Of a stretch of 64,000 bases of DNA, positions 1-64,000 are shown one piece after another (the first letter of the stretch is position 1; every line of letters starts with the position of its first letter). The translations under genes were made by a program, and so were the position numbers. The notes under the pieces were generated by a model. That model was given only the letters and a program-made list of their open reading frames with translations, was not told the origin of the DNA and did no database searches. Source of the DNA: a virus; the IMG/VR virus record IMGVR_UViG_3300028829_006090, positions 100,894 through 164,893 of that record, one strand, 5' to 3'.

Positions 1-885
1 CTTAAACGATCCGTCCGACAGTAGGACATCGTACAGGCCCGGGGACGTAGGGTTCTGCAGGACAGAACTGTCTACCTCCTCTTGGAAGATCTTAGACAGG
101 TTAGTTCTATTGTCCTTCACATAGATACCGTTACGGACTAGCAGCTCCTTCTCCCGATCGGCAAGATCCTTCGCCTCCTTGGAAGTCATATCGGAGATTA
201 CGACAACGTCGTCCTTCTCGGGCTTATCCGGAGTCGAGGCGCAGAAAGCAGCGTGCTTGGCCATTACTTCGACCTGACCTGTGTCGTAGAAGGAGAACAG
301 AGAGTTGCTGAAGTCGGTGCTGTTGAGGAAGGTCTCCAAGAAGGAGTGAGACGCCGACTTACCTAGCTTAGGGATATCCCGGGCCAGGTCTACTGGAGAG
401 AAGTTGGTAGCATCGAGCGCGGCCATCTTTACGGTCATGCGACGCCAAGTGTCCTGATCGATAATAGAGTTGGCGTCGAAGGATGCTTCCTTGCCTAACG
501 TGACCATGCCCTCATCCAGTATCTGGGTATTCTCCGGAGAGGCCTTATCTATATTCTGGTCGCTAGCTTCCTCTGCTTGGCCTATCGCTTTCGTGCCCTG
601 CTCTTTTATAGAAGAGATCCAGTTATCGAGAGCCGGCACGAAGATGTCCTTCTGCTTGACGTATATTAGGTCTAGCCCTTTGATGTCTCCCTTAATGAAA
701 AACACCGGGATGTATAGCCAGAGATTATTGACTACAAACGCGGCAATGCCTACCGCCTTCGTGTCGTCCTCTGTCTTGTCGATTACCTGGAATCCCACGC
801 GGTGCTCGACTAATGACGGCAGCTTCTCGCTGATCTGGGAATCGGCTAGCTGTCCAAACTTCTGCTCAAAACTGACGTCGGCCAT
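1..885 (-). CDS. Virion structural protein, partial (3' end outside window)
   Basis: The frame is open from an ATG at 885 to the left edge, giving about 295 N-terminal residues; the C-terminus is missing. A ribosome binding site (AGAGG) lies about 10 bases before the ATG. The N-terminal 100 residues hold phrases such as HRVGFQVIDK, DDTKAVGIAAF and IPVFFIKGDIKGLDLIYV that I recall from a conserved large-phage virion protein; this was not searched. Mostly soluble, mixed alpha/beta, no signal peptide. It is the gene transcribed after the RNA polymerase beta' fragment, which fits a late structural operon. The family is moderately supported; the exact role is unknown. Confidence 0.6.
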   Translation of the reverse strand, partial: MADVSFEQKFGQLADSQISEKLPSLVEHRVGFQVIDKTEDDTKAVGIAAFVVNNLWLYIPVFFIKGDIKGLDLIYVKQKDIFVPALDNWISSIKEQGTKAIGQAEEASDQNIDKASPENTQILDEGMVTLGKEASFDANSIIDQDTWRRMTVKMAALDATNFSPVDLARDIPKLGKSASHSFLETFLNSTDFSNSLFSFYDTGQVEVMAKHAAFCASTPDKPEKDDVVVISDMTSKEAKDLADREKELLVRNGIYVKDNRTNLSKIFQEEVDSSVLQNPTSPGLYDVLLSDGSFK

Positions 886-939
886 AATAAGTATCCTCTA
901 CACTCCTAACTTCGTGAACTAATAAAACTGAATCTGTGT

Positions 940-3210
940 TTACAACCTAACCGGGTCTAGCACTTTAGGAACATATGATGTGCCCTCGTGCTTGCTACTG
1001 GATCCTAACTGGGCTGCCTCTAGGAATGACTTTTTAAGGCCAAACCCGGATAATCGTACTTTCCAGTCGGGATCGCTTCCGAGGACACCCATCGCTCTAA
1101 CCACGTGCGGCTCGAATCCGGGCCCCTCTTTATGAGTAACAATAGTCTCTACCCCGTTATCTTCCAAATCTTTCGCAATCTTCGACGTTACTTTAGTACC
1201 TATAGAGTAATGCATGGTAGGCTTCTCCAGGTACGTACCTACCGCCCGCTTTGGGCGCAAAGGGTTAGAATCCTTACGTGGAATGTACTCACTAGCTAGC
1301 TGAGTATATGGAACAATGTCGGATATAGCATATCCCATAACGCCTTCCGGTCGTGTGATTTTAACTTTATCGAAGAATGCTCTGGACAATACCTCTACAT
1401 TACGTCTATGCGAGGATACTCCGTTTTTTGTAAGGATCTCGTAGAACTTGTCTTGGAAGTACCGGCGGCCTTCCCCTAGCCCTTTCGCCTGCGCGATCTC
1501 TGCAGGGTTAGGAGTGCCGTCTGTGAGCACATCTCCAGAAGTCACCTCATCTCCCACCTTTACGGTAATATTCCGTGTACCTGGAGAGTATTCTGGCTCT
1601 CCGTCTATATACACGTACTTGCCTCCTTGAGGGGCGTCTACGATGCGTGTGACCTTGCCGTCTCGTTTAGACAGCACTGCGCCTCCCTTGAAAGTCTTAG
1701 GAACCTGGACGAATTGGTTTACCTCGTCGAACCCTGACACGTTGGACGTGTTCTCCCCTACCACTCCGCCTAAGTGCTTGGCGGATAGCGCGAGCTGCTG
1801 GGTCATTGGCTCTGATAATACTCGAGCAGACTCGATACCTATGTATGCTCCCATAGGCGGGAACTTATTCTGATCTCGTTTTCCGGAACACATCTGACAT
1901 ACGCCTTCCGGCATCTGGCAGGTTAGTAGTGACCGGATCATTACTCGCTTGCCTCTCAGGGTAGCGAGATCTTTACGGGATACGGCAGTATTTCTGGAGA
2001 TGCCTTCAGTGTCCCGAGAGATGACTGATCCTAGTATCTCGGGGTCATCTCCATCTACCATAAGACCTACCCCATCTGCCCCGCAGTCCTTCCCGGTAAC
2101 TCGAATGTGCTGCGACATAGCTGCGAGCTGTTTACCTAGAAATCCTGTCTTGGCCGTTGCGAACTGTACGTCTGAGTTGCTGACGATAAGGCCGTTCGCT
2201 AGTACGAACATATGATCGGGGTGATCTACTTCCAGGTCGTACGTAGGAGTTAGACCGAGGGGCTCCGGATCACTCTGCTTCTTTAAGAATCCTGCTTTGG
2301 TCCACTCGTCCTTATCTAAGACAAGGGTCTTGTCGCTAACTCTACAGCGAGTCGCCTCTCCGATTGGATTCATATCTCCGCCTCGGGTCGCCAGTATCTT
2401 GTGATCCGGGGTAGCCTCTATGTATATGGAGGCTCCGCTACCGAAGTGGTATCTGTAGACGACTCTTACGCCGTTGTAGTGCCTGTCGATAACCTGTACT
2501 GGGAATGTATCTCCGGCAGGGCCGGATCCGAGCACCCATTCGCCGGGCCCTATGTCCTCTATACGCTTAACAGACGTGTCCGCCATCCGCACCAGAGTGT
2601 TGGGAGACAAGCAGTATCCTTTTCGCGACGCGTACGACCCTGCCCAGAACTCCGGACCAGTCACTCCTTCTCCGTATCCGTGCATTCCAGGGATAGGTAC
2701 AGGGCGATCTCTGTGGTCTGCTACTAACATGTCGCCGAACAGGAGCTGCGTGAGCTGGGTCGGTGATCCGCGTAGTCCTTGCTTCACCATCTCCCCGTAT
2801 GCGTTTGGACGAGTCTCCAGTTCGGCTAGTAGCGTCTTCTGGATAGTCGGCATAGCCTTCTGCATAGTCGACATGATCTGCTCGTCCTTCTGCGCTGAAG
2901 TCAAGGCGTTGCTCTGAGAGATGGCCCGTATCTTCTCTTGCAGCTGCTTACGATATGCCTTTGTCTTCGGTGGCAGCCTAAGGTCTGTAAGCCGCAACGA
3001 GGATGTTCCTCCGTACTCAGTCGCAACTACCCGGGAGATATCGGAGAGTCTTTTCAGCACCGTCACGTAATCGTCCGGGTGCTTCTCTGCTAACTCTTGG
3101 AAGAACGCCGACGAAGTCTTCTTGTTTAAGACTCGTCCGGGCTCTCGCATAGACTCGGGGATCGCCTGGTCTATGAGTATCCTCCCTAGCGTTGTACGGG
3201 CAGCGGGCAT
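940..3210 (-). CDS. RNA polymerase beta' subunit, C-terminal part, with mini-intein
   Basis: Supplies the C-terminal part of the beta' (RpoC) catalytic subunit. The start matches the TTvGRil region that follows the active-site domain in bacterial beta'. Visible landmarks are the bridge-helix segment GSYASRKGY/SDVQFATAKTGFL, four zinc-type cysteines (C376, C431, C438, C441) with the bacterial C-x6-C-x2-C spacing, and a trigger-loop-like SEPMTQQLALSAKHLGG. A 146-residue intein occupies residues 200-345, so the spliced protein is about 610 residues. The ATG at 3210 was chosen; a TTG at 3246 would add 12 residues inside the upstream gene. The N-terminal half of beta' is in the gene ending at 6391, with three to four other genes between them. 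No alpha or omega subunit was seen. The assignment is firm; whether the enzyme is virion-packaged is unknown. Confidence 0.93.
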   Translation of the reverse strand: MPAARTTLGRILIDQAIPESMREPGRVLNKKTSSAFFQELAEKHPDDYVTVLKRLSDISRVVATEYGGTSSLRLTDLRLPPKTKAYRKQLQEKIRAISQSNALTSAQKDEQIMSTMQKAMPTIQKTLLAELETRPNAYGEMVKQGLRGSPTQLTQLLFGDMLVADHRDRPVPIPGMHGYGEGVTGPEFWAGSYASRKGYCLSPNTLVRMADTSVKRIEDIGPGEWVLGSGPAGDTFPVQVIDRHYNGVRVVYRYHFGSGASIYIEATPDHKILATRGGDMNPIGEATRCRVSDKTLVLDKDEWTKAGFLKKQSDPEPLGLTPTYDLEVDHPDHMFVLANGLIVSNSDVQFATAKTGFLGKQLAAMSQHIRVTGKDCGADGVGLMVDGDDPEILGSVISRDTEGISRNTAVSRKDLATLRGKRVMIRSLLTCQMPEGVCQMCSGKRDQNKFPPMGAYIGIESARVLSEPMTQQLALSAKHLGGVVGENTSNVSGFDEVNQFVQVPKTFKGGAVLSKRDGKVTRIVDAPQGGKYVYIDGEPEYSPGTRNITVKVGDEVTSGDVLTDGTPNPAEIAQAKGLGEGRRYFQDKFYEILTKNGVSSHRRNVEVLSRAFFDKVKITRPEGVMGYAISDIVPYTQLASEYIPRKDSNPLRPKRAVGTYLEKPTMHYSIGTKVTSKIAKDLEDNGVETIVTHKEGPGFEPHVVRAMGVLGSDPDWKVRLSGFGLKKSFLEAAQLGSSSKHEGTSYVPKVLDPVRL
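2176..2613 (-). other. Mini-intein in the beta' bridge helix
   Basis: This in-frame insert is 146 residues. It begins with Cys at the typical intein block A (CLSPNTLVRM), has block B with T-P-D-H (ATPDHKIL), and ends with the block F/G pattern TYDLEVDHPDHMFVLAN...GLIVSN followed by Ser as the first C-extein residue. Only about 60 residues separate blocks B and F, so there is no homing endonuclease. The penultimate residue is Ser instead of the usual His, a known but less common variant. Joining the flanks restores ARKG-Y-SD, which matches the ARKGLADT stretch of bacterial beta'. The insertion therefore sits in the bridge helix, and splicing should be needed for an active polymerase. Confidence 0.92.
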
Positions 3211-3214
3211 AGAG

Positions 3215-3772
3215 TTATCTAAACTTATTATCGATGATGTTACCAAACACGGTGCCGAGGAACGGCACTGCCTGCCCTACCTCTATCCCCCTATCCTTCC
3301 AAGTCCTACCGTCTATCTTACCTGTAAGATGTTTTGCTATAGACATGAGCTTGGCCTTTCTAGTAGGGTCCTTTTCAGACGTGGCGGCTTCGGTAAGCAC
3401 TTGGCGGCGAGCGATCAGCGCATTTCGGTGCTTTAGATTAGGTGCCCGAGTCCTTGCTTTTTTAGCATTGCCCTCGATATCTCCCTGTAGGATTCCTCTC
3501 TGGGAGTTGATAAAATCTATCTCTTCCTTAGAGATATCTGACGTGGGGTTGCCTAGAACGTAGTCTTTATATTGACCTAAGCTGGATATACCCTTCCGTC
3601 TTCCCTGCATGAGCTCCCCTGCTGCAAGACCAACGCCTGCTCCGACGCCACCTCCAATCAGATACTTGTTGAAGGTCCTATCGGACTCGGGCACGAGCTT
3701 GCGGGTTAGCGCGACTCCGATGACAGCGCCGAGCGGGGTCGTAACTAGTGATGGGTTGATTGGATCCTTCAT
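3215..3772 (-). CDS. Small glycine-rich membrane-type protein of the structural block
   Basis: Unrecognised protein of 185 residues. Residues 10-25 and 36-55 form two short hydrophobic stretches, the second a glycine zipper (LIGGGVGAGVGLAAGELM). The middle is charged and helical, and residues 160-180 hold another mildly hydrophobic segment (VPFLGTVFGNI). A GGAG ribosome binding site lies 9 bases before the ATG. It sits between the beta' fragment and a Pro/Met-rich protein. Similar glycine-zipper proteins recur in this window, which suggests virion or injected proteins that can enter membranes (inference). Confidence 0.7.
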   Translation of the reverse strand: MKDPINPSLVTTPLGAVIGVALTRKLVPESDRTFNKYLIGGGVGAGVGLAAGELMQGRRKGISSLGQYKDYVLGNPTSDISKEEIDFINSQRGILQGDIEGNAKKARTRAPNLKHRNALIARRQVLTEAATSEKDPTRKAKLMSIAKHLTGKIDGRTWKDRGIEVGQAVPFLGTVFGNIIDNKFR

Positions 3773-3777
3773 CTGGA

Positions 3778-4578
3778 CTACTCCGCGTACTGGCCGAGGG
3801 CCCGCAGTACTTGAATAAGGGCGTTATCTTGGTCGGCGGCCTCTAGCTGCTGCGGCATCTCCGTGGGGACCGGCATGGGCGGCAGTTCTGCCATAGGGGG
3901 AAGGGCCTCTGGCATGGGCATCTCGCCTGCGGGCGGAAGTGCGCTTAGGGAGTCCGGTGTCAGATTAGCGACGCTTGGAGGGAGCGCAGCCTCCCCTCCC
4001 TCTGGAACTGTCTCCGGAACAGAGACGCCCATGGTATTAGCCATCTGGACAAGCAGAGACTCTAGCTCATCGATGCGGGACTCCAGCTCCTTATTGGTGA
4101 CTCTGGAAGATTCCTCCTCCTTTGCAGGGGGCTGGGAGGCAGCGGCGGCCTCGATCAGCATCTGCAGATCCTGTGCCGACAGGGTAACAGGCTGTGCTTC
4201 CATGCCTGCCATCCCGGGATCTCCTGGACCGGCAGCTGGCATACCCATCATACTAGGGTCCATCGGAGGCATCGGCGGTGCGCCGCCCATCATACTAGGA
4301 TCCATCATGCTAGGGTCCATCGGAGGCATCGGCGGTGCGCCGCCCATCATGCTAGGGTCCATCGGAGGCATCGGCGGTGCGCCGCCCATCATACTAGGAT
4401 CCATCATGCTAGGATCCATCGGAGGCATCGGCGGTGCGCCGCCAGCTAGTGCGGGATCCTCTGCAGGTGGCAGGGCACCCATCTGTCCCGGTACTGCTGC
4501 TGCTGGCGCGGGAGCTGGGGGGGCGTATGCCTCCTTGGTTAGGTGCATTACTTTATTTAGTAGGTCTTTATTCAACAT
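3778..4578 (-). CDS. Pro/Met-rich repeat protein with coiled coil
   Basis: 266 residues with no recognised family. Residues 13-17 (LTKEA) match the Lys-x-Ala motif seen near the start of many neighbouring proteins. Residues 46-113 are near-perfect repeats of GGAPPMPPMDPSMM, low complexity and probably disordered. Residues 155-185 are a charged coiled coil (KELESRIDELESLLVQM), followed by another Pro-rich stretch and a short C-terminal helix. The layout resembles scaffold or linker proteins of virions, but this is inference. The opposite strand carries a long shadow frame produced by the repeats. Confidence 0.75.
   Translation of the reverse strand: MLNKDLLNKVMHLTKEAYAPPAPAPAAAVPGQMGALPPAEDPALAGGAPPMPPMDPSMMDPSMMGGAPPMPPMDPSMMGGAPPMPPMDPSMMDPSMMGGAPPMPPMDPSMMGMPAAGPGDPGMAGMEAQPVTLSAQDLQMLIEAAAASQPPAKEEESSRVTNKELESRIDELESLLVQMANTMGVSVPETVPEGGEAALPPSVANLTPDSLSALPPAGEMPMPEALPPMAELPPMPVPTEMPQQLEAADQDNALIQVLRALGQYAE
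4246..4443 (-). repeat. Tandem repeat coding for the Pro/Met-rich region
   Basis: Four tandem units of 42, 57, 42 and 57 bases fill this stretch; the 57-base units contain an extra 15-base block (one additional DPSMM-coding step). The units are almost identical at the DNA level, so they arose recently and are likely to vary in copy number between relatives. Confidence 0.9.
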
Positions 4579-4618
4579 CGGGATATCTTATGCCTCTTAG
4601 GTGATTCGGATATTGCTA

Positions 4619-5149
4619 TTAATTTGAAGTGTACCCCGATATAAATGCGGAAACATTTATTGTCGGCATTTGAGAAGCGCACTTCCATTTTCTGCGTGCC
4701 TTACATATTCTCTTATCAGGAGTCTTTGAGCAATCTATATTATGCATCTTGCGCTGTCCATCGGATCTAGCGCAGAAGCTCTTTCTTCTCTTAGACGCCG
4801 CGCCCCCCTTTTTAACTTTACCTGTGACAGGCGCTTTTAAGTTACTGCCTGGGTTTTCTCTCTCGTAAGACTTACGGCCAGCTTCGTTTAGGCCGCCTTC
4901 TCTATTCTGTCCCTTCTTACGAGTCCATGCAGGGCTCTTCTTTTTCTTATCCTTAGCCTCTTTGAATGCTGTCACGAACCTTACAAATTCGTTATCGCTT
5001 GAGGCTTTCTTCGCAAACTCCTCCAACTTATCTTCGGACATGCTGTTGGCGATCTCTTTTACCTTATCTGAAGCGTCCGGGCTCTCTCCTCGCTTATATG
5101 CTAGAGCCGCTCCAAAAAGTTTACGCTGATTTTCAGATTTAGCAGGCAT
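4619..5149 (-). CDS. Small basic protein, DUF3008-like start, C-terminal AFxxGY tag
   Basis: 176 residues from the ATG at 5149, which has a GGAGGAGA site at the right distance; an upstream in-frame ATG at 5167 lies inside the neighbouring gene and was rejected. The start PAKSENQRKLFGAALAYKRG resembles the small phage/bacterial DUF3008 family (recalled, not searched). The middle is Lys/Arg-rich (ARKSYERENPG, GKVKKGG), with four cysteines towards the C-terminus that could bind a metal. The last residues, SAFISGYTSN, match the AFxxGY tag found in other proteins here. Likely a small nucleic-acid-binding or virion protein; function unproven. Confidence 0.75.
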   Translation of the reverse strand: MPAKSENQRKLFGAALAYKRGESPDASDKVKEIANSMSEDKLEEFAKKASSDNEFVRFVTAFKEAKDKKKKSPAWTRKKGQNREGGLNEAGRKSYERENPGSNLKAPVTGKVKKGGAASKRRKSFCARSDGQRKMHNIDCSKTPDKRICKARRKWKCASQMPTINVSAFISGYTSN

Positions 5150-5150
5150 C

Positions 5151-6383
5151 TTACTTCTCTCCTCCATTGAACATATCTCTTGATATCCTTAGCTTAGATC
5201 CTGGGTCGTATCCGGGAAAATCTTCTCTCCGGCTGTTTATACCCACTGCATCTGCCAAGGACTGTACGAATGTGTTGGAGTTTACTCCTCGGCCTAGAAT
5301 GTTCTTCCATATGGGTGGGTACATGTAGGGATTCTCCCTTTCGTTATATCTGTAGGCTTCCCCAGCCTTTAGTACTTTACTTATGATGTCGTCGGTGCTC
5401 TTCCCTTGGTTGACAGATCTGCTGATGTGCGTCTCCCAGAACTTAGGTAACTTGGGATTCTCCTGTGTTGAGAAGTACTCTCGAAAAGCCTTTACATCGT
5501 TTCCGTAGTTCCTATGGTACCGGAGCCTGCGTCTGCTGAAGAAACTAGGTTTAACATTGTATGCTCCTACTATGATGGCAGGAGTGTCTCCGTACTTATC
5601 TACCGCATTGCCGAATCTATTGGGATCTTGTGGAACCAATATGAAGAACTGGTGTCTGCCTATAGGGGCCTTGCCGACGCCTGTGTCCATAGCGACTCTT
5701 CTCGATCCTATGTATATGCCGGGATTAAGGTTCTTGCTGTGTACTAGTTCCTTGCCTTTCTTCTTCGCCGCAGACTTGAATAGCTTCGTAGGCAGGCGGA
5801 TGTCGTTCCCTATATCGCCCTTGGGGAAATCCTGCCTGCGCTTATCTATGCCTGCCACGTCGGCTAAGGTCTGTGCGAAGGTGTTAGAGTTAGGCCGCAT
5901 TCCGAGGAGATTGGGAGCGAGGGCCGGGTAATACACTGGGCGCTTCGCTGTAGATTTCTCGTACGCCTTGCCTGCAGTCAGCATCCTACGGATAGTGTCG
6001 TCAATATCTTTCTTTGGGATAATGGGCCGGCTCAGTACGGGCTTCCAAAAGGCCTTAGACTTGGGGCTGCCTGAGTGTGTGTCTGTGTACTCTCGGATGG
6101 CTGCTAGATCGTCTGGCTCGTTCTGTCGGTACTTGAGACGGGGCCTGGATAGGACCCTTTCCCCCGGGACCCGGTATCCTCCGACCAATATTCCGCGATT
6201 GCCGTTGCCTAGATCGACGTCCAGTCCTTTGAACTTCTCGGGCTTATTAGGCACCATCACGAAGAATTGGTGGCGGAAGTAGGAGGGGTTCGCCGGGCTG
6301 TTCGCATTGGCTACTCGGCGCGTGCCTAGGTATATGCCTGGAGCAAGCGTTCCGGTTTCTATGAGTTTATCTTGCTGCTTCAT
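5151..6383 (-). CDS. Tandem-duplicated two-domain protein of unknown function
   Basis: 410 residues made of two homologous halves, about 13-200 and 221-405. Each half has the order PGIY(L/I)G(T/S)RRVA, RHQFF(V/I)(M/L)VP, G(G/A)Y, (R)LxYRxN, a helical segment, then NSNTF(A/V)Q(T/S)LAD and a DFP ending. The paired His (RHQFF) and NSNTF motifs recall papain/NlpC-like folds, where a Cys would be expected before the N-T-F; both copies have Ser there, so a hydrolase activity is not claimed. It follows the beta-beta' fusion gene by 7 bases and precedes the DUF3008-like gene. Function unknown. Confidence 0.75.
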   Translation of the reverse strand: MKQQDKLIETGTLAPGIYLGTRRVANANSPANPSYFRHQFFVMVPNKPEKFKGLDVDLGNGNRGILVGGYRVPGERVLSRPRLKYRQNEPDDLAAIREYTDTHSGSPKSKAFWKPVLSRPIIPKKDIDDTIRRMLTAGKAYEKSTAKRPVYYPALAPNLLGMRPNSNTFAQTLADVAGIDKRRQDFPKGDIGNDIRLPTKLFKSAAKKKGKELVHSKNLNPGIYIGSRRVAMDTGVGKAPIGRHQFFILVPQDPNRFGNAVDKYGDTPAIIVGAYNVKPSFFSRRRLRYHRNYGNDVKAFREYFSTQENPKLPKFWETHISRSVNQGKSTDDIISKVLKAGEAYRYNERENPYMYPPIWKNILGRGVNSNTFVQSLADAVGINSRREDFPGYDPGSKLRISRDMFNGGEK

Positions 6384-6390
6384 ATGTCTA

Positions 6391-9300
6391 CTATTCCAGT
6401 ATGGTGATGGGGTCGTCTATTGCTATCTTACCTGACCTATACGCCTTTCTTGCATCGGCCACGGTATTGAATACAGCGGCTGTCTTATCTGCAGGAGCCT
6501 TGGTAGCTAGATATAGCCCCTGCAGATATTCATTGGAAAGCTTATACGATGCCTGTCCTGATCGGGCGGAGATTAGATTGCGGTCCGGCATCATGCGGTC
6601 GACCACTTGGGATACCGCCTCGTCCGAGACAGGAACGGTGAATGACGCTGTGTCTCCGTCATAGTCCATGGCGAATGGCCCTACAATGGCCGGAGGCACT
6701 TGGACGGTAGATCCTTTTACGAGTACCGGCCAGAATCCCATGACACTGTACTTGTGTAAGGTAGGCGCCCGATTTAAGATGACAGGGCGCTTGGTGATAA
6801 CAGACTGCAACGACTTGTACGCTAGGGGTGAGTGATCTTTGACCGCTGTTGCAGCCTCTGTGGCAGGGACGCCCTGTCGCACAAGGTCTCGGATAACAAA
6901 CGGCTCGTATAGATTCCAAGCAAGCTTCTCTGGGATGCCCGCTTGGTTGAGTAGAAGGGACGGATTAGGTGCGACTACGCCTAGTCCCGACATATCGATA
7001 TTAGTCCCTAGAACTCGGCGCTGAATGAAGCCTGTCTTCGGACTTCCTTTTCCGAATATGTGCGAAAGGATGCCCTTTACGTTCTTCTGTACGAGCTGAT
7101 CCTTCTTCGGATCGGATACACCGATGAGAGCCTTGTAGCTATCCCATAGATCTCTTCGAGCATCGTTACGCATATCTGCCGGTAGTCCCTCTGTCTCGTT
7201 ATAGTCGGAGATAGACTCCACTAGAGACTTATACAGGTAGTTCGGGTCGGCCACCATCGTCATCCCTCCCTGTGCTGATATAGGACGGAACCGAGGCGGA
7301 AGTACCGGAACTCGGGTCATCATGAAGTCCGATGGCTTCACCTTGTTAGTTTCGAAAGCATGTAGGAATCGGAACTTTTTTACAGCATCGTCGCGCTTAG
7401 ATCTGATGCCGTGCTTTATCTCGTGCAGCGCCTTGGCCTTTTCTGCCTTGACGTCGATTCTACCTAGCTTGTCGGCTAGAGCGTCCTCTCCGGAGGCCAC
7501 TAAATCCTCCATCTCGGTTCTTTTTAGGCCCAATATACGCCGTATAGGGTCTACCATGATAGGGTTAGGCATGGCCGTAGGGAGGTCAATGTATGCCCAT
7601 CTGTCGCCGTTAGCCGAGCTTCCGGTAGCGTCGGGGTCAAATAGGCCTCCTGGGATGGGCTTAAGACCTTTTGCTGTATATGTATCACCGGTAGAGATCT
7701 TTCTATTTCCGGTAAGGTCTTTTGCCTGTTGGTTGGTCATAGAGAATATGTCGTCGGAGAACGCGCCTTCCGACAGATGTACTCCGCCTGCTCTGAGGAG
7801 GTCCTTAAACTTCTCGTAGACTAGCGGAGTCTTCGGCATGGTAGGGGTCTGTCCCAGCTTCAGCTGACGCCAGAACATATCGTTCTTCTGCCCCTTGATG
7901 AGCTTCATGTCCTTGAGGACCTCTGTCGCCCCGTGTGCTAAAAGAGCCTCTTGGTACATCTTGCCTAGGTGTTTAGCGCCTGTCTTGCCTCCCTTGGCCG
8001 GCTGGTCCTCTGCTGTGTACTTAGCCTGTGATCTGGACTTGCCTTTACCTTCGGACGTATGCTGCATCTTGTAGAAGTACGTCACTCCGGTAAATATCTG
8101 GGGGATCTTCTTCCCGGTTCTCGGATCTACTAGGTCCTCTCTATCGGATAGTCTATTCTTCTGGAGCTCGCTATGGGTGAACTCTATCATGTCTTCGTCT
8201 GAGAATCCCGGTAAGACGTAGGGCTTGCCTGTCTTCTCTGCGATCTTGCCTAGCTGGGCCTCTAGCTTCTGTGCCGGGTTAGTTCTGCTGACTACTCCCA
8301 GGGGAGACAGTATGACGTCCATCTTTCTGCCCTTAGGGTCCGTCGGCATCTCAGAGTCCTTGATCACCTTAGAGATTACGCCCTTGCCGCCGTGCCGCAT
8401 GGCCAGTTTATCTCCTACGCCCATGGGTATGTTCGTACGGACATTGATGTAGTACTGCTCTTTGCCTTCGGTCGCGTCTGTGACTACTCCGGGGTGTCTC
8501 TTCTCCCACAGCACTGCCTTGTTGGAGCGCATGCGGCGGCCAAGGGATCCACCGGCATGCGGATCCTGCTCGGACATCGCCAGAGCAAGCGGATCTCCAT
8601 ATCGTACGACCGATCCGGGCTTTATCATCCCCGTCGTTTCGTCGATCTTAGCGAGCTGCTCTTTATTGAAGGCGGCGGGGAAATTAGCTCTGAACTTATC
8701 CTTAGAGACAGACAGGTCCTTTTCCTTCTTGAACTTAGCATGATACATATGCTCTGACGTGAGCTTCTTAGCTGCCGTCTCGGATATAACAATGGCATCC
8801 TCGAACACCAGTCCGTCATAGTTCCAGTACGCTACGCGGAGATTAGTCCCGAGGGCCGCTACTCCCTTATCGCTGGTGAAGTTACTGGCTGCGAGCATGT
8901 CGCCCTTCTTCACCTTGTCTCCGGCCTTTACTAGGGCCTTGTTGCGGATGTACGTGGATCGGGCATACGGAAAGTTCTCGTACAGATCCACGGATCCCTC
9001 GGATCCGTCCGCATAGGTTAGGTCTACTCTATTCTTGCGGACGGCCTTAACTGTGGCGTCCCTAGAGGCGCGCACTGCTCCGAGATGGCCGCCTATGCGT
9101 CTCTCCATGCTGGTGCCGCTTCCGGGATCGGTAGTTCTTACTAGCGGAGCCTCTCTGCTCACCAGAGGAAGTGCCTGGGGCCCAAATTTCGAGCCCATTA
9201 ATAAACGCATTCCCTTATCTCCGGATTTCAGAGGAACCAGGTTAGCCCCATCGCTAAACATATCATCGTTGTTCGGTACGACGTAATCGATGTCTTCACG

Positions 9301-10839
9301 CTTTACCCATGCCATGCCCTTATTAGGCACCATCGCAATTACGTAGGGGTCTGTGTTCTTCTGGAATCCCGGCCATGTCAGGTTCTTTCTAGCGGCCTCT
9401 CGGATCCCTACCCACTTCTCCTTACCTGTACGGGCATCTATGAATTTAGAGTACAGCTGACGGTCGGGGCCTCTACGTACGTTGCGCGACATCTTCATAT
9501 CTACGCCGATCTTTAAGCTTTCCGGAGCACGAACTGGATCAATGTAATTCAGGTACGTGGGCTGTACGCCTCGGGCCTCTTTAGGGACAACATCTACGCT
9601 AGTCATCGCGCCCTCGCCTAGGCGTAAGATCCGCTGGTTCTGGTCGTACATGTCTAGCGGATTGATCTCTTCGATGGGCTGAGCCATCCCTGAGCTGACA
9701 AACAGATGCTGTACGTGTTTATCGAGAGGGGCGGTAGGTACTGCAGATATGTCTCCGTTCTTCTTTGAGACTTTCCATAGGATCTGTCGCAGCACTCCGT
9801 TCTGGTCGTTGGCTACCTTGTCACTAAGGAAGTCCGATATATCCCAGACGTCCTGGAACTCTAACGAATCCCTACTGTCGGAGTCTTCGTCTCCTTTGGC
9901 AACCCGCAGGATCTTCCCGGTAGCCGACATAATAGCCTCTGGAGAAGCGTTGGTGTGATCCTCTCCGAGAGTAACCCTAGTGACCCGGGGGTTGAGTCCG
10001 ATTTTACCGAACTCTTCAGTAAGTCCTTCCCGGACCGTGTCGTTGTATAGGGAGGACACTGTCGACCCTGTCTTCTGCTGTAAGAGCTGTGCAACTACAG
10101 GCCCTGCCTTGGCGTCCAGTGCTATGGGCGCTGCCGGTGCATCTGGCTCTGGGGCAACTGCGAATCCTTTTAGGAAGTTGACTGCGTAGGGAGACTTCTC
10201 TAAGGTCCTGTTCTTCTCCGCGATGTCTTTTCCCCACTGCGCCTCGATATCTTCGTGCTGCTTACCCATGGCCCGGAGGATAGGATATAGCGGAAGCTTA
10301 CGGTTCTTATACTTCATGTAGAAGAAAGACGTCGACGGCTCCATGTATATACGGAAAGAGGGCCCGGACCGTGGAATAGCGTTGAACTGGGCCTCTATGT
10401 TCGAGTCATCCGTTACGCGCGTGTATATTCCTGAGTTGAGACGAAGCTGCTTCGCTACAGTGTATTCCGTGCCGTTACGTACGTACGTGCCTCTGTCTGT
10501 AAGGTACGGCACGTTTATGATAGTCTTCCGGCCAGTTCTGCCTAGCGACTTGCCTGTCTCCTTATCGATAACCTCCCACCGACCTGTCACCTTATCGCTA
10601 AGTGTCCGGCCCTCTAGGATCGCGTCCTTCTGCTGGGACAGCGAGTATCTACCTTTAGGCTTAGCGTACGCGACGTCTGTGGCCTTTAGCATGTATCTGT
10701 CGTTTTCGGAAAACGCTGATTGCTCTACTGAAGACAGGACCTTCTTTCGAAGATCGGTTCGTACTGAATCGTAGTCCGTATAATTTAGGAGACCGGTACC
10801 ATCTGAGAAGTCCGGAGCAGGAGAAGGCATCTCAGGCAT
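6391..10839 (-). CDS. RNA polymerase beta subunit fused to N-terminal part of beta'
   Basis: 1482 residues. The first ~1000 are beta (RpoB): protrusion/lobe motif RNGTEYTVAKQLRLNSGIY at 121-139, NYDGLVFEDAIVIS at 673-686, GDKLAMRHGGKGVISK at 809-824, SPLGVVSRTNP at 845-855, and the C-terminal EALLAHGA helix at 964-971. The rest is beta': VLPPRFRPI at 1179-1187, NRAPTLHKY at 1356-1364, and the Mg-binding loop MDYDGD at 1391-1396 with all three aspartates (D1392, D1394, D1396) matching bacterial NADFDGD. The protein stops about 85 residues after this loop; the remainder of beta' is in the gene starting at 3210. No N-terminal beta' zinc domain was seen. The start ATG has a GGGAG site 12 bases upstream. 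Phage-encoded multi-subunit polymerase is certain; its class (virion or non-virion) is not. Confidence 0.96.
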   Translation of the reverse strand: MPEMPSPAPDFSDGTGLLNYTDYDSVRTDLRKKVLSSVEQSAFSENDRYMLKATDVAYAKPKGRYSLSQQKDAILEGRTLSDKVTGRWEVIDKETGKSLGRTGRKTIINVPYLTDRGTYVRNGTEYTVAKQLRLNSGIYTRVTDDSNIEAQFNAIPRSGPSFRIYMEPSTSFFYMKYKNRKLPLYPILRAMGKQHEDIEAQWGKDIAEKNRTLEKSPYAVNFLKGFAVAPEPDAPAAPIALDAKAGPVVAQLLQQKTGSTVSSLYNDTVREGLTEEFGKIGLNPRVTRVTLGEDHTNASPEAIMSATGKILRVAKGDEDSDSRDSLEFQDVWDISDFLSDKVANDQNGVLRQILWKVSKKNGDISAVPTAPLDKHVQHLFVSSGMAQPIEEINPLDMYDQNQRILRLGEGAMTSVDVVPKEARGVQPTYLNYIDPVRAPESLKIGVDMKMSRNVRRGPDRQLYSKFIDARTGKEKWVGIREAARKNLTWPGFQKNTDPYVIAMVPNKGMAWVKREDIDYVVPNNDDMFSDGANLVPLKSGDKGMRLLMGSKFGPQALPLVSREAPLVRTTDPGSGTSMERRIGGHLGAVRASRDATVKAVRKNRVDLTYADGSEGSVDLYENFPYARSTYIRNKALVKAGDKVKKGDMLAASNFTSDKGVAALGTNLRVAYWNYDGLVFEDAIVISETAAKKLTSEHMYHAKFKKEKDLSVSKDKFRANFPAAFNKEQLAKIDETTGMIKPGSVVRYGDPLALAMSEQDPHAGGSLGRRMRSNKAVLWEKRHPGVVTDATEGKEQYYINVRTNIPMGVGDKLAMRHGGKGVISKVIKDSEMPTDPKGRKMDVILSPLGVVSRTNPAQKLEAQLGKIAEKTGKPYVLPGFSDEDMIEFTHSELQKNRLSDREDLVDPRTGKKIPQIFTGVTYFYKMQHTSEGKGKSRSQAKYTAEDQPAKGGKTGAKHLGKMYQEALLAHGATEVLKDMKLIKGQKNDMFWRQLKLGQTPTMPKTPLVYEKFKDLLRAGGVHLSEGAFSDDIFSMTNQQAKDLTGNRKISTGDTYTAKGLKPIPGGLFDPDATGSSANGDRWAYIDLPTAMPNPIMVDPIRRILGLKRTEMEDLVASGEDALADKLGRIDVKAEKAKALHEIKHGIRSKRDDAVKKFRFLHAFETNKVKPSDFMMTRVPVLPPRFRPISAQGGMTMVADPNYLYKSLVESISDYNETEGLPADMRNDARRDLWDSYKALIGVSDPKKDQLVQKNVKGILSHIFGKGSPKTGFIQRRVLGTNIDMSGLGVVAPNPSLLLNQAGIPEKLAWNLYEPFVIRDLVRQGVPATEAATAVKDHSPLAYKSLQSVITKRPVILNRAPTLHKYSVMGFWPVLVKGSTVQVPPAIVGPFAMDYDGDTASFTVPVSDEAVSQVVDRMMPDRNLISARSGQASYKLSNEYLQGLYLATKAPADKTAAVFNTVADARKAYRSGKIAIDDPITILE

Positions 10840-10846
10840 GAGTTAT

Positions 10847-11932
10847 CTACGCTCCCATTAACTCTGAGTACAAATCCTGCGATGCGGTGTCGCCTAGTTC
10901 GGAGGGAATTAGAGACTGTCCTTTATCCGCGGCCGCGATGGCGGCCCGTCCTGTCGGTATTGCCGTATGTATGCTCTCCTTCTTTACTGCTCCTGCCTCG
11001 GATGAGGAGGGGACCTCGGGAAGATCTGACGCGTCCAGGATGACGGGAGCGCCTGTCTGCTTCTGCCGAGAGCTCATGAGCTTTTTCAGATCCTTCATAC
11101 GTCCTCGAGCGGGATCTTGCTTGTCGGAGTAGGTCTTCATAGCCTTATAAGAGAACGCAAATGCGAACGTAGCCCACAGCCACCAGAAATTAGCTACCGC
11201 TTGTGGGTACCGGGTCGGGGATGTTAGTGTATCGCCTATAGACGGGTTCTGTTTTTCTATATCCGCTGCGTGGATAGTGTCTGCTGCCTTCTTCTGGCTG
11301 CCCATTCCCTTTACGCGCTCGTACTCTTCGTGGATCATCTTATCGACTTTGTTTTTAGTACTGGCGATGCTTGTGTCTAGCTGCTCTCGACGCTGGGCGT
11401 CCTCAGCATAGTCCGCAAGGCGCCATCCGCCCGCAGTCGCTGCAAATACGGCAGCCGTGGCTAGGGCCAGATGAGCCGGATCGTGCTTACCGGAGGATAT
11501 GTCGTCCAGGAATCGGCCTGTTGTACCTGCTACGCCTTGTAAGAGTCCACTAGCCTCCTTCTGCCCTTCGCCTAAGAGGCGGTCCTCTAAGGCCTCCTCC
11601 TCTTCCAGATCAGCAGCGTCGGGGTCGATAGTAAATGTTGGATACTTGCCTGAAGAGTAGGCCTTAGCGTCTGCTCTCCTTCTCTGCAGCTCCTGGTTGA
11701 TTCCGAGCTCTTCAGCCTCTTTTAGCTTGTGTAGCTTGCGAAGTACGAACGCGAGTCCGCCGTAGCCTATGCCTAGGCCTCCTGCATGCAGGAGGGCCTT
11801 CTTTGTCGGACTCGCGTCCGGGGAGACTATAGTCCGATCGAAGGCGACGGGATTGAAAAAAGTATTGAGGACGCGGGCCATGTCGTCCTTGGCCGCCTTC
11901 TTTTGCGTATCGGTATTAGAGTCTGTAGGCAT
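10847..11932 (-). CDS. Membrane-associated protein of the structural block
   Basis: 361 residues, unrecognised. Three hydrophobic segments are visible: about 47-64 (LLHAGGLGIGYGGLAFVL), 156-170 (LALATAAVFAATAGG) and 247-262 (ANFWWLWATFAFAFSY). Acidic and charged helical stretches lie between them. It is just upstream of the beta-beta' gene (7-base gap) and downstream of a gap carrying the 16-bp promoter-like motif. It may be an internal virion or ejection protein (inference). Confidence 0.75.
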   Translation of the reverse strand: MPTDSNTDTQKKAAKDDMARVLNTFFNPVAFDRTIVSPDASPTKKALLHAGGLGIGYGGLAFVLRKLHKLKEAEELGINQELQRRRADAKAYSSGKYPTFTIDPDAADLEEEEALEDRLLGEGQKEASGLLQGVAGTTGRFLDDISSGKHDPAHLALATAAVFAATAGGWRLADYAEDAQRREQLDTSIASTKNKVDKMIHEEYERVKGMGSQKKAADTIHAADIEKQNPSIGDTLTSPTRYPQAVANFWWLWATFAFAFSYKAMKTYSDKQDPARGRMKDLKKLMSSRQKQTGAPVILDASDLPEVPSSSEAGAVKKESIHTAIPTGRAAIAAADKGQSLIPSELGDTASQDLYSELMGA

Positions 11933-12001
11933 TCTATGGGCTCTCGGTATCGTATATGAATGTTGAAAGGAGTTCGGGGCTGCACTGCCCTATGTCTAAC
12001 A

Positions 12002-12017
12002 TAGAACACGTATGCTA
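12002..12017 (-). promoter_or_regulatory. Promoter-like 16-bp motif, copy 1
   Basis: The minus strand reads TAGCATACGTGTTCTA, differing at one position from the consensus TAGCATACGTATTCTA. It lies in the 104-base gap between two minus-strand genes, about 70 bases before the ATG at 11932. That placement fits a promoter for the operon that contains the RNA polymerase genes. Confidence 0.5.
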
Positions 12018-12036
12018 AATTGTAACCGATGTATGT

Positions 12037-12597
12037 CTACGTCGTATCGGGGCTATCGTCGTCCGGAATCTGCTGGAGGGCCTGCATCAGACCGTCCATA
12101 GCGTCCTGGGCTGTATGGTATCGGCTACCGCTATCGTCCAGCTCCGGGGGAGAGAATTTATCCGAGGGGGTCCGGGTATCTGTCTCGGGCATTACTTTCT
12201 TCTTAGGCTCTTTTGCGGTACCGGCCGTGGCGTTCTCTACTGCCTTAGGCGGGGCGAAGTAGTGCTCCATCCATCGCATAAGTACGCGCCAGCTTTTGAT
12301 GTCGTTGTCGTACACCTTCTCCTCGAACGAGATGGTGGCCAGGCTGTCGCAGACTTTCTGTCCTACAGCCCGGTACTGCTTCATGTCTTCCTCATTACTG
12401 AGGTCGAACTGTGCGCAGCAGGCGTTGCTCTTTAGCTGAGGCTTTAGATCGTCAGCATCGTCTTCCTTAAATGGGTGCGGTTGACCTATGTATGGCAGCC
12501 CGCCGTACTCGTATCCCTTTCCATAGTCCCGCAAAGCCCCGTAGGACTTTAGTGGGGACATAGCGCTGAAGGGATTAAATGCGGAGCGCTCGTGCAT
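12037..12597 (-). CDS. Hydrophilic protein of unknown function
   Basis: 186 residues, soluble, no recognised domain. It starts at an ATG with a strong AAAGGAGG site 5 bases upstream, overlapping the end of the previous gene by 23 bases. The N-terminal 75 residues are rich in Gly/Tyr/Pro; a Cys pair (NACCAQF) is near residue 60; the end is acidic and likely disordered. Lying between membrane-type proteins of the structural block, it is probably a virion or assembly component (inference). Confidence 0.7.
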   Translation of the reverse strand: MHERSAFNPFSAMSPLKSYGALRDYGKGYEYGGLPYIGQPHPFKEDDADDLKPQLKSNACCAQFDLSNEEDMKQYRAVGQKVCDSLATISFEEKVYDNDIKSWRVLMRWMEHYFAPPKAVENATAGTAKEPKKKVMPETDTRTPSDKFSPPELDDSGSRYHTAQDAMDGLMQALQQIPDDDSPDTT

Positions 12598-12940
12598 TGC
12601 TGCCTCCTTTCTTGGTCTCTTCGTCTATCTCTGCCTGTACCTTACGGCGAGCCACGTCCGTCTCCAGCTTACGGAGATCGGAAAGCTCGATGGCTTTCTG
12701 GACTGTCTTGAAGTCCAGCTTTGACGGGGAGGTTATTCTAGAATGTATGTGGCCTCCGAAGCCGCCTGCAATTGCCGGGAGGACCAGCATATAGGGTAGG
12801 AGCTCTCCGGCAGAGGTTATCCCGAGTTCCAGTGCGTTGCCTACGACGTCTGCGAGTCCTGCTTTCTTCTCTATAGGGCTAGTCTGCGGCTCTATGTTGG
12901 CGTAGCCTCCGGAGAAGCCTAAGTATGTATCTGCGTTCAT
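12575..12940 (-). CDS. Small membrane-type protein of the structural block
   Basis: 121 residues. The N-terminus carries a variant of the local tag (TYLGFSGGYANIE) and an IEKKA motif at 23-27. Residues 35-60 are hydrophobic and glycine-rich (ELLPYMLVLPAIAGGFGG), and the C-terminal half is charged helix (KLETDVARRKVQAEIDEE). It is coupled to its upstream neighbour by a TAATG overlap. Function unknown. Confidence 0.7.
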   Translation of the reverse strand: MNADTYLGFSGGYANIEPQTSPIEKKAGLADVVGNALELGITSAGELLPYMLVLPAIAGGFGGHIHSRITSPSKLDFKTVQKAIELSDLRKLETDVARRKVQAEIDEETKKGGSNARALRI

Positions 12941-13365
12941 TATTCCCCAAACTCCGTAAATATTCCTGTACTGATAAGTGCGCCGGCTATCGCTCCTGCT
13001 GCGCTTAAGCGCTTAGAAACTATAGTCGGTAATGAAAATAGTGAGGATGCGGCACGGCCGAAAAGATACCCTGCTCCTCCGCCAGCGCCAGCTGTGACCG
13101 CGCTTTGCATTAAGGATCCCCCGCTTGTAAAGCCGAACTTCTTCTTCTCAGCTTTCTCGAATATCGCAGAAGCTATATCCTTCTGGGTGATGGATAGGTA
13201 TGGATCTCCTTTGATGATCTGTAGGCTCTCTGAGATCGGAACGCTCTTAGATTTAAGAGATATGTCCTCGTTCATCATGTACGAGGCATCCTTCTCCAGC
13301 AAGTGCATCCACGCCAGATCCCCGGCAGATGCGTATCCCTTCTTATATCCCGCAGACTTGCTCAT
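12940..13365 (-). CDS. Small protein with GY tag and glycine-zipper membrane segment
   Basis: 141 residues from the ATG at 13365; the ATG six bases earlier is too close to the GAGG site. It starts with AGYKKGYASAG followed by LLEKDA, the two short motifs shared by several neighbours. A glycine/alanine-rich hydrophobic stretch (AVTAGAGGGAGYLFGRAASS) lies near residues 85-105, and a second hydrophobic stretch ends the protein. The 3' end overlaps the next start (TAATG). No family recognised. Confidence 0.7.
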   Translation of the reverse strand: MSKSAGYKKGYASAGDLAWMHLLEKDASYMMNEDISLKSKSVPISESLQIIKGDPYLSITQKDIASAIFEKAEKKKFGFTSGGSLMQSAVTAGAGGGAGYLFGRAASSLFSLPTIVSKRLSAAGAIAGALISTGIFTEFGE

Positions 13366-13367
13366 CG

Positions 13368-13862
13368 TCATCGCCTCATATCTTGGTAGGTTCGGCTGAC
13401 GTCGTAAGCGACAGGAGCGTTTGCTGCTGTTCGTTTGTGGGCGTTCCGCTTCCTATCAAAGACTTCTTTGTACTTCGTCTTATAGGACGGGTCTACCAAG
13501 CTCTGCAGGGCTCGACCTGTGCCGGCGGATGTATCGATGTGTTTGAGTATCGGATACGCCGCTCCTGCTGCACCGCCGAGAGTAGCGGATATGCGGCTAA
13601 TCGTCTGCACTGTGCCGTCTTCTTCTAGCTTACGTAGGGCTTCGGCCCTCTTATCCGGAGGTACTCGGATGAGTAGCGTTTTAACTAGTCCGTCCGTAAG
13701 CTTCTTTGCAGCGAAGTGTCCGCCAACTGCTCCGAGCGATCCCAGGATGGCCGATTCTGCCCAAGGTGCCTTGTCCGTAAAAGACTTATATCCTCGCATC
13801 GCGCCCTGGGCTGCCGATGACGCTGTGTCTATCCAGTTGGTTTTTGCAGGTGTTGTACTCAT
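13368..13862 (-). CDS. Small glycine-zipper protein of the structural block
   Basis: 164 residues. A mildly hydrophobic glycine segment (AESAILGSLGAVGGHFAAKK) lies at about 34-54 and another (SATLGGAAGAAYPIL) at about 92-106; the C-terminus is basic. The ATG has an AGGAGAG site 8 bases upstream. It forms a tight run with the two downstream genes. Similar overall build to proteins at 39680 and 40365, so it may be part of a paralogous set of virion proteins (inference). Confidence 0.7.
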   Translation of the reverse strand: MSTTPAKTNWIDTASSAAQGAMRGYKSFTDKAPWAESAILGSLGAVGGHFAAKKLTDGLVKTLLIRVPPDKRAEALRKLEEDGTVQTISRISATLGGAAGAAYPILKHIDTSAGTGRALQSLVDPSYKTKYKEVFDRKRNAHKRTAANAPVAYDVSRTYQDMRR

Positions 13863-13885
13863 AGTGATTCTCTCCTACAAAGTAG

Positions 13886-14785
13886 TTACGTAAGTCTAGT
13901 CGGATTCAGATTCTGCCCCAGCTGTCGGTACATGGACTCCGATAGGTAGCTGGAAGGCTGTCTAGGCGTCACCGCTTTAGGCGCCTGCTGAGGTGCTGCA
14001 GATTTAGTCTTAGACATCAGCAGCATCGCCAATGGAGTCAGTGCCGCGGCACCTGCTACCCATGGAGCGGCCTTCTGCACAGTTCCCGATACTTTAGATC
14101 GGACGTGCTGTAGGAGCTCCTTCTTCGCCCCCTCTCGGTAAGGAGAATGTTTGACATAGGTAGCAAGATGGTGCATCTTGTCGTAGTCTTTCGCCTTCCG
14201 CGCGTCGGCGAAAGCTGTCCTAAAGGCTGTCTCCTTAGCACCCTCCCCTATGGGCAGCCTATTGCCCAAGTACGCGGCTAATTGGCCAACCTCGTCTTGC
14301 TTGGCATGCGGGTATCTAGGTTGGATGTAGTTTTTGAATACGTGCTTGGCGTCCGCAGCATTGGGATTATATCTAATGTATTTTCCTCCTCCTGCCTCGC
14401 TATTATAGATTCTAGCCGGAGGAACGGCGTATCTGCCTCCACTATTACCTACGGGCCCGTACGGGGAATACCTGTAGGTCGGAGTAGTGGCAGGGCGATC
14501 CTTTACCGTAGGGGCCGTAGCGTATTCCAACATAGATGAAATAGATGGCCGGCCTTTTTCTTGGAGGAGGCCCGGGGGTGGTCCCGTGGGGCTCTGAAAG
14601 ATAGGAGCCATTGCCTTGACCTCCGGAGAGAACTTGGGGGCGAACTTCTCTATGTTCTCGTCCGTTAGCACCTCATTGTTGAACCCGCTTACTATACTCC
14701 CCATTATACCTTCCCCCGCTTCCTTAGAAAAAGAAGCAGAGTATCCGGCTCTAACAGCTATATTGTAGTTGTGTCTATCTGTCAC
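13886..14785 (-). CDS. Protein with N-terminal GY/KEA tag, unknown function
   Basis: 299 residues starting at GTG (14785) with AGGAT seven bases upstream. Residues 9-23 read IAVRAGYSASFSKEA, combining the GY tag and Lys-x-Ala motif seen in other proteins here. The middle is Pro/Tyr/Arg-rich and probably extended; a helical region follows, and residues 235-260 include a short hydrophobic segment (AAPWVAGAAALTPLAMLLM). Likely a virion protein; no family recognised. Confidence 0.7.
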   Translation of the reverse strand: MTDRHNYNIAVRAGYSASFSKEAGEGIMGSIVSGFNNEVLTDENIEKFAPKFSPEVKAMAPIFQSPTGPPPGLLQEKGRPSISSMLEYATAPTVKDRPATTPTYRYSPYGPVGNSGGRYAVPPARIYNSEAGGGKYIRYNPNAADAKHVFKNYIQPRYPHAKQDEVGQLAAYLGNRLPIGEGAKETAFRTAFADARKAKDYDKMHHLATYVKHSPYREGAKKELLQHVRSKVSGTVQKAAPWVAGAAALTPLAMLLMSKTKSAAPQQAPKAVTPRQPSSYLSESMYRQLGQNLNPTRLT

Positions 14786-14802
14786 GAATATCCTATCTGG
14801 GT

Positions 14803-14834
14803 TAGGGGAGAGTAATTTTTTTTTTACTCCCCTA
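14803..14834 (-). promoter_or_regulatory. Hairpin with homopolymer loop between genes
   Basis: TAGGGGAG(A)GTAA and TTACTCCCCTA face each other around a run of T (plus strand). The hairpin starts within the last codons of the gene ending at 14824 and ends about 18 bases before the GTG at 14785. On the RNA it gives a stem with an A-rich loop. It may slow ribosomes or stabilise message between the two genes; it is not a standard terminator because no U run follows the stem. Confidence 0.4.
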
Positions 14835-16305
14835 CAATGCTTGAGAGGAAGCCCTTGGCCATGTTACTGAGTTGTCTAGATTTGCTGTCTTGCTGTTTCT
14901 GTATCTCTTCCATTTTTTTGCGGCGGGCGGTGTTTAGCTCGTTTTTTGGCGCGTTCGCGTTGTACTCCTCTTTATCCTTAGCTGTAGGAGTTGGGTGCAT
15001 TACTTTAGGCGAGGGAGGGGCGTTATACTCCTGTTTGGCCTGACTGACCATAGCTCTGGCCGCCGCGACTGGGTTGTAACTACTGGCGTTGTACCCGGCG
15101 TCTAGTATCCTGTATAGTGCGGAGGACTGGTTAGGAGCCGGAGTAGGAGCCGGAGTAGTAGCGGGAGGCGCTGCCGGATGCGGCGGTGCTGGAGCCGGAG
15201 GGGCTGGCGCGGGAGTGGTAGCTGGAGGGGCTGGAGCCGGAGGGGCTGGCGCGGGAGTGGTAGCTGGAGGGGCTGGTGCAGGAGCTGGCTCTGGTGCGGG
15301 GGGAGGCGTTGGAGCCGGGGGCTCTGGTGCAGGAGGAGCAGCGGGAGCAGCAGCAGCGGGAGCAGCAGCAGGAGTATGAACAGGGACCATGTTTTTGTAC
15401 CTGTTCTCTAAGTCCGTTAGCCTATCCTGGGCTTTAGCAATCTGCGCACCGTAGTCCGTGCCGGATGATTCGAGCAGTCCGGCGGGCAGGGCTGTTCCGG
15501 CTTCTCTGAGACTATCTAGTGATTTTAGGTGACCGATATTCGCCTGTTCTTTTGCTACAGCTGCACGGTTACGGGCGATATTATCTACATTCGCGGTGCT
15601 TAGCCCGGGGGCAGTTATATTGAGGAGTTCTTTCTGCTCCGCCAAGGTTCTTTTGAATACATCCTTAGTGTAGGCGGTATGCGCAGCCGGTAACTGATTC
15701 TTCATAAGATCAGTCTTCTGCTCACTGGACAAGGCGGATTGATTATTAGCTAGCTCTAGGGCTGTACTGTACACGGCGGCCGGGGCTGTACTGATTGCCG
15801 CTATAGCCTCCGCATTCTTGTCCGGATCCTTCGCGAGAGCTTCTCGTACCTTGTCTAGATTGCGAGTAGCGATCGAGTCCTGTACGAACTTAACAGCTTC
15901 CGTTTTACCTACGCCGAAGAAGTCCATAACCGCGAAGGCAAGTGTACCGATAAGTGTGCCGGCCAGTGCGCCTTTACCGCCTCCTAAGAGACCTCCGATG
16001 ACTCCTCCGACGCCGGCTCCGCCCAGGGCCCATCCTATCTTCTGCGCAGTCTTATCTGACGATACCTGATACATGGTGTCGGACATGATAAGCGAGCTCG
16101 CCCATTGCCGAATCTGAGACAGCTTTTCCGGAGTATTATAGCCTGCTTTGTATGCCGCTCGGGTGAATTCGTCTCCCTCGACTTGAGGCACCATGTCTGC
16201 AGGTACCGGTGCTGGAGGCGGCGGGACCGCCCCTGTATTTGCCCATTTCTGGAAGAATTCCTCGGCCTCCTCGGCCGATAGTCTAGTATGAGGTAATTTG
16301 ATCAT
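14824..16305 (-). CDS. Large protein with membrane hairpin and Pro/Ala linker
   Basis: 493 residues. The N-terminal region contains AAYKAGYNTPEK, a match to the local GY tag. Residues about 90-135 form a glycine-rich hydrophobic hairpin (GGAGVGGVIGGLLGGG, GTLIGTLAFAVMDFFGVG). A helical region follows, then a long Ala/Pro-rich low-complexity linker (about 305-390) and a basic C-terminus. It is coupled by ATGA to the portal-like gene. The build suits an internal or ejected virion protein that spans a membrane (inference). Confidence 0.75.
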   Translation of the reverse strand: MIKLPHTRLSAEEAEEFFQKWANTGAVPPPPAPVPADMVPQVEGDEFTRAAYKAGYNTPEKLSQIRQWASSLIMSDTMYQVSSDKTAQKIGWALGGAGVGGVIGGLLGGGKGALAGTLIGTLAFAVMDFFGVGKTEAVKFVQDSIATRNLDKVREALAKDPDKNAEAIAAISTAPAAVYSTALELANNQSALSSEQKTDLMKNQLPAAHTAYTKDVFKRTLAEQKELLNITAPGLSTANVDNIARNRAAVAKEQANIGHLKSLDSLREAGTALPAGLLESSGTDYGAQIAKAQDRLTDLENRYKNMVPVHTPAAAPAAAAPAAPPAPEPPAPTPPPAPEPAPAPAPPATTPAPAPPAPAPPATTPAPAPPAPAPPHPAAPPATTPAPTPAPNQSSALYRILDAGYNASSYNPVAAARAMVSQAKQEYNAPPSPKVMHPTPTAKDKEEYNANAPKNELNTARRKKMEEIQKQQDSKSRQLSNMAKGFLSSIVGE

Positions 16306-18170
16306 TGTACAGGTACCTGTCCTTGTCGCGCGAGCTGCACACCTTGTGTAGCCGCTTGGTTTTCGAGTTCGCTGAGTCTAGCTTTGACTTGGGCATACAG
16401 TGCCTCGTCCTGGTGCTTAAGGTCGGATAGCGTCCTACGTCGTGTAAGCGGGTCCGCTACGATAAGCTCTTGGGCGATCTGGTCTGCGTTGGTCAATAGG
16501 TCGTCGATGGTTGCTCCAACCCCTGTAGCCCCTCCCGTTCCTGCGGAGGGAGGCATAGCGGCAGGAGGAGCTGCTGCTCCTGCGGGAGCACCGGCCTGCT
16601 GCTCTTGGGCAGCCATAGCGGCCTGCTCTTCCTGCATAAGGACCTGCTGTCCTGGGCCGGGCACGGTGACTGCTTGTACATTGGCCATCTGGTTGTCCAT
16701 CTGGCGCTGGCGCTCTTCCATCTCTTCGGCAGCCGCTTCTTCCTGATCGAGCAGCTTCTTACGCTCTTGGTCGTAGTCTATGCCGATTGTCTGTAGAGCG
16801 GTGTCTTCAGATATCTTACCCGCGGCGGCGAGCTGCATCTTGAGACTGCGGATCTCCGGATCCTCGTATAGGGATACTGGTTTGACGAATGCGCGGACAG
16901 TTTCCCAGCTTAGTAGATCGCCCTGCTTATTCACTACCCACGTTGCCCACTTGTTGAGCTGGTTAGCGAAATGCTGCCACGTCCGTTCGAACATCTTAAA
17001 GCCGATAAGAGGTCCTGCAGCTGCTTGGAATCCTGTAATGGATGACTTGTAGAACTCAGGAGGAATACCCATAGAGTGTAGGAGCCGCATCTCGAAGTGC
17101 TCCATGATGTCTACAGGTATAAGGCTCTTTGCCTCGCCTCCCAGTGTCTGGTACTCCAAAGGATAGGGGAGGAAGTTCCAGTCCGTAGGATTTCTACGGT
17201 GGCGCTGGATCATACCCATTACAGATCCGACAAAGTCCTTCATATTCATGTTGAGCATAGGATCCTTAGATCCGCCTGCGCTCGGAGGAGAGAACACGCG
17301 AAACGGCATAAGGTACTCTACCAGGATAGTCTCCACGTACTTATCCAACATCGTCACTAAGACGGCCGTTTCAAAGTCCGCCATGAATGGGGGAAGTCCC
17401 CATCCCTTAAGATTAGGGATAGAGCAGGCAGCTACTGGGAAGGACATGTGATATAGCTCGTCGTTCGCAAACTCGAACTCGCTTCCTTTACAGATAGCCT
17501 CTACGACCTCCCAAGGAGTGTCTTCAAGAAAGATGAGGTCTCCTCTAAGAACAGGGGCGGACAAAGAATCGTACTGTTTTAGGTCTATGCTGTACTTGGT
17601 GCGGCCTGACATCGGATGCTGATGGATGCGCATAAACTGCGGCGGCCAGCGGGTGATGACAGGCTTAGACTTCTCTTTAGGAAGCAGTGTATCTTCGTGC
17701 GGTAGCTGGCCCTTATAGGAGCAGGATGCGCACTCTCCGATGAAGCGGCAGTTCTCGAACTTAATCTTGTTTTTGAAATGCTTTAGAGGCGCACGCAGGC
17801 TACATCGGGGGCAGATAAGCTGGCGAAGGAACGGGCGGTGGATCGACGTGAATGAGTTCCCGAATGCCATGAAGTCGTCGCCTATTACAGCCAGCTCTTC
17901 GATCATGTCGAAGTTTTCGGCAATCGCATCGAGGTAGACCTTACGGCTACGGAAGTCCAGATCGTCTCCCTCTACATCCAGCTCGGTCATAAAATACCGA
18001 ACAGCCGAGGAGATAGACTGGGAGTACATGCCGTGATGCATCCACAGTTCCTCTGCCCATGCAAAGGTCTCTCGGATAGTCTTAGGATAGACTCGCCGGG
18101 TCAGCTTATTAAAGGGGGACGTTACATCCTTGTCCCATCGAAGGCCGGCGTCTTGTATACCTGAAGACAT
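16302..18170 (-). CDS. Portal-like protein with inserted zinc ribbon
   Basis: 622 residues. The N-terminal part (MYSQSISSAVRYF, VIGDDFMAFGNSFTSIHRPF) and the helical part near 390-420 (FYKSSITGFQAAAGPLIG, FERTWQHFANQLNKW) resemble dodecameric portal proteins through which DNA enters the head (recalled). Cysteines C120, C123, C147 and C150 form a zinc-ribbon pattern. The C-terminal 150 residues are Gln/Ala-rich coiled coil plus low complexity. It is translationally coupled on both sides (TAATG, ATGA) with structural-block genes. A terminase gene that would settle this is not in the window. Confidence 0.6.
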   Translation of the reverse strand: MSSGIQDAGLRWDKDVTSPFNKLTRRVYPKTIRETFAWAEELWMHHGMYSQSISSAVRYFMTELDVEGDDLDFRSRKVYLDAIAENFDMIEELAVIGDDFMAFGNSFTSIHRPFLRQLICPRCSLRAPLKHFKNKIKFENCRFIGECASCSYKGQLPHEDTLLPKEKSKPVITRWPPQFMRIHQHPMSGRTKYSIDLKQYDSLSAPVLRGDLIFLEDTPWEVVEAICKGSEFEFANDELYHMSFPVAACSIPNLKGWGLPPFMADFETAVLVTMLDKYVETILVEYLMPFRVFSPPSAGGSKDPMLNMNMKDFVGSVMGMIQRHRRNPTDWNFLPYPLEYQTLGGEAKSLIPVDIMEHFEMRLLHSMGIPPEFYKSSITGFQAAAGPLIGFKMFERTWQHFANQLNKWATWVVNKQGDLLSWETVRAFVKPVSLYEDPEIRSLKMQLAAAGKISEDTALQTIGIDYDQERKKLLDQEEAAAEEMEERQRQMDNQMANVQAVTVPGPGQQVLMQEEQAAMAAQEQQAGAPAGAAAPPAAMPPSAGTGGATGVGATIDDLLTNADQIAQELIVADPLTRRRTLSDLKHQDEALYAQVKARLSELENQAATQGVQLARQGQVPVQ

Positions 18171-18970
18171 TAAGACTCTCTCCTAATCATTACTTGTATG
18201 CCGCAATCGGTGAAAGGAAGTTCAAACTCTATACCGGGAAAGTATACTTCATACGTGATCCCATCACACGTTAATGAGAACTCCTCTGCTGACTTAGGGG
18301 GACTGAACACCTGCGCGTCCGTGTCGTACACCAGGATAACGAACTCGTGCTCGACATAGACATAGGCGTATGTCCCTCTGTAGCTTCCGAAGGCGCCTTC
18401 CATCCGTACACGTTTAGCGGCTGGCGTCTCTTCTTCCTCATTTTCCTTATCGACACGAAGGGCCGCCTGCACTGCCTCTGCGATCATTAAGGACATGGCT
18501 TTGGTCGATAAAGTAGGAGCAGGAGTCTGCGTCGAGTCTGGGGCCTCTTCCGGGATATCCATATCTTTTGCTGCGTCCATGATATCCCGCAGCTGCTTCT
18601 CGACGGCGGATAGTTCCTCTTCGGGATCCGAGGCAGCTAATTCCTCTAATGTCGTCTCTTGCTCGTCGTCTGTTTCGGATCCTCGAAAGTAGGCTTTGAG
18701 TTGGGTGGGCTCGAACTCCTCGGGAGTATCATATAGCTCTCCGTTCTTATATCGGAACGTCTTACCTATTACTATGGAGCCGAATGGGGATCTCGACTTA
18801 CGGAGCTCTCCCCTCTTTCCGGTAGTCGGCAGAACCGTTCCCTGCATAGCGCCCTGCATCGCCCCGAATGTGTATTCGTCCGCCTTGTCGGGATCTGCTA
18901 AGGCGATTGCTCTATGCCCTGTGCCGGCTGCCGGCGTTGTCTCTGATACTTTGATAAAACCTTCACTCAT
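18170..18970 (-). CDS. Acidic protein next to the portal-like gene
   Basis: 266 residues, soluble, strongly acidic in the middle (ETDDEQETTLEELAASDPEEEL), with a Pro/Thr-rich linker and a C-terminal beta-rich stretch. No family recognised. Its stop overlaps the portal-like start (TAATG), so the two are produced together. An acidic partner beside the portal could be a scaffold or head-completion protein, but nothing in the sequence proves this. Confidence 0.65.
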   Translation of the reverse strand: MSEGFIKVSETTPAAGTGHRAIALADPDKADEYTFGAMQGAMQGTVLPTTGKRGELRKSRSPFGSIVIGKTFRYKNGELYDTPEEFEPTQLKAYFRGSETDDEQETTLEELAASDPEEELSAVEKQLRDIMDAAKDMDIPEEAPDSTQTPAPTLSTKAMSLMIAEAVQAALRVDKENEEEETPAAKRVRMEGAFGSYRGTYAYVYVEHEFVILVYDTDAQVFSPPKSAEEFSLTCDGITYEVYFPGIEFELPFTDCGIQVMIRRES

Positions 18971-18984
18971 GATGTCGCCTTCTG

Positions 18985-19212
18985 CTATTGCTCCTCTACT
19001 TTCCGTATGAATGTCAAGGCTGCTGAGGGGCTCCCTGGATTCAACTGCTTCACGATGGCCTGCAGAACAGGCTCTGTGACTCTAGCGGCAGATGCTAATG
19101 TACCGCCTTTTTCGAATATGTATTGGTATCGCCCTATTACTAGGCCGTACCCGCCTCTACTTCTCGGATAAAATAAAGGCTCGCCTGTCCATTCTACTGC
19201 TTTGGATTGCAT
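18985..19212 (-). CDS. Small protein of unknown function
   Basis: 75 residues, soluble, beta-rich first half (GGYGLVIGRYQYIF) and helical second half (ARVTEPVLQAIVKQL). It sits 14 bases before the acidic portal-adjacent gene. No family recognised; real because it fills the gap in frame with the operon. Confidence 0.55.
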   Translation of the reverse strand: MQSKAVEWTGEPLFYPRSRGGYGLVIGRYQYIFEKGGTLASAARVTEPVLQAIVKQLNPGSPSAALTFIRKVEEQ

Positions 19213-19257
19213 TTAAGGGTCCTGCGTAAAAGACTATCGGTTACTGTTGGTACAAGT

Positions 19258-20313
19258 TTATGGCTGTACTATTACATCCTCTCTAGGCGTTGGGAAGGCC
19301 TCCCGCACTAGGGATATTGCTTTCTTTGTGTACTCTACCGCCGTGTCTATATCTTCTGCGGAAGTATGTCGGCCTACTCTGAACAGTAGGTTACTGTGCC
19401 TTGCCGTCTCTTCGAACATGTAGGAGGTAAGCGGCGTACATAGGTGAGTGTTACGTAGTCCGTCTATAGTGTCGGACACTGATATACCTAGTTTACGTAG
19501 GGCCAGCACTAGCGGCCTCGTCCACACTCCTTCGATATGCAGGTTAACGGTATGCTCTGCCCGCGGAGCCTCTTGGAAGTTCAGGTAGACACCAGGTATC
19601 TCCATCATGCGCGATTCCAGTTTTGTCCTCATCTCTCGAACACGGCCTACATCTTCGTCCTGCATGCCTAGAACTGCCTGTATACCTGCTGAGAGTGTCC
19701 CGCACGGCGCGCTATGTAGGTATCCGGGTCTGAGGCCGAATTGCTGACGTCCCGCTGTCTCATTGCTTCGTATGTTCTCCGGATCCTTACTCCAGATAAT
19801 CCCTACATGTGGCGCGCCGCAGAAGGATCCGTCGAATAGCACTATGTCCGTGTCTGCCGATATATTGGCGAAGTAGGAGGGGTCCATAGCATAGGACATG
19901 TCGGCTATTACAACTGTCTCTGGAGATATGCCCTTTATCATAGAGGACGTTCCCGGGAGGTCTGATACTACCCCGTACTCTTCATTCACTACGGATATGT
20001 ATGCGTGGGAGAACTTGTCCGGATCCGTTAGGTACGTGTTCCACGCCCTGGCGCCGGACTTGCGGATCGGTACTACACTGCATTCCGGAAGGGATGTGAC
20101 GCTCTCAGGCTCCAAGAAGGATGCTACTACAGAGCAAGCCGGGTGAACCACCATCCCTATGGATTCGGTGGATCCTGATGTGACAGCTATTACTCCTTCG
20201 TCGGAGCCTACAAGTACCCGAGTGCGTTCTAGAATGTCCCGCATCGCTATTGTAAGCCTATCGTGCTCTTCCTCGTCAGGGGGAAATATAGACACGCTAT
20301 CGAAACACGCCAT
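19258..20313 (-). CDS. NifS-fold (class V aminotransferase-like) protein lacking the PLP lysine
   Basis: 351 residues from the ATG at 20313 (GGAGG 8 bases upstream). The fold of PLP-dependent class V aminotransferases/cysteine desulfurases is visible: phosphate-binding TSGSTES near 45-51, the aspartate IADMS at 138, and the C-terminal FRVGRHTSAEDID that matches the R-x-S-x-G-R-F-x-T-x-E-E-I-D signature. The segment that should hold the Schiff-base lysine (SgHKfyGPkG) reads FDGSFCGAPHVG (160-171), with no lysine. It is probably catalytically altered or inactive as a standard aminotransferase. It closes the glycan block, so a sugar-related or binding role is possible. Confidence 0.7.
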   Translation of the reverse strand: MACFDSVSIFPPDEEEHDRLTIAMRDILERTRVLVGSDEGVIAVTSGSTESIGMVVHPACSVVASFLEPESVTSLPECSVVPIRKSGARAWNTYLTDPDKFSHAYISVVNEEYGVVSDLPGTSSMIKGISPETVVIADMSYAMDPSYFANISADTDIVLFDGSFCGAPHVGIIWSKDPENIRSNETAGRQQFGLRPGYLHSAPCGTLSAGIQAVLGMQDEDVGRVREMRTKLESRMMEIPGVYLNFQEAPRAEHTVNLHIEGVWTRPLVLALRKLGISVSDTIDGLRNTHLCTPLTSYMFEETARHSNLLFRVGRHTSAEDIDTAVEYTKKAISLVREAFPTPREDVIVQP

Positions 20314-20549
20314 ATGTGTAGCCTCCACGCTAATTCACACCCGTAGTCTACCCCTTCTGAGCGCTTGCCGCAAGTGGATACAGCCTATAGGGGCTTCAGT
20401 CCTGTCCGATATCGCGTATATCTGCGAGTTACGGGCAGCTATGGGACCTATCTCGCACGTATATGCGAGTTGTCAGGGCGCAGGGAGGAGAGTTGACAGA
20501 TTCGCTACGCTGGCTCCGTCTGGGCCTCGATATGATCCGATCCGTGGGA
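20314..20549 (-). other. Gene-free gap holding repeated dyad elements
   Basis: No credible coding frame. Between 20408 and 20472 two related elements occur: GATATCGCGTATATCTGCGA and CTCGCACGTATATGCGAG (the second a perfect hairpin, 20452-20469). The gap lies before the aminotransferase-like gene. These could be operator or promoter sites; no terminator with a U run is visible. Confidence 0.35.
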
Positions 20550-20864
20550 TTAGATCTCGATAGAGTGATAAGGGATCTGTCTCTTCTTATCTCCTAAAGA
20601 CTTCCGACCTTGCTGCCTCCGTAGACTGTCTCGGATCTGATCCGGTGTACGTTCACTCGTTGCGGCCGTCCCTCGCCGCATGCCTTGTCGGGCATCCTTC
20701 TGGCTCTTCTTGCGGCGGGCGATAATTCGTTTGAGCCTCTCTTCTTCTGGAATGTCGTGCATAGGGAATAGTTTACGGATATCGAAGATCGGATCGCTTG
20801 CTACTTTATCTAGAGACGCGGGGTTTTCTGCCGCGTATCCAGCAATGAAGGCGTCTGTGTTCAT
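20550..20864 (-). CDS. Small basic protein with N-terminal AFxxGY tag
   Basis: 104 residues. The N-terminus DAFIAGYAAEN followed by LDKVA is a clear copy of the tag/motif pair found in virion-block proteins. The rest is highly basic and helical (RIIARRKKSQKDARQ, RRQQGRKSLGDKKRQ), suitable for binding DNA or RNA. A promoter-like motif lies 25 bases before its ATG, so it can be transcribed on its own. It may be a small DNA-associated virion protein (inference). Confidence 0.7.
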   Translation of the reverse strand: MNTDAFIAGYAAENPASLDKVASDPIFDIRKLFPMHDIPEEERLKRIIARRKKSQKDARQGMRRGTAATSERTPDQIRDSLRRQQGRKSLGDKKRQIPYHSIEI

Positions 20865-20888
20865 AAGGGGCTCTCTGTTTATTGGAGT

Positions 20889-20904
20889 TAGAATACGTAT
20901 GCTA
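20889..20904 (-). promoter_or_regulatory. Promoter-like 16-bp motif, copy 2
   Basis: The minus strand reads TAGCATACGTATTCTA, the consensus form. It overlaps the last codons of the upstream gene and ends 24 bases before the ATG at 20864, leaving room for a short leader with a GAGAG ribosome site. Confidence 0.55.
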
Positions 20905-21522
20905 TTTGCCGAACAGTCGACGAAGCCATGAGGAGTCTTCCTCTGATACCTCTTCTGCCGCAGGCACGTTGTCTGGGGTTACGTCAGCCGGGGTCGCTTC
21001 TAACGCCTCGTCCTCCGTGGGGACCGTGATCATAGGGGCAGCTGTTGTTATAGCCCGGCGCAGGTCCAGTATCTCCCGTTCCTTATCATCTAGAGCGATA
21101 TGTGCCTTACGTAAACTATTTCGTATATATTCGAGCTCGTCGTCTTGATTCTGTATTTTATCGCGCAGGGCGTCGACCATTTTATCCCGAACAGCTATGT
21201 CGGCTCGGGCAGTCTCTAGCGCGCGATCAGTCTCGGCTAATCGTATAGTTTGTCCAGAAATATCTGTTTTCCATCTGAGCTCTATATCGTCCCCGGTCTG
21301 TATCCACTTCGCATATCCTGCCAATACCGCATCTTCCTTAGAGATGGGTGCGAGATCTCTTTCTTGGACCTTCTCTAGGATGTTGTTGCGGCTTAGGGAA
21401 GCGGCCGTCATCAGGAGCAGTAGTATCGATACTACGGTAAATCCGTACGCTTGTATGACCGGCTGGGCTCCGTATTTCGAGCAAGCCTCCTTGTGCTTCG
21501 CTACTACCTCGTCTTTACTCAT
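20902..21522 (-). CDS. Single-pass membrane protein with long coiled coil
   Basis: 206 residues. One transmembrane helix at about 27-42 (GFTVVSILLLLMTAASL), then DAVLAGYAKW (a loose match to the GY tag), a long charged coiled coil at about 90-160 and an acidic tail ending SSWLRRLFGK. No family recognised. The build resembles spanin-like or virion tethering proteins, but no lysis genes adjoin it. Confidence 0.7.
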   Translation of the reverse strand: MSKDEVVAKHKEACSKYGAQPVIQAYGFTVVSILLLLMTAASLSRNNILEKVQERDLAPISKEDAVLAGYAKWIQTGDDIELRWKTDISGQTIRLAETDRALETARADIAVRDKMVDALRDKIQNQDDELEYIRNSLRKAHIALDDKEREILDLRRAITTAAPMITVPTEDEALEATPADVTPDNVPAAEEVSEEDSSWLRRLFGK

Positions 21523-21542
21523 TATGTCCTCCGTGTGGTTCG

Positions 21543-23045
21543 CTATGGTACTTCTACTAAGTGGATAGGCATCTTCTCATGCTTGTTCCACTTACCGCGC
21601 CAGACTCCGTCTCGATCCTTTATGAGCGAGCAGATGAAGTCGTTCTTACTGGGCCCTATGAGTAGTGTGGGTTTCCCGTCCACTTCCCGCATCTCCCAGA
21701 CATTCTCCAAATCTGCCTTGCCTTCTTTGATCTGTCCGTTGTCTGACAAGGATATGACTCTCTTGTCATGCCCTACACGGATATACACAAAACGCTTACC
21801 TGTAACTAAGGATGCATGCTTTGTTCCGGCGGCTACCTGGGCCTTTACGAATCCGTCTGGAACTAGTTCAATGTCCATGCGCTCGTGATTGTCCCACCTG
21901 CCTTTCCACCGGCCGCCAAGAGTCTCTTCATGGAGTACACAAGTAACAGAGTTGCCAACTATGCAGAGCTCGGGACCTTTATCCCCGTCCTGGACAAACC
22001 ATCCCTTCTCTAGCTGGGCCGCGCCTTTACCTATGGTGTTGTCTGGCAGCAGCTCCATCTTCCGCTTATCGTGTCCGATCCTGTGGTAGGTGAAGCGCAC
22101 GCCTGCGATCCTGCTGGCGGCTTCTTTGCCTTCTTCCGACTCCGGGGCAGGGTACTCGATCTTGCCGTCCCAGACGTCTTGTAGCTCCTTTAGGAACTCG
22201 AGGCACTTGTCCTCCATTAGGAAGCCGTGGATGCGGGGATTCTTGCCGGTAAGGGACCACTTCTGCATATTGCGATGCTGGAAGATCCGCTTATCGTCGA
22301 AATCGTGCTGACACATAGTGGCTCGCAGCGGGTGGATTAATCTCGAGGGCATTGAGTACCGCGTGCCGCAGATGTGCCACGCCATATGGAACGTGTCCTT
22401 GTCTCCATGAATGTGGGTGTAGTAGAAGTCGGAGTGCTCGTTGAGGTGCATTGTAGTATTGAGCTCCTCCCAACAGCGGCGCTTATCTACTACGATCTGT
22501 CCGGACTCGAACTCCGGCTCGTCTCGGTACTCTACGCCGCAGATCTCCCATATCTGTCTAGTGCGGGCCAGTCTGCCGTAGTCCGGCCAGAAAATAGCGC
22601 CTGTGTCCCTGTATTGCGGAGTGTCTAAAAGAACTTCCGGGTCGATAAGGGGTACGTTGTCCGCGTCTAGGAAGATGACCTCTTCGAAGCTAGAGTGTAT
22701 AATGGCGAACGGGTTGCACTCCCATCCGAACAAGCGGCGCGCCGGGTACTTTTTACGCACCTTGTACGCATCGATACATGTGACGTCGTATTTGCTGACC
22801 ATATCGCGCATGCGGTCATCCATCTCACATACTCCGAGATGCCAGAACTCTATAGGCAGCTTACATCCGTGGTGGCGAAGCATCTTTACTGTCACCCACG
22901 CGTTCGTAAAGTAGCGCGGGCCTCCTGCGCAGATAACGATGCCTCTGCCCTTGAACCGGTCTGCAGGGTATTCTTCTAGATCCGCCCTGGCGGTACGTAC
23001 CAGCTCTTGGTACTTTGCAATAATAGGGTTGGTAGCGGCCGCCAT
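21543..23045 (-). CDS. GT71/MNN1-like glycosyltransferase with two C-terminal repeat modules
   Basis: 500 residues. Residues 34-290 form a GT-A domain like the alpha-mannosyltransferase MNN1 family: GIVICAGGPRYF, LRHHGCKLPIEFWHLG and the metal-binding DAD at 127-129 (IFLDADNVPL). Residues 317-396 and 418-499 are two copies of a ~80-residue module (F.Y.R.GHDKR ... W.G.W..HE.M.I.L); a third copy ends the next gene. The enzyme should use a nucleotide- or lipid-linked sugar donor; acceptor unknown. Its ATG directly follows the stop of the neighbouring transferase, so the pair is co-expressed. Confidence 0.8.
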   Translation of the reverse strand: MAAATNPIIAKYQELVRTARADLEEYPADRFKGRGIVICAGGPRYFTNAWVTVKMLRHHGCKLPIEFWHLGVCEMDDRMRDMVSKYDVTCIDAYKVRKKYPARRLFGWECNPFAIIHSSFEEVIFLDADNVPLIDPEVLLDTPQYRDTGAIFWPDYGRLARTRQIWEICGVEYRDEPEFESGQIVVDKRRCWEELNTTMHLNEHSDFYYTHIHGDKDTFHMAWHICGTRYSMPSRLIHPLRATMCQHDFDDKRIFQHRNMQKWSLTGKNPRIHGFLMEDKCLEFLKELQDVWDGKIEYPAPESEEGKEAASRIAGVRFTYHRIGHDKRKMELLPDNTIGKGAAQLEKGWFVQDGDKGPELCIVGNSVTCVLHEETLGGRWKGRWDNHERMDIELVPDGFVKAQVAAGTKHASLVTGKRFVYIRVGHDKRVISLSDNGQIKEGKADLENVWEMREVDGKPTLLIGPSKNDFICSLIKDRDGVWRGKWNKHEKMPIHLVEVP

Positions 23046-24098
23046 TTATGTCTCCACGCGCTGTAGGGTTATGTCTGATTTCTCGAAATGCTCCCATCGT
23101 CCCTGCCAGGTGTCGCCGGCAGCGTCTTGTCGAGCTTTGAATGTGAGGTACTCCTTCCAACAGGCCGCAGTATGTCCTGTTACCCAGAGTTCTATTCCAG
23201 TCTCCTTCTGCACGGGAAACCACCATTGCTCTAGAAGTCCTGAGTTCTGTATGGTCCCGTCTGGGCGAAGTATAACGTCGGATGTGGTATTGCCTTTATG
23301 TTCGAGGTCTCGAAAATACGTATACTCTCCGGATAGCCGGTCGAATTCCTCCTCCGCTATTACTTCGTAAGAGTTATTGACCGATCCTCGTATGTAGGAT
23401 TCGAAGTTGTCCGATATATCCTTAGAGAAGTCCTTCTGTAAGCTCTTCACGGTAGTCTTCATATCCCGGCCGATCTTATGCGCACCTATTACCGGCATGC
23501 CTTTATCCATCCAGTCTCCTGCAGACTGTACCCAGTTGTATCGTCTATCCAGGTAGCGGATAGGTAGACGCATCATCTGGGCAGCCATGTTTAAGGAGGT
23601 CTGGTCTTTGAACTGTACCCAGAACCTAGCTTTAGGGTGCCTGAGCTTGACTGTCTTAGGGTTCAACTTTGCAATGATCCTGTCGTAGCATCCCTTAGCT
23701 GTAGACAGCAGGTACGCACAGGGATCTCTATTCAGCACTAGGAACCCTGAGTTAAAATAGCTGTCTAGCTCTAGCTCAAAGCCCTCTGCATCCATGGCGA
23801 TGTGTCCGGATCGGTTGAGGTCCCTAACTGCTCCTAGGCCTCCCTGTGTGACGGCTGCCAGCTCTCTAGGATCCCATTCCCGCATCCACCACAGGTCTGA
23901 GTCAAAATAGAACACGCATTCTGAATCTACCATATCAAAGATATGGTACTTCAAGTGGTGTGGGAACGGCAGGTTGTATTTAGCGAGATGCTCGTCTCCT
24001 AATACTACGCACGGGAGGCCGGTAGTTCGTCGGAAACTGTCTGCAGCTTTATCTGCTAGCTTCCTGAAGCTTCCTGTTCCTATGGTTACGCCTGTCAT
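23046..24098 (-). CDS. GT8-like glycosyltransferase with C-terminal repeat module
   Basis: 350 residues. The GT-A core has DSD at 66-68 (VFYFDSDLW), the GT8-type YFNSGFLVLN at 114-123 and DQTSLN at 165-170. Residues 258-349 form the same W.G.W module that appears twice in the downstream gene, linking the two enzymes functionally. Likely transfers a hexose within the phage glycan pathway; donor and acceptor unknown. No membrane segment. Confidence 0.75.
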   Translation of the reverse strand: MTGVTIGTGSFRKLADKAADSFRRTTGLPCVVLGDEHLAKYNLPFPHHLKYHIFDMVDSECVFYFDSDLWWMREWDPRELAAVTQGGLGAVRDLNRSGHIAMDAEGFELELDSYFNSGFLVLNRDPCAYLLSTAKGCYDRIIAKLNPKTVKLRHPKARFWVQFKDQTSLNMAAQMMRLPIRYLDRRYNWVQSAGDWMDKGMPVIGAHKIGRDMKTTVKSLQKDFSKDISDNFESYIRGSVNNSYEVIAEEEFDRLSGEYTYFRDLEHKGNTTSDVILRPDGTIQNSGLLEQWWFPVQKETGIELWVTGHTAACWKEYLTFKARQDAAGDTWQGRWEHFEKSDITLQRVET

Positions 24099-24107
24099 AG
24101 TGTCTCT

Positions 24108-24440
24108 CTATTTTTGGATCTTCATGTATTCGAACCTGTGGTTCCCGTTAAATCCATCTGGATCGCAGATGCTCCACCCACTCTCATCGACCCATCCGGG
24201 ATATACACCGCTAGTAGAGCCATAGTCCAACTGGCCGTCGTCCCATATAGCTATATGTAGCTGGTCTGGAAAATCTATAGGACGCATAAGTATGGCATCG
24301 GATGTTGGGGTGTCTATGGATACCGGAGACCATGTGGTCGTCAGCAACTCCTCTGCCTTAAGTATGTCGCATCGGTGTATGCTAAATCTAGCGTCGCTCC
24401 ATGTGTACCCGCAGTCCGGGCACGTGCTGTAGATGCTCAA
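24108..24440 (-). CDS. Small protein with N-terminal zinc-ribbon half-site
   Basis: 110 residues. CPDCG at 7-11 and a later H-x-C (HRC) near 23-24 could bind one zinc. The remainder is Trp/Asp-rich (HIAIWDDGQLDYGS, VDESGWSICDPDGFNG), perhaps a beta fold. It overlaps the upstream methyltransferase-like gene by ATGA. No family recognised. Confidence 0.6.
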   Translation of the reverse strand: MSIYSTCPDCGYTWSDARFSIHRCDILKAEELLTTTWSPVSIDTPTSDAILMRPIDFPDQLHIAIWDDGQLDYGSTSGVYPGWVDESGWSICDPDGFNGNHRFEYMKIQK

Positions 24441-24988
24441 GGTTCTGTGCTCCGTAGCGCGTGCTGCAGCATCGCTGCTGTTCGGCTATTGATTGTTGCG
24501 ACCGCGAATCCCTTATGAGGAAAGATCACATGCTCAAACTTCCCGAGAGCTTCGTGGTATCGTGACCGTTGCGCGTCGTGCACGCATAGAACGACCTCGT
24601 CATTATGTGTAGAGGCGTACTTGTATACATTCTCTATACACTCTGCCCGTCGTCGGGAGTCTACGAAGAACAGATCGAATAGGCCGGACTCGAACATGCC
24701 TGGATAGCCTGAGGCGTAGTACTCCGACGCCACCTTCATGTGCAGGACTGTCTGTCTCTGGAATTGTACGTCGGGAATCCACCGTTTCTCCTGCTCTACG
24801 GACACCACGTTCGCGACTCCTTGTCTAAGTGCCATGTCTGTGTTCTTGCCCGGGCCCCATTCATACACACCTATAGGCTGCATAGCATCCAGCACCTCCT
24901 GATAGTATGGGACATAGCTCTGCACGCCCTGGGAGCAGGGGCAGTTGTGCCTGTGTCCGCAGTAGGGAAACTTTGTAATGTCTGCCAT
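24437..24988 (-). CDS. SAM-dependent methyltransferase-like protein
   Basis: 183 residues. A Rossmann pattern is visible: VYEWGPGKNTDMAL (motif I-like), VVSVEQEKRW (acidic residue that would hold the ribose), and LFFVDSRRRAECIENVYKY. Four cysteines/histidines at the N-terminus (CGHRHNCPC) could bind a metal. It resembles small class I methyltransferase-like proteins found in sugar clusters. Substrate unknown. Confidence 0.6.
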   Translation of the reverse strand: MADITKFPYCGHRHNCPCSQGVQSYVPYYQEVLDAMQPIGVYEWGPGKNTDMALRQGVANVVSVEQEKRWIPDVQFQRQTVLHMKVASEYYASGYPGMFESGLFDLFFVDSRRRAECIENVYKYASTHNDEVVLCVHDAQRSRYHEALGKFEHVIFPHKGFAVATINSRTAAMLQHALRSTEP

Positions 24989-24989
24989 G

Positions 24990-25868
24990 CTATTCGGTCT
25001 CCGGTAGCTCGAAAGGTTTGTACGGTTGTTTCTTCCATCCCTGCAGGTAGCAGTGCATCTCTCTGCCGAATCTGCCGTCAGTCCAGTATTGCCCTGAGGA
25101 TGTTCCTGCTGATACTCCTCCCACGTGCTGGATAAGTCCGATAGGTGTGGCGTATCTGGTCCACTCCTTATCGCTCCACGCTCCGTATAGTAAATCGGCC
25201 GGGTCGTCTGTCTCGTGCTTCTTCAGATAGGACAAGAGGCTGGAGAGGCACTCTCTGTCGTAGTAGATTCCGCATAGGCCTGCGAAGGGTCCTCCGCCGG
25301 AGCAGTAGTACTGTCCGCGGTAGAACGGGTTCTTACCTATATAGTTTCCTGTGCTGTAGAAGGTAAGCGTATTGCCGTCCTGCCGTAGCTGGTGCGATCG
25401 CATCTCGTTTATGGCATCCATGGCGTATCCCCAGAATCCGTCCGCAAAGACTACGTCGTCCTCGCATATAAGGAATCCTTTCTCCTGTGTGGATAGGGCG
25501 AACTCCAGTGCCCGGATGTAGTTGCGGGTGAGCCTCCTGTGCGGAGTGCTTGCTCCTTTATTCAGGTCTCTTGGAGGAGGGTGTATCTTCACTCGGTCCG
25601 TATGCTTATAGAACCAGTCCAGGTAGTTGGTAGGTCCGTCCCCTACCAGAAGGTCGACTCCGGCTACCGAGTGGCTGAGGGGGTCGCACATCCACAGACT
25701 AGATAAAGTCTGGTAGATGTAGTGCTCTCCTTTCTCTGTCTTTCTTCCGCCCTGGACTCCAGAGCGCTCCCTGCGGTTGCATGTAAAGAATAGTACCCGG
25801 ATATCGGAAACACTCAGCATCCGGGAAGAGGCGTCTGGCCTCAGTTTCTCTTTCAGAGGGTAGGTCAT
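24990..25868 (-). CDS. GT-A-type glycosyltransferase-like protein
   Basis: 292 residues. After an N-terminal strand (IRVLFFTCNRRER) the chain shows LICEDDVVFADGFW, an acidic metal-binding motif typical of GT-A folds (GT25/MGAT4-like), plus GLCGIYYDRECL. It is the next gene in a run of transferases with 1-40 base gaps. Likely a glycosyltransferase; family uncertain. Confidence 0.65.
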   Translation of the reverse strand: MTYPLKEKLRPDASSRMLSVSDIRVLFFTCNRRERSGVQGGRKTEKGEHYIYQTLSSLWMCDPLSHSVAGVDLLVGDGPTNYLDWFYKHTDRVKIHPPPRDLNKGASTPHRRLTRNYIRALEFALSTQEKGFLICEDDVVFADGFWGYAMDAINEMRSHQLRQDGNTLTFYSTGNYIGKNPFYRGQYYCSGGGPFAGLCGIYYDRECLSSLLSYLKKHETDDPADLLYGAWSDKEWTRYATPIGLIQHVGGVSAGTSSGQYWTDGRFGREMHCYLQGWKKQPYKPFELPETE

Positions 25869-25904
25869 ATATCTCGTATCTCTATGATCTCTGTGCGCAC
25901 GAGG

Positions 25905-27236
25905 CTACACGTTAGTGTAGTCCTCTAGTCGACGCAAGCGGCCTTGCTCGATATAATCCGCCACGAGCCGCTTCTCTGCTTCGAAGGGATGTCCACCCCA
26001 GCCGCCGTGCGTAAAGCCAACCAGATAGATCTCGTGATCCTCCCATCCCGGTTGATTGAGTGCCATGTATATGGACACCATGCCTGTACTAGGTGTATCG
26101 AATTTGCGTTGGTATGTTCTGAGCTCCTTATCCAGCTCAGCCCATAACTCCTTCGAGGGGTACTGTATCTGCACCTCCTCTCGAAACCTCTGTGCTTTTA
26201 CGATGTGACCGGACCGGTCCTTACCTGCGTAGTTAGACCATAGGTGAGGTCTAGAGAACCACGCCCGTTCTATCTCGTCTCCTACCCGACCTCCGGGGAT
26301 CAAGTACTTCTTCGGACTGCAGAACTTGGGCGCTGCGCCCTCTCCCGCATTGATGCAGGCCCATACTGTGGTCTTCTGTCCCATGCGCCTCTGCTCGTCT
26401 CCGTACCCTATGCAGAGGTTCATGCGGATGACCTCGTCCATGCTATTGATGACGCGGCAGTAGTTATCCAACTTGTTGTGGTTGTTAGCGACTATTACTA
26501 CCTTCTTCTTATCGGATGGTGGGTCTATCCATTTGCGAGCCTTCTTCAGCATATTGCCGTTTCCTCCGCCTGCCCACATATGGTAGGCGAAGGGCACTCT
26601 ATGTGCGCCGCCGAACTTATCCTCGATGCGCGCCTTATCCCAGCCCTCATCTACCAGGTCTCGGAAGAAGTCCAGGCCGCCTCGGTGCGATCCCAGGGAC
26701 CATATGTAGAAATCCCGCTTAGTTGCCACGGTTGTGATCTCCTTGTGATGCCGGGCCATCTTCGTCATCAGGCGTGGGCCAAACATCGTGCGGTCCACTT
26801 TACCACTAGCGGCCACCTCGAGGTACTTGTCTATATGCACCCATGCCGGGGAGAACTTGGATATACCTATTATGCCGTTAGCGATGACCTTGTTCTTGTC
26901 CCACCGCCGGTCGTCGGTCTGCCGGGTCAGGAAGAAGTCCGCCTCTATCTCATATTTGTCGAAGATGTCGGACATCGGACGTAGAGGGACAAAGTCGCAG
27001 TCAAAGTACCACCCTCCGTATCGCTTTAGAGCCGATAGTCTGAGGATGTCTGACTTGGAGCAGAACTGAGGAGCTATGTCGTAATATTTTTTATACTCCG
27101 GTAAGAGAACTTCCTCTCCGTGCATGGTGATCTCGTAGTCCGGGTTAAGGTCTCGGAACCATTGGATGCACTGCTGCCCGAAATCTGGGAGAGGCTTATC
27201 GCCTACCCATATGAAATGTAGCTTCTTAGGGATCAT
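25905..27236 (-). CDS. Bifunctional GT32-like plus GT29-like transferase
   Basis: 443 residues with two domains. Residues 1-230 are a GT32 (OCH1/DXD sugar-transferase) domain: IPKKLHFIWVG at the start and KSDILRLSALKRYGGWYFDC with DCD at 79-81. Residues 244-443 resemble the GT29 sialyltransferase-like fold: VVIVANNHNK, EVIRMNLCIG, TPSTGMVSIYMAL and IYLVGFTHGGWGGHPFEAEK. A related GT29-like domain stands alone in the gene at 29618. The fusion suggests two successive sugar additions. It overlaps the upstream methyltransferase by ATGA. Confidence 0.78.
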   Translation of the reverse strand: MIPKKLHFIWVGDKPLPDFGQQCIQWFRDLNPDYEITMHGEEVLLPEYKKYYDIAPQFCSKSDILRLSALKRYGGWYFDCDFVPLRPMSDIFDKYEIEADFFLTRQTDDRRWDKNKVIANGIIGISKFSPAWVHIDKYLEVAASGKVDRTMFGPRLMTKMARHHKEITTVATKRDFYIWSLGSHRGGLDFFRDLVDEGWDKARIEDKFGGAHRVPFAYHMWAGGGNGNMLKKARKWIDPPSDKKKVVIVANNHNKLDNYCRVINSMDEVIRMNLCIGYGDEQRRMGQKTTVWACINAGEGAAPKFCSPKKYLIPGGRVGDEIERAWFSRPHLWSNYAGKDRSGHIVKAQRFREEVQIQYPSKELWAELDKELRTYQRKFDTPSTGMVSIYMALNQPGWEDHEIYLVGFTHGGWGGHPFEAEKRLVADYIEQGRLRRLEDYTNV

Positions 27237-27838
27237 GCGCTGTCCTCGAGTGCTCTGAATAGGAGGCCGAACAATCTCACGTTCTTGCCGGGCGCGTGAC
27301 TCTTGTAGTGCTGGTATACCTTAGACGACGCCGCGTAGAGATAGTATCCGTGGCTGCGCATGATCGCCACATAGTCGTTGAGGTCCCTGTTGAAGACAGG
27401 AGGATTGCCGCGGCGCCTCCATTCCCTGCCTAGTATCTCGGCTACACATATGTATGGGTGATCTGCCTTCCGTATGTTGCCAATGACTCCGTCCAGTGTC
27501 TGGTCATCCATGTGTAGGAAAACTGTGTATGCCAAGGTAGCGTCTGCTTCGGGGTACTCGCTATCTACGGATACCTCGTTGAACGTGTATCCTGGATTAG
27601 CCTTCTTCGCGGCGGCTATAGATCCAGGACTAAGGTCAGACCCTACATATTCCTCTGGGGAGCGTACTGAGCATAGTCGACCTCTCCCGCAGCCTAGGTC
27701 GTGCACTGTCTGTATGTCTGGGGCTAGGGCTAGTAGTTCCCGAAGGAACTGCACTACGTCGAACCCCTCCGGACTGCTCGTAGCGCCCGCTGTTATGTTC
27801 TCACCGCTATCTGCGGTCCAGTATTCCTTAAAGTCCAT
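27233..27838 (-). CDS. Class I SAM methyltransferase
   Basis: 201 residues. Motif I is clear (VHDLGCGRGRL), followed by YVGSDLSPGSI (motif II) and a LAYTVFLHMDD motif IV-type segment. The fold is that of small-molecule or sugar methyltransferases (Methyltransf_11/25 type). It is coupled to the GT32/GT29 fusion gene, so it probably modifies a sugar of the same glycan. Acceptor unknown. Confidence 0.78.
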   Translation of the reverse strand: MDFKEYWTADSGENITAGATSSPEGFDVVQFLRELLALAPDIQTVHDLGCGRGRLCSVRSPEEYVGSDLSPGSIAAAKKANPGYTFNEVSVDSEYPEADATLAYTVFLHMDDQTLDGVIGNIRKADHPYICVAEILGREWRRRGNPPVFNRDLNDYVAIMRSHGYYLYAASSKVYQHYKSHAPGKNVRLFGLLFRALEDSA

Positions 27839-27846
27839 GCTGCTAC

Positions 27847-29031
27847 CTAATCTACGTATATGTGGGCCATGTCGCGGGTGCCGCAGGCAAGGCGTATCCC
27901 CTCATCACTTATACATGTTATAACATGTATAGTGCCTTTAGGTAGGAAGACTATGCTTCCTTCCTGGGCTAGTATTGTCTCGTCGGGATCTTTGCTTAGT
28001 TTTCCTGAGTCTGGGTAGTACCAGAGGTCGTATCTGAAGCACCCTTCGACAATGAACCAGAACTCAGACTTAGAGGAGTGGAAGTGCCTCCTACATCCCT
28101 CACCCTTATGTTGGTAGATAAGTCCTACTTGGTCCTTATCAGATAGTACTACAGGAACGGTCCCTGGACGGCCCGCTAACGCTTCCTTAGCCTCTGCTAG
28201 TGTCGTCATCCTCTTGTTGCTCTCCGACTTCGTAAGCGGAGATCCGTCTCGAGCTATCAACGTACATAGGTCCGATTCTATACCTGATACGACGTCGGGG
28301 TTGAACTTAAATTTCCCGGTATCCTTAGCTGAGTGCTTGTGAGCCAGACACGCTTCGATTATGCGTAAGTCTTGCGGGCTATCTAGCTCTAGTGCCTCCA
28401 TCTTAGGGATGGGTGTGTAGTTCACTCTTCCGTTAAACGTCGGGCCTGTTGCGTATGATTCCATAAACTCTTTCCGCTTCCATGCGCAGATAGCCCACGA
28501 TATGCTTCTTATGGGAGTCAGCTCTTGAGTAGGCTGCTTCCTGAGAGGGGTAAAGTTTATGGGGACGTCTCCTAGAAAGCTCTCGATATGATTTTCTACT
28601 ACGGCGAATTGGCTGTCTGCGCCGGATTCTCTGAACCTGCTAACAAACAATTCAATATACTCCGGCGAGATCAACGGAGAGGTTGTATGGATCATGACTA
28701 CGTTGGTCGCTTCTTCCGAGAACTCCATAAAGGACTGTATGAAATGGTCGGCTACCTGGCACCGGCCCCCTTGGCAGCTGGCGGAAGAATTAAACATCCT
28801 GCACGCCGTTCCGCCCCTCTCTGGATCTCTCTCCCTAAAGGAGGCCCCTAGCCCCTCTATCAGGTCCCTAAGGCACACTAGGTCGCTGTCTACGTATATC
28901 TTATCGAATACCCCGCTGTCTACCGCAGCTTTCACGACGTAATAGATAGCTGGGTATCCGTCTATAAGTATGAGGTTTTTATCCTGTACTCTAGTAGAGC
29001 CGGACAGTGCGGGTATTAGAGCTACGGTCAT
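27847..29031 (-). CDS. CMP-sugar cytidylyltransferase-like / cupin fusion
   Basis: 394 residues. The N-terminal ~235 residues resemble NeuA/KdsB-type cytidylyltransferases that make CMP-activated acid sugars: ALIPALSGSTRVQDKNL in place of IPARGGSKRIPRKNI, the YVDSD strand, MIHTTSPLISPEYI and the late LELDSPQDL. The C-terminal ~125 residues are a cupin: HFHSSKSEFWFIVEG, WYYPDSGK, IVFLPKGTIHVI. Cupins next to such enzymes often epimerise or bind sugars. Together with the sialyltransferase-like domains nearby this points to a nonulosonate-like or other CMP-sugar. Confidence 0.75.
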   Translation of the reverse strand: MTVALIPALSGSTRVQDKNLILIDGYPAIYYVVKAAVDSGVFDKIYVDSDLVCLRDLIEGLGASFRERDPERGGTACRMFNSSASCQGGRCQVADHFIQSFMEFSEEATNVVMIHTTSPLISPEYIELFVSRFRESGADSQFAVVENHIESFLGDVPINFTPLRKQPTQELTPIRSISWAICAWKRKEFMESYATGPTFNGRVNYTPIPKMEALELDSPQDLRIIEACLAHKHSAKDTGKFKFNPDVVSGIESDLCTLIARDGSPLTKSESNKRMTTLAEAKEALAGRPGTVPVVLSDKDQVGLIYQHKGEGCRRHFHSSKSEFWFIVEGCFRYDLWYYPDSGKLSKDPDETILAQEGSIVFLPKGTIHVITCISDEGIRLACGTRDMAHIYVD

Positions 29032-29037
29032 GGTCCT

Positions 29038-29595
29038 CTAGACTCCGGCCCGCTTACGTTCCTTCTCTTCTGATATTAACGGACATCTGTTTCCCGTGGC
29101 TACTACTAGCTCATAGAACAAAATAAGCGTCAGTATCTCTGTTACGTGGAAATAGTCAGTACGCAGCGCCACGTTGTTCACTCCGTCTATTTTAGACTCA
29201 TGGCCACTAATGAGGTGGCAGGAGATGTTTTTGTGCCTGCTGTAGTACTCCAAGGCTTTGACCACGTTGGCTGACGTGCCAGAGCAGGATAGTCCGATTA
29301 TAACGATGTCGTCTTTAGAGCCTATGTCCTCCAGCTCCAACCATCTTTGGAATATCTTGTCGAACCCGTAGTCGTTTGCTATCGATGTCATCAGACATTG
29401 GGAGTCCAGAGACGTGAATACTTTACTAGTTAGCCGGGTTACATCGTCAGATCCGTGTGACGCCACTGCCCAGAGTCCTCCGTTTCCAAACGCATATACC
29501 TTCTTAGTTCCCGCTACAGCCTTAACGAGGTTGTCCCACTCCTCCGTCTGTATGATTTCAATGTGCTTCTTTTCGATGTCGTCAAGATCTAACAT
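29038..29595 (-). CDS. SIS-domain sugar phosphate isomerase (GmhA-like)
   Basis: 185 residues, the usual length for GmhA/DiaA-type SIS proteins. Residues 33-55 (VYAFGNGGLWAVASHGSDDV) form the substrate loop, LSCSGTSANVVKAL is the SIS serine motif, and the C-terminal FHVTEILTLILFYEL helix carries the family's H..E residues. GmhA converts sedoheptulose 7-phosphate to heptose 7-phosphate. With the adjacent sugar cyclase this hints at a C7-sugar branch, but the substrate is inferred. Confidence 0.78.
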   Translation of the reverse strand: MLDLDDIEKKHIEIIQTEEWDNLVKAVAGTKKVYAFGNGGLWAVASHGSDDVTRLTSKVFTSLDSQCLMTSIANDYGFDKIFQRWLELEDIGSKDDIVIIGLSCSGTSANVVKALEYYSRHKNISCHLISGHESKIDGVNNVALRTDYFHVTEILTLILFYELVVATGNRCPLISEEKERKRAGV

Positions 29596-29617
29596 CCGTA
29601 TTTCCTCCCTAGTTAGG

Positions 29618-30331
29618 TTACTTTACTTTGGAATCTATGCGTTGCTTCATCAGGAAATCGTCCAAGACTACCCTACTATCGTCCTCTATTAGAGATAGTA
29701 TGTATCTTAGCTGGTTTTCTCCGGAAGCATGGCTTGATTTATTAATGTGTCTCTTGGCCCTTTGTGCATTCTCCAGGCCTCTTCTGTACTTAGGAATATA
29801 CCCTGTCCTATAGAATGAGATACCTGTGATGTACAAAGATTTTATGTCGTACCTCAGTAGGTCGCATATGGCGTTAGTTCCGGTGTTTGGTTTACCCTTA
29901 CATCCCCAGTATGTCGAAACCCACTGCTCTCTGTCCATGACGGCTACGGGGAACTTACCTCCCACAACCTTTAGAAAATTCTTAATGAGACGAAATCTAT
30001 ACATATCCTCCCCGGACTGGCGGAGCATGGATTTTCCCATCACCCCCCAGACTACAAATTTGTAGTCCTGCGCTTGGATAAACTTTTTATCTGATAACCG
30101 GACCCCTCCTGCCGTCTGGGTGGGGACCAGGCAGCTATACAGGACATCTGTCCTGGTGCCTATATCTTCGTGCCAGCACTCCCAGGCCCAGAATTGCTTG
30201 TTCAGCCGGATAACGACATCGTGCTCGTCTATGTACTTCCCTTTTCCAGTCCCTAGCGCTGTGGCAGCGGGTCCGACCAGAGCTACTCTCTTACCTCTAA
30301 GGTACTCTGCGTACTGCTCATTAGCTGTCAT
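29618..30331 (-). CDS. GT29-like (sialyltransferase-fold) transferase
   Basis: 237 residues from the ATG at 30331, which overlaps the previous stop (ATGA) and has a GGGAG site. Motifs typical of bacterial/viral GT29-like domains are present: VALVGPAATALGTGKGKYI, VVIRLNK, IGTRTDVLYSC, PNTGTNAICDLL and SLYITGISFY. It matches the C-terminal half of the fusion at 25905. The donor would be a CMP-sugar, in keeping with the cytidylyltransferase next door. Confidence 0.75.
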   Translation of the reverse strand: MTANEQYAEYLRGKRVALVGPAATALGTGKGKYIDEHDVVIRLNKQFWAWECWHEDIGTRTDVLYSCLVPTQTAGGVRLSDKKFIQAQDYKFVVWGVMGKSMLRQSGEDMYRFRLIKNFLKVVGGKFPVAVMDREQWVSTYWGCKGKPNTGTNAICDLLRYDIKSLYITGISFYRTGYIPKYRRGLENAQRAKRHINKSSHASGENQLRYILSLIEDDSRVVLDDFLMKQRIDSKVK

Positions 30332-31398
30332 AGCGTCTCCCATATGGTTTGAGCAGCGGCATTCACCTCTCTACTCGTTACGTCCTGATATACCGATATC
30401 CGGCCATGTCCCTCGTAGAGCACCATTGCCAGATCCTTCCCTGTTCTCTTCTTATCCCAATACATGTAGCGAGCTACTTCTTCTATGTCTATAGCTCGTA
30501 CTTTGGTGGCGTCTGGAACGAACGCCGTGCTGCACGCTCGATTATACTCCTGAACCTCTGCCGATATCAGCCCCCGATTGAAGGAGATTTCATCTGCTAC
30601 CAGTATGCCTACTAAGACCGCTTGGCCGTGAGGTATCGTAAACCCCGAGGCGGACTCCAAAGCATGTCCGAAACAATGTCCGTAGTTACAGAGATTTCTT
30701 CGTCCCTTGTCGAACTCGTCGTCCTCAAAGTAACTCCTCTTTATTGACAGGCAGTTACGAATTATACGCTCCATCTCTTTACTAGGGACGTTCTTGTCCT
30801 GTAGTGTGGTGCTTATGGCCCTAGTGTCTTCGTAAGTTTGGGAGCACATAAGGTTAAACTTTATGATCTCTCCAACGCCGCTTTTGAATTCGCAAGGAGG
30901 TAGAGATCCTAGGAGACCGGGGTCTACGTATATCTGGTGAGGCGGGTAGAATAGACCCAGCGTATTCTTCCTATCTCCTAGATTGATCGATACTTTGGAC
31001 CCTATGCAGCTGTCCGCCTGGGAGAGGAGAGTAGTCGGAACGTAGATCCACCTCACTCCTCTGTATATCGTAGCCGCTATGAATCCGGATAGGTCCTGCA
31101 GGACTCCTCCGCCGATTGTTATTATAGTATGGTCTCTTCTGAAGCCCTTTTTTATTAAGGACTCGATCCATCCTGAGACGGCCGAGTACTCCTTCTCCTT
31201 CTCGCTCGAGTCTACCTCTATCACAGGGGCCGGCAGATCGGCTGCGCTCACGCGGTCCTCGTATAGGTCGTACACGTTCTTATCCACTAGTACAGCGCAG
31301 GGAGATTCGCGCGATATTCTTCGGACTTCTTCGAACGCATCTGAGACAAAGCTAAGGTGGTAGTCGTGCGAGGCGCTGGATATTTTTGTATTATACAA
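30328..31398 (-). CDS. Dehydroquinate-synthase-like sugar phosphate cyclase
   Basis: 356 residues, the length of AroB-type enzymes. The NAD-binding GGGVLQDLSGF lies at 96-106, YVPTTLLSQADSCIGSK at 119-135, and the zinc ligands are E177 (GEIIK), H245 (GHCFGHALE) and H257 (HGQAV). The superfamily includes 3-dehydroquinate synthase and sedoheptulose-7-phosphate cyclases that make cyclitols. Next to a GmhA-like isomerase and SDR enzymes, a cyclitol or C7-sugar product is plausible. All catalytic landmarks are intact. It overlaps the upstream SDR gene by 8 bases. Confidence 0.85.
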   Translation of the reverse strand: MYNTKISSASHDYHLSFVSDAFEEVRRISRESPCAVLVDKNVYDLYEDRVSAADLPAPVIEVDSSEKEKEYSAVSGWIESLIKKGFRRDHTIITIGGGVLQDLSGFIAATIYRGVRWIYVPTTLLSQADSCIGSKVSINLGDRKNTLGLFYPPHQIYVDPGLLGSLPPCEFKSGVGEIIKFNLMCSQTYEDTRAISTTLQDKNVPSKEMERIIRNCLSIKRSYFEDDEFDKGRRNLCNYGHCFGHALESASGFTIPHGQAVLVGILVADEISFNRGLISAEVQEYNRACSTAFVPDATKVRAIDIEEVARYMYWDKKRTGKDLAMVLYEGHGRISVYQDVTSREVNAAAQTIWETL

Positions 31399-32107
31399 GG
31401 CTCTCTCCCCCGTCTACAGTTAAGTCTTGCCCTGTTATGTACGAGTTCTTATCCGAACATAGGAACTCTATAACTCCTGCTATGTCGGATGGTGCAGCCA
31501 AACGGCCTTTCGGAATACCCTGCTCTCTACGAGAACGCTCCTCTATGGTTAGGTTCCTACTTACCATTGGAGTGTCCGTCAGTCCCGGCGACACTGTGTT
31601 GACCAAGATATTATGCGGAGCCATGTCCAGCGCGATCGCTCGTACCAATCCCTGTGCTCCTCCTTTAGAAGTTCCATACGTCAGGCATCCTGCACGTGGT
31701 CTGTGCGCGGCTATGGATGCAACCTGTACTATCCTGCCCTGTGTTCCCCGAGATACCATTAGTCTGGCGACCTCCTGCATTATCTGTGCCGGTGCCTTGA
31801 GGTTCACGGATAGCATCTCCTCCCACCCGTCGTCGGAAAATCCGTGTGTCCATGATGGGTTGAAGATGCCTGCGCAAATAACCAAGGCATCTATGTCTCG
31901 GCCGCCTATATACCTGCGTGCTGCTTCCACGCTGCTGAGGCAATCAAGATCTAACTGTATCCGATCATGCAGTGAGGAGTTCGATTTGTCCGACCTGTGC
32001 GAGCCTATCACTGTGTCCCCGTATGAGATAAAAGTCTCAACCACTGCTTCTCCTATCCCAGACGTTGCTCCTATCACTAGTACTGTTCGATCGCCTCTTC
32101 GTTTCAT
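31391..32107 (-). CDS. Short-chain dehydrogenase/reductase (first copy)
   Basis: 238 residues with all classical SDR marks: NAD(P) loop GATSGIG at 13-19, CAG near 78-80, catalytic S131, Y144 and K148 (YGTSK), and the PGLTDTPM segment. It is TAATG-coupled to a second SDR. It probably oxidises or reduces the cyclised or keto-sugar intermediate of this cluster; the substrate cannot be read from sequence. Confidence 0.88.
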   Translation of the reverse strand: MKRRGDRTVLVIGATSGIGEAVVETFISYGDTVIGSHRSDKSNSSLHDRIQLDLDCLSSVEAARRYIGGRDIDALVICAGIFNPSWTHGFSDDGWEEMLSVNLKAPAQIMQEVARLMVSRGTQGRIVQVASIAAHRPRAGCLTYGTSKGGAQGLVRAIALDMAPHNILVNTVSPGLTDTPMVSRNLTIEERSRREQGIPKGRLAAPSDIAGVIEFLCSDKNSYITGQDLTVDGGESLV

Positions 32108-32826
32108 CAGGTGATAACAAAGCCTCCGTCTACAATTAAGTCCTGTCCTACGATGTGGGACGCTGCTGGGGACACCAAGAATCCTACTACTTCCGCGATC
32201 TCCTCAGGACATGCCATACGACCTAGCGGGATCTTGCTGCATAGGTCGTCTCTCTCTGACTGGCTGAGCATACGTCTAGTCAGTTCTGTATCCGTGAAGC
32301 CCGGGCAGATGTTATTTACTAGTATGCCCTGTCCCGCCAGCTCGATGGCGGCCTCTTTTGTGAATGCTGATAGCCCTGCTTTAGATGCAGAGTAGGCTGC
32401 CCGCATATCCCTGGACAGTGTCCCGAAGATAGAGCCTATGTTTATTATCCGGCCCGATCCTCTACGTACCATGCTATGTACGACTGCTCGTACTATTCTC
32501 ATAGGCCCGGATAGATTCACCTCCAGGATATTAGATAATGTTTGGGGACACAGGTCGAGTATACTTTGTATCTCGTTGACACCTGCGTTGTTCACCACTA
32601 CGCTCCAGTCTATCTCATGTATGAAGTCTGGTAGCGCCTTCTCCTTCCCTATATCTAGCTGCTCGTATCTAGCTCCGGTAATCGGATCCTCCGGGGACAC
32701 CGCTCGTCCGGTATATATGGCGGAGTACCCGCAGCCTACTAGGTGCTTCGTTATCGCTCTGCCTATTCCCCGAGTGCCTCCCGTAATCAGCGCGAAGCCT
32801 TTATGACCGTTATGTGGATTTAGCAT
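32107..32826 (-). CDS. Short-chain dehydrogenase/reductase (second copy)
   Basis: 239 residues, FabG-like: GGTRGIG at 16-22, NNAG at 79-82, S132, Y145 and K149 (YSASK), PGFTDTELT and a C-terminal GQDLIVDGGF that also ends the downstream SDR. The shared ending and length suggest the two SDRs arose by duplication. Catalytic residues are intact. Role: a redox step in phage sugar synthesis (inferred from neighbours). Confidence 0.88.
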   Translation of the reverse strand: MLNPHNGHKGFALITGGTRGIGRAITKHLVGCGYSAIYTGRAVSPEDPITGARYEQLDIGKEKALPDFIHEIDWSVVVNNAGVNEIQSILDLCPQTLSNILEVNLSGPMRIVRAVVHSMVRRGSGRIINIGSIFGTLSRDMRAAYSASKAGLSAFTKEAAIELAGQGILVNNICPGFTDTELTRRMLSQSERDDLCSKIPLGRMACPEEIAEVVGFLVSPAASHIVGQDLIVDGGFVIT

Positions 32827-33737
32827 ACGTCTTCTAAATCTTCCTTGCAGTATGCGTAAAGCTCCTCGGCAAGCTCGTCGAACGTCGGGACCTCAGGATA
32901 CCCTGCCATCTCCCATAGGAGCTTGTGCTCGTCCGGCGCGTCTGTACCTACCAATACCGTGCTCTGCGTACTCTCTGAGTGCTGCGGGTCGGATATGGAT
33001 AGCCGCTCTTGCCGGAAGTGCGCAATGATAGACACAGCCTGTTCGAACTCGCTTATCGCTCCGTCGGACATGATGTGGTGGAGGTTGCCTATGCGCTCCC
33101 GCTTTACCTCGTCTCGGATAAGTCCTCTGACTATCCTTGCAAAGGCTAGTGTAGTTATAGGTTGGGAGTAAATATCCTTCGATACCTCTAATACGGAGTC
33201 AGTCTCAAATATAGTGCTGAATAGGCCTTCGGTAATGCGCGGGCCTATTACGTCTGCCCGCAGGTGGTAGACTCCTTTAGTACTGACTTCCCCTATAGCG
33301 GTCGACCTGCCGAAGACGGTCACCGCATCTGTTGCGGAGCTCTCTGTCTGCAGGGTTCCGCTAGGCTGAAAGACCGCGTACGAGGATGGCTGGATCGTGA
33401 TCGCTCCTACTCTGTTTGCCTCTGACGCTACTATGTGCGGCAAGAGTGAGTTAAGCGTCAATGCCTTCTCTACGTCCGTCGAGGACTCCGCCGGGGTCGC
33501 GTATAGGCAGTTAACTATCGCATTGGGCTGGGAGGTCTCTAACAGCGTCTGGAGGACGTCTGTGCAGTCCTGTCGGCTTGCTGCTGGTTTGAATAGGAGG
33601 CTGCGGCATCTCTCGGGAGCCTTTATATCCTGCCGACTGTATGTTACCCATACCTGGGTATCTTCGGAAGATGCGAGGGTCTTGGATACCTCTCGGCCTA
33701 TGCCGGACTCTCCGCCTAATACTAGAACACTGATCAT
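32820..33737 (-). CDS. RmlD-like NAD(P) sugar reductase with lost Tyr/Lys
   Basis: 305 residues. The start VLVLGGESGIGREV and the pattern SSYAVFQPSGTLQTES...VFGRSTAIGE follow extended SDR enzymes such as RmlD (STDYVFDG... YGxxKxxGE). At the catalytic position Tyr is replaced by Phe (F142) and Lys by Thr (T146), so normal SDR catalysis is unlikely. The C-terminal ~100 residues contain a helix-rich tail with LLWEMAGYPEVPTFDELAEE. It starts the coupled run of glycan genes and may be a structural or regulatory partner of the two intact SDRs. Confidence 0.65.
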   Translation of the reverse strand: MISVLVLGGESGIGREVSKTLASSEDTQVWVTYSRQDIKAPERCRSLLFKPAASRQDCTDVLQTLLETSQPNAIVNCLYATPAESSTDVEKALTLNSLLPHIVASEANRVGAITIQPSSYAVFQPSGTLQTESSATDAVTVFGRSTAIGEVSTKGVYHLRADVIGPRITEGLFSTIFETDSVLEVSKDIYSQPITTLAFARIVRGLIRDEVKRERIGNLHHIMSDGAISEFEQAVSIIAHFRQERLSISDPQHSESTQSTVLVGTDAPDEHKLLWEMAGYPEVPTFDELAEELYAYCKEDLEDVC

Positions 33738-33761
33738 ATTGCTCTCCTCTACAGGGTTGAG

Positions 33762-33913
33762 TCAGAACTTAACCTTGATGCCAATAAGAATAAACTCGAT
33801 ATTTCTTCTTTGTCTGTAATCTTCTCTGCGATGCTCTGCGTGGTGGCGCAGCCGGTCATCATCAATGGAGCATCGTTCGCCGAACTCATTCGGGGCATCT
33901 ACGTCCCATTGCT
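33762..33913 (-). pseudogene. 3' remnant of a small gene split by an insert
   Basis: The minus strand carries an open frame reading QWDVDAPNEFG then ERCSIDDDRLRHHAEHRRED and ending ...GIKVKF, with no start codon and a TAG directly upstream. Its first 11 codons are the same as the last sensible codons of the small gene at 34433-34525. Joining the two gives one continuous ~66-residue protein, so this is the displaced 3' part. Confidence 0.75.
33878..33913. repeat. 36-bp direct repeat, left copy
   Basis: Perfect 36-base direct repeat beginning CGCCGAACTCATTCGGGGCA; the second copy is at 34444-34479, 566 bases away. It bounds a GC-rich insert with two genes and contains the stop codon of the inserted zinc protein. 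Confidence 0.95.
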
Positions 33914-34077
33914 AGCGGTTCGGGGAGGCAATCGAGGCAGCAGCATAGGTCGCTGTGCGTCGTGCCAGGTGGGCAGGCCAGGCAGCACGGAATACACTGC
34001 TCCTGGCCGGTTTCTAGGTCGATTTGCTGCGTGCGGTCCAATGGCAGCGGGGTATCGCATTCGGTGCAAGTGTTCAT
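33886..34077 (-). CDS. Cys-rich zinc-type small protein (in insert)
   Basis: 63 residues from the ATG at 34077 (ATGA overlap with the previous gene). It holds CTECD, CIPCCLAC and LCCCLDC clusters, enough cysteines for one or two zinc ribbons. Base composition (GC-rich, CG-ending codons) differs from the surrounding genes, and the stop lies within the 36-bp repeat. It is part of the acquired cassette. Confidence 0.6.
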   Translation of the reverse strand: MNTCTECDTPLPLDRTQQIDLETGQEQCIPCCLACPPGTTHSDLCCCLDCLPEPLAMGRRCPE

Positions 34078-34433
34078 TTCGGCACCTCGCACCATTCGCC
34101 TAACACTTGGATGAGAAACCCCAGGCGATATGACCACCATTCGCCGAGGCGCCCATCCCACCTGATGACATCGGGCGCGGGCCTGTGCGCGTGCGATCGC
34201 CACAGTATTGGCCGATCCTTTGGGGCGATGTCGATCGGCTTCCAGGTGCGCTGTTCACTGAGCATGTGCGCACGGTTCTCGGCCTGCACCAGTTCCTCCG
34301 TGATTTCAGAAATCGTCACGGCATCCTCTCTGAGGCGGGCGGCGACAAGTGGCATCCTCCCCGGCCAGGAATACATTGCAAGGGGGTTCTCGCAGAACTT
34401 TGCCAGCGTTTCGTTATCGGTTCGCTCTGCCAT
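34074..34433 (-). CDS. DUF551-like small protein (in insert)
   Basis: 119 residues. The segment TWKPIDIAPKDRPILWRSHA and GEWWSYRLGFLIQ recall the DUF551-type phage proteins (W.pI..aPkD...l.....W) common in proteobacterial phages; recalled, not searched. The start overlaps the upstream stop as TAATG. GC-rich codon use marks it as foreign to this genome, with the next gene. Confidence 0.65.
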   Translation of the reverse strand: MAERTDNETLAKFCENPLAMYSWPGRMPLVAARLREDAVTISEITEELVQAENRAHMLSEQRTWKPIDIAPKDRPILWRSHAHRPAPDVIRWDGRLGEWWSYRLGFLIQVLGEWCEVPK

Positions 34434-34525
34434 TATGTCAGCCCGCCGAACTCATTCGGGGCATCTACGTCCCATTGCTTTACACTGTCGAAGTAGACGG
34501 CCTTCCAGTCTTTAGATACCGTCAT
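34433..34525 (-). pseudogene. 5' part of the split small gene
   Basis: Reads MTVSKDWKAVYFDSVKQWDV followed by DAPNEFG, then only GLT and a stop contributed by the insert. The start overlaps the stop of the gene at 34522 (ATGA), normal for this genome. The natural continuation lies at 33762-33913. A 30-residue product may still be made. Confidence 0.75.
34444..34479. repeat. 36-bp direct repeat, right copy
   Basis: Perfect match to 33878-33913. It encodes QWDVDAPNEFG of the interrupted gene, showing that the host gene sequence itself was duplicated at the insertion. Confidence 0.95.
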
Positions 34526-34830
34526 GCTCTGCTCTTCTGTTTTACTATCGGAACCAGTTGGTCTCTGATCCTGCCTACTCGGGCCAGTAGTACATCTATC
34601 TCATCCTGCAAGGTCTCTTCCGTGACTAGCGTACATAGACTAGCTGCGCAGCTACGTACCATATTGCGGGGAGGATTGGCCCGTCTGTCTGCTATCTGCC
34701 TGTGCTCTGACCGTACGATATTTAGAGACAGGTCTTTGTATACGCGTATGACTTCCCAATATCCTGCAGAGTATGGTCGGACAATGCTGCCGGCTCTTAT
34801 GCCTTTGTACTCGTCGAGTTCTTCTATCAT
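34522..34830 (-). CDS. Small soluble protein of unknown function
   Basis: 102 residues; first half beta-type (GSIVRPYSAGYWEVIRVYKD), second half helical with a basic tail. A GGGAGAGC site lies before the ATG. Its stop overlaps the start of the split gene. No family recognised. Confidence 0.6.
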   Translation of the reverse strand: MIEELDEYKGIRAGSIVRPYSAGYWEVIRVYKDLSLNIVRSEHRQIADRRANPPRNMVRSCAASLCTLVTEETLQDEIDVLLARVGRIRDQLVPIVKQKSRA

Positions 34831-34840
34831 GCTGCTCTCC

Positions 34841-34978
34841 CTATGTGGTTATCTCTAGTAGGCGCCATATACGCAGGAGCGGATACGAATTAGGTCTGCT
34901 CGGGCGGTTTCGTATTAGGAGATCTATATGAATCGACTGCTCGGCAGGCTCGGCCATAGGTTCGAACGAGAACCGCAC
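34841..34978 (-). CDS. Possible small gene with GTG start
   Basis: 45 residues (MRFSFEPMAEPAEQSIHIDL and on to RLLEITT) in the 170-base gap between two coupled genes. A purine-rich AGGGGG precedes the GTG by three bases, shorter than usual. An internal ATG at codon 8 is an alternative. It fills the gap neatly, but no homology is known. Confidence 0.35.
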   Translation of the reverse strand: MRFSFEPMAEPAEQSIHIDLLIRNRPSRPNSYPLLRIWRLLEITT

Positions 34979-35000
34979 TATCCCCCTATTCCACGGACAG

Positions 35001-35189
35001 TTAATTATCATCGTCAGCATTATTCTCCGCCCCTCTCCGGTGGGACACGTTCTGCATCCTGCCGCACCCTGCGCACCGGAACCCGATCATAAGGGTTCCA
35101 TCACTATCATACCAAGTCTCTACTTTACCTCCGTTCAGACCTAGTATGTGTGCCAGCCTGTGCAGGAGTCTGTGGATAGCCCTCCTCAC
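35001..35189 (-). CDS. Small zinc-binding-like protein
   Basis: 62 residues. Basic N-terminal helix (RRAIHRLLHRLAHILG), a central FRCAGCGRMQNVSHRRG with CAGC and His residues that could bind zinc, and an acidic end. The ATG overlaps the stop of the GT9-like gene (ATGA). Confidence 0.6.
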   Translation of the reverse strand: MRRAIHRLLHRLAHILGLNGGKVETWYDSDGTLMIGFRCAGCGRMQNVSHRRGAENNADDDN

Positions 35190-36946
35190 GTCTCTTCTCC
35201 CTGGTCCTCGGTAGGTGTATCCTCTGCAGCCTTGTCGGCCTTACGCGCTGCTGCAGCAGCATCGTGTGTTGCCTGCATCTTACGTCGGACCTCGTCCGCT
35301 TCCTTCTTCCGCGCCTCGGCTGCCTCTTTCTCTAGCTGCTCTCTGTTATCGATAGCGTGCTGGATCTTCTTCTGGACGCATTCCGGCTTCTCGTAGGTCT
35401 TAACTGTCCACTTTTCTGCGTCTTCTGAAGAGAAGTCGTATGCGTCCTGGTACATCCGGACCTTGTCCACTACGCTGTCTACTGTGATCATGTCCATGCA
35501 CTTAGGGATTACCTGCCCTGAATTGGAGACGACCGGCATGTGGCACAGCTTGGTGTCTTCCTTTGTATCGTAGTCCTTCTCGTCTCCGTCCAACATAGGC
35601 TCTACTCGAGACTTCCAGCACCCTCCGTGCGAATTACATGGGAGCGCCCCGCATGTGTGGAGGTATTGGTGGTGAGAGTATGCTTCCCACATGGTAGGCT
35701 CTCTGCCTCCTGCGATGACCACACAGGGACGAGTGGCCCTCTTGTATCGAGGATGCATCTCTACAGCTGCTGCGAGGTGCATAGGGTAGGATATAGGCGT
35801 AACTACTCCTGCCGCGTGGTACATGAGGCGGATGAACTGACGGTGAGAGGTCTTGCCTCTTAGGTCTATGACATTGTCCCCTGTCAGATCCGGGTGATAG
35901 TGCTGCGGATTGTCTGCCCCTACCTGTACCCATGTGATGTCCGGCGTCCGATCGATCAGTTCCTGGAATCTCGCGACCTCCCATAGCTTAGCTGTGTAGT
36001 CGTGCTTACGGCCAGCGTCGATTATCCAGAACGGAATGTCCCGCCCGACTATCTCATGTACCTGAGAGTACCAAGACTTCTCCTGCTCTGACAGGTACAC
36101 AGCACCGTGGGCTGCCGTCTGGTCGATGGGCAGTCCTAGCTTTGCCTCCAAGTCCTTGCGAAAGCCGTGGCAGAAGTGATGGGCGCCCCGATTGCTGGTG
36201 TTTACAAGATTGTACTCCATTCGTACCCACATAGCATCTGGATCGGAGTCCTCTATGTGCGTATGGTTGGGGTTGTTCTCCCATATCTCGTGAGCCGGTG
36301 TCCGCATGCATGTGATGAACATGCCCGGGTAGGACCTATGTAGATCGTCTACCGCCCTGGAGAGCATAATAAGATCTCCGGGACTCTGGTGCTGCGAGAT
36401 GAAGAGCTTAACCGGCGCCGTACATTCCTCTAGGATGCTGGGGGCACCTGCCGGCCGAGGAGCCAGTACTTCCTTATTCAGACTGGCTGCCGCTTCTGTG
36501 AATGCGGACCTAGTGGTCTTAGCGGGCAGGCCGTCTGATGTAGTGGCGGACTCTACGGATATCGGCAGATTCTTTGTGCTCTTAGGCAGACGTGCTGTTT
36601 TTGCCACCAGTACGTCTCGGCGGCAAATGTCGGCGTACCGCTGCTCGATCTGCTCCCGGGGAGTTTTAGTAGGTACGCGCATGGGCTGGGTAGCTCCTTG
36701 CGCGCCCTTGCGGACGAACTCTACCTTACCGGCCTTCAGCTTGGATACGAAGTCGGGAGACACTTGGATCTTCTTAGACTTCAGAGAGTCTATTGGGATT
36801 CCCAGCTTATCTGACATTAGAGCAAGAGCGTCCTCATCCAGCACAGCCGTAGGAGCCTCTGTATCTGAGCCTTCAGGAACGTCCGGAACCTTAGGCTCTG
36901 TAGGTACCAGCTTAAGCTCGGTAGGGTTTACGAGTACGTCCGACAT
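35186..36946 (-). CDS. GT9-like (heptosyltransferase-type) protein with flanking extensions
   Basis: 586 residues. A disordered N-terminus (about 1-175, with KTPREQIEQRYADICRRD) precedes a GT-B domain: LFISQHQSPGDLIMLSRAVD resembles the GD.(l/v) start of GT9 enzymes, and TSHRQFIRLMYHAAGVVTPI and YPMHLAAAVEM match their acceptor/donor loop (S.....HlAaA). A Cys-rich stretch (CGALPCNSHGGCWKSR) and a charged coiled-coil tail follow. GT9 members add heptose or similar sugars. It lies apart from the main glycan block but probably serves the same pathway. Confidence 0.7.
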   Translation of the reverse strand: MSDVLVNPTELKLVPTEPKVPDVPEGSDTEAPTAVLDEDALALMSDKLGIPIDSLKSKKIQVSPDFVSKLKAGKVEFVRKGAQGATQPMRVPTKTPREQIEQRYADICRRDVLVAKTARLPKSTKNLPISVESATTSDGLPAKTTRSAFTEAAASLNKEVLAPRPAGAPSILEECTAPVKLFISQHQSPGDLIMLSRAVDDLHRSYPGMFITCMRTPAHEIWENNPNHTHIEDSDPDAMWVRMEYNLVNTSNRGAHHFCHGFRKDLEAKLGLPIDQTAAHGAVYLSEQEKSWYSQVHEIVGRDIPFWIIDAGRKHDYTAKLWEVARFQELIDRTPDITWVQVGADNPQHYHPDLTGDNVIDLRGKTSHRQFIRLMYHAAGVVTPISYPMHLAAAVEMHPRYKRATRPCVVIAGGREPTMWEAYSHHQYLHTCGALPCNSHGGCWKSRVEPMLDGDEKDYDTKEDTKLCHMPVVSNSGQVIPKCMDMITVDSVVDKVRMYQDAYDFSSEDAEKWTVKTYEKPECVQKKIQHAIDNREQLEKEAAEARKKEADEVRRKMQATHDAAAAARKADKAAEDTPTEDQGEET

Positions 36947-37651
36947 CTATTTCTGCTCCTCCTCTGCGAGCTGCTTGCGAAGCTCTTGTCCTTCCTTGAT
37001 GACCTCGATGTAGTCGTCGAGTCGGCGGAGCAACGGCCCTGAGTTAACTGTAGAGGGCCACAGGCCTTCCTCCATCCACTCTGCGATGACCGCCTTGCGT
37101 AGCTCCGGAGAGAGCCCTGCAAGGACGGACAGCATGCCTTGGAACTCGCTGTCTCCGTCTTGTAGCGGACGGATGCCGATAGCCATACGAGGAACTGTGA
37201 ACAGGTAGCAAAAGTAGGACTGCACAAAGAACGTGCAGAATGCTCCGTATACCTCTTCCCCTCTGTCCTGGGAGCGGACCTCTTCGTATAGCTGGCTGAA
37301 CAGCGGCACTCCCTGCAGATTGTCGGACACAGACTCGTTCCATACCTTGGCGATTAGCTGCCCGATGCAGTCTAAGAGCTCGATGGCCTTCTCGTCGTCC
37401 TTATACAGAAGCTGCGTGGCGGCCTGCAGGCTCTCCTTCATAAGGAACGGCATGCAGTGTCCGATGTCTCGGTGAATAGGGTCGCACACTACTCCGGTAA
37501 CCGCCGACCGTACGCCGCCGAATGAGGTAGCGTACTTGCCCTTGTGATCTAGCATCTGAGTGCCGCGGAGGTGCTGGGCTCCCTTCCAATCTCCTTCAGG
37601 CGGGGGAGTTGGCGGAGGAGTCTGGGGTGTGTCGGTAGATGTATTTGCCAT
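36947..37651 (-). CDS. Protein of unknown function between two transferase-like genes
   Basis: 234 residues. A Pro/Thr-rich start is followed by a mostly helical domain (QAATQLLYKDDEKAIELLDC, SQLYEEVRSQDRGEEVYG) and a hydrophobic strip near 143-157 (FCTFFVQSYFCYLFTV). The ATG has AAGGAGA seven bases upstream and lies 56 bases inside the preceding gene. The acidic end is coiled. No family recognised. Confidence 0.6.
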   Translation of the reverse strand: MANTSTDTPQTPPPTPPPEGDWKGAQHLRGTQMLDHKGKYATSFGGVRSAVTGVVCDPIHRDIGHCMPFLMKESLQAATQLLYKDDEKAIELLDCIGQLIAKVWNESVSDNLQGVPLFSQLYEEVRSQDRGEEVYGAFCTFFVQSYFCYLFTVPRMAIGIRPLQDGDSEFQGMLSVLAGLSPELRKAVIAEWMEEGLWPSTVNSGPLLRRLDDYIEVIKEGQELRKQLAEEEQK

Positions 37652-38945
37652 GATGGTCTCCTTTGATGGTGCGTAGCTGTACTACGTTCTTGTGTGGAAG
37701 GTATTTGCTCCATACAGGAGCGAGCTGTTGTGGTGACTCTAGGGCCGCCTTCTCGAATAGAGCGTATAGAGGCTGTACGATAGCACTCTTCTTGCAGCTA
37801 GAGCATCCGGATGTCTTGGCAGCGTTCGCAAGATCGTCGGCGATCTTCTGCAGGACGTCCGCTGGGAATAGCGCAGGAGCCTCTTCTCGGAACTTAGGGA
37901 CTAGTGCTACAAGATCCTTGGGGCGAACGACTGCGTTCTTTGTATTCTCCTGTAGGGAGTGCTCCCGGCGCACGTCCGCGGCAGATGTCTTAAGGATGTC
38001 GGACAAGGATAGGTCCTTAGCGAAAGATATCTGGTGCCGGCAGTGCTCCATAAGATAGTTCGAAGGATATACCGGTATCTCGAACGGAGATCTATCTATA
38101 GCTGATATGCGGATCCCTATCTCTGAGAACTTCTTAAAGATATTCGGGAACACCTGGTGCAGGCTGGCATAGGTCTTACGCTTCCTGTCCGCTTCCTCCT
38201 TCTTAGGGATATCTCCCGAGAAGTAGAAGTCCGATAGCTCTGTGGAAAGATCTACTCCCGACATCACTATATTGTTGAAGCCCAGTACGGCGGCCAGAGA
38301 TAGCCCCAGGGTAGTAGAGGTCCGTACTCGCATAAAGGACAGCTCCCGAGGATCCGATACAAATGTATCCACAGTACCGGAGAACGCTTTAGTAGATAGG
38401 TTAGCTGGTAGATCCTTAGCTGACTTGATCAGCTGCTTGTTCCTCCGGAAGTCGTACAGAGGCTTGTCGTAGAACTGCTCTAGTACGAAGGATACCGTAT
38501 GCTGGCTAGTGAATGCTGCTGGGTGGTAGGAGAGCACGTCTCGGGCTCCTATCCAGTAGTCCGCATACGGCACGGCAGCTATTGCATTGCCTATGGCGAT
38601 GATGGGGATCCCTAGCTTATGCACCTCCTCTAAGCGGGCCGGGCTGAGGCTGGGCCCGGCTCCCGCTAGTACACACATGCCCTCTGAGTATATAGGTGGA
38701 ATGCCTATAGGGGCGAGCGCCTCCACGCGCTTCCTAAAGAGACTCCCTTGCTCTACTGCCTCATCGTTGTAGCGCAGCGTGTCTCTCTGTGTTCCTGTCT
38801 CCTGCAGGATAAGGTCGTCAAATTTCCTGGTCTCCTCGAATAGCGCACGCTTGCTCGTGCCTTCTAGCGCAGACGCTAGGATTAGACGCATATCGCCGCT
38901 ACGGACGAAGCTGGGCCGTAGGCCGTATCTGGTCGCCTTACTCAT
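37596..38945 (-). CDS. DUF115/MAF-like glycosyltransferase-type protein
   Basis: 449 residues. CVLAGAGPSLSPARLEEVHK, GIPIIAIGNAIAAVPYADYW and STTLGLSLAAVLGFNNIVMS with GVDLS follow the DUF115/motility-accessory-factor pattern, a Rossmann-like fold related to sialyltransferase-type GTs that glycosylate flagellins. The C-terminal third is helical with CSSCKK. This is a candidate for attaching the phage sugar to a protein. The start overlaps the stop of the NrdR-like gene (ATGA). Confidence 0.65.
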   Translation of the reverse strand: MSKATRYGLRPSFVRSGDMRLILASALEGTSKRALFEETRKFDDLILQETGTQRDTLRYNDEAVEQGSLFRKRVEALAPIGIPPIYSEGMCVLAGAGPSLSPARLEEVHKLGIPIIAIGNAIAAVPYADYWIGARDVLSYHPAAFTSQHTVSFVLEQFYDKPLYDFRRNKQLIKSAKDLPANLSTKAFSGTVDTFVSDPRELSFMRVRTSTTLGLSLAAVLGFNNIVMSGVDLSTELSDFYFSGDIPKKEEADRKRKTYASLHQVFPNIFKKFSEIGIRISAIDRSPFEIPVYPSNYLMEHCRHQISFAKDLSLSDILKTSAADVRREHSLQENTKNAVVRPKDLVALVPKFREEAPALFPADVLQKIADDLANAAKTSGCSSCKKSAIVQPLYALFEKAALESPQQLAPVWSKYLPHKNVVQLRTIKGDHHGKYIYRHTPDSSANSPA

Positions 38946-39112
38946 TCCCTATACTTTCTCCTATCCGGATCGTTCTCTCTGGTCTCTATAGTGGCGAAGC
39001 GTGCTCTGCACTCTGCACAGTGTCTTTCTCGGAGGACCTTGCAGTCTCCATTCTCCGAGTACGCTGTCGTGCTGAGTACCTTTGTACGCTGGCCACAATC
39101 TCTACACTTCAC
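38942..39112 (-). CDS. NrdR-type zinc ribbon protein (GTG start)
   Basis: 56 residues starting at GTG with AGGTGA six bases upstream. It reads MKCRDCGQRTKVLSTTAYSE then NGDCKVLRERHCAECRARFA followed by TIE, a close parallel of the NrdR N-terminal zinc ribbon (C..C ... RRR.C..C..RFTT.E). The four cysteines are C3, C6, C32 and C35. The ATP-cone domain of NrdR is absent. It could bind DNA as a small regulator. It overlaps the DUF115-like gene by ATGA, and a promoter-like motif lies just upstream. Confidence 0.75.
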   Translation of the reverse strand: MKCRDCGQRTKVLSTTAYSENGDCKVLRERHCAECRARFATIETRENDPDRRKYRE

Positions 39113-39118
39113 GCGTAT

Positions 39119-39310
39119 TCACCTGGAAATAGCATACGTATGCCATTTCTCCTCTAACGACGACTCGTCGACTATCGAGGCGGAGGAATGGAGATCCTCC
39201 GATACATCTAAGGGGTTCTTCATAGGCGGGGAGGTCGGCTTCTCCATTAAAGCTGCTCCTGGCTTATCTTCCTCTGCTCTGCTAGAGCTGCTCTCGTCTG
39301 TCTTATCCAT
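39119..39310 (-). CDS. Small acidic protein
   Basis: 63 residues from the ATG at 39310, which has GGAGG six bases upstream. Rich in Ser, Glu and Pro, probably disordered (DESSSSRAEEDKPG, PPMKNPLDVSEDLHSS). It is the first gene after a strong terminator, so it heads the transcript toward the NrdR-like and DUF115-like genes. No family recognised. Confidence 0.6.
   Translation of the reverse strand: MDKTDESSSSRAEEDKPGAALMEKPTSPPMKNPLDVSEDLHSSASIVDESSLEEKWHTYAISR
39130..39145 (-). promoter_or_regulatory. Promoter-like 16-bp motif, copy 3 (near-palindromic)
   Basis: The minus strand reads TGGCATACGTATGCTA, two differences from the consensus. It lies inside the 3' end of the small acidic gene and ends 17 bases before the GTG at 39112, the same spacing seen at copies 2 and 5. 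Confidence 0.4.
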
Positions 39311-39379
39311 ATAGCCTCCACATATTCCGTATATATGTAGTAAGGATAGGGCGTATATTCCGTAGGGCAACAGCAGATA

Positions 39380-39419
39380 CAAAAAAAAAAACCTCCGCCC
39401 CTGGTGAGGAGGCGGAGGT
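39380..39419 (-). terminator. Strong rho-independent terminator
   Basis: On the minus strand ACCTCCGCC and GGCGGAGGT pair perfectly (9 bp, 11-base loop) and are followed by a run of eleven U. It ends whatever is transcribed from the 39420-39536 interval and isolates the small acidic gene's transcript. Confidence 0.95.
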
Positions 39420-39530
39420 CAGGGAGCGGGATGGGCGGCCACACAACCGAGCCATCCTCTGAGCGCAAGAGCTACCTGCGCATAACAACACACGCTATAG
39501 ACTATAGCGGGGAATTCTAATTATGTGAGT
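39380..39530 (-). ncRNA. Possible small RNA between two terminators
   Basis: The interval between the terminators carries no gene, yet ends in the strong terminator, so a separate short transcript is likely. On the minus strand it could fold into CGCTATA/TATAGCG (39493-39509) and GGATGG/CCATCC stems before the terminator stem. The promoter is not identified. Candidate only. Confidence 0.3.
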
Positions 39531-39536
39531 GCGGTT

Positions 39537-39601
39537 AAAAAAAAGAGCCCCGCCACGGCTTCACAAGCACGTCGTACGTGTTGGAGAGGCATGTGGCGGG
39601 G
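39537..39601 (-). terminator. Terminator-like structure after the gene at 39680
   Basis: On the minus strand CCCCGCCAC and GTGGCGGGG pair perfectly around an inner CACGT-ACGTG stem, followed after three bases by eight U. It sits about 80 bases beyond the stop at 39680 and should end the large structural operon to the right. Confidence 0.85.
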
Positions 39602-39679
39602 ATTGGGAGAAGGGCCCGATGTTTTCGGTCTACCTACGCGCTATAGGCTCTTACTCACAAGGGGCTGATCTTGCGTATA

Positions 39680-40276
39680 TTACGCGGTGGCGATGCCTCG
39701 AAGCTTCTGCCGTTTAGCCAATGCCTGGATGAGAGCACCAGTGGCCGCGCCTGCGGCGCCCAGGCCTACGGCCTTACCCACGTTGATGCCTTCGCCCTTC
39801 GTAGCGTCGTGCGCTAAGGAGAGACCTACGCCGGCCGTACCGCCGATTGCTGCTCCGCCGCCAAGCTCGCCGACAATCTGTCGGATCTTATCGCGGTTAG
39901 AGGGTCCGGATGTCGAGGGTCCGGATGTCGAGGGGACTGGAACACTGGCCGGGGCGTACTTAGCCATCTGCAGTCCATTCTTTGACTGGTCGATCTCTTT
40001 GACTTGCTGCTCGAGTTCCAGTTTTTTCTGGGGATCCCAGGGGTCGTCGGTTTCCTCGTCATCGTCGAATGGGTTCGGAGCTCCTAGGGACGTAAATAGT
40101 CTGGGCGCAGGGGGCGCAGGGGGCGCATGGGGCTCAGGGGGGCGCGAGGCGGCGGTCTCTGCGGCTTCGATCGCATCCAAAGAAATCTCATCAGCAGCAG
40201 CTGCCTGCTTGTGAAGGTAGCCGAGCTGGAAGCCCTGAACGGGAATGCTGTCTGTCTGGTAAGTGGTATCGGGCAT
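39680..40276 (-). CDS. Glycine-rich membrane-type protein with GY/KQA tag
   Basis: 198 residues. The N-terminus includes FQLGYLHKQA (tag plus Lys-x-Ala motif at 16-25). The middle is Pro/Asp/Ser-rich; the C-terminal 60 residues are a glycine/alanine-rich membrane hairpin (GGGAAIGGTAGVGLSLAHDA, GKAVGLGAAGAATGALIQAL) ending in KRQK. Very similar in build to the next protein upstream, so the pair may be paralogues. A GGAG site precedes the ATG by 8 bases. Confidence 0.72.
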   Translation of the reverse strand: MPDTTYQTDSIPVQGFQLGYLHKQAAAADEISLDAIEAAETAASRPPEPHAPPAPPAPRLFTSLGAPNPFDDDEETDDPWDPQKKLELEQQVKEIDQSKNGLQMAKYAPASVPVPSTSGPSTSGPSNRDKIRQIVGELGGGAAIGGTAGVGLSLAHDATKGEGINVGKAVGLGAAGAATGALIQALAKRQKLRGIATA

Positions 40277-40364
40277 TTGTGTTCTCCGTGTAGGTAAATG
40301 CTAAGTAAGTGGACGGTACTGTATAAATGAGCAGGAGTCAAGTATAACCGCAGCTCGAGGTAGG

Positions 40365-40961
40365 TTAGGACATTCCGCCGAAGTCTATATATCCCCGCAC
40401 TGCCGGCGGGAGGTTGGAAGCCGAGATGTTGCCTTCTCTGTCTTTAGTAGCGCCCTGGTATGCTAGCTGCAGTAGCGCCCCGGTCGGTGCTCCGATCAGA
40501 GCTGCTAGCAGGGCTCTCTTGACGTGGAGGCCCTTCTTAGAGGCTGCGTCTACCAACAAGGAGATCCCGGTACCCGCAGTAGCTCCTATTGCTGCTCCGG
40601 GAGCAAGGGACTTGGTCCGTGTTGTATACGTCTTCGGCTCGGGTGATCCCTTGCTGTCGTACCGCTGGATATCCGCATGTGCTCCAGCTATTACGGGCTT
40701 CTCTGCCAGATCTTCGTCCGGTTCGCTAAGCTGCGCGAGGGCTTGTAAAATCACAGGATCTCTTGGAGGCGGCCGCTGCTGCCATCCCGACCCTAAGAGA
40801 TCTTCTGCGTCGGGCGTACGTGGGATCAGGTTGTCAGCTGTAAGCTCTCCTGGCGCTACGTTCGGCCGGGAATCGTTAAGAACAACTCCACTGCTGCTGG
40901 GGATTACGACGTCTTCGGCGGACTTGAGGAATTGGGATAGTATGTTCTTATACTTGCTCAT
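40365..40961 (-). CDS. Glycine-rich membrane-type protein, paralogue-like
   Basis: 198 residues. FLKSA at 11-15 is the Lys-x-Ala motif. The C-terminal part (PGAAIGATAGTGISLLVDAA, ALLAALIGAPTGALLQLAYQ) matches the order and length of the hairpin in the downstream protein (AxIGxTAGxGxSLxxDAxxK). Coupled to the upstream gene by TAATG. Probably a virion protein that can enter membranes (inference). Confidence 0.72.
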   Translation of the reverse strand: MSKYKNILSQFLKSAEDVVIPSSSGVVLNDSRPNVAPGELTADNLIPRTPDAEDLLGSGWQQRPPPRDPVILQALAQLSEPDEDLAEKPVIAGAHADIQRYDSKGSPEPKTYTTRTKSLAPGAAIGATAGTGISLLVDAASKKGLHVKRALLAALIGAPTGALLQLAYQGATKDREGNISASNLPPAVRGYIDFGGMS

Positions 40962-42670
40962 TATCTAGCGCTCCTGTAGGGCTTGGCCGGTATGCTTAGG
41001 TCTGTCTTCTGATGGAGTGTAATCGGATTGCCGACTAGGATATCGACTATGTTCTTAAGGAGGTGCTTGTTCCGCTCCTTCTCCCTATGTTGAACCCTGC
41101 TGATCGGAGAGTCATATTGGCTCCAGCCAGGCCCGAGGTCGTTGTCATATCCTCTGCTACCTGACTGTACGGCCTCAGGTACGTCAGTCTTGTAGCCCTT
41201 ACCGCCCCTGTAGTTCTCGTAATCCCACCTATCGTTAACTTCTGCTATATCGCTACCTTTATCTCTAGTAGATCGGTATCCTGCTATAAAGCCCCCGGTG
41301 CCTTCCATGTACTCTTTATCGCCCTTTGTTTTGAATTGAGGCTCATAAGTAATGGGTCCGCCTGGATATTCGTGCCTTCCCAAGAAGTCGATCCGGACTG
41401 ACTGGTCCAGGTCTTCCTTATTCGGGACCTCGTCCGAATACTCCCACTTTTTAGGATCGTTGGGAGATACCTTGAAGTACTTATTCATTACATCGGCGTC
41501 GAGAGGAAGGTCGAAGTAGGCCTTCTGTGCTTGGCTCCTCATTTGAAGGTCATCAGACATTTTGCCTCCCCATAGGCGCTCGCCCTTTACGACCTTGAGT
41601 AGGGTCTTCTTGAGGCCTACGTCTTCTACGGACTTCTTAAAGTTTTCATTAATCTCCGAGGAGTCGTACCCTACCGGTCTCTTAAGAGAGACGAAAGGTC
41701 TGCCTAACGCTCTACGGATAGGACGCATTAGAGGGTTTCTTCGTAGAGCGTCTCCTACCTTACGGAGCCGAGGATCTTTCTCTATCTTACGGAGGATATC
41801 CCCAGCTTCCCCTGGATTAGCTCTGTAGTAGTCTATGCGCTTCTTTACTGCATCTCCTGCGGCTGCTCCGCCTATCCCTCCTGCGAGGCCTCCTATAGCC
41901 CCTGAAGCGACATAGTTCATCCAGTTGCCTTCGTACCCCAGCATCTTAGATAGGACGAAATTAGACAGGGTTCCGGACCCTATGCCCAGGGCCGCACCTA
42001 TGGCTGCCGATAGCTCTGTAGCGGAAGGTGCAGCCTCTTTGTCCAGGTATCCTTGCACGTACGCACTCTTATTCATGCTATGTATCCTCTTTAGATACTT
42101 GCCGGGTATAGTGCCGGACGGGGTTACGACAAATCCGTGCGGTACGTCGGCTGCGTACATCCGACCCTCTGGGTCGTCGTAATGCTTCCATAGCTCCTTG
42201 GGCGGGGTGCGTAAGTAGGCCTTTATCTGATCCGCCGACAGCCTGCTGCGTCTCTTATCTTTATCCGCGTCCGACATGTTCTCCTTATACGGTATCAGCT
42301 CAGCGCCGTGTACGACAGTGTCCGGCACATCCTTCAAGAGGGACCCTAAATCTACTTTGTACATATCGGACTGGAACTGCCTGGAGGGGTGCTTATCTGT
42401 TATCTTATCAGGGTCCGGCATTCCGAAGAATACACTGGGGCCTTCCTGTGACTTAGACCATGGGCGGTCCTTTAGCCTCTTCTTTACTGACCCCGCAAAC
42501 TCCTCTGCAGTCATTGCGTGTCCTGTATTTCGCCTATTCTCTATAACTGCGGCTAAGACTTCTGGATTCTCTATCAGGGCTTTAGCCGATAGGAGTCCGT
42601 GCTTCTTTATCAGCTCCTCGGACCCCGGGGGTGCTGCTGTATACACAACTAGGTCGTCAGACTTATTCAT
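40961..42670 (-). CDS. Large multi-part protein with internal SAYxxGYLxKEA tag
   Basis: 569 residues from the ATG at 42670, nine bases after an AGAGG; the ATG at 42679 has the site abutting it. The N-terminal ~200 residues form a soluble domain (VYTAAPPGSEELIKKHGLLS, VFFGMPDP, YKVDLGSLL) that loosely recalls ADP-ribosyltransferase-like folds; weak. Then MNKSAYVQGYLDKEA looks like the start of a second protein, followed by a glycine membrane stretch (AAIGAALGIGSGTLSNFVLS, GGLAGGIGGAAAG) and a basic, Tyr/Gly-rich C-terminus. It appears to be a fusion of a soluble domain with a tagged virion-type protein. Confidence 0.7.
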   Translation of the reverse strand: MNKSDDLVVYTAAPPGSEELIKKHGLLSAKALIENPEVLAAVIENRRNTGHAMTAEEFAGSVKKRLKDRPWSKSQEGPSVFFGMPDPDKITDKHPSRQFQSDMYKVDLGSLLKDVPDTVVHGAELIPYKENMSDADKDKRRSRLSADQIKAYLRTPPKELWKHYDDPEGRMYAADVPHGFVVTPSGTIPGKYLKRIHSMNKSAYVQGYLDKEAAPSATELSAAIGAALGIGSGTLSNFVLSKMLGYEGNWMNYVASGAIGGLAGGIGGAAAGDAVKKRIDYYRANPGEAGDILRKIEKDPRLRKVGDALRRNPLMRPIRRALGRPFVSLKRPVGYDSSEINENFKKSVEDVGLKKTLLKVVKGERLWGGKMSDDLQMRSQAQKAYFDLPLDADVMNKYFKVSPNDPKKWEYSDEVPNKEDLDQSVRIDFLGRHEYPGGPITYEPQFKTKGDKEYMEGTGGFIAGYRSTRDKGSDIAEVNDRWDYENYRGGKGYKTDVPEAVQSGSRGYDNDLGPGWSQYDSPISRVQHREKERNKHLLKNIVDILVGNPITLHQKTDLSIPAKPYRSAR

Positions 42671-42675
42671 ACCCT

Positions 42676-43332
42676 TCATCCTCTGAATAATTTTTGAGTA
42701 ACCGCTACCGGAGTTAAAAGTAAAAATTTGTTATCCGGCATCAACTCCATCCACTTTTGGTCTAGCGCAAGTCCTCGTAAATGGCGTATGTGTATAGGGA
42801 GATGTCTGCTCGTCCGCGAACGCACTACTGTCTTGATAAGTTGAAGAGACTCTACAAACTTGTCTTTAAGTTTAGAAATAAATGAGTCCCTTACAAGGTA
42901 AGCGTGCGATTGATAACATCTTGTTACTTGTACGCAGTCTTCATCCCGTCTAGTAAAAGCCGGAAGGGCGCCTCCTAGTAACATAACATCCCAGTCTGGG
43001 TGATTGGCGTGAACTCGTGTTGCTTGTTCAAGCGTTTTACGGGGATGGTGAAAATTAGCATCGTCCTCTAGGATACAGACGTACTTTGGAACAGGCGTTT
43101 GCTGTAGAGCTAATGCAAGGATCTCTATGTGCGCTTGGGCAACCCAGTAGCTACCTCGAGTCTCTCCTCTGGTTGCCGGATGCCTACATGCGTTGATCCC
43201 TAGGTTATTTATCTGGGAAATAATGTGCTCTTCCCGTTCCGGCTGACTATCCAGGTTTATATACCGGGTGTATTCGAAGAGGTCGTCGACGCTAGCGGCT
43301 GTTTCCTTTGGCTCTGTACTAGGCGTAGTCAT
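42676..43332 (-). CDS. GT25-like glycosyltransferase
   Basis: 218 residues. The sequence YINLDSQPEREEHIISQINN near the start and VCILEDDANFH are hallmarks of the GT25 (LPS biosynthesis/LgtB-LpsA) family, with EDD as the metal site; HAYLVRDSFI fits the later conserved segment. Transfers a galactose-type sugar in bacterial members. It lies among structural genes rather than in the main glycan block. ATGA overlap with the small membrane gene upstream. Confidence 0.8.
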   Translation of the reverse strand: MTTPSTEPKETAASVDDLFEYTRYINLDSQPEREEHIISQINNLGINACRHPATRGETRGSYWVAQAHIEILALALQQTPVPKYVCILEDDANFHHPRKTLEQATRVHANHPDWDVMLLGGALPAFTRRDEDCVQVTRCYQSHAYLVRDSFISKLKDKFVESLQLIKTVVRSRTSRHLPIHIRHLRGLALDQKWMELMPDNKFLLLTPVAVTQKLFRG

Positions 43333-43520
43333 CGATCCTCTGTAGAGTAGTCTAGGCCGTAGTCGTAGCTCTGCGGCGAATCGTTCTTTGGGGCTGTGTC
43401 GTTTAGGGATCCTATAAGAGCAAAGGCTCCGATAAGCACCGTAAAGAACAGAATAATCGCTGCCCCTAGTGCAACAACAGAGCCGAGCTCTTGCTCGTAT
43501 GCATCGTCGTCTTCGTACAT
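43329..43520 (-). CDS. Small single-pass membrane protein
   Basis: 63 residues: acidic N-terminus (MYEDDDAYEQELG), one transmembrane helix (VVALGAAIILFFTVLIGAFA), acidic Tyr/Asp-rich tail. Coupled to the GT25-like gene by ATGA. Function unknown. Confidence 0.65.
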   Translation of the reverse strand: MYEDDDAYEQELGSVVALGAAIILFFTVLIGAFALIGSLNDTAPKNDSPQSYDYGLDYSTEDR

Positions 43521-43524
43521 CGTT

Positions 43525-44997
43525 CTACGCTATGTCGTGTGTCTTTCTTTTGAACTGCTCTTGCTGGGCTACGGCCTTGGCCCGTATTGCCCGCCCTAAG
43601 TTGAACTGCTTTTGCTGGGCTACGGCCTTGGCCCGTATCGCCCGCCCTAAGTACGCGAGCTGCTTTACCCGGGGATCGTCCTTAGATATTCTCCCGGCCT
43701 TGTATGCCTTCTCTGCCTTTCCTCTGAGCCGCTTGTAGTCTGCGACGAGCGTTCCGACATCTTTCTGGGATACGTACCTATTGATTTTGGCTATAGCTGC
43801 ATGGGTCTCTACGTTCCTTGCCCGATCGGAGGCCTTCTGCACATCGAGCTGCTGCTTTGCCTTGGCCTGCTGCCCTCCCTCATAGGCCTCCAGTCCGTGG
43901 CGCGTCATAAGGGATTGGATGCGAGGATCGTTAGGATTCTTATTATACAAAGACCTTACTGCGTTCTTCTGGTCAGCTGTTAGCAGTGTGTGCTTAGCGA
44001 CGGGGTTGACTTCCTGTATGCCTCTGGATTTCAGTGTATCTTTTATACCTCCCCTCGTCTGCCCTGTATTGGATAGACTGAACAGGGCCTTGCGCTGATC
44101 GGGAGTGAGAGCTCGTTCATTGTCGGACAAGCCGAGATTCTTTCTCACCCTATCTAGACCTGGACTGGTGTGTCCTGTGTCCGTTTTGCCGTACATAGCG
44201 ATCTGGTCTGCCCTGGGCGTTATCTCCCATCTACTGCCGGCTCTGTCGTTGATTGTGGACTGAACCACGGGCTTCAGACGCTCGCCTCCTGTCTGCTTAT
44301 TCAAGGGCGCTACGCCCTTTTTCCTGTTGGTCACACCCATTACTCCGTACGGAGTGCGGACCATGGTATTTGGGACGAACCTTTGTCTCTCCTGTCGGTG
44401 CTTACTCTCTTGATCCCTTAGCTTGGTGATATAGGAAGGGGTCCGCCTCAGTGCATTAGATGTGTCGAGGCCTTTGTGCGCTCCGTCGAACACATCTGAG
44501 CCCTTACTTCGTGTAGACCTCTTAGCCATATCCCATGAACTAGTGCCGAAGTAGCCTTCTTTGCTTAGGTAGCCCTGCATGTATGCTTGCTTATGCGCTA
44601 GTACTTGAGGGACCTCCTCAGATGCTGCGGTCTTCTGTATCTCTGGAGATGCTTCGGGGAGAGGGGTCTCAGCCGATTTCTGCTGCTCCCATTCCTTTAT
44701 CTTCTCAGCCAACCATAGGTTCTCCCGCTTCTGGAGTATGGAGTTGATATCCCGCCACCGCCATCTTTTCTGGGGGTAGTTATCAGCCATGTACTTCATG
44801 AGCAGGGCTCTTTCCTGCTCTCTTTCGCGCCAGTTCTTCTTGGGTGGTGTGAACCCCTCGGGAAGCTCTAGGGGATCCTCCGGCGGGAGCAGGCTCCAGG
44901 CCGTCTTCTGTATTGCGGTATTGAGTGCGGGAGTCATGACGTAGTGCGCCTCTGTGGGAGTGCTTAGGTAGCCCTGCATGTATGCTTGCTTATTCAC
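43525..44997 (-). CDS. Basic protein with two AYMQGYLS tags
   Basis: 490 residues starting at GTG (44997) with AGAGGA six bases upstream. QAYMQGYLS occurs at residues 4-12 and again at about 138-146 (QAYMQGYLSKEGYFG); IQKTA occurs twice between. The remainder is basic and helical, with ALTPDQRKALFSLSN and TADQKNAVRSLYN as related short helices and a duplicated 17-residue end (LGRAIRAKAVAQQ). The second tag looks like the former start of a separate protein, so this gene probably arose by fusion. Likely DNA-associated virion protein (inference). Confidence 0.72.
   Translation of the reverse strand: MNKQAYMQGYLSTPTEAHYVMTPALNTAIQKTAWSLLPPEDPLELPEGFTPPKKNWREREQERALLMKYMADNYPQKRWRWRDINSILQKRENLWLAEKIKEWEQQKSAETPLPEASPEIQKTAASEEVPQVLAHKQAYMQGYLSKEGYFGTSSWDMAKRSTRSKGSDVFDGAHKGLDTSNALRRTPSYITKLRDQESKHRQERQRFVPNTMVRTPYGVMGVTNRKKGVAPLNKQTGGERLKPVVQSTINDRAGSRWEITPRADQIAMYGKTDTGHTSPGLDRVRKNLGLSDNERALTPDQRKALFSLSNTGQTRGGIKDTLKSRGIQEVNPVAKHTLLTADQKNAVRSLYNKNPNDPRIQSLMTRHGLEAYEGGQQAKAKQQLDVQKASDRARNVETHAAIAKINRYVSQKDVGTLVADYKRLRGKAEKAYKAGRISKDDPRVKQLAYLGRAIRAKAVAQQKQFNLGRAIRAKAVAQQEQFKRKTHDIA
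43550..43651 (-). repeat. 51-bp tandem duplication in coding region
   Basis: Two 51-base copies, 43550-43600 and 43601-43651, differ at two bases. Each encodes the 17-residue unit containing LGRAIRAKAVAQQ. A recent in-frame duplication. Confidence 0.9.
44562..44594 (-). repeat. 33-bp direct repeat (tag-coding), inner copy
   Basis: Perfect match with 44961-44993; encodes NKQAYMQGYLS-type residues (here HKQAYMQGYLS). Shows that the tag itself was duplicated within the gene. Confidence 0.9.
44961..44993 (-). repeat. 33-bp direct repeat (tag-coding), N-terminal copy
   Basis: Perfect match with 44562-44594; encodes the tag at the very start of the protein. Confidence 0.9.
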
Positions 44998-44998
44998 C

Positions 44999-47386
44999 TT
45001 AGTCCTCTAACCATGTGATGGCGCCTGTGATATCCTGCGCTGCTCCTCCGGTCATTCTGGCTGCGATGCAGAGAACATCTCCTCGCTCTAAGTGCAACGG
45101 GTTAATGCCCTCCTCTGCAAGGTCTGTGAATTTGAACAGGGCCGGCTGCCCTCCGAAGGTATTGAGCGCCGAGAGAACAGTACCTTCGTCGGAGAAAGTC
45201 GTACCAGCTACGTCGACCTCTACAATACTCTCCGCCTCGTCCTCGTATAGCCAGTTAGTCTCTCCGGCAAACGTCGGGTTGAGCAAGATCTTTATTTCGC
45301 AAGACTTACTGCCTTCCGGGGTAACGGATGCGATCTTAGGTAATACCTCCGATAGCTGTGTGGTGCCTGCGAACACGTTCCGTACTCGTATGGCAATGAG
45401 GGATGTAAGGGTCGTTGATACTGCCGTCCTGGTATTTACGTCTCCTCTAGGCTTACGGAACGGGTGGATCTTTCCCTGTATCGCTGCCATAAGACTACCG
45501 CCTCTCACCTGGATATTAGTGGACGATCCTAGGCTTTCCGATATCCACCCTATTTTTAAGGTAGGGTTGGATAACGTCGGAGTACTACGATTATTTGCGA
45601 ACTTCCATCTGTGGAATATGAAAAATCTTCCTGTTTCCGGGTTTTCTACAGACATGGACACCTCTCCATACCCTATATATTGTAGATTTAGTTCGTACAC
45701 ATTTCCTAAGTCCGGATCGATCGTCATGCCGCTCGGGCCGGTGCCGTCTAGATTGTCGTCGGTAAAGGATCCTTGGTATGTCCAGTCCTCTGTATTGACT
45801 ACACCGGCCGCCGTCTGGGCGATGCTGCCTGCGAACGTCCCGTTACTCGATACTGAGTAGCTACCCGCAGCTGGTCCGGCGTTTAGATTGAATAGGATAA
45901 CCTTGCCGTTATTCTGCGAGACCTCCCATACGCTCTGGTTGGCATCCAGCCACTCTGCGACCTCGTATGCGTTATGCTCCGCAGTACCGGAGGTGACCGG
46001 GATGTTGTATGTAACTGTATTCAGCTCTATGTCTGCTGTCTCGCTACCGGAAGCCGGTGTCCCTATCGTCAGTTCTCGGATCTCGTGCATACCGGCATAT
46101 CGATGCATAACCCCGAACCCTTGTGCGTCGTGGTATCCGACAAGGAACCCATTAGTCGAATTGAAGGCACCTGCGAGCTGTAGACTGAGAGATACGTCGT
46201 TATTTTTGTCGAATAGGGCGGTCCATCGGTACAGGGATCCCTGTCCTGGTCTGTAGCGCAGAGCTCGTCGACCGCGAATTACTCCGTACCCTCCGATAGA
46301 TACTCCTGTAGCGCAGACGAAGTTGCCGTCCACAACAGCTGTAGATCCGCCCGTAGCACTAAAGGTTTCTACTTTATCTAATAGTCCGTACACAGCATCA
46401 GCCTGAGCAATAGGGTTCAGCTCAGCCACCTGCAGTTCCCCGAAGGCTGTAGCCGGAGACTTTATGCTTGTCAAGAACGCGCCGCTCTCGTCTAGCGCTG
46501 CGTTCGTATATTTTCCGTTAGGCTGGCGGCCTGAGATAACTGCTCGGACGTTCGATACGTCGATGTTATCTCCGATAGTCGAGTTGAGGCGAGATACCAG
46601 CTCTACTTGAGACGTATGATATATCGTCTGTATCGTGAAAGACGTAGTGGCTGTCGTCCCGTTGTCGTACCGGATTTGGAAGTATTTGGCAACTACCCCT
46701 AGTGTACGAGGAGCTGCGGCTGTAACATCGTCTACTGCTATAGCGATGGACCTATGCGTAGTAACAGAGTCGTGTGAGAACTCCATGTAGAGCGTACCGT
46801 CTGCCGTTCCTGCTGATGTGCCGTCTACGAGTATCGTCAGACCTGCGTATCCCGAGACATCTTCCCATGTTCCGTTAAAACTGGCAGAGACCCCTAGTGT
46901 CGCATCTGTGCTGTTCCCTGGGCTTACCCCGCCTGTCGGTATATTGCCGTATTCGCCGTCCGGAGCCTCGGCCGCGATGACTGCTTTTACAACAGTCGCA
47001 TCGTTGTCTGAGTTGATGCCCTGGCTTAATGGAGCATTAGGCTTGCCGGCGAAGATGCCGTAGTATGTAGACAGGCGCAGATATGTCTGCGGAGTTCCGT
47101 CGTTAACCATACGCACTCGGAAATATCGAGGTCCTTTTACAGCTGTGTGGAACTCGTGTATGCCTGCTGCTACTGCGAACCCGTTGACCGGGAAGGTTCC
47201 CCAGTTCGTACCGTCTACAGAGAAGTCGAAGTATAGGGTACCTGTCTGATCTGTCTGGCAGGATACCATTACATCGGAATAGTCGTCCAGCTCCCCGGTG
47301 CCTGTGAAAGTGGCACTAGCCCCTAACGGAGTCGTGCTCGTATTGAGTGTAGAATTAGTGCTGATTTGTTTAGGGAGAAAGCTCAT
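44999..47386 (-). CDS. Virion surface/fibre-like protein with beta-sandwich repeats
   Basis: 795 residues, Thr/Ser/Gly-rich and beta-strand rich. Two related N-terminal repeats are visible: TPLGASATFTGTGELDDYSD ... GTLYFDFSVDGTNW and TLGVSASFNGTWEDVSGYAG ... GTLYMEFSHDSVTT. Later parts contain YRWTALFDKNNDVSLSLQLA and a long beta region. Such build is usual for fibres, baseplate or head decoration proteins. The next gene is also fibre-like. AGAGG precedes the ATG by about 10 bases. The exact virion location is unknown. Confidence 0.75.
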   Translation of the reverse strand: MSFLPKQISTNSTLNTSTTPLGASATFTGTGELDDYSDVMVSCQTDQTGTLYFDFSVDGTNWGTFPVNGFAVAAGIHEFHTAVKGPRYFRVRMVNDGTPQTYLRLSTYYGIFAGKPNAPLSQGINSDNDATVVKAVIAAEAPDGEYGNIPTGGVSPGNSTDATLGVSASFNGTWEDVSGYAGLTILVDGTSAGTADGTLYMEFSHDSVTTHRSIAIAVDDVTAAAPRTLGVVAKYFQIRYDNGTTATTSFTIQTIYHTSQVELVSRLNSTIGDNIDVSNVRAVISGRQPNGKYTNAALDESGAFLTSIKSPATAFGELQVAELNPIAQADAVYGLLDKVETFSATGGSTAVVDGNFVCATGVSIGGYGVIRGRRALRYRPGQGSLYRWTALFDKNNDVSLSLQLAGAFNSTNGFLVGYHDAQGFGVMHRYAGMHEIRELTIGTPASGSETADIELNTVTYNIPVTSGTAEHNAYEVAEWLDANQSVWEVSQNNGKVILFNLNAGPAAGSYSVSSNGTFAGSIAQTAAGVVNTEDWTYQGSFTDDNLDGTGPSGMTIDPDLGNVYELNLQYIGYGEVSMSVENPETGRFFIFHRWKFANNRSTPTLSNPTLKIGWISESLGSSTNIQVRGGSLMAAIQGKIHPFRKPRGDVNTRTAVSTTLTSLIAIRVRNVFAGTTQLSEVLPKIASVTPEGSKSCEIKILLNPTFAGETNWLYEDEAESIVEVDVAGTTFSDEGTVLSALNTFGGQPALFKFTDLAEEGINPLHLERGDVLCIAARMTGGAAQDITGAITWLED

Positions 47387-47426
47387 AGGGTCTTGCCTCT
47401 GTATTAGTCTGTCCGTATTGGGGGAC

Positions 47427-47984
47427 CTATATGATCCACCAATTGGATCCGTCGGATACTACGTCTATGCTAGTGTACGGTACGTTGACTGACTTACTTA
47501 GCTCGTTGTCAATAGTTTCGGTCCCGTCTCCGTCAATATCTACTTGATTGCCTGTCGTGTCTATCTTCTTTACCGTAAGTGTTTCGTTGGCGTAGTCTGC
47601 AGCCGGTGGGAGTGTGACTGTAATAGCGTTGCTGGATGCGTCCGCTAATACAATAGACTCGCCATTGTCTCCGGCTGTATAGGAGGCTGCTGTAGTAGTA
47701 TGTACTGTGCCCTTCGAGAACGATACCCAAGCAGTCCTTCCGCCGTCGTAGTATCGCCAGGAATAGGTCGTATAATTGTAGTACAGATCTCCGTCCTGTG
47801 GGGCGGGACTAGAGGGGTCCTCTGCCTGTACCCCATAGTGTCTTACCCCTCTAACCATGTCCAGGTCAGATGCCGGGATAGACTTAGAGGTAAACGATCC
47901 GCCTCCTTGATCTTCAGACACGAGTAAGAGGTCAGTGACCGAGAGATTCGCCGAAGCTATTAAGTCTGATATCGCTTTTGCCAT
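47427..47984 (-). CDS. Tail-fibre-like beta-rich protein
   Basis: 185 residues. The N-terminus ISDLIASANLSVTDLLLVSE is typical of phage fibre subunits; then QDGDLYYNYTTYSWRYYDGG with WVSF, and a C-terminal beta stretch (SYTAGDNGESIVLADASSN, ITVTLPPAADYANETLTVKK, NWWII) resembling fibre tip domains. Good AGAGG site. It starts the run that leads into the large beta-rich protein. Confidence 0.75.
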   Translation of the reverse strand: MAKAISDLIASANLSVTDLLLVSEDQGGGSFTSKSIPASDLDMVRGVRHYGVQAEDPSSPAPQDGDLYYNYTTYSWRYYDGGRTAWVSFSKGTVHTTTAASYTAGDNGESIVLADASSNAITVTLPPAADYANETLTVKKIDTTGNQVDIDGDGTETIDNELSKSVNVPYTSIDVVSDGSNWWII

Positions 47985-48012
47985 TAAGGGGTCCTCTATA
48001 TATTAGGTAGGC

Positions 48013-48246
48013 TCAGTCTCGATGCCTGTGGGTAGCTGATATTACCCGAATGAGCTCGCGTATCACTTGGTTGTTTTCTCGTACGACGCTCGTGGTCTCT
48101 TCGGATATCTTCTTCGAATCTGTCCTCCACTCCTTACGCTCCTCGGAGTGCCTGTCTCCTGCTTTATTGAATAGCCAGAGCAGGACGCCGGCAAATGCCA
48201 GAGCTAGGCCGTGCTCTTTGATTAGTATAATGATATCTGCTAACAT
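48013..48246 (-). CDS. Holin-like peptide (BhlA/UviB type)
   Basis: 77 residues: one N-terminal transmembrane helix (ALAFAGVLLWLFNKAG) followed by a charged coiled coil (EERKEWRTDSKKISEETTSV). This is the layout of the BhlA/UviB holin-like family. Next to another small multi-pass membrane protein, it may take part in host lysis. No endolysin gene was recognised nearby. Confidence 0.55.
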   Translation of the reverse strand: MLADIIILIKEHGLALAFAGVLLWLFNKAGDRHSEERKEWRTDSKKISEETTSVVRENNQVIRELIRVISATHRHRD

Positions 48247-48294
48247 CGGCTGCGCTCTCCATGCATTGTATGCTGTGCCGCCATTATCTTCTCC

Positions 48295-48609
48295 CTATCG
48301 GATCCGCTTAAGGGTTAGATACAGATGGTACGTAGTCCAAGAGGTAGCAAAGAACATGACAAACCTTATGTACGACTGCAGCTGTACGCTCCAATTGGGG
48401 AGCCATCCGAAATGAGCCGCTGTCGCGAAGACTAGAGTCCCTAGGCCTATCACCGCCTCTCCTACTAATTGTAGGCTGATTGCTCGAGACAGTCCCTGGT
48501 CCTGTTTGCCTAGTCTCTTGTGGTACTTCTCGAATTTGATAGAGACCACTACGGATAGTACCACTGTCGCTATGCCCATGGCGAAGATAAGAAATGTAAG
48601 TGTGCCCAT
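48295..48609 (-). CDS. Three-helix membrane protein, possible holin partner
   Basis: 104 residues with three hydrophobic helices: TFLIFAMGIATVVLSVVVSI (about 4-23), VGEAVIGLGTLVFATAAHFG (about 49-68) and YIRFVMFFATSWTTYHLYL (about 80-98). Size and topology fit class I holins. A promoter-like motif lies 100 bases upstream, so it may head a lysis transcript. Function inferred from topology and neighbours only. Confidence 0.55.
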   Translation of the reverse strand: MGTLTFLIFAMGIATVVLSVVVSIKFEKYHKRLGKQDQGLSRAISLQLVGEAVIGLGTLVFATAAHFGWLPNWSVQLQSYIRFVMFFATSWTTYHLYLTLKRIR

Positions 48610-48708
48610 CGATCTATATACCCCTTTTGGATGTCTGGCTGCAAACGAGAAGAGTTTACTGTGTTATCTATACGCTGCAGACGCCTCTATTACCTACGTA
48701 TGCGAAAT

Positions 48709-48724
48709 TAGAATACGTATGCTA
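48709..48724 (-). promoter_or_regulatory. Promoter-like 16-bp motif, copy 4
   Basis: The minus strand reads TAGCATACGTATTCTA, the exact consensus, in the 117-base gap before the three-helix membrane gene. A second half-site (CGCATACGTAGG on the minus strand) follows a few bases downstream. Confidence 0.55.
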
Positions 48725-48726
48725 CT

Positions 48727-49050
48727 TCACTCTCCCGGTATGGTGAGGTCTGGGAAAGTGCTAGGCCCTTCTCCACGAGCGAATCGACCCTCATCGATCA
48801 TCTGCTTTGCCCAGGAGTGCAGCTTCCAGTGCTTGCTTATCTGCGAGTCCTGCTTCTTATCGAGATCGGACTTCTTCTCCGACTCGGACAGAGCGTCCTG
48901 TACTGCCTTCAGCTGGACTTTCATTACCTGTCGTTGGGCGTTCGCTGCGTATAGCTCTTTAAGGGTGAATGACGATAGACTAAGGCATATCGTCATTAGC
49001 ACCCCCATTGCTATGTTAACCGCGTTGTTCACCTTACCTGTACCAGACAT
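48727..49050 (-). CDS. Single-pass membrane protein with coiled coil (spanin-like)
   Basis: 107 residues: N-terminal helix anchor (AVNIAMGVLMTICLSLSSF), then a charged coiled coil (QLKAVQDALSESEKKSDLDK). This is the layout of inner-membrane spanins. GGAG precedes the ATG by six bases. Role in lysis is an inference from layout and neighbours. Confidence 0.5.
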   Translation of the reverse strand: MSGTGKVNNAVNIAMGVLMTICLSLSSFTLKELYAANAQRQVMKVQLKAVQDALSESEKKSDLDKKQDSQISKHWKLHSWAKQMIDEGRFARGEGPSTFPDLTIPGE

Positions 49051-49053
49051 CCT

Positions 49054-49371
49054 CTACTCCGCTCGGTTGGCGGTCTGCAGGTATGCCAAGGTCTTCGGAT
49101 CGAACTGGATGTTATCCATAAGGCCCTTCGGATCATCCATAGCTACAGGAGTATCTCGGAGTCCGGGAAACATGCCCGGTCGGCACTTCATTGCTAAGGC
49201 CACATTAGCCGCGTTGCCTGCTCGGGCTTCTTTCTGCTGAAGGCGTGCCTCGAGCTTCTCATTAAGCTTCTGCGTAACAGCATCACTTGCCTGCTTGTCG
49301 AGATGTGCTTTGGTATCCGTTGCTGTCTTCAGTCCAGCAGTGCATTGAGAGATAAGGGAAGAGTTAGTCAT
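49054..49371 (-). CDS. Small helical protein with Lys-x-Ala motifs
   Basis: 105 residues. GLKTA and LDKQA occur at 13-17 and 24-28. Charged helix (TQKLNEKLEARLQQKEARAG) follows, then KCRPGMFPGLRDTPVAMDD. No membrane segment, no family recognised. Its stop is 4 bases before the spanin-like ATG. Confidence 0.6.
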   Translation of the reverse strand: MTNSSLISQCTAGLKTATDTKAHLDKQASDAVTQKLNEKLEARLQQKEARAGNAANVALAMKCRPGMFPGLRDTPVAMDDPKGLMDNIQFDPKTLAYLQTANRAE

Positions 49372-49451
49372 GATATATGTCTTCTGATTTTAAGTCGTAA
49401 AAATTAAGGTTTATAGGTGAGAGCTATGTTTCAGCATTTCTGCTAAGTTAC

Positions 49452-49483
49452 GTAGACCTATTTGTAATAACAAATAGGCCTAC
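49452..49483 (-). other. Long near-perfect hairpin between genes
   Basis: GTAGACCTATTTGT and ACAAATAGGCCTAC pair at 13 of 14 positions with a 4-base loop. It lies just past the stop at 49494. No U run follows on the minus strand, so it may protect the mRNA end or act as a protein-binding site rather than terminate. Confidence 0.5.
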
Positions 49484-49493
49484 TTATAACTCC

Positions 49494-49973
49494 TTACTTT
49501 TTAGCCTTGCCTCGAGCTGTGATTTTAGCTAATAGGAGCTCTCCGATCGGTCCGGAGGGCTTGGCCTTCTTATCTACTGTTGCTGGGGGACCGGCCGCCA
49601 TCGTTGCATATGATCCTTGCATGCGCTTAAGGTTAGGGTGCTTACCGTAGTCCACAGTACCGTCTTCCTTCTTCTTCTGCTGTGCGGCGCCGGAGAGGGT
49701 GCTCTGTGTCTTCTCGGCAGGACTAGGGGACTCGTACCCTACCTTCTCCCACCAGAGTCCTGGATCGTACGCAGCTTCCTTTTCAGCTGTGTCCTCTTCT
49801 TTCGATGTCTCGGTGCCTTGCGTGTCCTTCTTGTTGCGGAGGATCTCAAAATCATCTTCTTCGATCTTACCGTTGCCGTTAGCGTCGATCTCTTCTTGAT
49901 CGCCTACGAGCTCTGCGTTCTTCTGCAGGGCTACAAGGCGGTCCACGCACTCACTTACCAGTCTGCTTCTCAT
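49494..49973 (-). CDS. Protein with one EF-hand-like calcium loop
   Basis: 159 residues. LQKNA at 16-20 is the local Lys-x-Ala motif. Residues about 30-41 read DANGNGKIEEDD, a full EF-hand/dockerin calcium loop with ligands at positions 1, 3, 5 and 12. The rest is Lys/Glu-rich and probably disordered, ending in a basic tail. AGAGGAG precedes the ATG by seven bases. Calcium binding may stabilise a virion part (inference). Confidence 0.65.
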   Translation of the reverse strand: MRSRLVSECVDRLVALQKNAELVGDQEEIDANGNGKIEEDDFEILRNKKDTQGTETSKEEDTAEKEAAYDPGLWWEKVGYESPSPAEKTQSTLSGAAQQKKKEDGTVDYGKHPNLKRMQGSYATMAAGPPATVDKKAKPSGPIGELLLAKITARGKAKK

Positions 49974-50307
49974 CTGTATACTCCTCTATTGCGGATTACT
50001 TTGGGTTTTGGAACACTGCCTTACATACTGCGAACCATAGGTCCCTTACTATAAACAGTATCGTATCAGGCATGTATACTATATGCGAAGGAGAGGCAGC
50101 TACAACGTACGGTACTCCCGTCAGTATAGGATGTGTTCATCCTATAGCTAAAAAAAAGGTAGGGGGGTAAGGGGTTCTCCCCTGCTGCAATAGATCGTGC
50201 TACCCGGGAATCTCTCCGGGTATATATCTCTACTGCAGCAGGGACGCCCTTAACCCTGGGACAAACAGGTACAGCTCCGGTTTAACGCCCCTCAGCTCGG
50301 CGTGCCA
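49974..50307 (-). other. Gene-free structured stretch at the right edge of the structural block
   Basis: No credible gene. It contains a perfect hairpin TATAGGATG/CATCCTATA (50125-50146) beside a run of nine A, and a nested structure: CCTGCTGCA (50181-50189) pairs with TGCAGCAGG (50234-50242) around an inner TACCCGG/CCGGGTA hairpin (50201-50222). The first copy of a GC-rich repeat lies at 50279-50304. Likely promoter or RNA-structure region between transcripts. Confidence 0.4.
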
Positions 50308-50592
50308 TCAGGATGTCGGGTAGGGTGCCCCGGGGGGCATCTCCGGACACTGCCGGAAAACCCATATGTCGTACCCCCGTACCTCCACATACTCCGCCCA
50401 GGTACCGTCGTCGTACCAGACGGTACCTCCGTAGAAGTTTAGTTCCGACAGCGGGGCCAGGTACTCTAGGGCGCGATCCACGCATGCGGTGATGAGCGTG
50501 TGCTCCTCGACGCCTGCCTCGAGGCTGATCAGGTTTACTGACCGATCCGCTGTCGTTTTCTTGATGAGCCTCTCAAATGCATCTTTGTGCAT
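50308..50592 (-). CDS. Small acidic protein of unknown function
   Basis: 94 residues from the ATG at 50592, which has GAGGAGGG six bases upstream; the longer frame reaches into the repeat. It reads as a soluble alpha/beta protein (DAFERLIKKTTADRSVNLIS, LNFYGGTVWYDDGTWAEYVE). The gene is flanked on both sides by copies of a GC-rich repeat, which suggests it moved as a unit. Confidence 0.6.
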   Translation of the reverse strand: MHKDAFERLIKKTTADRSVNLISLEAGVEEHTLITACVDRALEYLAPLSELNFYGGTVWYDDGTWAEYVEVRGYDIWVFRQCPEMPPGAPYPTS

Positions 50593-50685
50593 GATGCCCT
50601 CCTCGGGTACCCGGTACCGCCGGGCCGGTGCAGGACTTCGCTCCTGCGGCGCCCCGAAGGGTCCGCTACGTTTAACGCCCATCAG

Positions 50686-50931
50686 CTAGGCATGTAGGAA
50701 AGGGGTGGTGCTACTGCAATTCATCCACGGGACGCACCGGCCCGGGATATACGGATGTCCTTGTATCAGCCCCGGTAATCCGTCCTGGCTGTGCTGATAC
50801 GAGGGGTGGAATAGCCCACAAGCGATTAGGCAACAAGCTGCAGTGACTTGTCGCCCCGGGTCTGCCCTTCCCGACGGGCCCTCCTGTTCGCTACGGAGGA
50901 TCGCGATCTGCCCTATTACACCGGCAGACAT
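50686..50931 (-). CDS. Possible small gene between repeat copies
   Basis: 81 residues from an ATG with GGAG six bases upstream (the site is part of the repeat copy at 50941). Reads MSAGVIGQIAILRSEQEGPS and ends in TTPFLHA, its TAG lying in the next repeat copy. Cys-rich middle (AACCLIACG). No homology known and composition is skewed, so it may be chance. Confidence 0.3.
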   Translation of the reverse strand: MSAGVIGQIAILRSEQEGPSGRADPGRQVTAACCLIACGLFHPSYQHSQDGLPGLIQGHPYIPGRCVPWMNCSSTTPFLHA

Positions 50932-51072
50932 GGCGGCTCCGTTTAATGCCCAGCTCGGCATGTAGGAAAGGGGGTGCAGAGCGTGGGACCACCACGTTGA
51001 CTTCCCTGCAGTCTTGCTACAGGTGGCGAGGATGACTATCCCACTCGCGGCACACATGTCTATTATACGGTT

Positions 51073-51471
51073 TCATCGGGGTGTGCTCCCGGCAGTTGCC
51101 CTCCAACCCGGGGCTACTGCTTTCGGGTCCACGTGTCCGCGGCGCAGGGAACTACCCCTACGCCCGACTGGGAATGTCTCTGCCTGGCGGTAGGCAGAGC
51201 GGTATGGCAGGGCTTTGTACATTCCATCCACCAGGCTATTCGCCGCCCGGCTTCCGTACTGACCTCCATTAGCCCAGGAGGCGGGGTCCAGGTAGCGAGG
51301 GGTGACCCTCCCTATACGCCCCCCTGGTCCTCCCAGGGCGCATAGGTTACCGGCGATGACGGGCCGGACCGGTGGGTCTACTACAGGCGTAGCAGCCTGC
51401 ATGTGACTTATATGTAGGGTTGTTGCTGTCTGGCCGCTACCAGATCCACAACAGCTGTAGCCGGCGTTCAT
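51073..51471 (-). CDS. Doubtful open frame in GC-rich stretch
   Basis: 132 residues from an ATG with AGGG five bases upstream. Gly/Arg/Pro-rich with CCGSGSG near the start and no predicted fold. GC-rich DNA produces long open frames by chance, so this needs comparison with relatives before acceptance. Confidence 0.25.
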   Translation of the reverse strand: MNAGYSCCGSGSGQTATTLHISHMQAATPVVDPPVRPVIAGNLCALGGPGGRIGRVTPRYLDPASWANGGQYGSRAANSLVDGMYKALPYRSAYRQAETFPVGRRGSSLRRGHVDPKAVAPGWRATAGSTPR

Positions 51472-51561
51472 CGCCGCCCTAGTATCGACTCACGTTCCCC
51501 GGGCTACAGCCCCCGGGTACTTGCTACTGCCAGCTCATAGTCTGGCGGGGTCGGTGCCCAG

Positions 51562-51867
51562 CTAGGCGGGATCAACAGATACTATGATCCCAGACAGGTC
51601 TCCCTGCCTGTTCACTAGTACCTGCCCCGGCAGGGCGCTGTACCGCCGGGTACGCAGGAGCTCGGCTCCCGCGCTGTTGCGACAGACGAACTCGCTGCCG
51701 TCTGTGTCCACAGTTAGCGCCCGGCGGAAATCTTTTACCGCCTTGGGGGGTACAGCGACCACCCCTCCAACGTACTCACTGCCTTTAAAGGCTTGGAGCG
51801 CGTTGGCGCCGGGAACCGCCACCAGAGTGTAGCAGTCCCCGGACTTTGTGGTGGCTATGACGTACAT
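51562..51867 (-). CDS. Small beta-rich protein of unknown function
   Basis: 101 residues, ATG with a strong AGGAGG seven bases upstream. The chain is beta-rich (MYVIATTKSGDCYTLVAVPG, SEYVGGVVAVPP, GQVLVNRQGDLSGIIVSVD). Soluble, no family recognised. Its TAG stop lies in a short relative of the GC-rich repeat. A long dyad precedes it. Confidence 0.6.
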   Translation of the reverse strand: MYVIATTKSGDCYTLVAVPGANALQAFKGSEYVGGVVAVPPKAVKDFRRALTVDTDGSEFVCRNSAGAELLRTRRYSALPGQVLVNRQGDLSGIIVSVDPA

Positions 51868-51900
51868 ATCGTCCTCCTGTTAAGGTTAGCACTCACCAAG

Positions 51901-51952
51901 TATATATGCCCTAAAATACCCCCGTAATTAAGGCATTTTTAGGACATATATA
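51901..51952 (-). promoter_or_regulatory. Long imperfect inverted repeat, terminator or operator
   Basis: TATATATGCCCTAAAATA and its near-complement CATTTTTAGGACATATATA face each other around a 15-base centre. It sits between the stop at 51954 and the next ATG. A/T-rich ends and symmetry fit either a bidirectional terminator or an operator. Confidence 0.45.
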
Positions 51953-51953
51953 C

Positions 51954-52604
51954 CTACATCATTGCCTCTGTTATACTGCCCTGGAGGATAGCGATTGCGT
52001 CTTTTACCGCGGCGGACTCTGCGGAGGAATATGCGGCGGACCAGGCGGCGTTCTCTGCGGAGACTTCTGCGACGATCCTGGGGAAGGAACGGTCGGTGAA
52101 GTCTGCAGCGATCCGTGATCGAGCTGCCCGTGCGGCGGACTGTGCGGCGTGCCTTGCGGAGACTTCTGCGTTTTCTTCGTAGTCCGGGTCGGTGCTGGAG
52201 TAGCTGCCGCATGCAGACCAATACGCGGACCACCAAGCGGTCCGGGCGGGGGACTGCGTAGGGCTCCGGTCCTCGTACTGTGCGGCGGCGGCCCTATCCT
52301 CTTCTAACCCATCACGCAACCAGCGCAGCACAATCTCCGGAGCATCCCAGTTACCGATACAGCGGAGCGCCGAGCGCCTCGCTGCAAGGCTGCACTGCTC
52401 TTCAGACATTAATCGGTATAGGGCCCAGAGCTTATCCCGTGCGGGGATCTTGCGCATACGGCCTAGCTGCTCTATACTGATCGGCAGCTTAGGCATCAAC
52501 CATCCTCCTAGAGCCGTGTCAGGCTCTCCGCTATATTGGTCGAAGTAGCACGCATCTTTCGAGACTAGCCACTCGTGCGTTATTACCTTATCTTCGTCTT
52601 TCAT
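51954..52604 (-). CDS. Ala/Trp-rich repeat protein of a common phage family
   Basis: 216 residues. The start THEWLVSKDACYFDQYSG and the long run of degenerate (A/S)AxxAAWSAA repeats (about 105-200) mark a widespread hypothetical family in phage early regions. Repeats should form helices. A second member begins to the right at the window edge, and the two share a perfect 36-base stretch near the 3' end. Function unknown. Confidence 0.7.
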   Translation of the reverse strand: MKDEDKVITHEWLVSKDACYFDQYSGEPDTALGGWLMPKLPISIEQLGRMRKIPARDKLWALYRLMSEEQCSLAARRSALRCIGNWDAPEIVLRWLRDGLEEDRAAAAQYEDRSPTQSPARTAWWSAYWSACGSYSSTDPDYEENAEVSARHAAQSAARAARSRIAADFTDRSFPRIVAEVSAENAAWSAAYSSAESAAVKDAIAILQGSITEAMM

Positions 52605-52621
52605 TGCGTTGTTGTTCCTTG

Positions 52622-52861
52622 TTATTGATTAAAGGGAGGAGGGACAGGGCGGACCTGTCCTCTCCACTTATAGTGGCTCATTGCTTTGTATTTATGCGGG
52701 AAGTGCTTTCGGAATCTCTCCCGACGATTAGCAGCTATGGCATCTGCTCGGACCTCCCCCAGTCGCCTATCTATAGGGAACAAGGCGTCTGACCCTAGGA
52801 GCTCTACTCCTGGGTCATCGCAGAAGAAGGCATAGTTAATATGTAGCGTAGTGTTTATCAC
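52622..52861 (-). CDS. Small basic protein (GTG start)
   Basis: 79 residues from GTG at 52861, ten bases after the upstream stop with AGGGGG in between; the longer ATG frame has no ribosome site. It reads INTTLHINYAFFCDDPGVEL, then an Arg-rich helix (RADAIAANRRERFRKHFPHK). No family recognised. Confidence 0.5.
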   Translation of the reverse strand: MINTTLHINYAFFCDDPGVELLGSDALFPIDRRLGEVRADAIAANRRERFRKHFPHKYKAMSHYKWRGQVRPVPPPFNQ

Positions 52862-52871
52862 TATTTGCCCC

Positions 52872-53285
52872 CTAGTCCGTCTTCCAGCGTACGTCTTTGA
52901 GATCGCAGGTGAATCCGGCATTCATCGTAAGTCTGTCCTGAGAGTGGATGCTTGTAACATATGACTCTCTCCACCGGTTGGCTGCGGATAGGCCTATCTT
53001 CATCCTGTAGTAGCACGGGCGGCCTAGTATGTCGGATACTTTGCTGTCTGCTATCTCTTCAGGTGTCGGAGCCTTTCCCATATCTTCATCAACTGTCATG
53101 TGTACTGTTTCCTGTTTTCTTAAATATGCCGCGGTGAGTCCTATAAGCTGTGCTGCCAGCAGGGTTAGTAAAATAGTAGGCAGCTGATTTGCTCCCGGAT
53201 TGAGTCTCCCTATTGCGGGGCCGCAGGCTAGTATGAACACGGCTATTATGCCGGAGGCTGCTACGGCCTTGTCTCTTGTGCTCAT
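52872..53285 (-). CDS. Small membrane protein with two helices
   Basis: 137 residues from the ATG at 53285 (ATGA overlap). Two transmembrane helices at about 10-28 (ASGIIAVFILACGPAIG) and 36-53 (LPTILLTLLAAQLIGLTAAY), then a soluble C-terminal domain facing one side of the membrane. No family recognised. Confidence 0.62.
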   Translation of the reverse strand: MSTRDKAVAASGIIAVFILACGPAIGRLNPGANQLPTILLTLLAAQLIGLTAAYLRKQETVHMTVDEDMGKAPTPEEIADSKVSDILGRPCYYRMKIGLSAANRWRESYVTSIHSQDRLTMNAGFTCDLKDVRWKTD

Positions 53286-53752
53286 CGCCGAGGACACGTA
53301 AAGGTGTATTCCGGAACCTCTTTGCACATTAGATCCCATAGTACCTCATCCGCGGACTGGCTCGGAAGGTTGTGGTCCAATATAAATCGGTCGTACAGCT
53401 CTGTGAGGGCCTCGAAAAGTACGTCATCCTCTACGTCTTGATCGTCCCATGCAGTGATGAACCTTCTCAGCCACTTGATCTTGTTCTTCACTGGGACTCG
53501 CTTATGCGCCTTCGGGGCCTCCTCCTCTGCCGGCCAGGAGATCGGCGTAGCCTTATATGCCCGTACAGTCTGGTGGTCGGCCTCTCGGCTGATGCCGTCT
53601 TCTCTCATCTCCTTAGCGGATCGGTACCCTATAGCAGTAGTGTAATACTTGCCGTTATATGCTCCGTAGGTAGCCGACAGGAAGTGGGTAAAGGTGCCTT
53701 CGCATAAAGGCTTATAGACCCCTGGTATAGTAGTCTCTTGTTCTTCGCTCAT
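53282..53752 (-). CDS. Soluble protein of unknown function
   Basis: 156 residues. N-terminal beta-type part (FTHFLSATYGAYNGKYYTTA, IGYRSAKEMREDG) and C-terminal helical part (KWLRRFITAWDDQDVEDDVL, EVLWDLMCKEVPEYTF). Coupled to the membrane gene by ATGA. It is the first gene downstream of the tRNA-like gene. No family recognised. Confidence 0.6.
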   Translation of the reverse strand: MSEEQETTIPGVYKPLCEGTFTHFLSATYGAYNGKYYTTAIGYRSAKEMREDGISREADHQTVRAYKATPISWPAEEEAPKAHKRVPVKNKIKWLRRFITAWDDQDVEDDVLFEALTELYDRFILDHNLPSQSADEVLWDLMCKEVPEYTFTCPRR

Positions 53753-53791
53753 GTCGTTATATGTTCCTTGTGTGTGTACGTAGAGGTGTGG

Positions 53792-53879
53792 TGGTAGACG
53801 ACGGAGGACTCGAACCTCTCGACTTCCTGCCCGCGGTTTAGTGTCGGCAGATTAGAATTCTGCTGCGGGAACGCCGTCC
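53792..53879 (-). tRNA. tRNA-Arg(TCT)-like gene without a normal D arm
   Basis: On the minus strand GGACGGC pairs with GTCGTCT (7 bp, two G-U), followed by discriminator A and an encoded CCA. The T arm is AGAGG-TTCGAGT-CCTCC (4 pairs plus one A/C). The anticodon arm GCAGA-ATTCTAA-TCTGC is perfect, with U33 and anticodon TCT. Only nine bases (GTTCCCGCA) lie between acceptor and anticodon stems, so no D arm can form, and the variable region is 27 bases with a CGAC/GTCG stem. CCCGC of the D region could pair with GCGGG of the variable region. Either an unusual functional tRNA or a decayed one. Confidence 0.65.
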
Positions 53880-53905
53880 TACTATCTCTACAGTGTGTGT
53901 GGTAT

Positions 53906-54361
53906 CTATTTGGGCTTTTCCGGGGACTCAGCGAGTGCTACAATCCGGCGGGCGAACCACACTGGCATCTGCACTCCGGTACCCTGCCTGTCCTTGCCGT
54001 CTGCACATAGGCCGACGCAGGATATCTGAGGATCGTATGCCGTGACTCGGACATTCATCAGGTCCTCGAGAGAATAGATCAACTTACGCCACTCCTCCCT
54101 TGTAGATATTGTATCTCCTTCCAGCTCGTCTGTGAACTTGTCCCACGCTTCGACCGTGAAGCATCCTTTAGTTAGACGACCATTGCGGAGCAGTGAGGTG
54201 ACCTTACCGACTGTGTGGATCTCCCACTCGTTGGCGGGAACGCCTTGTCGCAGTCCTATCCCCTGCCAGCATACGGCATCCTCGCATTCGTGGTATGTCC
54301 TCTTATCCAAGTGCAGGGGCCAGTAGGTGTTGTCCGGCTCCTTACATAATACATAGTACAT
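53906..54361 (-). CDS. Soluble early-type protein of unknown function
   Basis: 151 residues; ATG with AAGGAG six bases upstream. Mixed alpha/beta chain with Cys and Trp residues (YYVLCKEPDNTYWPLHLDKR, CFTVEAWDKFTDELEGD, SCVGLCADGKDRQGTGVQMP). It lies immediately upstream of the tRNA-like gene. No family recognised. Confidence 0.6.
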   Translation of the reverse strand: MYYVLCKEPDNTYWPLHLDKRTYHECEDAVCWQGIGLRQGVPANEWEIHTVGKVTSLLRNGRLTKGCFTVEAWDKFTDELEGDTISTREEWRKLIYSLEDLMNVRVTAYDPQISCVGLCADGKDRQGTGVQMPVWFARRIVALAESPEKPK

Positions 54362-54463
54362 TCTGTACTCCTTATCGGTTATTTATTCCCAGCAGCCTGT
54401 ACGGACTATAGGTCTCATTTCATTCGCTTGATTCTGGCTACTTGCATTCTTTCCCGTCGCAGG

Positions 54464-54685
54464 TCATTGTTCGGATATCCGGTTGTTAGCTTCAGTGACC
54501 CTATACATACGCGCTGGGACACCAGCGTAGTCGCAGAAGCTCATAGTCCACACTTTTATTCCCAGGTACCGATGCATCCTCTTTCCGCAGCAGTGGCACT
54601 CCCATAGCGCTCTATGCATCCCGTATTTTTTCGCGTGATCAGGATTGCGATGATCGCCTTGCGATAATTGTTTGGCGGTAAGCAT
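54464..54685 (-). CDS. Small protein with CHCC zinc-type motif
   Basis: 73 residues from the second of two adjacent ATGs, which has better spacing to AGGAG. WECHCCGKRMHRYLG provides C-x-C-C and His residues for a possible metal site. Basic first half. It directly follows the methyltransferase gene in the operon. Confidence 0.5.
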   Translation of the reverse strand: MLTAKQLSQGDHRNPDHAKKYGMHRALWECHCCGKRMHRYLGIKVWTMSFCDYAGVPARMYRVTEANNRISEQ

Positions 54686-54703
54686 CATTCTCCTGACGCC
54701 TCG

Positions 54704-55393
54704 CTAACCAGGCCATGCTCGCCATGCGGCGAGATGGCCGCGTTCTGGCGGTATCGCTTGGGATATTTCGTTCATGCTCATCCAGTCGATTCCCATTGCC
54801 TCTGACGCTGCCGCTTTGTGTCCGCCATGCCATGCGTCAGCAGTTCCTCGCCCTCCATGCTTGGCTGACCTGTTGCGAGCGTGTCCACCGTAAACGCCGA
54901 TCACGGGCTTTTCTGTGTGTTGGCATTCCGGTTGTGCGATAGGGAAAGACGACTCGAAAAGCCTGTGCCGTTGTAATTCGTGCCCTTGCGCCCCCAGCCC
55001 GAACATTGTGCCGCAGAGTGTCACTGGATTTCGTAGCGGCGCCCCCGGCACGTTCTCAATCACCCACGGCACGCTGAGCGTTTCGAGAATTGCCCGCACT
55101 TCGTTTATGTAACATCGGTAGGTTTTGCCCGTGCGCCCTCTCAGCGCCGTGTGCTGTTGGCACGGTGGGCTTGCGTGGATCAAGTCGAAATCGTGCCCGA
55201 ACTCCTCCAGAAACTCCACCGCATCGCATTCGTGGAACGTGTGAGGGTTTCGGGGTTGTGGCTGGATGTCCACCCCGACCACATCAAAACCTTCCCGGCG
55301 ATAACCTTCCCCGGCACCGCCCGCGCAACAAAACAAATCAAGCAGAACAAACGGATGCTCGCCAATGCCTTCTCTCGTTCCTCGTTCAGTCAT
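54704..55393 (-). CDS. dcm: C5-cytosine DNA methyltransferase, short phage form
   Basis: 229 residues. Motif I LLDLFCCAGGAGEGYRREGF at about 17-36, VGVDIQPQP (motif II), motif IV SPPCQ with the catalytic Cys78, motif VI ENVPG at 113-117, motif VIII-like QRHRLFESSF. The target-recognition region is very short, as in other compact phage enzymes, and the end has QAIPP (motif X-like). It would methylate cytosines in phage or host DNA, often to evade restriction. GC-rich, proteobacterial-type codon use sets it and the next genes apart from the surroundings. ATGA overlap upstream. Confidence 0.88.
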   Translation of the reverse strand: MTERGTREGIGEHPFVLLDLFCCAGGAGEGYRREGFDVVGVDIQPQPRNPHTFHECDAVEFLEEFGHDFDLIHASPPCQQHTALRGRTGKTYRCYINEVRAILETLSVPWVIENVPGAPLRNPVTLCGTMFGLGAQGHELQRHRLFESSFPIAQPECQHTEKPVIGVYGGHARNRSAKHGGRGTADAWHGGHKAAASEAMGIDWMSMNEISQAIPPERGHLAAWRAWPG

Positions 55394-55776
55394 GGGAGAT
55401 CCTTGGTGTCGTTAGCTCGGCGGTACTCGGCCTCAGGAATGGAGGCGTCGCAATCAGCGCAAATCACGGTATCCCTGCCATCGACCACCATTACGCGATC
55501 CCACTGCCCACCGCATTTTGGGCAAGGCATATCGTCCGGCAATATGTCGCTAACCAGCCCATGCTCGGCATCCGCGGAGATGCCCGCGTTAGCTTTTGCT
55601 TCAGCAGCCGCCAAAATCGCGGCACAGAGTTCCCCCGGCGTCAAGGTCGCAATGTGCCGCCAATGGCCGTGTGCCTCTTCGTCGTTGATGTAAGATCCCG
55701 AATAAATCCCTGGCGAGGGGTCGGGCTCCGGATCGGCGGATGCCCACACCTCGCCCATTACGTGATTGCCGCTCAT
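55390..55776 (-). CDS. Zinc-ribbon protein in foreign patch
   Basis: 128 residues. CPKCGGQWDRVMVVDGRDT followed by ICADC is a zinc ribbon at about 84-108. The N-terminal part (HGHWRHIATLTPGELCAAIL) is a soluble helical domain. Codon use matches the methyltransferase patch, and ATGA overlaps join it to both neighbours. Possibly a nucleic-acid-binding accessory protein. Confidence 0.65.
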   Translation of the reverse strand: MSGNHVMGEVWASADPEPDPSPGIYSGSYINDEEAHGHWRHIATLTPGELCAAILAAAEAKANAGISADAEHGLVSDILPDDMPCPKCGGQWDRVMVVDGRDTVICADCDASIPEAEYRRANDTKDLP

Positions 55777-56030
55777 TCCGACACCTCGCCAACCAGCCGC
55801 TGCTGCTCATTCGAGCAGAGCTGGTCGTTATCACGTAGCATATCCAATACCTCCGCAACCGGCTGAGCTACGCGAAATGGCGTCCCACAGTTGAGTAGGA
55901 TGTTTGACGAAAACTTCTCGCCATTCTGCCCGCCAAGGCTTACCGCATATACGGCGGCAATACTGTCTGCTCTCACAAACAGGCCCCCAAGGTTCTCGCC
56001 ATCCTGGTTTAAGTGCTGAAACATCAACAT
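55773..56030 (-). CDS. FlbD-like small beta protein in foreign patch
   Basis: 85 residues from the ATG at 56030 (AGGAG seven bases upstream). The chain FVRADSIAAVYAVSLGG ... TPFRVAQPVAEVLDMLRD follows the small FlbD-like fold (strand, N.d.I..V, G....V.....V...i). Such proteins occur in phages of proteobacteria. An alternative frame of 77 residues from 56064 overlaps it and looks less protein-like. Confidence 0.6.
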   Translation of the reverse strand: MLMFQHLNQDGENLGGLFVRADSIAAVYAVSLGGQNGEKFSSNILLNCGTPFRVAQPVAEVLDMLRDNDQLCSNEQQRLVGEVSE

Positions 56031-56033
56031 CAG

Positions 56034-56063
56034 TCTTCTCCTTGTTCTGAGTTTCGATAACCA
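56034..56063 (-). repeat. Leader repeat, copy 1
   Basis: Minus strand begins TGGTTATCGAAACTCAGAAC and continues to the AAGGAGA ribosome site just before the ATG at 56030. It agrees at 26 of 30 bases with 56491-56520. Both copies supply the ribosome site of the following gene. Confidence 0.75.
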
Positions 56064-56115
56064 TCGCGTTCTACCAGCTCGCTCCGCTCGTGGCAAACGC
56101 GAGCGTTAGCTTGTC

Positions 56116-56487
56116 TCAAATGCATTCGTTCCTCTCGGTGACATCTCCCTGCCCAGACGTGAATCCGTGCGAGTAGTATCCGTTATGGCAATTGTATAGG
56201 TGTAGGAATTTTTCCTCTCCCCCTTTGCACATGCGGAAAATGACCATGCCTCCCTGATCGAATTCGCCGCCATTCACCTCTTCAAAAAAGTCGGGATCAA
56301 ACAGCCACCCGGCCATTTCCTCCGGCTGAATGGCATCCTCTTGTGTAGTCGACTGTGGTGTGTCTGCGATGAACCAGTCGGCATCTTCGCAGCAATACTG
56401 ATCAGTGTCGAATCCGACAAATCGGTCATTTTCGTCGACGAAATTGACCTTCGAATTCCAAGATTCGGTCTTGTGAAAAATCCTCAT
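56116..56487 (-). CDS. Acidic early-type protein in foreign patch
   Basis: 123 residues, soluble, acidic (EDADWFIADTPQSTTQEDA, DPDFFEEVNGGEFDQGGMV), ending with a His/Cys-rich segment (FLHLYNCHNGYYSHGF). ATG overlaps the previous stop (TAATG) and uses the ribosome site in leader repeat copy 2. No family recognised. Confidence 0.6.
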   Translation of the reverse strand: MRIFHKTESWNSKVNFVDENDRFVGFDTDQYCCEDADWFIADTPQSTTQEDAIQPEEMAGWLFDPDFFEEVNGGEFDQGGMVIFRMCKGGEEKFLHLYNCHNGYYSHGFTSGQGDVTERNECI

Positions 56488-56696
56488 TAGCTTTCTCCTT
56501 GTTCTGGGTTCCGATAACCAGGAGCTTCGCCCGACAAGCGGGCGATCTCCGCGTTATCTGGCTGTATGCCTAACATGGTGTTGGTTATGCGCGCCATATT
56601 CCATCCGATACGAAAAGCGTCACCGGTCTTGTACCCGATAATCTCTTCGTACTCCTCTATTTTCCTATATGCATAATCTGGTGCGGATTCGCTCAC
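56487..56696 (-). CDS. Small helical protein in foreign patch
   Basis: 69 residues. Helical (YRKIEEYEEIIGYKTGDAFR, NMARITNTMLG) with the ending APGYRNPEQGES encoded by the leader repeat. Shares TAATG and ATGA overlaps with its neighbours. No family recognised. Confidence 0.6.
   Translation of the reverse strand: MSESAPDYAYRKIEEYEEIIGYKTGDAFRIGWNMARITNTMLGIQPDNAEIARLSGEAPGYRNPEQGES
56491..56520 (-). repeat. Leader repeat, copy 2
   Basis: Related to 56034-56063. It encodes GYRNPEQGE at the end of one gene and the ribosome site of the next, so gene ends and starts were copied together. Confidence 0.75.
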
Positions 56697-56944
56697 GACT
56701 TATCCTCCTCGGTATCTTGTACGGGAAACAGGTGGAAGGGGTATACGGCCACCACTCTCGCATGAGTTCCCCACCCTGAATCCGACGGCTCTCCGTACAG
56801 GTACTTCTGCGAGATCTTCACTCGAATAGATACTGTGGACTTGTTCACCTTTTCTGCTGTGCCTACAACCACGTGGTTTTTAGTTGAGTATCCATACTGG
56901 CTGCCTAGCACTACTTCTTTACCTAATGCGTCTATTGCTGTCAT
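56693..56944 (-). CDS. Small beta-rich protein
   Basis: 83 residues, beta-type (KEVVLGSQYGYSTKNHVVVG, KVNKSTVSIRVKI, ARVVAVYPFHLFPV). SH3-like small barrel is possible. ATGA overlap with the next gene. Codon use is closer to the phage than to the foreign patch, so it marks the patch's edge. Confidence 0.6.
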   Translation of the reverse strand: MTAIDALGKEVVLGSQYGYSTKNHVVVGTAEKVNKSTVSIRVKISQKYLYGEPSDSGWGTHARVVAVYPFHLFPVQDTEEDKS

Positions 56945-56948
56945 CTCG

Positions 56949-57158
56949 CTATTCCTTTATTTGTGTGATTTCGGTGTCGGCCCGGGCTTCGGGTATAAAG
57001 TCTTCCCATCCTGTGTCTCCCGGCTCCCAATCCTCGGTTAATACGCAGGCTCTGTAATACTTTGCCTTCGCTCGGACTAGCATCTCCTTAGAAACAGGTC
57101 CTACGAAGGTTCCTCTAAGTAGCAGTCTACGTTCTAACTGCTTGCTGGACATCGGCAC
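56949..57158 (-). CDS. Small soluble protein (GTG start preferred)
   Basis: 69 residues if started at the GTG at 57158, which stands nine bases after GAGGAGG; an ATG at 57176 without a ribosome site is the alternative. Basic first half (SSKQLERRLLLRGTFVGPVS), acidic end. It overlaps the previous gene by about 30 bases. No family recognised. Confidence 0.5.
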   Translation of the reverse strand: MPMSSKQLERRLLLRGTFVGPVSKEMLVRAKAKYYRACVLTEDWEPGDTGWEDFIPEARADTEITQIKE

Positions 57159-57381
57159 GGTCAGTATCCTCCTCATCTAGATCGGCTAAGCATTCTGCGT
57201 AGAGTCTATCCAAGTATGCTGGCCTATTTCTGAATCTATTATAGCTATTGCGTAGCTTACGATGCTGCTTTAACGTCCTTGTCGAGGGCGGATCTGCTGA
57301 GTTCGCGAGGGCTATATCTATCTCCAGCAGATACAGAATACTGGCCATCTTCTTGTATTTTTTGTATAGCCTTCTAGTCAT
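57127..57381 (-). CDS. Small basic helical protein
   Basis: 84 residues from the ATG at 57381; in-frame ATG (57435) and GTG (57468) starts lie further up but lack ribosome sites. The chain starts TRRLYKKYKKMASILYLLEI and continues with Arg/Tyr-rich helix and an acidic end. No family recognised. Confidence 0.5.
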   Translation of the reverse strand: MTRRLYKKYKKMASILYLLEIDIALANSADPPSTRTLKQHRKLRNSYNRFRNRPAYLDRLYAECLADLDEEDTDRADVQQAVRT

Positions 57382-57473
57382 TGAGTACTCTGCACTGTGC
57401 CTGATTCCATAATTTTTACATAGTACGGCTCCCATGTCTGAGCGACGATGCCTGCGAATGCCCCCCACTAGTG

Positions 57474-57665
57474 TCAGTGTAATAGGGATGGAGCTCTGAG
57501 TACGGGACTGCGTGTACTACTGCTCCGTGCCCATGTCCAAAGATACCTCGGATGTCCCATTTTTTTTCCATAGACATCAGTCATTGGACCTAGCCGTGCC
57601 GGAGGTCGATTAAATGTTATCGTTCCTTTCGGTGTCCGTGGTGTCGTGTAGTTCAGGTTAAACAT
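57474..57665 (-). CDS. Small protein with likely frameshift at an A8 run
   Basis: The annotated frame gives 63 residues (MFNLNYTTPRTPKGTITFNR ...). At the run of eight A (57560-57567) a shift of one base changes YGKKMGHPRY to YGKKWDIRGIFGHGHGAVVH and extends the product to a stop at 57416. The shifted version looks more protein-like. Either a sequencing/replication indel in the run or programmed slippage. No family recognised. Confidence 0.5.
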   Translation of the reverse strand: MFNLNYTTPRTPKGTITFNRPPARLGPMTDVYGKKMGHPRYLWTWARSSSTRSPVLRAPSLLH

Positions 57666-57670
57666 TGAAT

Positions 57671-57844
57671 TCAGTGTCCTTGTTTTTTATGCTTCCTGTC
57701 CTCTATCGTCGTATCGAACCGCATAGTAGACATTACGCGCTTGTGCCACTTCTTTCGTATGCGGCGTTTCTTCGACTTAGGTAGAGGGGGTATGTGCATA
57801 CTGATTGTTATACGTATTGTTGTCGGATCGTCCTCGTTAGTCAT
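57671..57844 (-). CDS. Very small basic protein
   Basis: 57 residues, starting at an ATG that overlaps the previous stop (ATGA). It reads MTNEDDPTTIRITISMHIPP, then a strongly basic stretch (KSKKRRIRKKWHKRV) likely to bind nucleic acid. Fills the gap exactly between two coupled genes. Confidence 0.55.
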   Translation of the reverse strand: MTNEDDPTTIRITISMHIPPLPKSKKRRIRKKWHKRVMSTMRFDTTIEDRKHKKQGH

Positions 57845-58035
57845 GATCGCATGAACTTCCTTGTACTAAGCACGTCACGAATGATCTGATCCCGGTGAGA
57901 GACTCCCTGCGCGAGCAGACTAGCTCCTTCATGGGCCCTGCAGACTCGTCCTCCCGCGCCGTCTGCATACGACTTGCGTTTGGATACAGATCTGCCGCAG
58001 GCTGCGCATATTACTGTGTTGTTTTCTTTAGCCAT
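57841..58035 (-). CDS. Small zinc-finger-like protein
   Basis: 64 residues from the ATG at 58035, 25 bases inside the preceding gene. CAACGRSVSKRKSYADGAGG followed by RVCRAHEG gives C-x2-C ... C-x2-H, a probable zinc site. The helical end is basic. No family recognised. Confidence 0.55.
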   Translation of the reverse strand: MAKENNTVICAACGRSVSKRKSYADGAGGRVCRAHEGASLLAQGVSHRDQIIRDVLSTRKFMRS

Positions 58036-58343
58036 CCTTCTGCGCTCATAGGTAGTGTGCGTTGTTTGTCCTCTAGGGGCGGCGGCCAGGCGTGTCCGCA
58101 CTCCCTTGCCTCTGTCTCCAGCTCCTCGAAAGGTAATGGATCGTCGAAGTGGAAGCGGTCGCTCAGTTTTCGGTACAGCTCGTAGCAGGACTTGTGAATT
58201 CTGAATCTATCTGGGGCTCCCGCCCAGATGCCGGTGCATTCCATGTAGTGCGTGCTGCGGGTTATCTCGCGAAAGCAGCACGCACACCTATGTGTCTTGC
58301 GCGCCTTTCGGTATACCTCAGTATACACCTCCGGGCTCTCCAT
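58011..58343 (-). CDS. Zinc-binding small protein
   Basis: 110 residues; ATG with AAGGAG seven bases upstream. THRCACCFREITRSTHYMEC and RIHKSCYELYRKL provide C-x2-C, His and Cys ligands of a treble-clef-like site, a form common in phage proteins of unknown role. The C-terminal half is soluble with WPPPLEDKQR. Confidence 0.65.
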   Translation of the reverse strand: MESPEVYTEVYRKARKTHRCACCFREITRSTHYMECTGIWAGAPDRFRIHKSCYELYRKLSDRFHFDDPLPFEELETEARECGHAWPPPLEDKQRTLPMSAEGWLKKTTQ

Positions 58344-58464
58344 GTTTGTTCTCCTTTGTCTGCGGTAGCTCAGACAGTCTTACAGCATTGTAGAATATCG
58401 ATCCCCAGACCGGTAAAGAGACGCTGTGTGCCCCTTTTAAGGATCTGCTTGGGATGTCGACTAC

Positions 58465-58767
58465 TTACTGGACGTAGGCTCCTTGCCGTCCTGTTACCTT
58501 TAGTGTGTATTCAGGCGTGGTTATTTTATCTCCTCTCCGAGGATCTGTGCGTATCTCTTCTAACGGCCTGGGCGGGGCTTTGTCAAAGTAACCTATAGGG
58601 CCTATCTCCCGACATACCATGCACATAATGATGCGGAATGATCCTGCCGAGTGCTTGCTGTTCCCAGCGCTATCGAATACTCGGTACTCTCCCTGCGCCA
58701 GCTTAGTCTGGTCTCCTTCCTCCTCTAGCACCCTACCGCACTTAGGGCAGCAAAATCTATGTGCCAT
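58465..58767 (-). CDS. Zinc-ribbon protein with overlapping leader peptide
   Basis: 100 residues. CCPKCGRVLEEEG at 6-18 and MCMVCREIG at about 48-56 form a zinc ribbon. The ATG itself has no ribosome site; the AAGGAG lies before a 9-codon frame (58757-58786, MSTAHIDGT) whose stop falls eight bases inside this gene. Translation is therefore probably coupled to the leader peptide. No specific function known. Confidence 0.62.
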   Translation of the reverse strand: MAHRFCCPKCGRVLEEEGDQTKLAQGEYRVFDSAGNSKHSAGSFRIIMCMVCREIGPIGYFDKAPPRPLEEIRTDPRRGDKITTPEYTLKVTGRQGAYVQ

Positions 58768-58808
58768 CTATGTGTGCTGTGCTCATTGCTCTACTCCTTT
58801 TTTCTGGT

Positions 58809-59303
58809 TTATGCGTATAGCTCTCTGTGGAACTTCTTACGTATCTCAGTCACTATCTGGGAGATCCTGGATATCTTCACTCCAAGCTCCTCTGCTATAG
58901 CATCCCGCCTGTGTCCCTTAACCAGGTGCTTGACTACTGTCTTCTCTCTGTTTGATAGGGTGCTGTAGGCATACGTGGCCGCATCTGCTGCATATAGTGT
59001 GCGTAGCTCGAGATTTGTCTTTAGGGCGAATTCGAACTCTCGGTGATCAACCGGGTTGTTGCACCTGTTAATGGATATCCTAATCTTAGGCAGGGCCGTT
59101 ATTACGATCTGTCTAACGAAGGTAGACCATTCACCTCGAGAGGGATCGAACCGGTGTTTGTACTTATTTACGTATAGTTCGCACTCTTGTACTATGTCCT
59201 CGAAGTCTAGGAACTCCGAGAACTTCAAGTCCCCTGCATTCTCCTGTACAATCAGCACAATTAGCCCGGTGGTCCGCCGGTCAGGCGGTGTGTCGTCTTC
59301 CAT
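58809..59303 (-). CDS. Sigma-70-like transcription factor
   Basis: 164 residues, short for a sigma factor. A region-2-like helix set is visible (FLDFEDIVQECELYVNKYKH, RGEWSTFVRQIVITALPKI) and a clear region-4 helix-turn-helix at about 117-160 (LSNREKTVVKHLVKGHRRDA, IAEELGVKISRISQIVTEIR). It would direct RNA polymerase to phage promoters. A promoter-like motif lies only 19 bases before its ATG. Partner polymerase (host or phage) is unknown. Confidence 0.75.
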   Translation of the reverse strand: MEDDTPPDRRTTGLIVLIVQENAGDLKFSEFLDFEDIVQECELYVNKYKHRFDPSRGEWSTFVRQIVITALPKIRISINRCNNPVDHREFEFALKTNLELRTLYAADAATYAYSTLSNREKTVVKHLVKGHRRDAIAEELGVKISRISQIVTEIRKKFHRELYA

Positions 59304-59321
59304 GTGTGTGATCCTTAGATT

Positions 59322-59337
59322 TAGTATACGTGTGCTA
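59322..59337 (-). promoter_or_regulatory. Promoter-like 16-bp motif, copy 5
   Basis: The minus strand reads TAGCACACGTATACTA, two differences from the consensus. It lies in the 45-base gap before the sigma-like gene. A leader of under 20 bases with AAGGATC would follow. Confidence 0.5.
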
Positions 59338-59348
59338 TTTGTTTGAGC

Positions 59349-60644
59349 CTACACGTAGGCGTATTCGATTCTATACGGACCTCTCTTCTTCCCGTATCGA
59401 ATAGATGTTGCTGCTCGTAACGAGCCTGTGTATCCTTTCCCGGCTGCCCATGCTGATATGGCTGTGAGGCATCGGAAGTACCGGATGCGTACGCCGTCAA
59501 TATCCTTTTCGACTTCGTGGTGGATATGTCCCAAGTGCCATTCTCTCCACTGGCTCTTAGCCCACAGTTGCGGGTAAAGTACTGGGAGAGCCGTGGCTAG
59601 TCTGTCAGGGGTTGTTCCGTGGCCGTGTTGGTACCCTATGAGGCAGCTGTGGTGAAGTCGTGCTTTAATGGGAGCCAGTCCTGCGTCGATTACAACGTCG
59701 TCGCATTTAGCAAAGGCATACTGGAGACACTCTGTCATATAGTATGACCGCTCCCCGTCATGGTTGCCTGGAATAAGTATAACTTCCACCTCATCTGCGA
59801 CCTCTCGGCATTTATCGACAACCTCTACTGCTGCAGCGGTGGCGTGTCGGAAGGTATTGAAGAAGTGTCCGTCCTCGTCCTGCGGGGTACCGTTTGTCGT
59901 AGTTCCCGCAGCGTTATCGGAGTTAAGCCAGTCGTGCCCTATAGGCACTACCATCCGCCTAACAGGGGTATCTCGGAACCCGTCTAGGAGTTCGTCGACT
60001 ACCTCTAGGAGGTTTTCTCTACACGTCTCCACGTCGTATCTCTGTCCGGTCTCGTCTATGTAAGATCGCAGTCCGAAGTGTACGTCAGGTAGAGCAAGCT
60101 CTCCGATGTCCTCGCTACTGGATAATACCGGTTTGGTAGTACGTCGGGCTCGCGGGATACCTAGCAGTTTACGGAATGCTTTGGCTAAGTCCTTATCGTG
60201 CGCATCCTTTTTGAGTGTGAACTTGCCCCAGCTTGAGAACATAGGGCACTTTGTCATCTGACCTGCGTCCACTACGGATCCCGACATGCGGCCTTCGTCG
60301 AAGCTAAGGTCTGCTTTCCTGTCTGCTCGGGACGTTTCCCATGAGCGTACCTTAAACTCGACGCACTTCCACTTACTCATATCGATGCAGAAGTGGCTGG
60401 CTAGCTCTGCCTCTGTTACCGGTATTGTTGACGTTAGACATGCCGATGCCTTTTCCCCAGCTATGTGGAAGCCGTCTGCGGATAAGTCGCCATCGTCTCC
60501 CGACACATCCGGCTCTATCCCCCCTGACATCTGCTTACGTATTCTGTTTATTCTTCTCCAGCCTACTCCGAGGTCTCGTATGATGCTGCGTCCTGAACGT
60601 CCTGATTCTAGTGAGGTCTGTATCTGCTGGTCTGTCGCCGCCAT
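59349..60644 (-). CDS. Metallophosphoesterase with N-terminal helix-turn-helix
   Basis: 431 residues. The N-terminal ~40 residues look like a Hin-type helix-turn-helix (GRSGRSIIRDLGVGWRRINR). The C-terminal domain has all calcineurin-like metal motifs: LPDVHFG (D187, H189), IGHDWLNSDN (236-245), PGNHD (292-296), YQHGHGT and LGHIHHE. Phage proteins of this type are thought to act on nucleic acids or nucleotides. The ribosome site is hidden in a hairpin, so expression is likely controlled at translation. Confidence 0.8.
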   Translation of the reverse strand: MAATDQQIQTSLESGRSGRSIIRDLGVGWRRINRIRKQMSGGIEPDVSGDDGDLSADGFHIAGEKASACLTSTIPVTEAELASHFCIDMSKWKCVEFKVRSWETSRADRKADLSFDEGRMSGSVVDAGQMTKCPMFSSWGKFTLKKDAHDKDLAKAFRKLLGIPRARRTTKPVLSSSEDIGELALPDVHFGLRSYIDETGQRYDVETCRENLLEVVDELLDGFRDTPVRRMVVPIGHDWLNSDNAAGTTTNGTPQDEDGHFFNTFRHATAAAVEVVDKCREVADEVEVILIPGNHDGERSYYMTECLQYAFAKCDDVVIDAGLAPIKARLHHSCLIGYQHGHGTTPDRLATALPVLYPQLWAKSQWREWHLGHIHHEVEKDIDGVRIRYFRCLTAISAWAAGKGYTGSLRAATSIRYGKKRGPYRIEYAYV

Positions 60645-60651
60645 GTGGTCT

Positions 60652-60704
60652 CTCCTGTGGGGGGTGTACTATCAGATGTGTTCTAATAGTACACCTCACA
60701 GGAG
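60652..60704 (-). promoter_or_regulatory. RNA hairpin that hides the ribosome site of the phosphoesterase gene
   Basis: On the transcript CTCCTGTG pairs with CACAGGAG and GTGTACTAT with ATAGTACAC, 17 pairs with a small bulge. CACAGGAG contains the ribosome binding site (AGGAG) seven bases before the ATG at 60644. Folding should block initiation until something opens or binds the hairpin. Confidence 0.7.
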
Positions 60705-60758
60705 TATATGTAAAGCGAGCTGCTAGGTCCAGAAGGTATAGGAGTTTCTACGTCTTAC

Positions 60759-61322
60759 TCAACAAGGCAGCTGCTTACAGAATCCACAGACCCTCTCTAA
60801 GCTTTCATCATCTATCGGGATGGGCTCGTCCATGTGTTCTGCGCATTCGTCGCACCGCCTAGCAGATGCGCATTCTTCGCACATGATGTCTCTAAAGGAG
60901 TACGCTATTCCCCCATCGCATACCATATTTACCGGGATGCAGCTATCGGCGTCAGGATATACAGATCCTCCGCACGTTCCGCACGTGACCTTCAGGTCCT
61001 TAGCTGCGTATCCGGCCCCTACTACTACTAGGTTAAGAATATGCAGTACTAGGGATGCATTATAAATCTCTGAGAATTCGGCTACGGACTCTTCTGATCC
61101 TAGGTGTACCTGATGTGCGTTGTATCCCTCTAGTACGCTGGGACTACCTCCTACCAGGGCGGCTACTGCGTCCTTTTCGGTGTACAGGCCGGCGTGCCCG
61201 GAGGACATTAAATCTACAAAGTCCCCATCTCGGTCTACCAAGAAGGCGTTGTATTCCCATAAGCATCCAGAGTATCCTCCGCCCTCATATACTACGACTG
61301 TGTTGTTAGGGAAGCCCTCCAT
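60759..61322 (-). CDS. Zinc-binding protein with cysteine-rich C-terminus
   Basis: 187 residues from the ATG at 61322 (TAATG overlap). The N-terminal half is a beta-type domain (NNTVVVYEGGGYSGCLWEYN). The C-terminal half has CGTCGGSVYPDADSC, CEECASARRCDEC and CGFCKQLPC, enough for two zinc sites. No family recognised. Confidence 0.6.
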   Translation of the reverse strand: MEGFPNNTVVVYEGGGYSGCLWEYNAFLVDRDGDFVDLMSSGHAGLYTEKDAVAALVGGSPSVLEGYNAHQVHLGSEESVAEFSEIYNASLVLHILNLVVVGAGYAAKDLKVTCGTCGGSVYPDADSCIPVNMVCDGGIAYSFRDIMCEECASARRCDECAEHMDEPIPIDDESLERVCGFCKQLPC

Positions 61323-61567
61323 TACGATCTCCAGTCGTCGGCTACTTCGAGGATCTGTTTTCGAGAAGACTCGGGATCTCCCGCTGTGTACTCTCCTACG
61401 AAGATCCGGCTGCCTTTTATGAATAGGCCCCATCCTACGTCGGGGGGCGGGGGTTGTTTAGCGGGGTCGAAGAACCCTACCTTGACTGTCTTTCCATTGA
61501 TTGTTCGTACTGTGCCGTGGCGGCGCATATCTGACATGATGTCTGTGTACGTGGTGGCGGGTATCAT
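61322..61567 (-). CDS. Small soluble protein
   Basis: 81 residues, beta-type (GTVRTINGKTVKVGFFDP, GLFIKGSRIFVGEYTAG) with helix at the end. Coupled to the next gene by TAATG. No family recognised. Confidence 0.58.
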   Translation of the reverse strand: MIPATTYTDIMSDMRRHGTVRTINGKTVKVGFFDPAKQPPPPDVGWGLFIKGSRIFVGEYTAGDPESSRKQILEVADDWRS

Positions 61568-61599
61568 GCTTGTGTGTCCTTTGTGTTTATATGTGTGTG

Positions 61600-62139
61600 C
61601 TAGTTGCAGGATACGGGGCAGTGTACGGATACCTCGTCCAAAAATGCGGCCAGATAGTCTGGCCTAGCCTCCATAGAGTCGAAGAAAACCTGTGCGTCCA
61701 GTCTCGAGGACGGCGCTAGTAGGCTAACTTGCAGATCGCCGCCCACCTCAGCCTCCTGATCTATGGGCTCTTGGTCTATGTACGGCGTAGCGGCTTCTTC
61801 TTTCCTATTCGGAGTATGTGAGTCTTCTTGTAGGTGGTTATGGAGGTTGTCGGGTATCTCTATTTCCGCGATAATTACCGGGGTTTTAGATTCTCGATCC
61901 TCATATGCTACAACCTCTACGTATCCTCTCGATCCTTCTGATATAGCCTCTATTGCTACTCTTACCTTGAGAAGCCCTTCGCGTCCGTCTCCGAGCGTCT
62001 CCGAGGTCCAATAGTGTGCTAATATTCCAGGGCCTAGCGATATTACTGATCGTAGGGTTCCTAGATCCCTGTGGGTCATAATGCCGGGCAGCCTCTCCAG
62101 GAAGGCCGACGGCACTACTGGGATGATAACCTCCGTCAT
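61600..62139 (-). CDS. Soluble acidic protein of unknown function
   Basis: 179 residues. Beta-rich first half (EVIIPVVPSAFLERLPG, LLKVRVAIEAISEG, GYVEVVAYEDRES), acidic linker, helical end with ARPDYLAAFLDEV. ATGA overlap with the previous gene. No family recognised. Confidence 0.6.
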   Translation of the reverse strand: MTEVIIPVVPSAFLERLPGIMTHRDLGTLRSVISLGPGILAHYWTSETLGDGREGLLKVRVAIEAISEGSRGYVEVVAYEDRESKTPVIIAEIEIPDNLHNHLQEDSHTPNRKEEAATPYIDQEPIDQEAEVGGDLQVSLLAPSSRLDAQVFFDSMEARPDYLAAFLDEVSVHCPVSCN

Positions 62140-62765
62140 GTCTGCGCGTGCGGGATATCGTACAGATATATGTATAACTGCCCGTCACGGGAATATATGA
62201 AGTCTGCGCCTGTTAGTGCGGATCCCTGCTCTGCTAGATAGAACGTCTTTCGTGTATACGGGTTGTAGGTTATTCTGCGTTCTTTTAGTCCGCCCTCCTT
62301 GGACTTACACTCAGGAGGTGGGATAGGCGGGGACAGTAGTCCGCGAACAAAGGCGTGTACGTTCTTCTGCTTTTGCCTAAGCACTCGCTGCCGGCCTTTC
62401 TCCGATACTACTAGGTCGGCGTTTCGTACAACAAATTCTTTATCGTACGAGATGTGTCCCTTTACTACTGCTCCTTGTCGGACAGACCAGCACTGCTTAG
62501 TCAGGTTGCGGTATATATCTACTGGCTTCCGTAGGTCCAGTCTATATCTATGGTCTTTCGGATGAGTGAGGGTAACTAGAGGGTCCTCTTCTACGATATA
62601 TGTATCGAAGGGCATCCCCGTAGCCTCTACGATCTCATCACCGTTTCTCACAAGGTCCCTTAGGCGTCTAGACATTCCTGCTATTAGCTCGTCTGCTGTC
62701 ACATCTTCTGCCTTGTTGTCGCTATCTACTGAGAAGGCGATTGTGTATGCGTGGTTGTACTTCAT
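62136..62765 (-). CDS. Soluble protein of unknown function
   Basis: 209 residues from the ATG at 62765 (ATGA overlap); a longer frame upstream lies inside the phosphoesterase gene. Beta-type start (AYTIAFSVDSDNKAEDVT), helix (ADELIAGMSRRLRDLVRNGD), basic middle (KGRQRVLRQKQKN). No family recognised. Confidence 0.6.
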   Translation of the reverse strand: MKYNHAYTIAFSVDSDNKAEDVTADELIAGMSRRLRDLVRNGDEIVEATGMPFDTYIVEEDPLVTLTHPKDHRYRLDLRKPVDIYRNLTKQCWSVRQGAVVKGHISYDKEFVVRNADLVVSEKGRQRVLRQKQKNVHAFVRGLLSPPIPPPECKSKEGGLKERRITYNPYTRKTFYLAEQGSALTGADFIYSRDGQLYIYLYDIPHAQT

Positions 62766-63433
62766 CTTTCTCTCCGTCGTTCGTCTATCCACTGTTGTGG
62801 GATGTCCACTTCTATCTCCGGGGACCTTAGGGGCCTTAGCCGTAGGTCGACACAGGATGCATTCACACAGTGCGTTCGTCCTAGTGTTCCTTGGCCTCGG
62901 GCCTCGTGGATGTGTCCGCACACGAATAGCATCGGATTTATCTCCATTATCCTGTCTCTTAGAGCATAGGATCCGCACATCTTTCCGTGTTTGTTTTTAT
63001 CCAGTACGCCTCTAGGAGGCCCATGTGTCACTAGGATGTCTGTGTGGTTTGGAGCTTGTTTGAACTTAGTGTAGAGGTCATCTTCCTTCTCTACATTGAA
63101 TGCCCAGTCGTTAAAGAACGGCTGCCACGGAGCTCCGTGGATTAGTAGGCCGTCTAGCTCTACTGAGCTGTCCTTTAGATAGTGTATTCCTCTGCTCTCG
63201 AAGACTTCTTTAGTTAAGGCTCCGTACTCCTCTGCGCATAGGTCATGGTTCCCTGCTATTACTACCTTGTGTCGGTGCGGCTGGTCCTTCATCCAGTCCG
63301 CAAACAACTCCGCCTCGTTTATCCGTCCGCGCAGGGTGAAATCTCCTGCGTGAATTAGCATGTCTCCCGGCGTCAGGTCGCCTATGTCGTAGTGCATGCT
63401 GTGCGTGTCAGATATGCAAATTACCTTCATCAT
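62762..63433 (-). CDS. Calcineurin-like metallophosphoesterase
   Basis: 223 residues with the full motif set of small phosphoesterases: VICISDTHSM (5-14), HAGDFTLRG (27-35), IAGNHD (59-64), LVTHGPPRG and FVCGHIHEARG. Residues for two metals are all present. The family includes enzymes acting on cyclic nucleotides, phosphodiesters and phosphoproteins; target unknown. Coupled by ATGA on both sides. Confidence 0.88.
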   Translation of the reverse strand: MMKVICISDTHSMHYDIGDLTPGDMLIHAGDFTLRGRINEAELFADWMKDQPHRHKVVIAGNHDLCAEEYGALTKEVFESRGIHYLKDSSVELDGLLIHGAPWQPFFNDWAFNVEKEDDLYTKFKQAPNHTDILVTHGPPRGVLDKNKHGKMCGSYALRDRIMEINPMLFVCGHIHEARGQGTLGRTHCVNASCVDLRLRPLRSPEIEVDIPQQWIDERRRER

Positions 63434-63879
63434 CCGGCCCGTGCTTCGGAGAGGGTGTCCTCTACTAGTTGTTCGTACTCTCCGTCTTGTAAATCAGCGT
63501 AGGCTTGGGTCTCCTCTAGCATGATCCTTTCCCTGTCGTCTTGCGGTAGGTTGTCGATCCTATACCTGGACATATAGGATACTAGGTCTTGATGGCAGTA
63601 TTCCCACTCTAACTCGTCGTATGCCTCTTCTAAGACGTCCGGGTCTGCGCCCTCCTCTAGTGTGATTGCGAAGTCTACGTAGTGCATGGCGTACATAGGA
63701 TTAGCGCTGCATATGTATGTGACTGACTTTTTGTCATACATGTATCGGCCATGGATTTTCGCTATCTTGTGCTTCTCTAGGAATCGATCCTCGAAGTAAG
63801 TTGTTTCATCTATATCGATTAGCTCAAACTCCGGGGCTATGCGGTGTATAGCCTCGTCCGTCTTACTTAGGTCTTTCAT
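63430..63879 (-). CDS. Acidic helical protein of unknown function
   Basis: 149 residues, acidic, with a central beta segment (HGRYMYDKKSVTYICSANPM) and long acidic helices (DPDVLEEAYDELEWEYCHQD). No family recognised. Its start lies inside the 3' end of the Ala-rich gene. Confidence 0.6.
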   Translation of the reverse strand: MKDLSKTDEAIHRIAPEFELIDIDETTYFEDRFLEKHKIAKIHGRYMYDKKSVTYICSANPMYAMHYVDFAITLEEGADPDVLEEAYDELEWEYCHQDLVSYMSRYRIDNLPQDDRERIMLEETQAYADLQDGEYEQLVEDTLSEARAG

Positions 63880-64000
63880 TGTGTGTCGTTCCTTGTGTTG
63901 CCTTTGTTACACTGCCGTGGAGGATAGCGATTGCGTCTTTTACCGCGGCGGACCGTGCGGCGAACTCTGCGGCGGACCCAGCGGCGGACCCAGCGGCGGA
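63863..64000 (-). CDS. Ala-rich repeat protein, partial (5' end outside window)
   Basis: Only the C-terminal ~45 residues are inside the window, ending in VKDAIAILHGSVTKATQGTT and HNERPK. It parallels the end of the protein at 51954 (VKDAIAILQGSITEAMM) and shares a perfect 36-base stretch (63918-63953 with 51982-52017). The repeats GSAAGSAAEFAARSAA continue to the edge. It overlaps the next gene by 17 bases. Confidence 0.75.
   Translation of the reverse strand, partial: SAAGSAAGSAAEFAARSAAVKDAIAILHGSVTKATQGTTHNERPK

What the first reader, a model, noticed from the sequence alone, without database searches (positions are those of the whole stretch)
940..10839. RNA polymerase with beta fused to half of beta' and the rest encoded separately
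Beta and the N-terminal part of beta', including the Mg-binding MDYDGD loop, form one 1482-residue chain. The remaining beta' (zinc cysteines, bridge helix, trigger loop) is in a second gene about 3 kb downstream, with structural-type genes between. Known phage multi-subunit polymerases split both subunits, and bacterial fusions join whole subunits; this fuse-then-split order is unusual.
Basis: partly seen in the sequence, partly recalled or inferred. Interest (0 to 1): 0.8.

Follow-up and report, generated by a model that had tools for sequence, protein, structure and literature searches.

The report
Intein-bearing fused-and-split phage RNA polymerase
This large virus of bacteria carries its own RNA polymerase, built from two chains cut in an unusual place; a relative packs that enzyme into its virus particle, and here one chain must first splice out a foreign protein segment that interrupts the enzyme's moving core helix.

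Summary
Chain A (6391-10839, minus) is a complete beta joined to the beta' N-terminal half, with the Mg loop. Chain C (940-3210, minus) is the rest of beta'. No second beta' exists on the 164.9-kb contig. It is not an assembly error: the same two-chain plan occurs in isolated phages (Salmonella phage Arash, Vibrio phages D69/D148/D181) and in about 75 surveyed loci. A sister clade encodes A and C as one chain of about 2,050 residues, so fusion followed by a break is the simplest history (inferred).

Across the clade I found 25 inteins at 16 RNAP positions, several in catalytic motifs, plus group I introns.

Published mass spectrometry of Arash virions found both chains and the phage sigma factor in particles. 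Best reading: a sigma-dependent, virion-packaged RNAP for early transcription. Activity, packaging and splicing in this virus are untested. It is a new variant of a known kind.

The parts
6391..10839 (-). Chain A, 1482 aa: complete RNAP beta fused in frame to the N-terminal half of beta'
7750..10839 (-). Beta part of chain A (about residues 1-1030; junction approximate)
   Evidence: alignment to E. coli RpoB
6394..7749 (-). Beta' N-terminal part of chain A (about residues 1031-1482), ending just after the double-psi beta-barrel near E. coli beta' 550; N-terminal zinc ribbon missing
8380..8415 (-). Active-site lysine motif of beta (GDKLAMRHGGKG), equivalent of E. coli K1065/K1073; site of an intein in relatives L059, L111, L138
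6652..6669 (-). Mg-binding loop MDYDGD
940..3210 (-). Chain C precursor, 756 aa from ATG 3210 (768 aa if the TTG at 3246 is used): C-terminal half of beta' with an intein; about 610 aa after splicing
   Evidence: AlphaFold2 model pLDDT 79, top PDB matches are T. thermophilus beta'
2176..2613 (-). 146-aa mini-intein: Cys1, TxxH, C-terminal Ser-Asn followed by Ser; no endonuclease domain; splits RKGY|SDVQF of the bridge helix
2614..2658 (-). N-terminal part of the bridge helix (chain C residues 197-211)
2116..2175 (-). C-terminal part of the bridge helix (chain C residues 358-377)
1765..1815 (-). Trigger-loop segment SEPMTQQLALSAKHLGG (conserved His kept); intein site in relatives L058, L059, L060
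1888..2085 (-). Span holding the four zinc-ligand cysteines of beta' (the only cysteines in either extein chain)
5151..6383 (-). Gene between A and C, 410 aa, weak DUF3750 match
4619..5167 (-). Gene between A and C, 182 aa, DUF6321/DUF3008
3778..4578 (-). Gene between A and C, 266 aa, Pro/Met-rich repeats, no family
3215..3772 (-). Gene between A and C, 185 aa, no family; stops 4 nt before the ATG of chain C
10847..11932 (-). 361-aa gene directly upstream of chain A in the same tight gene run, no family
16302..18170 (-). Portal protein homologue (Arash gp204), upstream of the RNAP as in Arash and D69
12001..12018 (.). Palindrome of the TTAGCATACGTATGCTAA family, 68 bp upstream of the gene before chain A; possible operator or promoter (inference)

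Best explanation
This is a bacterial-type, sigma-dependent RNA polymerase of a widespread clade of large tailed phages (Arash-like phages and deeper relatives). Chain A (beta plus beta'N, carrying the Mg loop and active-site lysines) and chain C (the rest of beta', with bridge helix, trigger loop and zinc site) pair to give one catalytic core. No alpha gene was detected, and a phage sigma is encoded elsewhere on the contig. By analogy with Arash, the A+C+sigma enzyme is packed into the virion and starts early transcription on injected DNA. In this virus chain C is translated as a precursor whose bridge helix is interrupted by a mini-intein; the intein must splice out to give a working enzyme. 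Shown here: gene structure, homology, catalytic residues, clade-wide conservation, intein motifs and empty site. Shown in a relative by others: both chains and sigma in virions. Inferred: pairing, activity, packaging and splicing in this virus, and that an ancestral single-chain beta-beta' enzyme broke after the beta' barrel.
For: Homology of both chains to beta and beta' with catalytic residues kept; chain C model resembles T. thermophilus beta'. Single set on the contig. Same two-chain plan in isolates and about 75 loci, with C always 0.5-6 kb downstream of A on the same strand where both lie in one locus. Portal, A, C, capsid synteny. Sigma homologue in the window's contig and in 15 of 15 related genomes tested. 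Arash virion LC-MS: Gp206 (A) 3516 spectra, Gp216 (C) 1210, sigma Gp10 467, helicase Gp217 1148 (PMC10585845); divided by length these are 2.3, 2.0, 2.0 and 2.4, consistent with roughly equal amounts. Intein: Hint match, TIGR01443 above cut-off, Cys1, TxxH, Asn|Ser, empty site in L093/L111 (RKGF|SDVQF, RKGF|SDTQF), larger intein at the same site in L138. Sister clade with A and C in one chain.
Against: No biochemical or expression data for this virus. The MS data come from a relative at about 30% identity, and its authors note that abundant infection proteins could contaminate particles. Spectral counts divided by length are a crude measure. The contig is linear and may be incomplete, so alpha or a second RNAP could lie off it. 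The intein has Ser rather than His before the terminal Asn. Support separating single-chain and split clades is moderate (SH-aLRT 92 and 94), and FastTree placed L032 outside both.
Confidence: 0.78

Rival explanations
1. It is a late, non-virion RNAP made during infection; its presence in Arash particles is carry-over.
For: The Arash authors raise this possibility; ribonucleotide reductases and other infection enzymes were also detected in particles.
Against: A is the most-counted protein in purified particles, C and sigma have matching length-normalised counts, and the genes sit in the structural gene cluster.
Confidence: 0.17
2. The order of events was the reverse: beta' broke first (as in jumbo phages, cyanobacteria, YerA41), beta then fused to beta'N, and the single-chain clade re-fused later.
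For: Breaks after the beta' barrel recur in unrelated lineages (PMC7598289; YerA41). Single-chain and split clades are sisters, so the root does not force one order.
Against: Needs three events instead of two, given that the outgroups E. coli and Cobetia phage Carin-5 have unbroken beta'.
Confidence: 0.3
3. The Hint insert in chain C is a degenerate intein that no longer splices, leaving chain C inactive.
For: It is a minimal intein without endonuclease, ends in Ser-Asn rather than His-Asn, and its N-terminal TIGR01445 score is below cut-off.
Against: Cys1, TxxH, terminal Asn and Ser+1 are intact, the reading frame is open through both exteins, and no other chain C exists on the contig.
Confidence: 0.1
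4. The fusion or the split is an assembly or sequencing artefact.
For: Only one contig of this species is held.
Against: Same plan in four isolate genomes and dozens of independent contigs.
Confidence: 0.01

Closest known systems
RNAP of Salmonella phage Arash (gp206 + gp216, sigma gp10; PMC10585845)
   Same: Same beta-beta'N / beta'C plan, same portal-A-C-capsid order, homologous sigma; both chains and sigma found in virions
   Different: About 30% identity; no intein; more genes between A and C. The paper names gp206 'beta' and gp216 'beta prime', and a text search of it for 'split' or 'fus' found nothing
phiKZ-like jumbo phage virion and non-virion RNAPs (PMC7598289, PMC7824862)
   Same: Phage multisubunit RNAP without a detected alpha; beta' break after the Mg-binding barrel; virion version packaged
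   Different: Jumbo phages split beta too, carry two RNAP sets and no sigma; here beta is intact and fused, one set, with sigma
mReC phages (Weinheimer and Aylward 2020, PMC7481178)
   Same: Tailed phages with beta and beta' close enough to cellular ones to align; found in IMG/VR
   Different: mReC are described with capsid PF07068 and terminase PF03237; this virus has neither match. In that paper's main text the terms 'split' and 'intein' do not occur, and its only uses of fused/fusion concern crAssphage. Whether its contigs overlap this clade could not be checked
Whole-subunit rpoB-rpoC fusions of Helicobacter and Wolbachia (named from general knowledge; NF007172, NF011417)
   Same: Beta and beta' joined in the same order
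   Different: Whole beta' in one chain; matched by the sister clade (L109-L135), not by the window
RNAP inteins of eukaryotes and archaea (PMC1635734)
   Same: Inteins at several highly conserved, active-site-near positions of RNAP genes
   Different: There in RPA2/RPB2/RPC2 and archaeal A'/A''; here in phage beta and beta', 16 positions including bridge helix and trigger loop
Group I/II introns in jumbo phage vRNAP beta' genes (PMC12350094)
   Same: Phage RNAP genes as targets of self-splicing elements
   Different: RNA-level introns in jumbo phages; here mostly inteins, with group I introns only in D181 and L035 among the loci scanned

Membership tests
Arash-like fused-and-split phage RNAP clade | Beta fused to beta'N in one chain, beta'C separate | tested here: met
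Arash-like fused-and-split phage RNAP clade | Gene order portal, A, C, capsid and a homologous sigma | tested here: met
Arash-like fused-and-split phage RNAP clade | RNAP packaged in virion | not testable with these tools
   known only for Arash
phiKZ-like jumbo phage RNAP | Beta split into two or more chains | tested here: not met
   beta intact in chain A
phiKZ-like jumbo phage RNAP | Beta' split after the Mg-binding barrel | tested here: met
   chain A ends near E. coli beta' 550
phiKZ-like jumbo phage RNAP | Two RNAP sets, no sigma | tested here: not met
   one set; sigma present
mReC phages | Beta and beta' recognisable with cellular profiles | tested here: met
mReC phages | Capsid PF07068 and terminase PF03237 | tested here: not met
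   capsid homologue has no Pfam match; terminase matches PF05876
mReC phages | Placement in the published mReC RNAP clade | not tested
   published sequences not held here
Whole rpoB-rpoC fusion | Entire beta and beta' in one chain | tested here: not met
   C is separate in the window; met in the sister clade
Intein (cis-splicing Hint element) | Cys or Ser at position 1 and block B TxxH | tested here: met
Intein (cis-splicing Hint element) | C-terminal Asn followed by Cys/Ser/Thr | tested here: met
   VSN|SDVQF; TIGR01443 above cut-off
Intein (cis-splicing Hint element) | Penultimate His (usual, not obligatory) | tested here: not met
   Ser instead; the solved DnaE intein matched also ends in Ser-Asn
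Intein (cis-splicing Hint element) | Clean empty site in relatives | tested here: met
   L093 RKGF|SDVQF, L111 RKGF|SDTQF
Intein (cis-splicing Hint element) | Splicing activity | not testable with these tools
   needs expression

The most novel reading that the evidence does not exclude
In this clade the polymerase may be kept inactive until inteins in its bridge helix, trigger loop, lysine motif and Mg loop splice out, so splicing would act as a checkpoint that stops the phage's own RNAP from working before it is packaged or before a given stage of infection.
Probability: 0.08. Interest if true: 0.9.

Novelty: new variant of a known kind. Interest (0 to 1): 0.7.

Why it matters
How phage RNA polymerases came to be cut into pieces is an open question, and intron mobility has been proposed as a cause (PMC7598289). 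This clade holds several stages side by side: one-chain, two-chain and three-chain enzymes, and genes interrupted by group I introns or by up to five inteins in one polymerase, with published evidence that the two-chain form is present in virions of a cultured phage. That makes both the gene-breaking route and the minimal parts list of a packaged, sigma-dependent RNAP testable in the laboratory. The bridge-helix inteins are also natural tests of whether an intein can be tolerated in the moving core of an RNAP.

Tried and rejected
A single-sequence scan with chain A found no relatives; profile scans were needed. The first structure model, from 10 sequences, was too poor to use (pLDDT 50); a 38-sequence alignment gave 79, though the intein part stayed low. 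Chain A exceeds the folding limit and a complex could not be folded. Apparent chain A splits in D181 and L035 proved to be group I introns, and in L048 a frame break just behind an intein, so they are not counted as gene fissions. The beta'N split in L027/L028/L033 showed no intron and stands as a true third piece. Large inserts near beta 227-255 in L080, L112 and L086 lack intein ends and are not counted. The L058 'C-bridge-4' intein leaves several bridge-helix residues missing, and its Mg-loop insert has an unusual first residue; both boundaries are uncertain. Pfam PF04545 missed the sigma factors of most relatives; a two-sequence profile found them in 15 of 15. Assembly artefact rejected.

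Full report
OBSERVATION. The window is bases 100,894-164,893 of a 164,893-bp linear IMG/VR record. On the minus strand, ORF 6391-10839 (1482 aa, chain A) aligns over its length with E. coli beta followed by beta' to about residue 550. Profile matches are strong for both subunits. ORF 940-3246 (768 aa, chain C) supplies beta' from about residue 572 on. The ATG at 3210, 4 nt after the preceding stop, is the likelier start and fits the relatives, giving 756 aa. Catalytic lysines, NRAPTLH, MDYDGD, four zinc cysteines, bridge helix and trigger-loop His are all present. The beta' N-terminal zinc ribbon is missing; chain A contains no cysteine, and chain C exteins contain only the four zinc ligands. 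Only one beta' N part and one beta' C part were found on the contig. No alpha (PF01193) was found, with the caveat that the contig may be incomplete.

Chain C carries a 146-aa intein at 2176-2613. It matches Hint and, above cut-off, TIGR01443, and resembles solved DnaE inteins. It begins with Cys, has TxxH, and ends Ser-Asn before a Ser. It lies between RKGY and SDVQF of the bridge helix; the nearest relatives L093 and L111 have RKGF|SDVQF and RKGF|SDTQF without an insert, and L138 has a 385-aa intein at the same point. It has no endonuclease domain. The model of chain C shows the bridge helix cut into residues 197-206 and 358-377 by the insert; outside the insert the model is mostly confident and its best PDB matches are T. 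thermophilus beta'.

RELATIVES. tblastn against annotated phages found the same layout in Salmonella phage Arash (gp206, gp216) and Vibrio phages D69, D148 and D181. A profile survey showed: (i) about 75 loci with A and C as separate genes, C 0.5-6 kb downstream on the same strand in those where both lie in the locus; (ii) 17 loci with A and C in one ORF of about 2,000-2,100 aa; (iii) L027, L028, L029, L041, L033 and partial L034, L043 with A further cut in beta'N, and C found elsewhere on the four such contigs searched; (iv) group I introns in D181 and L035. Arash and D69 share with this virus the portal, the capsid and tail-region proteins, and Arash also the terminase and the sigma factor, in the order portal, A, C, capsid. 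A sigma homologue was found in all 15 related genomes searched.

INTEINS ACROSS THE CLADE. I delimited 25 inteins at 16 positions in 16 loci. In chain C they fall in the bridge helix and trigger loop; in chain A they include the gap between the two catalytic lysines (L059, L111, L138) and the position behind the Mg loop (L058, boundary uncertain). L058 carries five. T68, H71, G141 and N146 of the window intein are at least 90% conserved among the 25; 18 of 25 match LAGLIDADG_3. Inteins at different positions of chain C resemble one another more than those of chain A, and the window's best match is at a different position (L058, 139 bits), which suggests movement between positions within the gene (inference).

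HISTORY. In a mixture-model tree of 42 sequences the single-chain (SH-aLRT 92) and split (94) forms are sister clades; FastTree on 98 rows agrees except for the long-branched L032. Both share the beta-beta'N join. With E. coli and Cobetia phage Carin-5 having whole beta', one fusion then one break takes two events, against three for break, fusion, re-fusion.

FUNCTION. The Arash paper (PMC10585845) reports LC-MS of sucrose-gradient-purified particles: Gp206 was the most-counted protein (3516 spectra), with Gp216 1210, sigma Gp10 467 and helicase Gp217 1148. Divided by length these give 2.3, 2.0, 2.0 and 2.4, consistent with similar amounts; this is a rough measure. The authors mention early transcription and, alternatively, carry-over of abundant proteins. 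I judge a packaged, sigma-dependent RNAP the likeliest reading. For the window virus this is by analogy at about 30% identity.

COMPARISON. It works like a virion RNAP of jumbo phages but is not one of them: beta is intact, there is one set, and sigma is present. It does not meet the capsid and terminase marks of mReC phages, and overlap with that published set could not be checked. RNAP inteins are known in eukaryotes and archaea (PMC1635734) and introns in jumbo phage RNAP genes (PMC12350094). In the papers I could search I found no description of this fused-and-split plan, of the single-chain sister form, or of inteins in phage beta/beta'. Most subscription papers and all bioRxiv preprints outside PMC are not in that library, so this is not proof of novelty.

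Noticed in passing
window 12001-12018 and 11 other places of the contig (e.g. window 20888, 32820, 39129): A palindrome TTAGCATACGTATGCTAA (up to 3 mismatches) occurs 12 times on the contig against 0 in shuffles, mostly intergenic and often within 70 bp upstream of minus-strand genes, one copy heading the RNAP gene run; absent from the relatives' loci searched. Possible operator or promoter.
   Followed up: partly
L009:14489-17080 (-), contig 94489-97080: A second intein, with LAGLIDADG endonuclease match, in a homologue of Arash structural protein gp222.
   Followed up: no
L047/L078 and L096 chain C: Chain C carries C-terminal extensions of about 750 and 300 residues of unknown nature.
   Followed up: no
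L080, L112, L086 chain A near beta 227-255: Inserted stretches of 166-445 aa without intein ends, probably added domains.
   Followed up: no
L042 and L032: In L042 the beta N-terminal 220 residues are a separate gene on the other strand; in L032 chain C lies about 25 kb from chain A on the other strand.
   Followed up: no
window 25905-27236 and 21543-23045 (-): Glycosyltransferase genes (Gly_transf_sug with DXD motif; mannosyltransferase-like) near the structural genes.
   Followed up: no
window 6391-10839: A 1482-residue chain with no cysteine at all.
   Followed up: no
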